From Flavobacteriales bacterium (lineage in GTDB: Bacteria > Bacteroidota > Bacteroidia > CAIKAF01): DNA of 33,770 nucleotides. The first letter of the stretch is position 1; every line of letters begins with the position of its first letter. The stretch is taken from the NCBI GenBank assembly GCA_022402535.1, contig JAKRSD010000028.1:81684-115453 (forward strand), given 5' to 3'. The notes under the pieces were generated by a model. That model was not told the DNA's origin, did not search any database, and saw nothing but the letters and a program-made list of their open reading frames with translations. A program made the position numbers and the translations under genes. Shown here piece by piece: positions 1-33,770 of this stretch.

Positions 1-77
1 GTCCGGTGGGGTTTGGGAAAGTGTTCCTACATTCGGTATAACAATAAGGAAGCCGGATACCCGCAAGGGGATTTACA

Positions 78-141
78 ATACTCAGGGACTTCCAAAAAGA
101 TTAGGGCTGATTGGGGAGGTTCGTTGCCAGACGGACCTCTC
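78..141 (+). repeat. Direct repeat copy 1 (about 63 bp, with hairpin)
   Basis: This segment matches 275-338 without gaps at a constant offset of 197 bases, with roughly ten substitutions. The conserved core includes GATTAGGGCTGAT and GAGGTTCGTTGCCA. The 3' part is an inverted repeat in both copies. The region 1-422 otherwise contains nothing that I can support as a gene. Confidence 0.75.
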
Positions 142-149
142 TTTTTTTT
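116..149 (+). terminator. Rho-independent terminator-like hairpin in repeat copy 1
   Basis: GAGGTTCGT (116-124) pairs with ACGGACCTC (131-139), with one G-T wobble and a six-base loop, and is followed directly by a long T-run ending at 149. It would stop transcription coming from the left edge on the plus strand. Confidence 0.55.
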
Positions 150-274
150 ATCATATTGATTATTAATACTATACTTAAAATTTAATTATTAAATTGAAAA
201 AAGTGTAACTTTTTTGAAAACACATTCGTTACATTCGAACATTAAAGGAAGTCAATACCTGATTCAGGTTTATC

Positions 275-338
275 ATACTCAAGGACTTTCGAAAAGATTA
301 GGGCTGATGGAAGAGGTTCGTTGCCAAACGAACCTTTC
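275..338 (+). repeat. Direct repeat copy 2 (about 63 bp, with hairpin)
   Basis: Second copy of the element at 78-141. Its hairpin is a perfect 9-bp stem, AGGTTCGTT (314-322) with AACGAACCT (327-335), closed by a GCCA loop. Where copy 1 has a wobble pair this copy has a Watson-Crick pair, so the stem is preserved despite the substitution. The T-run after it is broken. Confidence 0.7.
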
Positions 339-368
339 CTATTTTATATAGGTTAATCATTATTGAGT

Positions 369-398
369 AAAAAAAAACTCTCCAAATATTTGGAGAGT
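369..398 (-). terminator. Rho-independent terminator of efp
   Basis: A perfect inverted repeat at 377-398 (ACTCTCC ... GGAGAGT) is followed on the minus strand by a run of T (A-run 369-377 on the plus strand). It lies about 25 bases past the efp stop codon and faces the right way to end it. Confidence 0.85.
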
Positions 399-422
399 CC
401 TTCGGGAGATTAAATAGAAACT

Positions 423-989
423 TTATTTAGCCCTTTCTTTATATTCTTTGGTTCGTGTGTTTACCCGTATGCGTTCGCCCTGCTCAATAAATAATGGAAC
501 CATAACTTTAGCCCCATTATCTACCGTAGCGGGTTTTAATGAACCGCCAGAAGTGTCACCTTTAAGTCCGGGTTCGGTATACGTTACTTCCACTTCAACA
601 ATTTCAGGTAATTCTGCATATAAAGGCATTTCTTTTTCAGCATGAAATACGATTTCGATGCCTTCCATACCATCTTTCAAATATTCGGGAGAATCAATCA
701 AATCTTCAGAAAGCAAAACCTGCTCATAAGTCTGTTGGTGCATAAAATTGTAACCTTGGTCATCCTTGTATAAAAACTGATGAGGTCTTCTTTCAATAGT
801 CTGGATATTGATGTTTTCGCTACCTCCAAATGTATGGTCAATAATTTTACCGTTGCTCAGGTTTTTGAGTTTTGTCCGCACGTTTGATGCTCCTCTTCCG
901 GTCTGAAAACGTAAAAACTCCAAAACAATAAATAATTCATTATTCAGTTCAATGCACAAACCTCTTCGGAAATCTGCAACAGTAGCCAT
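423..989 (-). CDS. efp: Translation elongation factor P
   Basis: 188 residues, the normal EF-P length. EF-P binds between the P and E sites of the ribosome and relieves stalling at consecutive prolines. The three-domain layout is complete: an N-terminal KOW-like domain (about 1-65), a middle OB domain with ERRPHQFLYKD, and a C-terminal OB domain with the family signature YTEPGLKGDTSGG and KPATVDNGAKVMVPLF. The start at 989 (MATVADFRRG) matches family N-termini; the open frame runs further upstream to 1115, but that stretch has no EF-P similarity and would overlap the divergent gene's promoter. The tip loop reads QTGRGAS, putting Arg at position 32 where most EF-Ps have Lys (PGKG). Arg32 is the rhamnosylated residue in EarP-type EF-Ps of Pseudomonas and Neisseria; no EarP-like gene is in this window. 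Confidence 0.97.
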   Translation of the reverse strand: MATVADFRRGLCIELNNELFIVLEFLRFQTGRGASNVRTKLKNLSNGKIIDHTFGGSENINIQTIERRPHQFLYKDDQGYNFMHQQTYEQVLLSEDLIDSPEYLKDGMEGIEIVFHAEKEMPLYAELPEIVEVEVTYTEPGLKGDTSGGSLKPATVDNGAKVMVPLFIEQGERIRVNTRTKEYKERAK

Positions 990-1092
990 ACACTTATAAT
1001 TTTTAATTTGGACGCGAAATAAAACTAATTTTTTTAAAGCACGAAATACGCCTTCAGCCGAGTTGATTAAATATATGTATCTTTCCCAATCC

Positions 1093-3402
1093 ATGTTTGC
1101 AGTCCGTTCGATCATAAATGTTTTCTTCCTATTGGTTTTTCTCAGTAGCGTTTCTGCTCAGCAGGTGGTTCGTCTGGTGGTTTCAGATTCATATTCAGAA
1201 ATGCCAGTAGATGGTGCCTGGGTTTTGCCGTCTATGTCAGAAGATACGCTGTTTACCGGGCGGGATGGTATGTTGTTCGATTCCGATTTGAAAGGTTCAG
1301 ATTATGTAGTGATTGGCAAAGCCGGGTATTTTAACGATACGCTTTTTGGTCCTAAAAGCGGTATTTATAGAATTTATCTAACAGCACTTCCTATAGGAAT
1401 TCAGGCCGTTTCTATCGTATCCGAACGTTTGGGCGCTGATAAACTGCAGACTCCTATGTATGGTTTCCGTCAAGTAAAAGATGATCCGTTTACGTTTGAT
1501 CGTATTCAGATGGCCGTGGCCATAAACTCTATCCCGGGAGCCTCCTGGGAACAAAGGGGAATTGGTGGAAGTGCACGTATTTCAATCAGGGGAAACGGTT
1601 GGAGAAGTCCATTTGGAATTCGCGGTACTCGAATATATTATGATCATATTCCGTTTTCACAGCCCGACGGATTTGGAATGCCCGAATTATTAGATCCGTA
1701 TTTTTATGATTCGTTTGAACTCTTTAAAGGGCCTGCGGGTGCGGCCTATGGCGGATATGCCGGCGGCTCATTGGTAATGAAAAAACATGCCCCTCAGCGA
1801 TATGGGCTAACGTTTGATATTGGTGTATTAGCCGGTTCTAACCGATTATTACGAGGACAGGTAGGAGCTAGCTACACAGGCAGAAACTTTTCGGTTTCGT
1901 TGAAAGGCATGAGTATGGTGCACAAAGGCTATCGAGAACAGGAATATGTAAACCGTAAATTATATCAGGCTCATGCACACTGGCGTATGCATCCCAATCA
2001 TACTGTAACATTCAATATGTTTTATGGCCTTTCGAATTGGGGATTACCCGGCGATTTAACTGCCGAACAGGCCGATACTAATGCCCGTATGGCCAATCCG
2101 TTGGCATTGAAAAATTCAGCCCGGTTAGAAAAAGAATTTGTACGGGGAGGAATAACACACACGTTTCGCGCCGGAGAAAAATTCAGTTCAGAACTGACGG
2201 TATTTGGAAACTGGACCGATAAATATAATCCGTATGCCAATTCTCACTCTTCATCGGGTATCAAAGACGAAGTGATTTCCGGTGGCGGGGTAAGGGAGAT
2301 AATTCGCATTAACTACGGTAAAAAGGTGCCATGGCATGGTTCTACCGGGTTTGAATATCAGACCGAAACCCTTACCGGAGTTGAGTTTTCGAATCAGGGT
2401 GGGGTAGAAGGAGCCGTAAAGCGAACCTACAAACTGCAGACGCATCTTTTTTTCTTGTTTTTTCAATCCACGCTGGATTTACCCAAACATTTTTTCCTTG
2501 ATTTCGGGTCTCATTTTGTGGTTACTGCGCTCGATAATAAATACTTTAATTCGGGTGGAATTTCAACCAGTGGCCGTCTACCCGTGAGGCCGGGACTGTA
2601 CCCGTACGCAGGCCTAACCAAAACGTTTCGGGACGACTATTCTGTGTATGCCCGCTATCACAACGGGTATACCACGCCTACTTTAAACGAAATGATTTCT
2701 GACGATGGAGATTTTAATACCCAACTGGTTAATGAACGATTACATCAGCTGGAAGTAGGTACCCGTGGACAAATCAGAAAGACCAGGTTTTCATGGGGTG
2801 TTGCGGGTTATTCTCATTTTTATTCCAACTTTTTAGTACCCTATTTCCCAACCCCTCAAAGTGCAGTGCGTTTCACCAATGCAGGCAATGCAAGAATATC
2901 AGGGGCTGAAGCTGAGGCCGATTGGACCGCTTTCAGTGCGACCAAAAACCGACAATTTTTACAAACCCTATGGCTGGGTCTCAGATATGCATTTTCACAA
3001 GGCACTTTATCCAATTTTCAGGATGGGAACACCGATTATTCGGGGCAACGAATTCCGGGCATTCCTGCCCACAAAGTTTCACTGCTTATCAATGTAAAAA
3101 CCCGCTATGGTTTTGCTTTTAATGTAGACCTTTCTGCCCGCAGCCGGGTAATCTTGAATTATGCCAATACCGATTCATCGCCGGGCGTGTTTAAAGGCAA
3201 TTTGAGACTGTCATGGACCGGGCGCATATTCTCCGTATTGCTCCCCGAACTTTTTGTAGGAATCAATAATTTCACCAACACCCGAGATTATTCGTTTTTC
3301 AGGATTAATGCACCCGGCGGGCGTTATTTTAACCCGGACCACGGCCTTTTTATTTATGGAGGGGTGAATATCCGAAGCAGTTCGCTTAAACTCAAACGGT
3401 AA
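1093..3402 (+). CDS. TonB-dependent outer-membrane receptor with carboxypeptidase-regulatory-like N-terminus
   Basis: About 769 residues from the chosen ATG. The N-terminus (MFAVRSIINVFFLLVFLSS, then VSAQ) is a signal peptide. An Ig-like carboxypeptidase-regulatory domain (about 24-100) follows, then a plug domain around 120-235 with IPGASWEQRGIGGSARISIRG, an IRGTRIYYDHIPF stretch and ELFKGPAGAAYGGYAGGSLV, then a beta-barrel to the end. Such receptors take up siderophores, vitamins or glycans using TonB energy; the substrate cannot be told from sequence and no SusD partner is adjacent. Closest to the siderophore/cofactor (FecA-like) class by layout, which is an inference. Upstream in-frame starts exist at 1075 (ATG) and 1063 (TTG); 1093 gives the cleanest signal peptide. 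The C-terminus (SSLKLKR) lacks the usual terminal aromatic residue. Confidence 0.9.
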   Translation: MFAVRSIINVFFLLVFLSSVSAQQVVRLVVSDSYSEMPVDGAWVLPSMSEDTLFTGRDGMLFDSDLKGSDYVVIGKAGYFNDTLFGPKSGIYRIYLTALPIGIQAVSIVSERLGADKLQTPMYGFRQVKDDPFTFDRIQMAVAINSIPGASWEQRGIGGSARISIRGNGWRSPFGIRGTRIYYDHIPFSQPDGFGMPELLDPYFYDSFELFKGPAGAAYGGYAGGSLVMKKHAPQRYGLTFDIGVLAGSNRLLRGQVGASYTGRNFSVSLKGMSMVHKGYREQEYVNRKLYQAHAHWRMHPNHTVTFNMFYGLSNWGLPGDLTAEQADTNARMANPLALKNSARLEKEFVRGGITHTFRAGEKFSSELTVFGNWTDKYNPYANSHSSSGIKDEVISGGGVREIIRINYGKKVPWHGSTGFEYQTETLTGVEFSNQGGVEGAVKRTYKLQTHLFFLFFQSTLDLPKHFFLDFGSHFVVTALDNKYFNSGGISTSGRLPVRPGLYPYAGLTKTFRDDYSVYARYHNGYTTPTLNEMISDDGDFNTQLVNERLHQLEVGTRGQIRKTRFSWGVAGYSHFYSNFLVPYFPTPQSAVRFTNAGNARISGAEAEADWTAFSATKNRQFLQTLWLGLRYAFSQGTLSNFQDGNTDYSGQRIPGIPAHKVSLLINVKTRYGFAFNVDLSARSRVILNYANTDSSPGVFKGNLRLSWTGRIFSVLLPELFVGINNFTNTRDYSFFRINAPGGRYFNPDHGLFIYGGVNIRSSSLKLKR

Positions 3403-3474
3403 TTATAAATTTTTGCGCTTTCCTTGAAGCCTTTGTTAAATTTGGATTTACTGCATTTCGGTTTGATTATTTAG

Positions 3475-3482
3475 TAATTTTG
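3475..3482 (+). promoter_or_regulatory. -7 promoter element (TAATTTTG)
   Basis: Perfect match to the Bacteroidota -7 consensus TAnnTTTG, 29 bases before the ATG at 3512. No good TTG -33 box stands at the expected 17-23 base spacing. Confidence 0.55.
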
Positions 3483-3511
3483 CCGCCTGTAAAAATTTTA
3501 ATACCAGATTC

Positions 3512-5479
3512 ATGTCAGAGAATTTGACCAATGAACCGCTAAACGAAAATGAAAATCTGCAAGGGCAGGTAACAGAAAACGGAGATCAAAACGTTTCAGA
3601 ATCACCCGTAAATAAAACAGAACCTGAACATTCAGAAGCTGATTTTACTGATGTGGTTTTTGATTCGGAATCACCGATGGAAGTAGTGGCGGAGAATATA
3701 AGCGAAGATCAGGATGCCCAGGAAGAAACGAAAGAAGAGGAAGAATTCTTTGTGGACGATCTGGATTTGGATAACCTATCAGCCAAGTTTCATGCATTAT
3801 GGGAATCCGGTGAAATTTTAAATTCAAGAGCCAATTTCCGTAAAATTCAAGATCGTTTTCATACCCTGGTGGATGATTTGAAAAATCAGGCTTTTGAAAG
3901 TTACATGGCTGAAGGAGGCGAAAAAGATTATTTTGAATTCAAAGCGGGTGAGTTGGCCGATAATCTGCGTACAAAACTCGATGAAATCGGAAAACGCTTT
4001 ATCGAACTGCGCAGAAAAAAAGAGCAGGAGCTTCAGGAAAATTTCCTGAAAAAACAGGATATCATTCAGGAACTGAAACAACTGATTGAGAACGAAGCCG
4101 ACATCAACAAAGCCCATAATTTATTCCGTGAACTTCAGGAGCGCTGGAAAAACACAGGACAGGTTATTTCTCAAAAGGCCGAAGAACTCAACAATAACTA
4201 CCGCCACTGGGTAAATATGTTCTATCGTTCTTTACAGATGAACAAGGAACTCTTTACCGTGGAGCTCAAAAAGAATGTGGAAATTAAAGAACGCATTGTG
4301 AAAGGAGCGGAGAGCCTGCAAAAAATGAGCAGCATCAACAAGGCGCTTGAGTTTTTGCACGATTATCAAAAGCAATGGAGAGAAACCGGTCCCGTGCCCA
4401 GAGCGGAAAACGAAGAGCTTTGGCAACGATTCAAAAAAGCTTCTGACGCGGTGATTATCCGCAGAGATGAGCATATTAAACAACTCAATGAAGAGCGCAC
4501 CAAAAATCTGGAAATAAAAACAGGACTTTGCGAAGAAATGGAATCCATTGCGGCAGGCGATTATCCTACGATGAAAGATTTTCGTGAGGCCGAAAAGAAA
4601 GTAACCGATTTGGATAAACGATGGAGAGCCACCGGACGGGTTGCCAATGAATTTAACGAGAGCATCTGGCAACGTTTTCGCGAAGCCCGCAAAGCTTTTA
4701 ACGCCAAACGTACAGCATTGATTCAGCAGTCTGAAAGCGTGTTTAAAAAGAATCTGGCCGACAAAGAAGCATTGTGTGAAAAAGCCGAAGCCATTCAGGA
4801 CAGCACCGATTGGAAAAACACTACCCAGGCCTTTTTGAAACTGCAGGAAGATTGGAAAAAAACAGGTCCGGTTTCACGCGAAGTGAGTGAAAAAATATGG
4901 CAACGATTCCGTGCAGCAGCCAATCATTTTTTCAATAAAAAAGAGGAGCATTTCAAAGCCATTCCTGAGCAGGAAAAACAAAATCTGGAAGCAAAACGAG
5001 CCGTAATTGAAAAAATTAATGCCTACGAACATACGGCAGAAGTGTCTGAAAGTTTTGCGGCGATGAATGCATTACGCAAAGAATTTAACGCCATCGGTTT
5101 TGTGCCCATGAAAGAAAAAGCGGCGTTGGATAAAGAAATGGATGATGCCGTGAAAGCCTTTTTTGCAAAAATAAATGTAGACCCGGCCGAGAAAAACAGA
5201 ATTGAATTTAAAGGAAGGATAGACGCGTTAGTTGCCGCTCCCGATGCAATGGATCAAATCCGCAAAGAGCGCACGGCCATCCGTTTGAAAATGGAAAAAT
5301 TGCTCGAGGAAGTAAATCAGTTAGAAAACAACATCCGTTTCTTCGGAAATTCTAAAAATGCAGAAGAAGTAACCAAACCTTACCGCGAAAAAGCAGAACG
5401 TCTGAAAGAAGATATTAAACAATTGGAAGACAAACAGAATCAACTGAAGCGGGCAGCCAAACAGCTCGAAACAAAATAA
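3512..5479 (+). CDS. DUF349 repeat protein
   Basis: 655 residues, no signal peptide, predicted cytoplasmic. The first ~85 residues are acidic and low in complexity (runs of E, D and N). The rest is almost all helical and made of about six related units of ~70 residues, each built on a W or F, then TGPV-like turn, then LWQRF-like motif: for example KQWRETGPV...LWQRFKKA, KRWRATGRV...IWQRFREA and EDWKKTGPV...IWQRFRAA. These are DUF349 repeats, common in Bacteroidota as a single large protein of unknown function. The last ~90 residues form a coiled coil with KLLEEVNQLENNI and a lysine-rich end. It stands alone between the TonB receptor and a strong terminator, with its own -7 element. The family identification is firm; no function is claimed. 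Confidence 0.92.
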   Translation: MSENLTNEPLNENENLQGQVTENGDQNVSESPVNKTEPEHSEADFTDVVFDSESPMEVVAENISEDQDAQEETKEEEEFFVDDLDLDNLSAKFHALWESGEILNSRANFRKIQDRFHTLVDDLKNQAFESYMAEGGEKDYFEFKAGELADNLRTKLDEIGKRFIELRRKKEQELQENFLKKQDIIQELKQLIENEADINKAHNLFRELQERWKNTGQVISQKAEELNNNYRHWVNMFYRSLQMNKELFTVELKKNVEIKERIVKGAESLQKMSSINKALEFLHDYQKQWRETGPVPRAENEELWQRFKKASDAVIIRRDEHIKQLNEERTKNLEIKTGLCEEMESIAAGDYPTMKDFREAEKKVTDLDKRWRATGRVANEFNESIWQRFREARKAFNAKRTALIQQSESVFKKNLADKEALCEKAEAIQDSTDWKNTTQAFLKLQEDWKKTGPVSREVSEKIWQRFRAAANHFFNKKEEHFKAIPEQEKQNLEAKRAVIEKINAYEHTAEVSESFAAMNALRKEFNAIGFVPMKEKAALDKEMDDAVKAFFAKINVDPAEKNRIEFKGRIDALVAAPDAMDQIRKERTAIRLKMEKLLEEVNQLENNIRFFGNSKNAEEVTKPYREKAERLKEDIKQLEDKQNQLKRAAKQLETK

Positions 5480-5496
5480 TATATTTCGAAGGTTTT

Positions 5497-5540
5497 AATC
5501 CGGAATTCGCAATAAAACGCGTGGATTCCGGATTTTTTTT
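5497..5540 (+). terminator. Rho-independent terminator after the DUF349 gene
   Basis: AATCCGGAAT (5497-5506) pairs perfectly with ATTCCGGATT (5525-5534), followed by eight Ts. There is no T-run on the other strand, so it serves the plus-strand gene only. Confidence 0.9.
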
Positions 5541-5560
5541 CTGATAAATAAGGAATTACA

Positions 5561-7252
5561 CTATTTGTAAAATCTTCGGCGGATGATGGCATACATAACC
5601 ACTACAAAAAGAACTCCCGCAATCCAGAATCCCGTGAGGCTTATGTAGGGTAAACCCGTTTCGGTGGACATGAATTTTTCAGGGAAAGGTACTGTAGCTG
5701 TTATCGATGAGCCGATGATTAATGCGGCAATAATCAGCGTCATAATCAGTCGGTTGGTAAGGCTGTCCAGCTTTTTCAGTAAGTAGCCGTACCCCTGATG
5801 TTCAATGGTGAAATTGATTTTTCCGCGGCTTGCCTGTTGAAGAATTTCGCGCACTTCCACCGGAAACGAAGTCATAAATGAGGTAACCTGCTCCGTACGG
5901 TATTGTATTTCATTCCATACATTATCCGGAGACCATTGTTCCTGTAATATTTTGGCTCCGTAAGGTTTAATATGGTCGTAGGTTTTCAGCTGCGGATACA
6001 TAATTTTTCCGATTCCTTCCAGAATGGCAAGCGCCCTGAATACCAAAAACACCCCGGGAGGCATATACATCTGGTAATTCAGCATGATTTTTTGCAGCTC
6101 GTTGGTCAGGTCGGCAATGGAGCCTTCATCCACGCTGAGGGTCGCATAATCATCAATTAATTCCTGTAAATCCGATTCAAAGGCTCTTATGTCTTTGATA
6201 TTATCTTCTACAGCCAGTTTTTTCATGTTCACGGCCATAGACCGGGCATCTTCTTTCGCCATGGACACAAAAACCATGGCAAAGGCATGTTTATCTTTTT
6301 TGGAAAGTTGCCCCACCATACCAAAATCAATCAGACAGATGGTTCCGTCCTGCCTTACCAGCACATTCCCCGGATGCGGATCGGCATGAAAAACACCATA
6401 TTCAAAAATCTGTTTCAGGTATATATTGAGCCCATTTTCTACGATGGATTTAACATTCAGCCCCCATTCTCTTATTTGTTTTTTGTCGGTGAATTTACAT
6501 CCGCTGACAAATTCAATGATGAGCACTTTATCGGTAGAAAACTCTCGAAAAACCTTAGGAATATAAAAATTATCGTAGCCTTTGTACAGTTCCCTGAATT
6601 TAGAAATATTGCGGGCCTCGTTGGTATAGTCCAACTCTTTGCTCATGCTCCGGTCAAACACATTTACAATGTCCTGCGCATTCAGCACGCCCTGTTTTTT
6701 CAGATAGCGGTCAGAACGTTTTACGATTTCATGAAGCAACTGCAAATCCCTGTCTACCGTTTCTTTCACTGTGGGACGTTGCACTTTTACCACCACTTCA
6801 GGACCGTTTTTCAGTTTGGCCCTGTGCACCTGACCGATGGATGCAGAGGCCAAGGGAACGTCGGTAAAATATTCAAACAATTCTTCCAGCGGAACACCGG
6901 TTTCCATCTCTATGATGGTTTTGGCTTCATCCGAAGGAAAAGGGGGAACCCGGTCCTGTAATTTTTCAAACTCTTTTAATAATCCTTCCGGAACAATATC
7001 GGGGCGGTTACTCAGAATCTGACACAGTTTCACGAAGGTAGGGCCTAGTTCTTCGGCTGCCATGCGAATACGCTCATAGCGCGAATACTGCAAGGCGGGT
7101 TTTTCCTGGCGCAGCCATTTGATTCTCAATCCTTCCGGAACCAGATTTCTCAGGGTGGAATTGGCAATCAGGTCCTCAAAACCGTATTTTACCAACACAG
7201 ACATGATTTGCCTGAGCCGCCCTAAATTTTTAATCGTTCCGCCAAGTCCCAT
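5561..7252 (-). CDS. UbiB/AarF/ABC1-family atypical kinase
   Basis: 563 residues, typical for the UbiB/ADCK family. Members are membrane-associated atypical kinases or ATPases linked to isoprenoid quinone biosynthesis and lipid homeostasis. Visible motifs: the N-terminal KxGQ region as KLCQ (75-78) in GPTFVKLCQILSNRPD, the A-rich loop ASASIGQVH (135-143), the presumed ATP-binding Lys in VVVKVQRP (K156), KELDY (205-209), the catalytic HADPHPGN (289-296) and the metal-binding D309 in LIDFG. Two hydrophobic C-terminal segments (about 508-528 and 538-558) form a membrane anchor. The oddity is Cys77 in place of the family's Gly in KxGQ. It is monocistronic and divergent from cmk, with the DUF349 gene converging on its 3' end. 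The name ubiB is not assigned because Bacteroidota make menaquinone and the role is not established. Confidence 0.93.
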   Translation of the reverse strand: MGLGGTIKNLGRLRQIMSVLVKYGFEDLIANSTLRNLVPEGLRIKWLRQEKPALQYSRYERIRMAAEELGPTFVKLCQILSNRPDIVPEGLLKEFEKLQDRVPPFPSDEAKTIIEMETGVPLEELFEYFTDVPLASASIGQVHRAKLKNGPEVVVKVQRPTVKETVDRDLQLLHEIVKRSDRYLKKQGVLNAQDIVNVFDRSMSKELDYTNEARNISKFRELYKGYDNFYIPKVFREFSTDKVLIIEFVSGCKFTDKKQIREWGLNVKSIVENGLNIYLKQIFEYGVFHADPHPGNVLVRQDGTICLIDFGMVGQLSKKDKHAFAMVFVSMAKEDARSMAVNMKKLAVEDNIKDIRAFESDLQELIDDYATLSVDEGSIADLTNELQKIMLNYQMYMPPGVFLVFRALAILEGIGKIMYPQLKTYDHIKPYGAKILQEQWSPDNVWNEIQYRTEQVTSFMTSFPVEVREILQQASRGKINFTIEHQGYGYLLKKLDSLTNRLIMTLIIAALIIGSSITATVPFPEKFMSTETGLPYISLTGFWIAGVLFVVVMYAIIRRRFYK

Positions 7253-7385
7253 GAAGAATTGCTAAAGGTGTCGCAAAAATATGATTATTCCTCGATTTCA
7301 GCCATTTGATACCGCCTTTTCCCCCTTTTATTTTGGCCTAGTTCAAATTTGCCCTGAAATCGCTCTCCGATTCGGGTTTTGCATG

Positions 7386-7393
7386 TACTTTTG
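7386..7393 (+). promoter_or_regulatory. -7 promoter element (TACTTTTG) of the cmk-bio operon
   Basis: Perfect TAnnTTTG, ending only seven bases before the ATG at 7401. With the usual start point about 4-6 bases after the element, the mRNA would have almost no leader. This also rules out the longer open frame from 7281 as the coding start. Confidence 0.65.
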
Positions 7394-7400
7394 CAACCGT

Positions 7401-8111
7401 ATGTCTGAACACATTTCAATTGCTATAGACGGTTTCTCTTCCTGCGGAAAAAGTACGCTGGCTAAAGCAATGGCCAAAAGTCTCAATTACAGTTATCTGG
7501 ATACGGGAGCTATGTATAGGGCGGTAACACTTTATGCTTTGAAGCAGGGATTTTTCAAAGATGGCCTCATCTATATGGAAAAATTATTGGGTTCTTTGGG
7601 TGATATAGAAATGCATTTTGAGGTAAATCCGCAGACGGGTAAATCTGAACTTTTTTTGAATGGAAAAAACGTGGAAAGTGAAATCCGTTCGTTGGAAGTG
7701 GCCTCCAAAGTGAGCGAAATCAGTGTTATTAAAGAAGTAAGACGCAAACTGCAGGCTGTGCAAAAAGAAATCGGAGCCCGCAAAGCCGTGGTGATGGATG
7801 GCCGAGATATCGGAACGGTGGTGATGCCCGATGCCGAATTGAAAATTTTTCTCACGGCCGATGGAGAAATTCGCGCCCAACGACGTTTTGCCGAACTTCG
7901 TTCGCAGGGAAAAGATGTTTCCATGGCCGAAATACACGACAATTTAAAGCATCGCGACCATATTGATGCAAACCGCGAAGAAGATCCTCTCAGGCAGGCG
8001 GAAGATGCCCGTGTGTTGGATAATTCTGAAATTACTGAATCCGAACAGCTTCAGATTGCCTTAGGTTGGGCGCACGAAGCCATTCAACATAAAAAATCCT
8101 TAATCTCTTAA
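7401..8111 (+). CDS. cmk: Cytidylate kinase
   Basis: 236 residues, the usual bacterial Cmk length. It phosphorylates CMP and dCMP to the diphosphates with ATP in the cytoplasm. It has the P-loop GFSSCGKST (11-19), the CMP-binding LDTGAMYRAVT, the VVMDGRDIGTVVMPDAELKIF region, and the LID-like segment with LKHRDHIDANREEDPL. The start at 7401 (MSEHISIAIDG) sits immediately before the P-loop as in other Cmks and just after a -7 promoter element. It is first in an operon with bioD (11-base gap) and bioA. The link with biotin genes is probably only shared transcription. Confidence 0.97.
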   Translation: MSEHISIAIDGFSSCGKSTLAKAMAKSLNYSYLDTGAMYRAVTLYALKQGFFKDGLIYMEKLLGSLGDIEMHFEVNPQTGKSELFLNGKNVESEIRSLEVASKVSEISVIKEVRRKLQAVQKEIGARKAVVMDGRDIGTVVMPDAELKIFLTADGEIRAQRRFAELRSQGKDVSMAEIHDNLKHRDHIDANREEDPLRQAEDARVLDNSEITESEQLQIALGWAHEAIQHKKSLIS

Positions 8112-8122
8112 TTGTACATAAA

Positions 8123-8758
8123 ATGCTCGAAAAAATATTTATAAGCGGAATTGGTACCGAAGTGGGAAAAACCATCGTTTCTGCGGTGTTAACCGAAGCC
8201 CTGCAGGCCGATTATTGGAAACCTTTGCAGGCGGGAAATATGGAATTTAGCGACAGTCAGACCGTAAAAAGCCTGATTACCAATAAAAAATCGGTCATTC
8301 ATCCTGAAAAATATGCTATGTTTTTAGCCGCATCGCCCCATTTGGCTGCTAAAGAAGAAGGAATAAAAATTTCGGTGAAGGATTTTGAAATTCCCGAAAC
8401 GTCCAATAAGAACCTGATTATAGAAGGGGCCGGCGGATTGATGGCCCCGCTGAACAGTAAAGAAACCATGCTGGATCTGGTGAAACACCTGCAGGCCAAA
8501 GTGATTCTGGTGAGTATAAATTATTTGGGATCTATTAATCATACCCTGCTTTCGGCTTACGCCCTGCAAAAAGAAGGAATTGAAGTGCTGGGTATCATTT
8601 TTAACGGCCGCAAACACGACCCTTCAGAAAAAATCATTAAAAAACTTACGGGGCTGCCCGTGCTGGGAAGGGTGGAGCGTATGCCTGACCCCTCGAAAGA
8701 ACTGATTTTGGAAGAAGCGAAAAAATTTACCGGTATTTTACATACGGATGGAATCTGA
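8123..8758 (+). CDS. bioD: Dethiobiotin synthase
   Basis: 211 residues. It closes the ureido ring of biotin: 7,8-diaminopelargonate + CO2 + ATP to dethiobiotin. It has the N-terminal P-loop GTEVGKT (11-17), YWKPLQAG with the substrate/ATP-contacting Lys, and IIEGAGGLMAPLN with the conserved Glu-Gly-Ala-Gly-Gly segment. It is slightly short for the family (about 220-230) but no motif is missing. It sits 11 bases after cmk, and its last 11 bases overlap the start of bioA, so the two biotin genes are probably translationally coupled. bioB, bioF, bioC and bioH are not in the window. Confidence 0.95.
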   Translation: MLEKIFISGIGTEVGKTIVSAVLTEALQADYWKPLQAGNMEFSDSQTVKSLITNKKSVIHPEKYAMFLAASPHLAAKEEGIKISVKDFEIPETSNKNLIIEGAGGLMAPLNSKETMLDLVKHLQAKVILVSINYLGSINHTLLSAYALQKEGIEVLGIIFNGRKHDPSEKIIKKLTGLPVLGRVERMPDPSKELILEEAKKFTGILHTDGI

Positions 8759-10022
8759 ATCCCTATCGGAACGCGATGCACGGGTGTTGTTTCATCCCTT
8801 CACGGTGTTTAATCCGTTGCACCGTAACCTTGTGGCGGAAAGGGGCGAAAAAGAATTTTTAATTACTGCCGACGGGCGAAAAATTATTGATGCCGTTTCG
8901 TCGTGGTGGCTCAATCTTCACGGGCATAATCATTCGTACATTAATCAAAAGATAAAACAGCAGATTGATACACTGGAGCATGTTATTTTTGCCGGGTTCA
9001 CCCATGCGCCAGCCGTTCATCTGGCCGAAAGATTGTTGGGTTTGGGAGGTGAAGATTACGCTAAAGTGTTTCTTTCCGACAATGGAAGCACTTCTGTAGA
9101 AGTGGCGTTGAAAATGGCGATTCAGGCTTCTGTTATTCGCGGTGAAGGGCGAAAAGATGTAATTGCTTTTAAAAATGCCTATCACGGAGATACGTTGGGA
9201 GCCATGAGCGTGAGCGAACGCGATTTATTTGTAAAACCCTTTCGTGAACACCTTTTTCCTGTAGATTATATCGATGTGCCGGATAACCAAAACCGGGAAA
9301 GCGTTTTTGAACAGTTTGAAATGCTGTGTAAAACGAAACCCGCTGCCTTTATTTTTGAGCCGTTGGTTCAGGGAGCAGGAGGCATGCGTATGTATGCGGC
9401 AGAAGACCTTGACAAATTAATAGAAATTGCCCAAAAACACGGAGTGCTTTGCATAGCCGATGAGGTTATGACCGGCTTTGGACGAACAGGTTCATTGCTG
9501 GCTTCGCATCAACTGACCCATTCGCCCGACTTTATTTGCCTTTCCAAAGGTTTGACGGGAGGATATTTGCCCTTGGGAGCCACGTTGATTTCGGGTGAAG
9601 TGGCAGTCTGTTTTGAAACGGGAGACCCAGAAAAAGCCTTTTATCATGGGCATTCCTTCACCGGAAATCCAATTTCCTGTACGGCAGCATTGGCTTCGCT
9701 GGATTTACTGGAATCCGATTCCACCCGCGTTCAGCTTGAGCATATCAATCAAATATTTTCCCACTGGAAAGAGTCTTTTTCAACGCTTCCGTTTGTATCA
9801 GATGCACGCTGTAAAGGCGGTATTTTTGCCTTTGATTTCAACACCCATTCTGAAGGATATTTTTACACCGATCCCATAAAACAAAAGCTGTACGAGTATT
9901 TTTTATCAAAAGATATTTTAATCCGCCCTATGGGCAATGTGGTGTATGTGATGCCCCCTTATTGCATTTCGGATGATTCGTTACAAAAAATTGAAAAAGC
10001 CATACTCGATATTCTTTTCTAA
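8748..10022 (+). CDS. bioA: Adenosylmethionine-8-amino-7-oxononanoate aminotransferase
   Basis: 424 residues, a class III PLP-dependent aminotransferase. It makes 7,8-diaminopelargonate from 8-amino-7-oxononanoate, with S-adenosylmethionine usually the amino donor, and its product is the substrate of the BioD encoded just upstream. BioA-type features: HPFTVFNP and SSWWLNLHGHNH near the N-terminus, the phosphate-binding DNGSTSVEVALKMA (111-124), AYHGDTLGAMSVS, IADEVMTGFGRTG with cofactor-binding Asp238, and the Schiff-base Lys267 in CLSKGLTGGYLPLG. The start at 8748 overlaps bioD by 11 bases. A bidirectional terminator follows. Neighbourhood and motifs together favour BioA over a general omega-aminotransferase. 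Confidence 0.96.
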   Translation: MESESLSERDARVLFHPFTVFNPLHRNLVAERGEKEFLITADGRKIIDAVSSWWLNLHGHNHSYINQKIKQQIDTLEHVIFAGFTHAPAVHLAERLLGLGGEDYAKVFLSDNGSTSVEVALKMAIQASVIRGEGRKDVIAFKNAYHGDTLGAMSVSERDLFVKPFREHLFPVDYIDVPDNQNRESVFEQFEMLCKTKPAAFIFEPLVQGAGGMRMYAAEDLDKLIEIAQKHGVLCIADEVMTGFGRTGSLLASHQLTHSPDFICLSKGLTGGYLPLGATLISGEVAVCFETGDPEKAFYHGHSFTGNPISCTAALASLDLLESDSTRVQLEHINQIFSHWKESFSTLPFVSDARCKGGIFAFDFNTHSEGYFYTDPIKQKLYEYFLSKDILIRPMGNVVYVMPPYCISDDSLQKIEKAILDILF

Positions 10023-10024
10023 AT

Positions 10025-10062
10025 AAAAACTCCCGTGAAATTTACATCTCACAGGAGTTTTC
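10025..10062. terminator. Bidirectional terminator between bioA and the ion-channel gene
   Basis: AAAACTCC-C-GTGA (from 10026) pairs with TCAC-A-GGAGTTTT (to 10061) with one mismatch. A-run on the left and T-run on the right let it work for both convergent genes. Confidence 0.85.
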
Positions 10063-10084
10063 CCCAGGGGCGGAGTAATTGCAG

Positions 10085-11026
10085 TTATACAGCTCTATAT
10101 ATGAGGAGTATGTAAATGATGGGTAACAGAATAATTACCGTACGGTTTATCAGGGTGGCCAGTTTTTCCTGATTTCTATTTTTTAAGAGATATACCGTTC
10201 CCGAAATAAACAGACATACTAAAATGGCAACAAACGTGTAAATATGAATTTGATCGGAAAGGCTGAATCCGCTGCTTTCCGGAAGTTTGGAATCTACAAT
10301 ATATTTGTTACCCACGGTGGCAAAAATTCCCCCGATACTCAGTGAAACTCTTGCGTCTAAATTATTTATCGGAAGTATTAAGGAGATGAAAATGAATCCA
10401 AAAGCAATAAATACCACGCTGAAATATTTCCAGAATAATCCGGGTTGTTTTCTTTTGATTTTGATAATTACATCCACCGCAGAATATTCAGAATGTCCGT
10501 CTACAATGGAAGGGTCGCCGTAAGCCGTTTCGTACTTCACAACCTGAGGCTCCAGATGAAAATCCAATAATTCCCAATCATCAAAATTAATCTGCGGGCT
10601 GAGTTTACTGCCGGCAATATCCGGTTTGAAATAGACTCTCCGGGTATCATACATATTGTCTTCCACCCGAATTTTCAATGTCTGCACGTCAAAAGGAAAT
10701 TGGTTCGAATCATAATTTTGATTGACCAAAAGTTTGAAATTCTGGGAAGTCCAGTTTTTTCCTTCCACTTTTTCTACTTCTTTGCTGATCATTTCCGCTT
10801 CTTTGGCATCCGGAAATTCAAGATGGTCATAAATTTCCAGCGAGTCGTCATCATAGGTCATCCACAACCAAAAGGTGGTAGTGAATTCTCCCGAAGACAA
10901 ATTCATATCATACAACGAGTTGATAAATAATCCCAGATTAACCGTATCGGGTACTTCGGACTCGTTTTGTGAACGGCCTGTTAAACCCAACAAGGCCATG
11001 AAAAGAATAAGGAGCAGTTTTTTCAT
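10085..11026 (-). CDS. Prokaryotic pentameric ligand-gated ion channel (Cys-loop receptor family)
   Basis: 313 residues, close to GLIC and ELIC. A signal peptide (1-19) precedes an all-beta extracellular (periplasmic) ligand-binding domain of ~180 residues, which carries the family's Pro-loop signature FPFDVQTLKIRVED (110-123) without the two animal-type cysteines, as in other bacterial members. Four membrane helices follow: M1 about 199-219, M2 about 224-247 (DARVSLSIGGIFATVGNKYI, then VDSKLP), M3 about 257-281 and M4 about 292-311. By eye, M2 aligns without gaps to GLIC: Asp at -2' where GLIC has Glu (suggesting cation selectivity), Ser at 2', Gly at 6' and an unusual Phe at 9'; GLIC's 11' His is Thr. 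Ligand and physiological role are unknown. The M3-M4 loop is short, as in prokaryotes. Monocistronic; convergent with bioA and divergent from the esterase operon. Confidence 0.88.
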   Translation of the reverse strand: MKKLLLILFMALLGLTGRSQNESEVPDTVNLGLFINSLYDMNLSSGEFTTTFWLWMTYDDDSLEIYDHLEFPDAKEAEMISKEVEKVEGKNWTSQNFKLLVNQNYDSNQFPFDVQTLKIRVEDNMYDTRRVYFKPDIAGSKLSPQINFDDWELLDFHLEPQVVKYETAYGDPSIVDGHSEYSAVDVIIKIKRKQPGLFWKYFSVVFIAFGFIFISLILPINNLDARVSLSIGGIFATVGNKYIVDSKLPESSGFSLSDQIHIYTFVAILVCLFISGTVYLLKNRNQEKLATLINRTVIILLPIIYILLIYRAV

Positions 11027-11083
11027 AAGATCATAAATGTCAAAAACAAAAGAAAGAAACGCTTAGGTCTAAAATGGGGTGAT

Positions 11084-11117
11084 TTTGTGAACGGTCGTTT
11101 TTAATTTGTGAACGGTC
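11084..11117. promoter_or_regulatory. Tandem 13-bp direct repeats, candidate operator
   Basis: TTTGTGAACGGTC occurs exactly at 11084-11096 and again at 11105-11117, a period of 21 bases (two helical turns). It lies in the 210-bp divergent region between the ion-channel gene and the esterase operon, about 60-90 bases before the channel start and 90-125 bases before the esterase -7 element. The geometry suits two protomers of one regulator on the same DNA face. Confidence 0.5.
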
Positions 11118-11184
11118 TTATCCATTCAATAAAAACGCAATAAGGATGAATTGTCTCGTAGAGCCGTATGCCTTTGTATTTATT

Positions 11185-11215
11185 TTTGGATTGTTCGGCA
11201 TACATACTAAATTTG
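11185..11215 (+). promoter_or_regulatory. Promoter of the esterase-acylase operon (-33 TTTG, -7 TAAATTTG)
   Basis: TTTG at 11185-11188 and a perfect -7 element TAAATTTG at 11208-11215 with 19 bases between them, inside the accepted Bacteroidota spacing. The ATG at 11237 lies 21 bases past the element, so the earlier in-frame ATG at 11168 would be upstream of the transcript. Confidence 0.7.
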
Positions 11216-11236
11216 CGCAAAGGGCAATCAATTTTC

Positions 11237-12166
11237 ATGTGGAATTCATTCAAAAATAAGCTGGTAAAACTATTCTTTCGTGTCACAAAATACCTGATTT
11301 TTCATCATGATTATCAGGCGGAGCATTACCGCAAAGGCATGGAATGGTTTACCTCTTTTTTGGGGTATCCCCGAAAAAAAATGCAATACAATGCATTAGA
11401 AATTGATGGTATGCAAGCCGAATGGGCTATACCCGATAACCGTTCAAATAACCGGGTGATATTATACCTTCATGGAGGTGGCTATGCGATGGGCTCCATT
11501 AAATCGCACCGACCTCTGGTTACCCGTCTGGCGTTGGCTTCCGGAAGCAGAGTATTGTCGATAAATTATCGCCTTGCGCCAGAAAATAAATTTCCCTGTG
11601 CCCTGGAAGATGCCATTAAAGCGTATGAATTTATATTAGAATCGGGCGTTAAACCTAAAGAAATAGCCATAGCCGGTGATTCGGCGGGAGGCGGGCTTAC
11701 AGCTTCCACGTTAATGCGGATTCGTGATTTGGGTATGGAAATCCCACTCGCGGGCATTTGTCTTTCGCCCTGGATGGATTTGGAAGGAGCCGATGAACGC
11801 ATGCTTGAGAAAGCAGAAGAAGATCCCTTTATTGATTTGGAATCCATTCAAATCTGGGGAAAACGATATGCCCCCGACGATTTAAAAAATCCCTATGCTT
11901 CGCCCAAATATGGCGATTTCACAGGTGTTTGTCCCATACTCATTCAAGTGGGAACAGCCGAAATATTGTATTACGATGCTTTGGCCTTAAAACAAAATTG
12001 TGAACGCGACGGGGTGCAATACCGCTTTGAAGAATATCCCGAAATGATTCATGTATTTCAGACTTTCGGAGGATTTCTTCAGGAAGCTGATGATGCCATT
12101 GCCCAGATTGCCCGTTTTATAGCCGAAACCGCCGAAAATCCTGTAAGGGAACCCCAAAATGTATGA
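11237..12166 (+). CDS. Alpha/beta hydrolase of the hormone-sensitive-lipase (family IV) esterase type
   Basis: 309 residues. It has the oxyanion-hole HGGG (79-82) in YLHGGGYAMGS, the nucleophile elbow GDSAGG with Ser149, YRLAPE (the conserved strand after the oxyanion loop), the probable acid D247 in AEILYYDA, and His272 in MIHVFQTF, giving a complete Ser-Asp-His triad. Family members hydrolyse short-chain esters; the native substrate is unknown. There is no clear signal peptide (the hydrophobic N-terminal LVKLFF is short), so it is probably cytoplasmic or peripheral. The start at 11237 is fixed by the promoter at 11208-11215. Its stop overlaps the start of the penicillin-acylase-family gene by four bases (ATGA), indicating translational coupling. 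Confidence 0.92.
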   Translation: MWNSFKNKLVKLFFRVTKYLIFHHDYQAEHYRKGMEWFTSFLGYPRKKMQYNALEIDGMQAEWAIPDNRSNNRVILYLHGGGYAMGSIKSHRPLVTRLALASGSRVLSINYRLAPENKFPCALEDAIKAYEFILESGVKPKEIAIAGDSAGGGLTASTLMRIRDLGMEIPLAGICLSPWMDLEGADERMLEKAEEDPFIDLESIQIWGKRYAPDDLKNPYASPKYGDFTGVCPILIQVGTAEILYYDALALKQNCERDGVQYRFEEYPEMIHVFQTFGGFLQEADDAIAQIARFIAETAENPVREPQNV

Positions 12167-14607
12167 AACTGATAAAACTGATACTCGTTTCTTCTCTCAC
12201 CGTGGCTTTATTGTATCTGTTCAACCGCGTAATGGTGGTAAACAACAATGCACTTCCGCCGCTGGGTAAAATTTTAGACCCCGTAAACGGCTTTTGGGCC
12301 AATGCCGAAAAGGATATTCCCCGCCTTAAAAAGGCTATCCGCTCCGATAAATTAAAAGGAGAAGTAACCGTGAAGTATGACGAACGCTGGGTTCCCCATA
12401 TTTTTACCACGGATACCCGCGATGCCTATTTTGTGCAGGGGTATGTTACCGCCGCACACCGCCTTTGGCAGATGGAATTTCAGACACATGCCGCATCGGG
12501 CAGACTTTCCGAAATTTTATATCACAGTTTGGGCGATAAGGTGTTGAAAAACGATCGTTTTATGCGTCGAAACGGTTTGCTGCGTTCTGCGCAGGCTACG
12601 GTAGAAGCGTTTGAAAGTGACCCCGAAGCCAATATGATTGTTACTGCTTACACCGAAGGGGTAAATGCCTATATCGAATCACTTTCTTACAAAGACTATC
12701 CGGTAGAATATAAACTGTTAGACTACAAACCCGAAAAATGGTCGAAACTCAAATGTGCTCTACTGTTGAAATATATGGCTCACATGCTTACCGGCGAAAG
12801 CGAAGATGTAGCGTTGTCTAATCAAGTGAATCGCTTTGGCATGGACTTCGTGAATTTGTTTTATCCCGATTTTCCTTCCGATTTGTCCGACCCAATCATT
12901 CCTGCAGGAACGGTGTATGAAAAGGACCCCGGAATCGCCGCTAAAACGGATACGCTTTCAACAGATACTTCCATGCAGGTGTCGGCTTCCATGAGTCCGT
13001 TTGAAAAACTGCCCGAAGGGTTGGGGAGCAACAACTGGGCGGTCGCCGGCTCTAAAACGGCAACGGGTGCCCCCATCTTATGCAACGATCCGCATCTGCA
13101 GCTCAACTTCCCTTCCATTTGGTTTGAAATGCAGATTACCACACCCGATTATAATGTGTATGGGGTAACGCTGCCCGGAGCGCCGGCCGTTATCATCGGG
13201 TTTAACGATTACATTTCGTGGGGCGTAACCAATGGAACCCGCGAAGTAAAAGACTGGTATAAGGTACAGTTTAACGACACACGTACGGAATACCTTGTAG
13301 ATGGCGTATGGGAAAAAGCCATTATTCAGAAAGATACGTTTTATCTGCGGGGTGAAAAAGAACCGTTTATTGATGAAATCATCCACACCCGTTTTGGTAC
13401 CGTGGTGTTTGATCAGGGCATGAAGGATGATAATTCTTCCGATAATCTGGTTTGCCGGTGGATTGCCGAAGAAGTTTCCAACGAAATGTTCACGTTCGTA
13501 AAACTGAACCGGGCCCGTAATTATGAAGATTATGCGAATGCATTGAAGCATTTCAACTGCCCCGCGCAGAATTTTGTGTTTGCTTCCAAAACAGGAGATA
13601 TTGCCATTTGGCAGCAGGGCGGATTGTATCCTTTTGAAAAAGGGCAGGGACGTTTTGTGCAGGATGGCAGCCTGTCTCAAAATCTTTGGACAGAAAAGAT
13701 AAATCCTGATTACACGCCGCATATCAAAAATCCGGAGCGCGGGTTTGTCAGCTCGGCGAATCAACATCCCACCGATGCTGCGTATCCGTATTACTACAAC
13801 GGACGTTTTGAATATTTCCGGAATCGCAGGATTAATGCGGAACTGACCCGTTTGTCGAATATCAGCATCAAGGATATGATGACCCTCCAGAACGATAATT
13901 ACAACCTCATTGCCGCCGAAGCGCTGCCTGTAATTCTTCCTTATCTGAACGAAAAAGCCAAAAAATCGGAATATACGGCCTTATTGAATACATGGAATTT
14001 TTTCAATGATGCCGGTCAGGAAGCCCCGTCTGTATTTCAGGCCTGGTGGGATCAGGTAATGGAAATGATGTTTGAAGAATTGAAAGAAAGTGAAAAAGAG
14101 TATATCATTCCCCAGCAGTACAATGTAATCCGGGCTATGAAAACCCATCCCGATCATGTTATTTATGACGATGTACGTACTCCGAAAAAAGAAAACCTTT
14201 CCGATATGATTAATTTGGCTTTTGTGAATGCGACCGCCGAATTAGACAGCGTGAAAGCCGTTAAAGGCAATCTGCAATGGGCCAATTACAAAGAAACTTC
14301 CGTGCAGCATCTGCTCTTTACGCTCAAGCCTTTCAGCCGGTTTAACATACCCATCGGTGGCGGAAAAAGCATCGTAAACGCTTGTGCCGACCGTTGGGGG
14401 CCATCTTGGCGTATGGTGGTTTCACTCGAAAAAGAAACTAAAGCGTATGGGGTATATCCGGGCGGACAGTCTGGTAATCCGGGAAGCCGTTTTTACGACA
14501 ATATGATTAATACCTGGGCGGCAGGTGAATACTACGAACTATGGGTGATGAAATCCGAAAACGACGAAAAAGGAAAAGTACTTTTTTCCCAAATGTTCTT
14601 TAACTGA
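12163..14607 (+). CDS. Penicillin acylase family (peptidase S45) Ntn hydrolase
   Basis: 814 residues, standard for the precursor. Family members are cut autocatalytically into alpha and beta chains, and the new N-terminal Ser of the beta chain is the nucleophile that hydrolyses amide bonds (beta-lactam side chains, N-acyl homoserine lactones or other acyl amides). Residues 1-20 form a hydrophobic N-terminal signal/anchor, so the protein is exported. The alpha part contains the FVQGYVTAAHRLWQMEF segment typical of the family. Ser289 in GLGSNNWAVAGS marks the processing site, followed by NDPHLQLNFPSIWFEM; downstream are ISWGVTNG and the C-terminal GGQSGNPGSRFYDN. The substrate is not predictable. 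It is coupled to the upstream esterase and followed by a small membrane protein 18 bases later. Confidence 0.93.
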   Translation: MKLIKLILVSSLTVALLYLFNRVMVVNNNALPPLGKILDPVNGFWANAEKDIPRLKKAIRSDKLKGEVTVKYDERWVPHIFTTDTRDAYFVQGYVTAAHRLWQMEFQTHAASGRLSEILYHSLGDKVLKNDRFMRRNGLLRSAQATVEAFESDPEANMIVTAYTEGVNAYIESLSYKDYPVEYKLLDYKPEKWSKLKCALLLKYMAHMLTGESEDVALSNQVNRFGMDFVNLFYPDFPSDLSDPIIPAGTVYEKDPGIAAKTDTLSTDTSMQVSASMSPFEKLPEGLGSNNWAVAGSKTATGAPILCNDPHLQLNFPSIWFEMQITTPDYNVYGVTLPGAPAVIIGFNDYISWGVTNGTREVKDWYKVQFNDTRTEYLVDGVWEKAIIQKDTFYLRGEKEPFIDEIIHTRFGTVVFDQGMKDDNSSDNLVCRWIAEEVSNEMFTFVKLNRARNYEDYANALKHFNCPAQNFVFASKTGDIAIWQQGGLYPFEKGQGRFVQDGSLSQNLWTEKINPDYTPHIKNPERGFVSSANQHPTDAAYPYYYNGRFEYFRNRRINAELTRLSNISIKDMMTLQNDNYNLIAAEALPVILPYLNEKAKKSEYTALLNTWNFFNDAGQEAPSVFQAWWDQVMEMMFEELKESEKEYIIPQQYNVIRAMKTHPDHVIYDDVRTPKKENLSDMINLAFVNATAELDSVKAVKGNLQWANYKETSVQHLLFTLKPFSRFNIPIGGGKSIVNACADRWGPSWRMVVSLEKETKAYGVYPGGQSGNPGSRFYDNMINTWAAGEYYELWVMKSENDEKGKVLFSQMFFN

Positions 14608-14625
14608 TTATAAGCACTTCCATTT

Positions 14626-14976
14626 ATGAAAAATACAGTACTCAAAATTCTTTTGATAGCCCTGTTGGGTTGGGCGGCACAATACCTGAGTGTTTGGTTT
14701 GCAGGTCCATTAACGGCCCTTCTTATCAACCTGTTTTGGAAAGGTTCTTCTGGTCAGGGTTTTCTTTCCGGTTTCTTGGGCATCGGTTTGTTGTGGCTGG
14801 CTTTGGCGCTATACACCGATCAGGCAACGGATGGTTTACTTACGGTAAAAATGGCCCAGATTTTCCCGTTAAACGGCAGCCGTGTAGCGTTAATCAGCCT
14901 CACCGCTTTTGTAGGGGCTTTTACGGCCGGTATGTGTGGCTGGACAGGCGCTTTGCTTAGAAGTGTGAGGGATTAA
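14626..14976 (+). CDS. Small membrane protein of unknown function
   Basis: 116 residues with three or four hydrophobic segments (about 5-33, 46-63, 88-105 and possibly one more) and few charges: an integral inner-membrane protein. I do not recognise the family. It is the third gene of the esterase-acylase operon, starting 18 bases after the acylase stop. Its own stop is separated by four bases from the stop of the convergent XRE regulator gene. Homologues may be annotated only as hypothetical. Confidence 0.75.
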   Translation: MKNTVLKILLIALLGWAAQYLSVWFAGPLTALLINLFWKGSSGQGFLSGFLGIGLLWLALALYTDQATDGLLTVKMAQIFPLNGSRVALISLTAFVGAFTAGMCGWTGALLRSVRD

Positions 14977-14980
14977 AAAA

Positions 14981-15343
14981 CTACATGTTTGTATTGCCTT
15001 GAGCAATTTGTTTTTTCAAAAGTTCAATAATCTCATCTTTTGCTTTTATTATTTCTCTAAGAGCCTCTGCTTCTTTTTCGCCATCAACAAATCCGCCCTG
15101 TATATTCTGACAATGTGTATTGTTGCTTTGAATATTAATTGTTTTTTCATCCTGCAAGAATTCAAAAATATCTGTTTCCAGCAGTTTGGCAGCTTTTATT
15201 AAGGTTTCTAATTTCATTTTAGACTCACCGTTTTCAATTTTGCGGTAGCCCGAAGCTGATAACTCCAGTTCATTGGCCATATATTCCTGCGAATAGCCCT
15301 TTTCTGTTCGAAGCTTTCTGAGTTTTTTAATGTATCCTTCCAT
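14981..15343 (-). CDS. XRE-family transcriptional regulator
   Basis: 120 residues from the preferred start MEGYIKKLRKLR. An HTH of the Cro/C1 type covers about 5-60 (LRTEKGYSQEYMANELELSASGYRKIE...): GYSQEYMA is helix 2 and LSASGYRKIENG is the recognition helix region. After a linker, residues 85-115 form a charged helix (EAEALREIIKAKDEIIELLKKQ), a likely coiled coil for dimerisation. This layout is common in Bacteroidota XRE proteins near secreted or accessory genes. An ATG seven codons upstream (15364) is only two bases past a perfect -7 promoter element and probably lies outside the transcript. The target is unknown; autoregulation or control of the divergent secreted-protein cluster is a reasonable guess. 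Confidence 0.88.
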   Translation of the reverse strand: MEGYIKKLRKLRTEKGYSQEYMANELELSASGYRKIENGESKMKLETLIKAAKLLETDIFEFLQDEKTINIQSNNTHCQNIQGGFVDGEKEAEALREIIKAKDEIIELLKKQIAQGNTNM

Positions 15344-15366
15344 GTTAAAAGTGTTGATTTTCATTA

Positions 15367-15374
15367 CAAAAGTA
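15367..15374 (-). promoter_or_regulatory. -7 promoter element (TACTTTTG) of the XRE gene
   Basis: Perfect TAnnTTTG on the minus strand. A TTG trinucleotide stands 23 bases upstream, at the edge of the accepted -33 spacing. It lies 23 bases before the chosen start at 15343. Confidence 0.6.
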
Positions 15375-15456
15375 AGATTTTAAACACTTATGCATCACAA
15401 CACCTGAATTTAATCTTTTCAGTTTTGTGACATACATTTTTATAACCTGAATAACT

Positions 15457-16245
15457 ATGAAATTCAAATTAATGCTGATTTGTTTAAGCTTGTTGTTAAG
15501 CGGAATTGTTATTGCACAAACCTGTACAGGACACTCCGATGCTGAAAGATTCTATACCAGCCCTGCAATAAAAGAAATTGTTACGAAAGGAGTTTTCGAT
15601 GAAGAAAAGCTCGGTGAAATTAGCCGATGCGAAGGATTCTTTAATTATCCTGCATTGGTAGATTATTTGAATGAAAATGATGAAACCAACAAAACCCAAA
15701 ACGGTTTTAAATCGGAAACCGAACTTAACGGAATAGTAGTTTTACCTGTAAATGCAGTATATGAAAACGAAGCAATCCGTGCAGAACTGATTAATACAAA
15801 AACAACAACCCTGTTCAGGTTTGAATCAGGTAACCGATATGAATTAATTAAGCATGCCTACGTAATTAAAGACACCGAAGGAAATACATTGAATACCTTT
15901 TCCGAATCGTGGTGGGTTTGCAAAACAACAGGGGCATACAGACATTCTGTCTGCACAGATGCAACTGATTTTACAAATGAAAATCGGTTAGTGTTTGAAT
16001 TATACCCCAACCCGGCCTCTGAACGTGTATTTATAAAAATTCTGAGCGCAACAGCATCTGAAAATTTTACGGCTTCCATAATTACCTCTGATGGTAAATC
16101 AACCGGGATTACAGGCAGTGTAAAATACTTTAATCAAGTAAATGAAGCTATATCGTTAAACACAGCCCAACTTTTGCCCGGTATTTACTGGGTTAGTTTA
16201 ACCGACGGAATAAACCTGACCACTAAAAAATTAATCATACAATAA
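15457..16245 (+). CDS. T9SS type A sorting-domain protein of unknown function
   Basis: 262 residues. A signal peptide (1-20, ending GIVIAQ) is followed by a ~160-residue region I do not recognise, with several cysteines (in CTGHSD, SRCEGF, WWVCKTTG and HSVCTDA), then a C-terminal secretion tail from about 183 (FELYPNPASERVFIKI ... LLPGIYWVSLTDG ... KKLIIQ). The tail directs proteins through the outer-membrane type IX system, with release or LPS anchoring. It is the first of four closely packed plus-strand genes for exported proteins; the next starts 15 bases after the stop. It is divergent from the XRE regulator. Confidence 0.88.
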   Translation: MKFKLMLICLSLLLSGIVIAQTCTGHSDAERFYTSPAIKEIVTKGVFDEEKLGEISRCEGFFNYPALVDYLNENDETNKTQNGFKSETELNGIVVLPVNAVYENEAIRAELINTKTTTLFRFESGNRYELIKHAYVIKDTEGNTLNTFSESWWVCKTTGAYRHSVCTDATDFTNENRLVFELYPNPASERVFIKILSATASENFTASIITSDGKSTGITGSVKYFNQVNEAISLNTAQLLPGIYWVSLTDGINLTTKKLIIQ

Positions 16246-16260
16246 TCCACATCGCTGATC

Positions 16261-18363
16261 ATGAAAACCGTTTTTAATTACCTGATTACATTCATTCTGT
16301 TTGTATTTTCTTGCCATAGTCTTTTTTCCCAATGTGTTGACGGAGGTTTAGAGCAAAATGACACAACCTCATGGAACACATGGTTTGGGGCTTTTAATAC
16401 AACACCCGAAAATATGACTCAGGGTATTTCTGTTCAACCGCCGCCTAATTTTAATTCAGTTCAAATTGTAAATTCAGGTTTTGATCCGAATGTTTCAATA
16501 TTAAATCGGGTTTTAAATGGAAATAATGCATTAAGAATTGGAAATCTCGGAGCTAATGATCCTATAAATGTTAACTCCTCCATGGCATCTTATACGTTTA
16601 CCGTAGATGCCTCCAACGAAAATTTCAGGTTCTGGTATGCTATGGTGGCCAACAGTTCGCCCCATGCAAGCGACGATGAGCTAAACCGGATGACCTGGTA
16701 TATGAAACTGGGCCCGGGTACCACTGCCAATGCCGCCATACCCGTTAACACTTCTGACCCCAGTTGGAATCTTTACCAACTGACGGCTTTTCAGCGGGTA
16801 ATACCCCAGGACCCGACAACCGATCCCTGGTTTACACAATTTAATAACTCACCTATTTGGTACAGGAGTTGGACCTGCCAAAATTACGATCTGTCAGCCT
16901 GGCGTGGCCAACAGATAACCATCTATTTCAGAACCTACGACTGCCTGCCGGGAGGCGATTTACTATATATGTATGTGGACGGTTTATGTTCGCCTCAAAG
17001 TCTTAATGTCAGTTTTGATTTGCCCACGACGGCATGCCGAACACCCGAGACTCCTCTTATTTTAGATGCAACTGCCACACAAAATGCAGACAGTTATACC
17101 CTTTCCATAGTAGAAGATTTACCCCCGGGTACTCCGTTTCAAACTATATTTTCTACCTTATATACAGGTACTTTTTTTACACAGCCGCCCGGTATTGTTG
17201 ATATAAGAGAATTATATAGAACGCAAACGGGTATTACCCGTTTTCAATGCGGTAAGCGATACAAAGTGCGACTTACGGCTACAAATTCTTGCGGTGAAAA
17301 TGGTTCTGTAGAGAAAATAATCAGAATAACCTGCCCCCCCGTGAATGCCGGTAGTGATAAGGTAGTATGTTGTGGACAAAATGTGACAATTGGGCTTAAT
17401 CTGGGCGGCTACATTTGGCCGTACCCTTCATTTTCATGGAGCCCTGTACCGGCAGGTGTAGAAGGTAATACGGCACAGATGACCTTTACACCCACCCAAA
17501 GCGGAATATACACCCTTACCACTACTGATAATAACGGATGCACCAACTCTGATAGGGTTAATGTGAAACTAATCAGAGATTTTGAAGTTAATGTTTCAGA
17601 GAATTGTCCACAGGGGAGTAATCTTGATGAAAGAATCAGAAGTTGTGAAGGGTATTACACATTGACGGCAAATGTAAACGAATTGACATGCCCTAAAGTA
17701 AATGGAGAAACAACAGGTCAGCAACCAATCTATGATGATTATTCATTTGAATGGCATTATAACGGTTTTACACATTATGGAAGAACAATTCAAACTCCAC
17801 CTTATGTAAATGGACAAGACTCAATTAAATTAATTGTAAGTAATTCTTGTTTCAGTAAAACTATAAATTATCGTTTTAACTGCCCTAAATTTGTTGGATT
17901 GTTTCCTGTTTTAACATTTCCATCGGCATTTTCTCCCTTAAATGCAACAAATCCGCAAAATCTTATCTTTTATATTAAACACTATTTTAACGGACAGACA
18001 AATGGGAATTGGTGGGATGGTGCACCGAATGCTTATAACGCTTATGGATTTCATTTACGAGTTTATGATAGGTGGGGGGGATTGGTTTACAATAAAAAAG
18101 TTTTGGACTATTCAGGATTAGAACAAAGCGAAATTTCATGGAATGGAAAATATAATGGGACAGGTAACGTTTTGCCTCAAGGTGTTTATAATTTTACATT
18201 AGATTTATTTAATTGTTCATTTCCTGATGGTTATAGGGTCCAGACTACATTAAGTTATCATTGTGTAAGTGAAATCTGGTTTTTTGGTATGATTTGCTCT
18301 GAATCCTATTTTCATACATGGACAAATCCTTCAGGTATTTTTTATGTTAATTTATTACATTAA
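16261..18363 (+). CDS. Large secreted protein with PKD-like region and a degenerate gliding-motility-type C-terminal domain
   Basis: 700 residues. Signal peptide 1-23 (ends HSLFSQ). The N-terminal ~250 residues resemble a jelly-roll/lectin-like module (WYMKLGPGTTANAAIP ... YMYVDGLCSPQ). A PKD-like stretch near 365-435 contains NAGSDKVVCCGQNVTIGL and GIYTLTTTDNNGC. Around 545-650 there is a gliding-motility-associated (T9SS type B) C-terminal domain: FPSAFSPLNATN, YGFHLRVYDRWGGLVYN, SWNGKYNGTGNVLPQGVYNFTLDL. Type B domains normally end soon after the final beta strand; here ~50 more residues (SYHCVSEIWFFGMICSES...) follow, so the signal may be altered. Base composition drops sharply from about 17,575 onward. 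Probably a cell-surface protein; function unknown. Confidence 0.8.
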   Translation: MKTVFNYLITFILFVFSCHSLFSQCVDGGLEQNDTTSWNTWFGAFNTTPENMTQGISVQPPPNFNSVQIVNSGFDPNVSILNRVLNGNNALRIGNLGANDPINVNSSMASYTFTVDASNENFRFWYAMVANSSPHASDDELNRMTWYMKLGPGTTANAAIPVNTSDPSWNLYQLTAFQRVIPQDPTTDPWFTQFNNSPIWYRSWTCQNYDLSAWRGQQITIYFRTYDCLPGGDLLYMYVDGLCSPQSLNVSFDLPTTACRTPETPLILDATATQNADSYTLSIVEDLPPGTPFQTIFSTLYTGTFFTQPPGIVDIRELYRTQTGITRFQCGKRYKVRLTATNSCGENGSVEKIIRITCPPVNAGSDKVVCCGQNVTIGLNLGGYIWPYPSFSWSPVPAGVEGNTAQMTFTPTQSGIYTLTTTDNNGCTNSDRVNVKLIRDFEVNVSENCPQGSNLDERIRSCEGYYTLTANVNELTCPKVNGETTGQQPIYDDYSFEWHYNGFTHYGRTIQTPPYVNGQDSIKLIVSNSCFSKTINYRFNCPKFVGLFPVLTFPSAFSPLNATNPQNLIFYIKHYFNGQTNGNWWDGAPNAYNAYGFHLRVYDRWGGLVYNKKVLDYSGLEQSEISWNGKYNGTGNVLPQGVYNFTLDLFNCSFPDGYRVQTTLSYHCVSEIWFFGMICSESYFHTWTNPSGIFYVNLLH

Positions 18364-18372
18364 ATTTGGTAT

Positions 18373-18606
18373 ATGAAAACAAAAGTAACGGCTGCTTTAT
18401 TTATTTTAATTTTTTCAGCATCTTTTATGGCATGCAAAAGATGTTGGAAATGCGATAATTATGTATTGAATATGGGGAATGGTCAATACGAAAAAACTGG
18501 CGAAACAGAATTATGTAATGTTAGTGCCAGAGATATGAACACTAAAGTTGATTATCTTAAAAATGATCCTACGGACGGTTGGGAGTGTACTTCTTTTTAT
18601 AAGTAA
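18373..18606 (+). CDS. Small lipoprotein with a CxxC motif
   Basis: 77 residues. Lipobox FMAC at 18-21 after a short hydrophobic signal, so mature Cys21 should be lipidated. The mature part is ~57 residues and contains KRCWKCDNY (a CxxC) and two more cysteines (ELCNVS, WECTSF), possibly one or two disulfides or a metal site. It begins nine bases after the 700-residue protein gene, and its last 44 bases overlap the next gene in another frame. AT-rich like its surroundings. Family unknown to me; small CxxC lipoproteins like this are common next to T9SS cargo in Bacteroidota. Confidence 0.75.
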   Translation: MKTKVTAALFILIFSASFMACKRCWKCDNYVLNMGNGQYEKTGETELCNVSARDMNTKVDYLKNDPTDGWECTSFYK

Positions 18607-20392
18607 TTGGGCATTCTGCCTTTTATCGGCGAATGCTCAAAATCCCAATATTTATAGAACTAATTATTGGTATTTTGGATCTAACGCAGGAATTTTGTTT
18701 GGAAATCCCATCCAAGATTTATCTGATGGGGTAATTAATACAGTTGAGGGATGTGTTTCCATAAGTGATATAAATGGCGTTTTACTGTTTTATTCTGACG
18801 GAGTGACTGTATGGAATAAAAATCATTTGAAAATGGCGCCTTTAGATCATATTTTAGGGGGTAATTCGAGTACAGTTAATTCCATTGTGGCATTTCCACA
18901 CCCGCAATTCCCCAATATTTATATTTTAATTACAAAAGAGCACTTAACAAGTGAGTTAACTTGGTCTGTAATTGACATTAATTTGGAAAATGGTTTGGGC
19001 AAAATCATTAGCCAAAATAATATTGTTGCAGTAAATCAAAGCGAGGCGCAATCATTAACAGAAAATTGTGTAAGAAATAATTATATTACTTTAAGTGTCA
19101 GGACAAAAGACGAAGTTTTTTTTCTATTTACTGCTGATGAAGATAGTGCAAAATTAAGTTTTATAAAAAACATTTGTCCTTATTCATTTATCAATAGTGG
19201 TTCACAAACCACTATGAAATTCTCTCCTAATAATAATTTTTTAGCAAGAAATAGTTCAAATGGATTAAGTATTTATATTTTCAACGATTATGATTATGAA
19301 TTGTATAAAATTGCTGATTTAAGTTCTCAGGTTTGGGGTTTGGAATTTTCTCCCAATTCTAAAATTGTATACTTGACATCTTCAAATTCAGAAGTTTCAA
19401 AAGTTGATTTAAGTAACTTTAATGTTTTAAATAACAATTATCTTGTAGAACCAATTAATGGTGTAGGTACTGATATACAACTTGGACTTGATGGTAAACT
19501 TTATTTAGCTTATCAGTATGAATTAAATTCGTTTCAAAATCCCAATAGCTACGTAAATCCTGATTATATTAATAATTTGGTTTCATTATCAGGTAAGATG
19601 AATTTAAAATTACCAACGTTTCCATCTTCTTGGTTTAGTGTTGATAAATATAGAATTTGTTATTCAGGTAAATGTCCTTTTGATAACTATAATTTTTTTA
19701 TTTCAGGAGGATTGCCTGATTCGGTTTTATGGAATTTTGGAGATAATACTCCTGTTGTTTGGGGAAACTCAGTGTCACACATTTATGCCCAAAGTGGTGT
19801 TTTTTTGGCACAAGCCATTGTGTATTCAAATAATCAGGTTGATACAATTACAAAGTTTGTATTTTCAAAAGATAATTTACCTCAGAACAGTTTTGTTACA
19901 GATACAATTATCTGCACTTTTGAAGAAGGTGCTAAACTTAAATTTCCAGAAGAACACTTTACATCATGCCCTTCCTATGGTCCTGGAATTGTCAACGGGG
20001 GCTATGTTTACCAGCCCGGTACCTATTATGTAATCTGGGATAACGGCTGCTCGGCACCCGTTACCGATACCATACATGTAATTTGTCCCGATTATTATGA
20101 GGCGGTAATACCTGATATTTTTACGCCCAATCAGGACGGGGTAAACGACAATTTCAGCATAGAACTGAAAGGGGTAGAAGAACTCCGCCTTTATGTTTAT
20201 AACCGTTGGGGTGCCAAAGTGTTCAGCACATATATTACCGGTTTATCCGGTATCAGCCAGGGCATAAACCTATGGGACGGTACATTTAACGGAACGCCCT
20301 GTACGGATGGAGTTTATTTTTATGTGGCAGATTTTGTTTTAACCGGAGGAAATACCCAATCACAAAAAGGAACCATAACGTTGACGAGGTGA
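18563..20392 (+). CDS. T9SS type B (gliding motility-associated C-terminal domain) protein with beta-propeller N-terminus and PKD domain
   Basis: 609 residues from the ATG at 18563, which gives a clean signal peptide ending LLSANAQ; a TTG five codons upstream is less likely. Residues ~30-350 look like a WD40-like beta-propeller typical of large Bacteroidota surface proteins (YWYFGSNAGILFGN, LLFYSDGVTVWNKNH, MKFSPNNNFLA). A PKD domain follows around 380-425 (VLWNFGDNTPVVWGNSVSHIY). The C-terminal ~90 residues are a textbook type B secretion domain: PDIFTPNQDGVNDNFSI, LYVYNRWGAKVF, WDGTFNGTPCTDGVYFYVADF, KGTITLTR. Its first 44 bases overlap the lipoprotein gene. Composition is AT-rich up to about 19,985, then changes within the gene. 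Confidence 0.88.
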   Translation: MILRTVGSVLLFISNWAFCLLSANAQNPNIYRTNYWYFGSNAGILFGNPIQDLSDGVINTVEGCVSISDINGVLLFYSDGVTVWNKNHLKMAPLDHILGGNSSTVNSIVAFPHPQFPNIYILITKEHLTSELTWSVIDINLENGLGKIISQNNIVAVNQSEAQSLTENCVRNNYITLSVRTKDEVFFLFTADEDSAKLSFIKNICPYSFINSGSQTTMKFSPNNNFLARNSSNGLSIYIFNDYDYELYKIADLSSQVWGLEFSPNSKIVYLTSSNSEVSKVDLSNFNVLNNNYLVEPINGVGTDIQLGLDGKLYLAYQYELNSFQNPNSYVNPDYINNLVSLSGKMNLKLPTFPSSWFSVDKYRICYSGKCPFDNYNFFISGGLPDSVLWNFGDNTPVVWGNSVSHIYAQSGVFLAQAIVYSNNQVDTITKFVFSKDNLPQNSFVTDTIICTFEEGAKLKFPEEHFTSCPSYGPGIVNGGYVYQPGTYYVIWDNGCSAPVTDTIHVICPDYYEAVIPDIFTPNQDGVNDNFSIELKGVEELRLYVYNRWGAKVFSTYITGLSGISQGINLWDGTFNGTPCTDGVYFYVADFVLTGGNTQSQKGTITLTR

Positions 20393-20398
20393 GTTTTT

Positions 20399-20848
20399 TT
20401 AGTACTCCTTTTTCACCCGTTCTATCTGCCTTTTGGCATCTTTTTCTTTGAGGGATTCGCGTTTGTCGTAGGTTTTTTTACCCCGGGCCAGTCCGATGTC
20501 AAGTTTGGCCAATCCTTTGGGATTGATAAACAATTTCAGCGGTACCATAGTCAATCCTTTTTCTTTCAGTTTGGTGTGCCACTTGTTGATTTCTTTGCGG
20601 TTAAGCAGCAGTTTTCGATCGCGCTTGGGTTCGTGGTTATAATGTCCGCCTTTTTCGTACTCGCTGATGTGCATGTTTTTCACAAACACTTCTCCCTTTT
20701 CCACGAGGCAAAAGCTATCCGTAAGGTTGGCTTTCCCCGCCCGCAGCGATTTAATTTCCGTTCCGGTTAATACAATACCTGCCGTCAGGGTATCCAGAAT
20801 TTCGTAGTCGAAAGTAGCCCGCTTATTTCTGATTTCAATCTTTTCCAT
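20399..20848 (-). CDS. smpB: SsrA-binding protein
   Basis: 149 residues. SmpB binds tmRNA and brings it to stalled ribosomes for trans-translation. Full-length family features are present: the beta-barrel core [68 protein letters not shown], and the basic C-terminal tail [20 protein letters not shown] that folds in the mRNA channel. It is the second gene of a tatC-smpB operon, starting nine bases after tatC ends. The tmRNA gene itself is not in the window. Its 3' end lies six bases from the convergent T9SS gene, with no obvious terminator. Confidence 0.97.
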
Positions 20849-20857
20849 ACGCCGTGC

Positions 20858-21709
20858 TTACCCCGTTTTTTGAAGCTGCCTTTCGGCTTTCATTTCGGCC
20901 AGACGCTTTTTTTCTACCCTGCCTGAGATAAATATGCCCACTTCGTACAGAATGCCCAGAGGAATAGCCACGATAATCTGGCTCACGATATCGGGCGGTG
21001 TGATGATGGCTGCGGCAATGAGTATGCCCACCATGGAATGTTTGCGGTATCTTTTCAGCGAAGCGGGAGTTACCAACCCGATTTTGGAAAGAAAGTAAAT
21101 GAAAACGGGCAGTTCAAACAAAACCCCGCAGGCAATGGTGACCATGGTTACCGTAGAAATAAAAGAAGAAAGATTGATGAAATTATCTACTTCCTTACTG
21201 ATGGAGTAATTGGCCAAAAAGTTTACGGAAAGTGGTGCAATCACAAAATAACCGAAAGAAACCCCCAACAGAAACAAAATACTGGTATACAATATGCCCT
21301 TGTTGGCATGTTTGGCTTCGTTTTCATACAATGCAGGCCGTACAAAACGATACACTTCATACACGATATACGGAAAGGCTACAATGATTCCCGTAATCAG
21401 CGATACCCAGATATGGGTAGAAAACTGACCGCCCATTTCGGTGTTGATGAGTTCCATAGGCATTTCGCTGATACAATATTCCTCGCTCATACCAAGCAGT
21501 TTCGATAATTCGCAGAACGCTTTGTAGGTAATGAAATCGGGGTTTTTGGGTCCGAAAATCACCACATCAAACACAAAATCTTTAAAAATAAAGGCCAGTA
21601 GTCCGCCGATTATTATGGCTACCGATGACCTTACCAGATGCCAGCGCAGGGCTTCCAGATGGTCTAAAAAAGACATTTCGCTTTCTTCGGTATTTTTCTT
21701 CTTTGCCAT
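20858..21709 (-). CDS. tatC: Sec-independent protein translocase TatC
   Basis: 283 residues from MAKKKNTEESEMSFLDHLEALRW. TatC is the inner-membrane receptor for twin-arginine signal peptides. The N-terminal MSFLDHLEALRWHLVRS motif is the conserved cytoplasmic segment that contacts the signal peptide. Six transmembrane helices can be traced, including IIIGGLLAFIFKDFVF, WVSLITGIIVAFPYIVYEVYRF, GILYTSILFLLGVSFGYFVI, STVTMVTIACGVLFELPVFIYFL, and the end pair with GILIAAAIITPPDIVSQ. The start is fixed by a -7 promoter element nine bases upstream; a longer frame begins with TTG inside that element. tatA/tatB genes are not in the window. Co-transcribed with smpB. Confidence 0.96.
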   Translation of the reverse strand: MAKKKNTEESEMSFLDHLEALRWHLVRSSVAIIIGGLLAFIFKDFVFDVVIFGPKNPDFITYKAFCELSKLLGMSEEYCISEMPMELINTEMGGQFSTHIWVSLITGIIVAFPYIVYEVYRFVRPALYENEAKHANKGILYTSILFLLGVSFGYFVIAPLSVNFLANYSISKEVDNFINLSSFISTVTMVTIACGVLFELPVFIYFLSKIGLVTPASLKRYRKHSMVGILIAAAIITPPDIVSQIIVAIPLGILYEVGIFISGRVEKKRLAEMKAERQLQKTG

Positions 21710-21718
21710 AACGAGGCG

Positions 21719-21726
21719 CAAAAGTA
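21719..21726 (-). promoter_or_regulatory. -7 promoter element (TACTTTTG) of tatC-smpB
   Basis: Perfect TAnnTTTG on the minus strand, nine bases before the tatC ATG. No TTG -33 box at standard spacing. Confidence 0.6.
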
Positions 21727-21800
21727 AGTATAAACACGGTACATTCGGGATGTGTGGCAGCGAATCTGTGTCCGGTATGCAATTTTTGGACGTGAATGCG

Positions 21801-21808
21801 TATTTTTG
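21801..21808 (+). promoter_or_regulatory. -7 promoter element (TATTTTTG) of the E1 gene
   Basis: Perfect TAnnTTTG, 25 bases before the GTG start at 21834. It shows that the ~100-codon open frame upstream (from 21531, antisense to tatC) is not part of the protein. Confidence 0.6.
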
Positions 21809-21833
21809 CCCTCCAAGTTTAAATTTTAAAGGC

Positions 21834-24254
21834 GTGGCTACAAAAGAAACAACGATACTCAGCAGCGAAAGAATCAGTTTTGAAGAATTTAAAAGTGAGG
21901 TTCTTAATGATTACAGAATAGCCTGTGAAAGCCGCGAAGCTTCATTACTGGGCAGGAGAGAAGTGCTCACTGGAAAAGCCAAATTCGGCATATTCGGCGA
22001 TGGTAAAGAAGTGGCCCAGATTGCCTTAGCCAAGGTGTTTAAAAACGGCGACTGGCGCAGCGGATATTACCGCGACCAGACGTTTATGATGGCAGCAGGA
22101 TTGCTGACCGTAAAACAATTTTTTGCCCAGCTGTATGCAGATCCCAATCTGGAAAATGAACCCATGACGGGCGGCCGGCAGATGAACGGACACTTCGCCA
22201 CCCGTTGGCTCGACCGCCACGGAAACCGGATGCCCGTTTCCGATTCCAAAAACTCATCCTGCGATATATCGCCCACTGCCGGGCAGATGCCGCGTTTGTT
22301 AGGATTGGCCTTAGCCTCAAAACAATTCCGGAATACGAAAGAGCTCAAAGAATATAAGGATTTATCACACAATGGAAACGAAGTAGCCTTCGGTACCATC
22401 GGAGATGCCAGTACTTCTGAAGGACATTTTTGGGAAACCCTGAATGCGGCTGCCGTGTTGCAGGTTCCTATGGCTGTTTCGGTTTGGGATGATGGATATG
22501 GTATCTCCGTTTCGCGCGATCATCAAACGGCGAAAGGAAGCATTTCGGAAGCCCTCCGTGGTTTTCAGAAAGATGAAAACGGTCCCGGGATTCTGATTTT
22601 TAAAGCCCGTGCCTGGAATTATCCGGAACTGGTGGAAACCTATCAGAAAGGGGTGGCGACCTGCCGTATGGAACATATTCCCGTGCTTTTTCACATAGAG
22701 GAATGTACACAGCCGCAGGGGCATTCTACTTCGGGTTCTCACGAACGTTACAAATCGAAAGAGCGTTTGGAATGGGAAACGGAGTACGACTGTATCCGCA
22801 TGATGAAAAAGTGGGCCGTGGAGCATACCATTGCCACGGAAGAAGAAATGAACGAAATTGAGCAGGAAGCCAAAAAAACGGTTCGTGAAGCGAAGCGTGA
22901 AGCCTGGGAAGATTTCATCGGTGCCATTGAACAGGAAGCCGTTCATCTGAATTTTATACTTGAAAAACTGGCTGATGAACAGCCTGCCCACCGCGGGGCT
23001 TTTGATGCATTGCGAAATCAGTTATCGGCCATTAAAGAAAAAAGCCGAAAAGAAGTGATGGAAACCGCCCGTCAGGCTGCGGTTATCGCGAGGGCAGAAA
23101 ATGGTCCTGTTAAAAAGGAGTTGACGGAATGGCTCAAAAAGCAACAGGAAATTAATCACGAGCGTTATAATTCGCATTTGTATGCCGAAAATAAACACAG
23201 CGCCCTCAAAGTAAAAGAGGTGAAACCGTTGTATGATAGCGACGAAATGGTGGATGGTCGCATCATTATCCGCGACAATTACGATAAAATTCTGGGCGAA
23301 AACCCGTTGGTTTCCGTATTTGGTGAAGATGTGGGCGGTATAGGCGGTGTGAACCAGACCTTGGAAGGTATGCAGAAAAAATATGGGGAAACCCGAGTTT
23401 TTGATACCGGAATCCGCGAAGCTACCATTGTGGGTCAGGCACTCGGCATGGCTATGCGGGGTTTACGTCCCGTGGCAGAAATTCAGTATCTGGATTATTT
23501 ATTATATGGTTTGCAGACCCTGAGCGACGATGCCGCCACGCTGCGCTACCGAACCAAAAACGGACAGAGTGCTCCGATGATTATCAGTACCCGCGGACAC
23601 CGCCTCGAAGGAGTATGGCACAGCGGATCGCCCATGGGGATGGTAATTAATGCGCTCAGAGGGATGTATATATGTGTACCGCGCGATATGACCCGTGCGG
23701 CAGGATTTTACAATACACTGTTGAAATCTGATGATCCGGCGGTGGTGGTGGAACCCTTGAACGGTTATCGTCTGAAAGAAAAATATCCTACCAATTTGGG
23801 GCAGTTTACCGTTCCGCTGGGGGTGACGGAAACCCTTCGCGAAGGAGCCGACATTACCGTGGTTTCTTACGGTTCTACCTTAAGAATTGTGATGGAGGCT
23901 GCCGAAAGACTTGAAAAACTCGGCATTTCTTGTGAAGTGATTGATGCTCAGACCTTGATTCCGTTTGACATTCAGGGGCAGATTACCGAATCGGTGAAAA
24001 AAACAAACCGGTTGGCCGTTATTGACGAAGATGTGGAAGGCGGTGCTACAGCCTTTATTTTACAGCAGATTGTAGAAAAACAGGATGCATTCCGTTATTT
24101 GGATCAGGCACCGGTTACCCTTACGGCAAAAGACCATCGCCCCGCGTATGGTTCCGATGGCGATTATTTCAGCAAACCTTCGGCAGAAGATGTGTTTGAA
24201 AAACTGTATCAGATGATGCATGAATCCAATCCGTCCCGTTTTCCGGCCATTTGA
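21834..24254 (+). CDS. Fused alpha/beta E1 component of a 2-oxoacid dehydrogenase complex
   Basis: 806 residues starting at GTG (VATKETTILSSERI). TPP-dependent E1 decarboxylates a 2-oxoacid (pyruvate or branched-chain 2-oxoacids) and passes the acyl group to the lipoyl E2. The alpha part (about 25-340) has the TPP/Mg motif GDASTSEGHFWETLNAA (from 190) ending in DDGYGIS, plus HSTSGSHERYKS, the phosphorylation-loop region. A charged helical linker (~345-470) connects to the beta part (about 470-806): FGEDVGGIGGVNQTLEG, FDTGIREATIVGQALGMAMRG, PMIISTRGHRLEGVWHSGSPMG, IDAQTLIPFD. Single-chain alpha-beta E1s are widespread in Bacteroidota, where they are usually assigned to the branched-chain/pyruvate class; which substrate is used here is not clear. 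E2 and E3 are not adjacent. No ATG fits between the promoter and the conserved region. Confidence 0.92.
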   Translation: MATKETTILSSERISFEEFKSEVLNDYRIACESREASLLGRREVLTGKAKFGIFGDGKEVAQIALAKVFKNGDWRSGYYRDQTFMMAAGLLTVKQFFAQLYADPNLENEPMTGGRQMNGHFATRWLDRHGNRMPVSDSKNSSCDISPTAGQMPRLLGLALASKQFRNTKELKEYKDLSHNGNEVAFGTIGDASTSEGHFWETLNAAAVLQVPMAVSVWDDGYGISVSRDHQTAKGSISEALRGFQKDENGPGILIFKARAWNYPELVETYQKGVATCRMEHIPVLFHIEECTQPQGHSTSGSHERYKSKERLEWETEYDCIRMMKKWAVEHTIATEEEMNEIEQEAKKTVREAKREAWEDFIGAIEQEAVHLNFILEKLADEQPAHRGAFDALRNQLSAIKEKSRKEVMETARQAAVIARAENGPVKKELTEWLKKQQEINHERYNSHLYAENKHSALKVKEVKPLYDSDEMVDGRIIIRDNYDKILGENPLVSVFGEDVGGIGGVNQTLEGMQKKYGETRVFDTGIREATIVGQALGMAMRGLRPVAEIQYLDYLLYGLQTLSDDAATLRYRTKNGQSAPMIISTRGHRLEGVWHSGSPMGMVINALRGMYICVPRDMTRAAGFYNTLLKSDDPAVVVEPLNGYRLKEKYPTNLGQFTVPLGVTETLREGADITVVSYGSTLRIVMEAAERLEKLGISCEVIDAQTLIPFDIQGQITESVKKTNRLAVIDEDVEGGATAFILQQIVEKQDAFRYLDQAPVTLTAKDHRPAYGSDGDYFSKPSAEDVFEKLYQMMHESNPSRFPAI

Positions 24255-24278
24255 TTTAAACGTACAACAACCATATAC

Positions 24279-24310
24279 AAAAGCCCGTGAAAGCGGGCTT
24301 TTCTTTTTTT
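24279..24310 (+). terminator. Rho-independent terminator after the E1 gene
   Basis: AAAAGCCCG (24279-24287) pairs with CGGGCTTTT (24294-24302) over a six-base loop, followed by a T-rich tail to 24310. Confidence 0.9.
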
Positions 24311-24445
24311 ATTGGGGGCAATATTTTCTGTTAGATTATTTGAAGGATAGGTATTTAAGAATTTGATGGGTTTCCAATCAATGTGTTGAATGTCCTTTAT
24401 CCCGAGGGGAAAACATGTTTATAGAAAGGATGCATCCGGATTATG

Positions 24446-24512
24446 CGACCCCGACGGGGTCGTATGTAAATATTCTCGTCGTGTGCCACAGACATTTGAA
24501 CCCTTCGGGTTC
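24446..24512. repeat. REP-like palindrome pair in the 24.3-24.7 kb spacer
   Basis: The 438-bp spacer between the E1 gene and the large repeat protein has no gene. It contains a palindrome at 24446-24462 (CGACCCCG, A, CGGGGTCG) and a second at 24498-24512 (GAACCC, TTC, GGGTTC), about 35 bases apart, in GC-rich sequence surrounded by very AT-rich DNA. This resembles dispersed intergenic palindromic elements of Bacteroidota genomes, but copy number cannot be seen from one window. The remaining ~180 bases to 24693 are AT-rich and show no further structure to me. Confidence 0.5.
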
Positions 24513-24693
24513 GGTCTTTAATTAATATAAATAGGCGGAAATTCTTAATTTCGTGTAATAAAATATATTTTATGTAAATGATAATCAATAATATAAAATT
24601 AATTATTTGATTAAAGTGCGTAATAAATTACACTGATTGATTTTTTACTGGATAAAAAATGAATCACCTTTGGATTCACAAACTTTATAGCTT

Positions 24694-27600
24694 ATGAAAC
24701 GAAATGTAATTACAGTCTTGGGATCTCTGCTCATTTTCCTGCTGACTTCGTTTTCTGCATTAGGCCAACAGTGTTCGTATATCCTTACGGGACAGGTTAC
24801 CAATGCAAGTACCGGGGCCATTGTGTCCGGTCAGACGGTGTACCTGCTTTTGGATCCGGCCATCTGGGGTCCGAATAATACCATTACGGCCACCACATCG
24901 CCGAACGGGGCGTATCATTTTACGGTGCCGGTTGTCTGTAATTCTACAGCAAATTTCGTATTAACCGTTCAGGGCTGTGGGGTAACCATCAGTACAAACG
25001 TTACGGCTACCCCCAATGCCCAGACGTATGTGAATAATTTTGCCATTTGCGGAAATCCGCCGCCTTGTCCTTCTGCGTCAGTATCCAGCTGGTATAATGG
25101 AGGATTGATGATCGGTTTTTCTAATTCCAACCAAACGGCCATCAGTTATTCGTGGAATATGGGCGACGGAACCACCTATACCTGGCCACAAGGCAATCAT
25201 ACCTATGCGGCTGCCGGAACATATACGGTTTGTCATCAGGCGGTGTATGCCAATAACTGCGTGTTTGATACCTGTTACTCGGTTACGGTTTCAAATCCGG
25301 TGTTATGTAGTGTAAATGCCGTGGTTTCTGCTTCTCCCAATTCCAACACCATTCAATTTACTACACAGGATTCTGTGGCTGCCGGGGTTACGCCGGTATC
25401 GGTATTTTGGGATATGGGCAACGGGTATCAGACCAACAATTATCCAAACGGCGGTTCATACACATACCCGAATGCCGGAACTTATACAGCTTGCGTGACT
25501 ATTGCTTACAGCAATGGCTGTACAGCCACCGATTGTCAAACCATTACGGTAGGGCAGAATGCTGGTTGTCCATACATTCTAAGTGGAGTTGTAACTAATG
25601 GTCAAACGAATCTTCCTGTAGTAAGTCAATTAATTGAAGTGCACACTTCTTTTGGAGTTTATACTACTCAAACCAATCCCAATGGTTATTATAATTTAAC
25701 TATTATAGGTCCTTGTAATACAAGTTTTACTTCCAATTTGATTTTATCTGCTTGTGGAACAACTAATTATATTCCTGTTACATTCATGCCTAATATGAAT
25801 TCGGCAACCCAAAATCTGACGGTTTGCAATGGGGGTAATCCTGTGGATACATGTGCAATCGGTGTATCTGTCGTAAATGTCACCAATACAAATTCTATTA
25901 ATTTCAGTTGGACAGGCGGAAGTGGTCAAAACGCACAGGTTCAGTCAGTTTATTGGGATTTGGGTAATGGTTTCACAAGTTACAATTATCCTAACGGGGG
26001 GAGTTACACATATCCAAGCTCCGGTTCATATACTGTTTGTGCCATGGTGTTATTCACCAGCGGTTGCGTAACTCAAGCTTGTACCACAATTAATGTAGGG
26101 CAGTCTTGTTCATACCAATTAAGTGGTGTTGTTACTAATGGTCAGAATGGTTTGCCTGCTACCAATCAAGTGGTTACTTTAAATACTTCGTATGGAAACT
26201 ATACGGCTCAAACCAATCCCAACGGCTATTATGTAATTAACTTTTTAGGTCCCTGTAATATTTCTTTTAATGCTTCCGTAAACACATCAGGATGTAATTT
26301 TACCCAAACTGAGGTTGTAAATGTGAACCCTAACACGGTAAATTACACGCAAAATTTCACAATTTGTAACACAGATACATGCGTTATTGTTGTAACAGCA
26401 GTAAACAACAATAATACCAATACAATTAATTTTGCATGGTCGGGTACTACGAATTTAGGCACTCCTGTTCAATCGGTTATCTGGGATTTTGGAAACGGAG
26501 TAACCAGCAATAATTACCCTAATGGGGGCACTTATACATATCCTAATAACGGAACATACACGATTTGTGCAACCGTAACGTATGCAAGCGGTTGTGTGGC
26601 CACTCATTGTTATACGGTGAATGTAGGTCAGGGCTGTCCTTACATAGTGAGTGGGGTAGTAACCAACGCACAAACCGGTTTGCCGGTTACCAGCCAGGTT
26701 GTAACCGTAAATACTTCTTTTGGAACGTACTCTGCTCAAACTAATCCGAATGGGTATTATATCATCACCTTCTTAGGTTCTTGTAACACCGCATTCAATG
26801 CGCCTATTACCACCAGTGGATGTGGCGTTACCTACAACAACATATTAAACGTTAGTCCAAATTCGAGTAATTACACGCAGAACTTTACGGTTTGTGGCCT
26901 GACTGATTCTTGTAATGCATTTGTAACGGCTGTAAATACCACAGGAACTACCATTAATTTCCAATGGGCAGGAAACTCTGCATTGGGTGCCGCTCCACAG
27001 TCAGTTTGGTGGGATTTTGGCAACGGGGTAACAAGTTTTAACTATCCAAACGGAGGAACATTCACCTATCCAAACGGAGGAACCTACAATGTTTGTGTGG
27101 AGGTTACCTATTCCAGCGGATGTGTGGCAGCCGGATGTTATACCATTACCGTAGGACAGAATACCAATCAGTCTTTCTGTGGATGTGTTACCTATTTGGC
27201 CGCTAATACAGGAACAGTATCGAATGTAGGTTGTGGAACGGCTTATCTGATAGAGCTGACAAACTCCAACACGGCCATCATTGTAGATTCTACGGTTATC
27301 ACTCCCAACGGATATTGCTTTAACGGAAATTATAATGGTTCATATACCGTGTATGCCGTGCCCTGTGCAGGAGTTTTAGTAAATAACGGGGTATTGCCTA
27401 CCTACCTTGGAAATGTGTTGTTCTGGAACAATGCTTCTACGGTAGTTTCTAATAACTATCAGGCAAACTGTATTCAGCTCAGCAGTGCACAGCCTTCTCA
27501 GGGACCCGGTCAGATTTCAGGTAATATTTTCTGGGGTGAGGATAAAGCCATCGGAGATCCGGTGGTGGGCGTAAAAGTGCTGCTGTTGGATATGGATGCC

Positions 27601-28056
27601 AATCCGGTGGCTATGGCGGTAACTGACGATGAAGGATTTTATTCATTCGGAAACTTGGCTTACGGTACTTACCGCGTCTATCCCGAAGTGCCCGGATTAA
27701 TTACCTACCCGATTTTGGTTACCGTATCTGCAGAAAACGAGCATTTTGATTATGCCAACTTCTCCTTAGGATTCGGAATCTTTACCGGAGTGGAAGAACT
27801 GTCCATCACGGAGGTTCAGCTATTCCCGAATCCGGCTTCGGAATACATTCAGGCTGCATTCCGTACCGAATATTCAGGTGCTGCAGAAATAGCCATTTAC
27901 GATATGGCGGGAAGAAGGGTGTATGCACAAAATCAGGTGGTGCCGCAGGGTGAATCAGTCATGTTACTGGATATTCAATCTTTGAAAGCAGGAATGTACA
28001 CCCTGAGCATTACTCAGCATGCGCAAGTCATGCACCGTAAGTTTATTAAAAAATAA
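24694..28056 (+). CDS. Large T9SS type A surface protein with alternating carboxypeptidase-regulatory-like and PKD modules
   Basis: 1120 residues. Signal peptide 1-25 (ends FSALGQ). Module 1 is a carboxypeptidase-regulatory/Ig-like domain from C27 (CSYILTGQVTN) followed by two PKD domains. Three further tandem units, beginning at C292, C472 and C648 and each ~176-180 residues, repeat the pair: a domain opening with SGVVTN and containing AQTNPNGYY, then a PKD domain with VWWDFGNG, NYPNGGTFTYP and YTITVGQ. A different beta domain follows (CGCVTYLAANTG...), then an SdrD B-like domain near 945-1030 (GQISGNIFWGEDKAIGDPVVGVKV ... DDEGFYSFGNLAYGTYRV), and a secretion tail (VQLFPNPASEYIQ ... LKAGMYTLSITQ ... 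HRKFIKK). Probably a surface adhesin or matrix protein; binding partner unknown. Rich in N, T, S and paired cysteines. Composition changes between units. Confidence 0.93.
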   Translation: MKRNVITVLGSLLIFLLTSFSALGQQCSYILTGQVTNASTGAIVSGQTVYLLLDPAIWGPNNTITATTSPNGAYHFTVPVVCNSTANFVLTVQGCGVTISTNVTATPNAQTYVNNFAICGNPPPCPSASVSSWYNGGLMIGFSNSNQTAISYSWNMGDGTTYTWPQGNHTYAAAGTYTVCHQAVYANNCVFDTCYSVTVSNPVLCSVNAVVSASPNSNTIQFTTQDSVAAGVTPVSVFWDMGNGYQTNNYPNGGSYTYPNAGTYTACVTIAYSNGCTATDCQTITVGQNAGCPYILSGVVTNGQTNLPVVSQLIEVHTSFGVYTTQTNPNGYYNLTIIGPCNTSFTSNLILSACGTTNYIPVTFMPNMNSATQNLTVCNGGNPVDTCAIGVSVVNVTNTNSINFSWTGGSGQNAQVQSVYWDLGNGFTSYNYPNGGSYTYPSSGSYTVCAMVLFTSGCVTQACTTINVGQSCSYQLSGVVTNGQNGLPATNQVVTLNTSYGNYTAQTNPNGYYVINFLGPCNISFNASVNTSGCNFTQTEVVNVNPNTVNYTQNFTICNTDTCVIVVTAVNNNNTNTINFAWSGTTNLGTPVQSVIWDFGNGVTSNNYPNGGTYTYPNNGTYTICATVTYASGCVATHCYTVNVGQGCPYIVSGVVTNAQTGLPVTSQVVTVNTSFGTYSAQTNPNGYYIITFLGSCNTAFNAPITTSGCGVTYNNILNVSPNSSNYTQNFTVCGLTDSCNAFVTAVNTTGTTINFQWAGNSALGAAPQSVWWDFGNGVTSFNYPNGGTFTYPNGGTYNVCVEVTYSSGCVAAGCYTITVGQNTNQSFCGCVTYLAANTGTVSNVGCGTAYLIELTNSNTAIIVDSTVITPNGYCFNGNYNGSYTVYAVPCAGVLVNNGVLPTYLGNVLFWNNASTVVSNNYQANCIQLSSAQPSQGPGQISGNIFWGEDKAIGDPVVGVKVLLLDMDANPVAMAVTDDEGFYSFGNLAYGTYRVYPEVPGLITYPILVTVSAENEHFDYANFSLGFGIFTGVEELSITEVQLFPNPASEYIQAAFRTEYSGAAEIAIYDMAGRRVYAQNQVVPQGESVMLLDIQSLKAGMYTLSITQHAQVMHRKFIKK
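25567..27175 (+). repeat. Three tandem ~530-540 bp coding repeats
   Basis: Units begin at 25567, 26107 and 26635 (lengths 540, 528 and about 540 bp), each encoding one carboxypeptidase-like plus one PKD module. Protein-level identity is clear; DNA has diverged, and the first two units are far richer in A+T than the last. Confidence 0.85.
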
Positions 28057-28153
28057 CGCATTAAACCCAATTAAGCTTCAGCGCTTAAGTGACATTTTAT
28101 TGAAGGAATCAAAAAAATGTCGGGGTAAACGAGCAGAGATGCCATAAAGGCGG

Positions 28154-28192
28154 AGCGGGACAGTTCACGGAGTGGACTGTCCCGCTTTTTTT
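28154..28192 (+). terminator. Strong rho-independent terminator after the repeat-protein gene
   Basis: AGCGGGACAGT (28154-28164) pairs with ACTGTCCCGCT (28176-28186), and the stem can extend inward by four more pairs (one wobble) to a GGA loop. It ends in seven Ts. Confidence 0.93.
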
Positions 28193-28213
28193 ATGTACAG
28201 ATGAAATAAAAAG

Positions 28214-28221
28214 TATATTTG
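28214..28221 (+). promoter_or_regulatory. -7 promoter element (TATATTTG) of the DUF2279 gene
   Basis: Perfect TAnnTTTG, four bases before the ATG at 28226, implying a leaderless transcript. Confidence 0.6.
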
Positions 28222-28225
28222 CTTC

Positions 28226-29170
28226 ATGCACCTTTTTCGGGTTTACATCTGTGTATTGCTCATTGTGGTTTTTACGGCCCGGGAGGTGTATGCACAAAAC
28301 GGATTGAAAAATTTTTTCACCCCCGCAACTGAACTAAACCAGGGCCGGCTGATTGGAGTAACCGTGGGCACTACCGTACTGTACAGTCTTTCCATGTATT
28401 TGCTCTACAGAGCTTGGTACAAAGGCCATGCACGCAGCCGCTTTCATTTTTTTAATGATAACCGCGAATGGCTGTTGATGGATAAAATGGGCCATGCCAA
28501 TGCAGCTTACAATATTGGAAGGGGATATTATGACCTGATGCGTTGGTCCGGCGTGAACAACAATAATTCGGCCTGGATAGGAGGAGCTGTGGGATTGGTG
28601 TTTCTTACTTCCATCGAAGTGTTTGACGGGTTCAGTAACGGATGGGGATTTTCATGGGGCGATATAGCGGCTAATTTTGCCGGTGCCGGATTATTTTGGG
28701 GGCAGCAGTTTGGCTGGCAGGAACAAAAAATCAGCATGAAAATCGGCTGGAGAAAAAGTATATATCCGCAATACCGTCCTGATTTGCTCGGGAAATCCAT
28801 TCCCAGTCAGATGCTTAAAGATTATAATGGTCAGCAAGCCTGGTTATCGTTCAATATCGCTTCGCTCATACCCGTGGGACCAGATTTTCCGCGCTGGCTT
28901 AATTTTGCCGTGGGATACAGCGGTAACGGTATGGTGGGCGGACATTACAATCCTCCCATGAAAGACGAAGCGGGACGCGAAATTAAATTTGAACGGTACC
29001 GCCAATTTTATATCGGAGCCGATATTGATTTGCCCCGTGTGCCCACGAATTACAGCGGATTAAGTACCTTGGGCCATGCCATTCAGTTTATCAAAGTGCC
29101 TTCGCCCACGCTGGAGTTTAACCGGGTAAATAAAGTTCGTTTTAATCCGCTATTTGTAAGAAACCGCTAA
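28226..29170 (+). CDS. DUF2279 family protein
   Basis: 314 residues. Signal peptide 1-23 (ends EVYAQ), then an N-terminal hydrophobic stretch (GVTVGTTVLYSLSMYLLYRAWY), the family core MDKMGHANAAYNIGRGYYDLMRWSG, an AWIGGAVGLVFLTSIEVFDGFSNGWGFSWGDIAANFAGAGLFWGQQ-type region with conserved polar residues inside hydrophobic helices, and a C-terminal half with beta-barrel-like character (AWLSFNIASL, WLNFAVGYSGNGMVGG). This matches the DUF2279 family, which Bacteroidota carry as predicted envelope proteins of unknown function. Single gene between a strong terminator and the promoter of the next operon, which lies in its last codons. Confidence 0.85.
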   Translation: MHLFRVYICVLLIVVFTAREVYAQNGLKNFFTPATELNQGRLIGVTVGTTVLYSLSMYLLYRAWYKGHARSRFHFFNDNREWLLMDKMGHANAAYNIGRGYYDLMRWSGVNNNNSAWIGGAVGLVFLTSIEVFDGFSNGWGFSWGDIAANFAGAGLFWGQQFGWQEQKISMKIGWRKSIYPQYRPDLLGKSIPSQMLKDYNGQQAWLSFNIASLIPVGPDFPRWLNFAVGYSGNGMVGGHYNPPMKDEAGREIKFERYRQFYIGADIDLPRVPTNYSGLSTLGHAIQFIKVPSPTLEFNRVNKVRFNPLFVRNR

Positions 29171-29182
29171 GCATTACCTTTG
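29153..29182 (+). promoter_or_regulatory. Promoter (-33 TTTG, -7 TACCTTTG) of the pabA-porin operon
   Basis: TTTG at 29153-29156 and a perfect -7 element at 29175-29182, 18 bases apart. The -33 box lies inside the end of the DUF2279 gene. The ATG at 29187 is four bases past the element, so the mRNA should be leaderless. Confidence 0.65.
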
Positions 29183-29186
29183 CCGC

Positions 29187-29618
29187 ATGAAACGATTTTT
29201 TCCGGCCTTATTCTGGGGCACACAGGTATTCGGATATCTAAAGGTGATTGCCGCATGTTATGGTTTGTTTAATTCCGACATGATTTCCAAATACCTGATT
29301 GCCGGTGCCGGAATAGAAAGCATTGTTCAGTCGCAATCCATGGCTAAAAATATGGCTGCTTCTGTGGTTCCCTTTATTTGGGGATTTCTGATTACCAGTC
29401 TGTTGTTGTTATTGGGTTCTTTCCTGATGAAAAAAGAAAAACGCATCGGGTTTTATCTATATACAGCTACTAATGCCTTTTTGATTTTGTTTTTCTTTTA
29501 TGCAGGCTTCAATATGTTTCCGGGCTTAGAATATATTGCTGTTATTCCGTTTTTTGGCATTTTATTGCACGTATGGGTAATGGATGCTTTTTGGCATAAA
29601 ACAGAAAATCCGAAATGA
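29187..29618 (+). CDS. Small four-helix membrane protein of unknown function
   Basis: 143 residues with hydrophobic segments near 8-28, 61-79, 86-106 and 113-133, and a short basic loop KKEKR between the second and third: an integral membrane protein. I do not recognise the family. It is the first gene of an operon; its stop overlaps the start of the amidotransferase gene by four bases (ATGA), so the three proteins are probably made together. It gives no clue to a specific role. Confidence 0.8.
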   Translation: MKRFFPALFWGTQVFGYLKVIAACYGLFNSDMISKYLIAGAGIESIVQSQSMAKNMAASVVPFIWGFLITSLLLLLGSFLMKKEKRIGFYLYTATNAFLILFFFYAGFNMFPGLEYIAVIPFFGILLHVWVMDAFWHKTENPK

Positions 29619-30190
29619 CGCACCGGCTTCTCATAGTCGATAATTACGATTCGTTTACCTACAATCTGTTTCATTACTGTGAAACGTTTCCCGGCATTTA
29701 TGTGGAAGTGGTCAGAAACGATGAAATGGATTCCGCATATGCATCCTCATTTGATTCCATTTTATTTTCTCCCGGTCCCGGTCTGCCTTCTGCCGCAGGC
29801 AATATGAATAGGATTATTGCCGATTTTTATCAAACCAAAAAAATGTTGGGCGTTTGTTTGGGTATGCAGGCCCTTGCCGAATTTTTCGGGGCTTCTTTGG
29901 TTAATCTGCCTTTCCCCATGCATGGCAGGGCATCAGGATTTACCTTGTGTGATCATCAGTCGGTATTATTTCGCGGATTGCCCGGCGAGTTTAACATCGG
30001 GCGTTATCATTCCTGGGCTGTGGATGCAAAAACATTACCTTCGTATTGGATTCCCGTAGGATATGCCGACGACGGCTCGTTGCAGGCCATGCGCCATGTT
30101 TCTTTGCCTGTTGAGGCGGTGCAGTTTCATCCGGAATCGGTGCTAACGGAATTCGGACACGAAATGATTACCAATTGGTTGAATGCATGA
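29615..30190 (+). CDS. Glutamine amidotransferase of anthranilate/aminodeoxychorismate synthase (PabA/TrpG type)
   Basis: 191 residues, normal length. The class I amidotransferase releases ammonia from glutamine for the partner chorismate enzyme (TrpE for tryptophan, PabB for folate). Motifs: LLIVDNYDSFTYNL at the N-terminus, SPGPGLPSAAG (52-62), the nucleophile Cys81 in GVCLGMQALAEFFGA, and His172/Glu174 in VEAVQFHPESVLTEFG. The oxyanion/triad set is complete, so it should be active. No trpE, pabB or other trp gene is adjacent, and the neighbours are membrane proteins, so the choice between PabA and TrpG is open; an isolated copy leans towards PabA. Coupled by ATGA overlaps to the genes on both sides. 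Confidence 0.93.
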   Translation: MTHRLLIVDNYDSFTYNLFHYCETFPGIYVEVVRNDEMDSAYASSFDSILFSPGPGLPSAAGNMNRIIADFYQTKKMLGVCLGMQALAEFFGASLVNLPFPMHGRASGFTLCDHQSVLFRGLPGEFNIGRYHSWAVDAKTLPSYWIPVGYADDGSLQAMRHVSLPVEAVQFHPESVLTEFGHEMITNWLNA

Positions 30191-31287
30191 AAAATAGGCC
30201 ACCTCATATTCCCGGATTAATCATTACTTTCTTACTGATTTTAAAGGGCTTTTTCATTTTTGCACAAGATTCGTTACGGAGCAAAAAGGTACAGTTTTCA
30301 GGGTATGTGGAGGGGTATTATGCGTATGATTTTGGTAATCCTGAAAATCAACTGAGACCTGATTTCTTTTATAGTTTTAACCGTCATAATGAAGTAAACC
30401 TGAATCTGGCTTTTTTAAAAGCCCAATATGAAGATTCTCGGGTTCGCGGTTCTTTGGCGCTTATGGTGGGTACTTATGCACAGTATAATCTTGCCGATGA
30501 GCCCGGACTTTTACAAAATGTGATGGAAGCTCAGGTCGGCTTCCGTCCGTTTAAAAAACATAACTTTTGGATAGACGGAGGAATAATGCCTTCTCATATA
30601 GGTTTTGAAAGTGCCATTGGTGCAGAATGTCCCACACTTACCCGGAGTATTTTAGCCGACAATTCTCCCTATTATGAGGCCGGAGTATCCTTGTCTTACA
30701 CAGATTCGGCCGAAAAATGGTTTGTTTCGGTGATGTATTTAAACGGTTGGCAGCGCATTCAACGCGTTAAGGCGAATTCAACGCCTGCATTCGGTTCCAG
30801 ACTCAAGTATTCTTTTTCAGATAAAGGATTGATAAACTGGAGCACTTATGTCGGTAATGAATTTCCTGACAGTGTGGCAAAATGGCGCTTTTTTCAGAAC
30901 TTTTATACCCAATGGAAGTTTGCTGAGCGTTGGCAGGCCATTTTAGGTTTTGATATAGGTATTCAGCAAAACGCGAAGGGAAGTAAAACTTTTTTACCCT
31001 GGTATTCTCCCGTGTTGATCTTGTCGTATCAGCCCACACCGAAATGGAATATCAGTGCCCGGGGCGAAATCTATATGGATCCCCATCAGGTATTCATACA
31101 AACGGGTTCTAAGAATGGTTTTCAGACGGCAGGTTATTCCTTGAACGTGGATTTTTCTCCCTTTAAAAATCTTATGCTTCGCATTGAAGGAAGAGGTCTC
31201 GCCTCTAAAGATGCCGTATTCATCCGTTCAGGTTTACCTACTGCTCAAAATTACTTTGTTACAAGTGCCATCAATGTGAAATTTTAA
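30187..31287 (+). CDS. Outer-membrane beta-barrel porin
   Basis: 366 residues from the ATG at 30187 (MKNRPPHIPGLI); a TTG four codons upstream is less likely. A signal peptide ends near FIFAQ. The rest has the alternating pattern of a transmembrane barrel: VQFSGYVEGYYAYDF at the N-terminus (typical of porin-like Bacteroidota proteins), repeated aromatic girdle positions, internal TP/GG turns, and the C-terminal strand YFVTSAINVKF ending in Phe, the barrel-assembly signal. It resembles the putative beta-barrel porin-2 type. Substrate unknown. The four-base overlap with the amidotransferase gene is unusual for such functionally distant products. Confidence 0.85.
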   Translation: MKNRPPHIPGLIITFLLILKGFFIFAQDSLRSKKVQFSGYVEGYYAYDFGNPENQLRPDFFYSFNRHNEVNLNLAFLKAQYEDSRVRGSLALMVGTYAQYNLADEPGLLQNVMEAQVGFRPFKKHNFWIDGGIMPSHIGFESAIGAECPTLTRSILADNSPYYEAGVSLSYTDSAEKWFVSVMYLNGWQRIQRVKANSTPAFGSRLKYSFSDKGLINWSTYVGNEFPDSVAKWRFFQNFYTQWKFAERWQAILGFDIGIQQNAKGSKTFLPWYSPVLILSYQPTPKWNISARGEIYMDPHQVFIQTGSKNGFQTAGYSLNVDFSPFKNLMLRIEGRGLASKDAVFIRSGLPTAQNYFVTSAINVKF

Positions 31288-31335
31288 AGGCTTGTTAAAA
31301 TAGAATTACTTTTAGCCTTTATAAATTCATTTTCT

Positions 31336-31830
31336 ATGTTTTTTAAATATGCATTGCTGATTACCGCTTTTTCATCTTTTTTGTTTGGGATTGTTATACA
31401 AAACCAATTTCTTGGCAGAAAAACAGAATCTAAATCAATATCAATACATCAAAATAATATGAAACTGGGTGCATTTTCAGTGAGTTTGAGTGTGAAGGAT
31501 CTTCTGGTTTCCCGTAAGTTTTACGAGCAGTTGGGCTTCACCGTTTTTGCCGGCAGTATGGAAAGCAAATACCTGATTATGAAAAATGAACATACCCTGA
31601 TCGGTTTGTTTCAGGGAATGTTTGAAGGCTCTATGCTGACTTTTAATCCCGGTTGGGATCAAAACGCGCAGAATCTGGATTCTTTTGATGATGTGCGTGC
31701 CATTCAAAAACAGCTGAAAAGTAATCAGATTCCCTTAACGCTTGAGGCCGATGAAACGACGTCCGGTCCGGCTAGTATTATGCTTTCCGACCCGGATGGA
31801 AATGTGATTTTGATTGATCAGCACCGTTAA
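31336..31830 (+). CDS. VOC (glyoxalase/bleomycin-resistance fold) protein with N-terminal membrane segment
   Basis: 164 residues. The conserved VOC domain begins near residue 42 with MKLGAFSVSLSVKDLLVSRKF and continues YEQLGFTVFAG, NEHTLIGLFQGMFEG, LTFNPGWDQNAQNLDSFDDV, and ends PASIMLSDPDGNVILIDQHR. Residues 1-22 form a hydrophobic signal or membrane anchor, so this copy is probably exported or tethered, while most VOC proteins are soluble. If translation instead starts at the internal ATG (31459) it would be a standard cytoplasmic protein of ~123 residues. A weak -7-like element (TACTTTTA) stands at 31307. The function of this clade is not established; members are often labelled glyoxalases without proof. 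Confidence 0.85.
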   Translation: MFFKYALLITAFSSFLFGIVIQNQFLGRKTESKSISIHQNNMKLGAFSVSLSVKDLLVSRKFYEQLGFTVFAGSMESKYLIMKNEHTLIGLFQGMFEGSMLTFNPGWDQNAQNLDSFDDVRAIQKQLKSNQIPLTLEADETTSGPASIMLSDPDGNVILIDQHR

Positions 31831-31892
31831 TTCTAATGCACTCCGTAGTATTTATTTTGCATGCTCTTTAAGTAGCGACGGACCCGCTTAGC

Positions 31893-32306
31893 TCAGTTTG
31901 TTTCTGTATATTTTTTAAAATTATCGAGGATGGCCTGCCAACCGTTTCGCTGTAATTCTATCGGGTTTTCGTTTTCGGGTTCAAATGATATTGTTACCTC
32001 TGTTTGACCGTTTGTTTCAACAAACCCAACGGTAGCCAGGCGTCCGCCAAATTCATAGGTAAACGATTCTCCCGGATTGATTTCGGTATATACTGCATCA
32101 AAGTCAAACCCAAAACTTCCGTCTTTGGCTTCCATTCTTGCCACGTATCGTCCGCCGGTTTTCATATCGTTGGTAGCAGCAGGACAATGCCAACTCCGGT
32201 CGGCAAAATTCCAACGGGTGATGTGTTCGGGTTGTGTGTAATATTCCCACACCTTCTGTTTGTCTGCCAAAACCGTTGCACGGATGGTTACTTGTTTTTC
32301 TGTCAT
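31893..32306 (-). CDS. SRPBCC (AHSA1-like) domain protein
   Basis: 137 residues. It opens with KQVTIRATVLADKQKVWEYYTQPEHITRWNFA, the AHSA1/START-like entry motif, and continues with GGRYVARMEAKDGSFGFDF, NPGESFTYEFGGRLATVGF, TEVTISFEPENENPIEL and a long C-terminal helix (NGWQAILDNFKKYTE). This fold binds hydrophobic ligands in a deep cavity; the ligand is unknown. Small stand-alone accessory gene; its start codon lies directly beside a TGTTAG-type motif described separately. It has no visible operon partner. Confidence 0.9.
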   Translation of the reverse strand: MTEKQVTIRATVLADKQKVWEYYTQPEHITRWNFADRSWHCPAATNDMKTGGRYVARMEAKDGSFGFDFDAVYTEINPGESFTYEFGGRLATVGFVETNGQTEVTISFEPENENPIELQRNGWQAILDNFKKYTETN

Positions 32307-32308
32307 CT

Positions 32309-32422
32309 TGTTAGTGTTGTGTTAGATTTGATGTGTAGCCTTTTGATTTCGGAAGGGGTTGAGCACTCTTACCGGCCGAAGCGTCGGTAAACGTTGCCTG
32401 TGTGAGTGGCTGTTCTTTTTTC
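32309..32422. repeat. Modular intergenic spacer A (hairpin, T-run and TGTTAG motif)
   Basis: From left to right on the plus strand: TGTTAGTGTTG at 32309-32319 directly before the SRPBCC start codon, ~50 bases of unique sequence, a 22-base hairpin at 32369-32390 (TTACCG ... CGGTAA), then GCTGTT plus a T-run near 32409-32421 next to the stop of the propeller gene. The same order of parts recurs in spacer B. Confidence 0.55.
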
Positions 32423-32423
32423 G

Positions 32424-33470
32424 TCAATATGGTTTAAACTTTTCAAATGTCTTTCCATTAAATTTATATGCACCATTTTCGTGTGTCCCAAGCCAGAGGT
32501 CACCATGGTTGTCTTTGTAGATGCTGAATAAAGTAATATCTTTTGAGTTGTCTTGAACGGTATAATGTGTAATTTTTGTTCCATCATATTTCCAAACTCC
32601 ATCACGATACGTTACAAACCACAAATTATTCTCGTTGTCTCTTACCGTTGAAAGATACTCATTCAAACCTCTTGAATTTTTTCCGTCTAAGCTGCCTATG
32701 CTTTCGTGTCTTGTGTAAAATTGATTGCTTTTTAGTGTGGTGCTGTCGTACACACTATAACGATATTCGGTGTTGAACCAAAAGTCACCATTTTTGTCTT
32801 CCGTTATGGAACGTACTCCATTTGCCCCTTCATCGCGAAATTCTGTCAAATCTTCCTCTGTAATCCATTCAAATGATTTTCCATCATAACGGCAAACCCC
32901 AACCGGGTTTGTGCCAAACCAAATATTTCCTTTTCGGTCTTTATAGATGCTGTAAACATCAAATGGATTGGTTAAATCGGGTGGGTTTGGGAGCTTTAAT
33001 TCATATAATGTAATCCCATCATAGCGGTATACTTTTCCGGTATTTCCATAAGAATATTCAAACCACATATCTGTGGATTCAAGTTTCCAATTTTCGCTGG
33101 GAACTGCCGTTAAAGTCGTAAAAATATTTCCATTAAATTTTGAAATTGAAGACGTTGCATTCGCACTGGCAAAATAAATATTACCCAATTCATCTTCTTT
33201 TATTTCATCAATTCTGTTGTTTAGTAAACCGTGTTTTGTGGTATAGTTAACCAATGTCTTTCCATCGTATTTATATACTCCTGTTTCCCAACTTCCAAAC
33301 CAATACACGTTTTTCCTGTCTTGAAAAACAACCATTATGCTTTTACCCAATTCTTTTACGGTGTCGCCTTTTATAAATTGGTCAGTGTTTTTGTTCTGAT
33401 TAGTGGTTTGTCCGTTACATGAAATCAGTATAGATAGAATACTAAAAAATAAGAGTGTGGTTAACTTCAT
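32424..33470 (-). CDS. Two-component-regulator-propeller-type lipoprotein
   Basis: 348 residues from MKLTTLLFFSILSILISCNGQ; the lipobox LISC puts the lipidated Cys near 18. After a Gln/Asn-rich linker the protein is a beta-propeller made of repeats with DxxGNIWFGT-like cores: QDRKNVYWFGSW, KDRKGNIWFGTN, EDKNGDFWFNTE, RDNENNLWFVTY, KDNHGDLWLGTH. These are Reg_prop-type repeats, seen mostly in sensor domains of hybrid two-component systems, but here no transmembrane helix or kinase follows: only the propeller, anchored by lipid. Function unknown; ligand sensing or binding at the envelope is an inference. A further 19 in-frame codons upstream (to 33527) run through the TGTTAG motif and are unlikely to be coding. 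Confidence 0.88.
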   Translation of the reverse strand: MKLTTLLFFSILSILISCNGQTTNQNKNTDQFIKGDTVKELGKSIMVVFQDRKNVYWFGSWETGVYKYDGKTLVNYTTKHGLLNNRIDEIKEDELGNIYFASANATSSISKFNGNIFTTLTAVPSENWKLESTDMWFEYSYGNTGKVYRYDGITLYELKLPNPPDLTNPFDVYSIYKDRKGNIWFGTNPVGVCRYDGKSFEWITEEDLTEFRDEGANGVRSITEDKNGDFWFNTEYRYSVYDSTTLKSNQFYTRHESIGSLDGKNSRGLNEYLSTVRDNENNLWFVTYRDGVWKYDGTKITHYTVQDNSKDITLFSIYKDNHGDLWLGTHENGAYKFNGKTFEKFKPY

Positions 33471-33484
33471 TTCTGTCTGTTTAT

Positions 33485-33698
33485 TGTTAGCGCTGTTGGT
33501 CATAGAATACCCGATAATGGTTTTCAACTTTGCATCTGATTGCTATCATACCGGACGGGCTTTTTAGCAATACACCCGATACGATAAACCGCATTTCAAT
33601 AATACACAAAATTCTAAAAAGAAGTAGTTAACCCGCCCTTAAACCTTTGCCGACCGCAGCGTCGGTAACAGCTACACCTGTTAGCTGTTGTTTTTTCT
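33485..33698. repeat. Modular intergenic spacer B (hairpin, T-run and TGTTAG motifs)
   Basis: The ~300 bases right of the propeller gene have no gene. TGTTAGCGCTGTTGG stands at 33485-33499, 15 bases from the propeller start codon, and TGTTAGCTGTTG at 33679-33690 bounds the other side. A 22-base hairpin at 33647-33668 is homologous to the one in spacer A, and a hairpin of AACAGCTA with TAGCTGTT (7-base loop) precedes a T-run near 33690. Bases after 33700 show an imperfect inverted repeat (AGACCCCTAA near 33722, TTAGGTCT near the end) and no gene. Confidence 0.55.
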
Positions 33699-33770
33699 AA
33701 TCGCTTTTATTGAATATGTCTTAGACCCCTAAATTACCGGATAAATTTTTAAAAACAGATTAGGTCTGCT

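Follow-up and report, generated by a model that had tools for sequence, protein, structure and literature searches.

The gene described here raises the question of what opens a pentameric ligand-gated ion channel (pLGIC) in a bacterium, and whether the pore of this one sets it apart. It lies in a 33,770-nucleotide stretch of DNA from a Flavobacteriales bacterium, which is called the window below; searches of the 3.41 Mb assembly revealed no other pLGIC. Bacterial pLGICs are structural models for nerve receptors, yet according to PMC4795631 none of the pLGICs of unicellular organisms has a known biological role. The initial annotation described a channel with an unusual pore that may respond to a different ligand.

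The window protein is almost certainly a genuine pLGIC. Its open reading frame is exact at the coordinates in Table 1, starts with ATG, and is intact over 313 amino acids. The search against channel family models gave a divided result: the ligand-binding model (PF02931, neurotransmitter-gated channel ligand-binding domain) scored 32.2 bits, above its cut-off of 26, but the transmembrane model (PF02932) was not reported for the window protein and matches three of the 60 members of the alignment. Two channel models in NCBIfam match as well, both under cut-off. Among sequences in the PDB, phmmer aligned residues 69-307 with GLIC, the proton-gated channel of Gloeobacter violaceus (E 4e-5, no gap in M2), and a profile of seven relatives matched GLIC with an E value of 2e-13. 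The AlphaFold2 model, a single-chain prediction from 60 sequences, has a mean pLDDT of 93.2 and a pTM of 0.81; an N-terminal helix is followed by a beta-rich extracellular domain and four helices (residues 195-217, 223-247, 256-283, and 287-312). Foldseek placed GLIC first (E 2e-21), while GluCl, GABA-A, and GLIC were tied in VIA-align (Z about 25, 2.2-2.7 Å over about 278 residues), and the structural match spans M1-M4. The domain layout and these fold matches identify a pLGIC subunit, and its family membership implies that it would assemble as a pentamer. The FPFD Pro-loop aligns with GLIC residues 119-122 and Arg192, just before M1, with GLIC R192. The initial annotation was thus right about the Pro-loop and M1-M4, as PF02931, the GLIC match, and the modelled helices all agree. 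The signal peptide that it proposed is probable, since the model has a compatible hydrophobic helix at residues 2-14; in structural superposition, homology to GLIC, GluCl, and ELIC, the amine-gated channel of Erwinia/Dickeya, begins at about residue 22. Although GLIC is the best match by both sequence and Foldseek, the two proteins are only 17-18% identical. A match of DUF998 to M1-M4 was under cut-off and was set aside as probable resemblance between membrane helices. The idea that Pfam misses this clade was also dropped, because PF02931 matches 52 of the 60 members at E<=0.001 when full proteins are scanned. As a whole-genome query the same model gave matches in only two of 296 Bacteroidota genomes.

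Table 1. The pLGIC gene of the window, its parts, and the adjoining genes.
Feature	Positions	Strand	Basis or remark
bioD-like ORF	8123-8758	+	Converges on pLGIC gene; named from its sequence
bioA	8748-10022	+	Converges on pLGIC gene; NCBIfam
pLGIC subunit gene, 313 aa	10085-11026	-	ORF; Pfam PF02931; GLIC match; AlphaFold2 model and fold search
M4 helix, residues 287-312	10091-10168	-	Model
M3 helix, residues 256-283, with Asp258 and His261	10178-10261	-	Model and alignment
M2 pore helix, residues 223-247, clade signature G6' F9' G13' N14' K15' Y16'	10286-10360	-
M1 helix, residues 195-217, kink position Val204	10376-10444	-	Model and alignment
Extracellular (periplasmic) ligand-binding domain, residues 22-192	10451-10963	-	DSSP strands in model; PF02931; superposition of 22-313 with pLGICs
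Loop C, residues 165-181 (Tyr165 constant; Tyr181 at ELIC Phe188 position)	10484-10534	-
Glu122, loop B, at ELIC Glu131 position	10661-10663	-	Gap-free from Pro-loop; PMC3119659
Pro-loop FPFD, residues 110-113	10688-10699	-	Aligned with GLIC and ELIC YPFD/FPFD
Probable signal peptide, residues 1-20	10967-11026	-	Hydrophobic helix 2-14 in model
Tandem 13-bp direct repeat TTTGTGAACGGTC, 21 bp apart	11084-11117	.	In 141-bp gap between divergent pLGIC and hydrolase genes
Alpha/beta hydrolase (HSL-type esterase)	11168-12166	+	Divergent neighbour; PF07859, E 3e-52
Penicillin-acylase family hydrolase	12163-14607	+	Divergent neighbour; PF01804, E 2e-190

The pore sequence is a hallmark of a clade and no peculiarity of the window protein. 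Since M2 aligns with GLIC without gaps, the letters first assigned to it (D-2', S2', G6', F9', T11', and G13') are correct. They do differ from those of GLIC (T2', S6', I9', A13') and, at 9', from the Leu of ELIC. DeCLIC and sTeLIC, further prokaryotic pLGICs, were compared by description only, and DeCLIC also has Leu at 9' (L554, PMC9897478). To this extent the pore is unusual, but G6', F9', and G13' are normal among the protein's own relatives. In the aligned relatives G6' is found in 102 of 114, F9' in 103, G13' in 98, N14' and K15' in 100 each, and Y16' in 102, an agreement that is inflated because 80 loci were retrieved with patterns covering part of M2. The closer relatives recovered with a whole-protein profile from 395 Bacteroidota genomes, where no M2 pattern was used, have the same signature. 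Phe 9' is known elsewhere too, being listed for 13% of 561 pLGICs (PMC4795631). Variants occur at greater distance: a relative in Azospirillum has A6'/F9'/G13'/N14'/K15'/Y16', one in Streptomyces has T6'/F9'/L13', and a distant Bacteroidota clade (eight loci of one GTDB family) has T6'/L9'/F13'/Q15', with Tyr instead of His261. The clade survey thus corrects the notion that there is anything special in the letters of the pore. The oddities of the window protein lie at V1', S2', Asn96, Tyr105, Val204, and Phe211, where its relatives are nearly constant. It is typical of a broad, unstudied clade and slightly divergent itself.

The extracellular pocket, which sets the ligand where the pore cannot, is more like that of an amine or amino acid receptor than that of GLIC. 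Gap-free matches to ELIC, checked against PDB chains, pair E122 with E131 in loop B, W53 with Y38 in loop D, Y181 with F188 in loop C, and Arg192 with R199. GLIC has I131, F42, and E181 at the positions of E122, W53, and Y181, in an alignment that follows the phmmer one except in the N-terminal part of GLIC. Among the 98 core relatives that have a residue at position 122, it is Glu in 96 and Asp in two, and position 70, within an LEF motif, is Glu or Asp in 98 of 98. The amine bound by ELIC adjoins E77 and E131 (PMC3119659). The E70 motif may correspond to the LEF of ELIC that contains E77, although the match is ambiguous by a few residues because the whole clade lacks about 18 residues of the stretch that joins strands 2 and 3 (the loop A region, present in GLIC). 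The resemblance to ELIC extends to the membrane, with an aromatic at 16', found also in DeCLIC (F561), and an Asp at the start of M3. It is not complete, however, as loop B F133 and the complementary N103 of ELIC are replaced by N124 and S94. At position 96, 92 of 98 relatives have Lys and the window protein has Asn; the GLIC residue there is Arg105, which binds carboxylates (PMC7336382).

The positions associated with proton gating in GLIC are largely lost. E26, E35, H235, and H277 correspond to Ser37, Gly46, Thr237, and Tyr279, while D122, E222, and E243 have retained equivalents in Asp113, Asp224, and Asp245. The initial annotation had put weight on the 11' His of GLIC, but this residue is not the decisive sensor: the non-titratable H235Q mutant is still proton-gated, and E35 is better supported (PMC5760087). 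Its proposal of a different ligand stands insofar as the pocket and the lost proton positions make GLIC-like gating improbable; the argument from the pore does not hold.

We tentatively favor an amine- or amino-acid-gated, cation-selective channel of the inner membrane, with ligand and selectivity both read from a sequence that cannot by itself identify the ligand. The protein would form a homopentamer whose ligand-binding domain is periplasmic. At the interfaces of its subunits, Glu122 of loop B and an aromatic cage (Trp53, Tyr165, and Tyr181) would hold a small amino-bearing ligand, which could be a primary amine, an amino acid, or a breakdown product related to these. Binding would be relayed to the M2 helices through the pair formed by Arg192 and the Pro-loop, of which P111, F112, and D113 are invariant wherever the core relatives have letters at these positions. 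A hydrophobic gate, formed by Phe 9' and Tyr 16', would then open, and acidic rings at -2' and 19' would let cations pass. A constant cluster of Lys 15', Asp258, and His261 between M2 and M3 may fill the structural or gating place of the GLIC M2 His 11'.

This cluster can also be read in another way. Lys 15' occurs together with Asp258 and His261 in 100 of 100 core relatives, whereas in sequences where 15' is Gln, position 261 is mostly Tyr and the acid at 258 is nearly always retained. His261 aligns with GLIC I259 on M3; one turn away is I262, and GLIC His235 binds the carbonyl of that residue (PMC5760087). The pattern suggests that a polar M2-M3 link takes the place of the His235 link. The same invariant triad is titratable, and its nearness to the site of the His235 contact, with the retention of the D122, E222, and E243 equivalents, fits a channel gated or modulated by protons through groups other than those of GLIC. 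We consider this unlikely, as the sensor best supported in GLIC is missing along with E26, H235, and H277, and as a proton signal leaves the conserved amine-type pocket with Glu122 unexplained.

Cation selectivity is likely from the charges that flank the pore. An acid is present at -2' in 108 of 114 relatives, and nearly all core relatives have Asp or Glu at 19'; GLIC has acids at both positions, and its E-2' is the key element in the filter that selects cations (PMC5760087). Against this, ELIC has its selectivity acid at -1', where the window protein has none, and an Arg at 0', found in 110 of 114 relatives, precedes the M2 helix. The start of M2, A-R-V-S-L-S-I, resembles that of the glycine receptor. 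Together with this Arg and the nearly level ranking of glycine and GABA-A receptors with GLIC in fold searches, it would suit an anion-selective channel gated by an amino acid. Such a channel is improbable in view of the acid at -2', and the Arg carries little information because Arg or Lys is found at 0' in 79% of all pLGICs (PMC4795631).

Control by divalent cations is a further alternative, in which the channel would be blocked by these ions and opened by their removal, as in DeCLIC. Conserved acids are abundant in the extracellular domain (D27, D40, E122, D127, and D136), as such a channel might have, but the extra N-terminal domain of DeCLIC has no counterpart in the window protein, where only about 20 residues come before the channel module. 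The three consecutive loop F glutamates of DeCLIC were not seen in it either, and we regard this reading as quite improbable.

The M1 kink position is one of the sites at which the window protein departs from its clade. Of 99 core relatives, 96 have Gly there, where the window protein has Val204; a kink proline is found in 77% of pLGICs (PMC4795631), GLIC and ELIC included. The M2-M3 proline of GLIC is retained as Pro249. Departures of this kind (N96, Y105, V204, F211, and V1') and a long terminal branch in the tree (1.56) could mark a non-conducting receptor-like protein, a degenerate copy in this genome, but that is highly doubtful for an intact frame of 313 amino acids that keeps the Pro-loop, Arg192, Pro249, and the K15'-D258-H261 set and is modelled with a confidence of 93.

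The relatives are widespread in Bacteroidota. The whole-protein profile found them in 26 of 395 evenly drawn Bacteroidota genomes, and a pattern search of the species collection, with patterns that included part of M2, gave 170 confirmed stretches. In the GTDB family of the window only three of 16 genomes have a relative, the window genome included, and the other copies are 34-37% identical; the survey of the order covers the same 16 genomes. A quick tree places the window protein beside a sequence from Microscillaceae and apart from the copies of its own family (SH-aLRT 89), a placement weakened by long branches, and the joins with Azospirillum, Streptomyces, ELIC, and GLIC were not relied on. 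This grouping suggests that transfer or loss of paralogues is likely to lie behind the placement of the gene. Bacteroidota pLGICs have been known since 2004, when three (ART-LGICs) were described in Cytophaga hutchinsonii (PMC549065). By description, one of them shares the simple architecture of the window protein, while at least one of the others has extra sensor domains (PMC549065).

The genes around the channel offer a weak lead to its ligand, one that fits an amine or amino acid signal. The penicillin-acylase gene of the window is the strongest of three in the genome and overlaps the hydrolase gene upstream of it by 4 bp. Adjacency makes it possible that the hydrolase is co-regulated with the pLGIC, and the repeat pair between the two divergent genes is a possible shared operator; the exact 13-mer was found nowhere else in the assembly. 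A third near-copy, with one mismatch, lies within the pLGIC coding region (10966-10978). In nine other loci a penicillin acylase is directly downstream of the pLGIC gene, the spacing between the two being about -30 to +30 bp, and an amidohydrolase is directly behind it in four loci and an S9 peptidase adjacent in eight. These acylase and peptidase neighbors mostly reflect the shared gene order of one lineage, so they represent few independent events and carry little weight. The window acylase is only 25-28% identical to acylases adjoining other pLGICs, which indicates that its divergent arrangement is not the same conserved operon. Two other neighbor clusters (586 and 147 amino acids, 40-45 loci each) also look like the shared order of one lineage and were rejected as functional evidence. 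On plasmid pAB510b of Azospirillum B510 (positions 3304-7246 of locus L117), the pLGIC relative belongs to a run of genes on one strand that also includes a hypothetical gene, ABC-type binding proteins, and, directly behind the pLGIC, an alanine racemase. Bacterial pLGIC genes beside, or fused to, small-molecule-binding domains were reported in 2004 (PMC549065); among the papers searched, none was found that treats a pLGIC together with a penicillin acylase.

A broader proposal, which we regard as a long shot, is that this large, uncharacterized branch of pLGICs, which spans Bacteroidota and has Azospirillum and Streptomyces relatives, detects periplasmic amino acids or amines freed by neighboring acylases and peptidases, and uses for gating an M2-M3 ionic cluster that GLIC and ELIC lack. 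If true, sensing of acylase or peptidase products would be the first physiological role for a bacterial pLGIC. The clade is rich in members, its extracellular domain is compact and its pore fixed, and it comes with a testable prediction of the ligand and with candidate enzyme partners.

Several minor features were also seen. Tandem pLGIC genes occur in several Bacteroidota (five loci), one pair overlapping by 4 bp, and could permit hetero-pentamers. Another locus (L112) has an open frame of 740 residues with a pLGIC-like region and probably an extra domain. Elsewhere in the window (15457-20392 and 24694-28056) there are PKD-rich surface proteins and type IX secretion C-terminal sorting domains (Por_Secre_tail, CHU_C).
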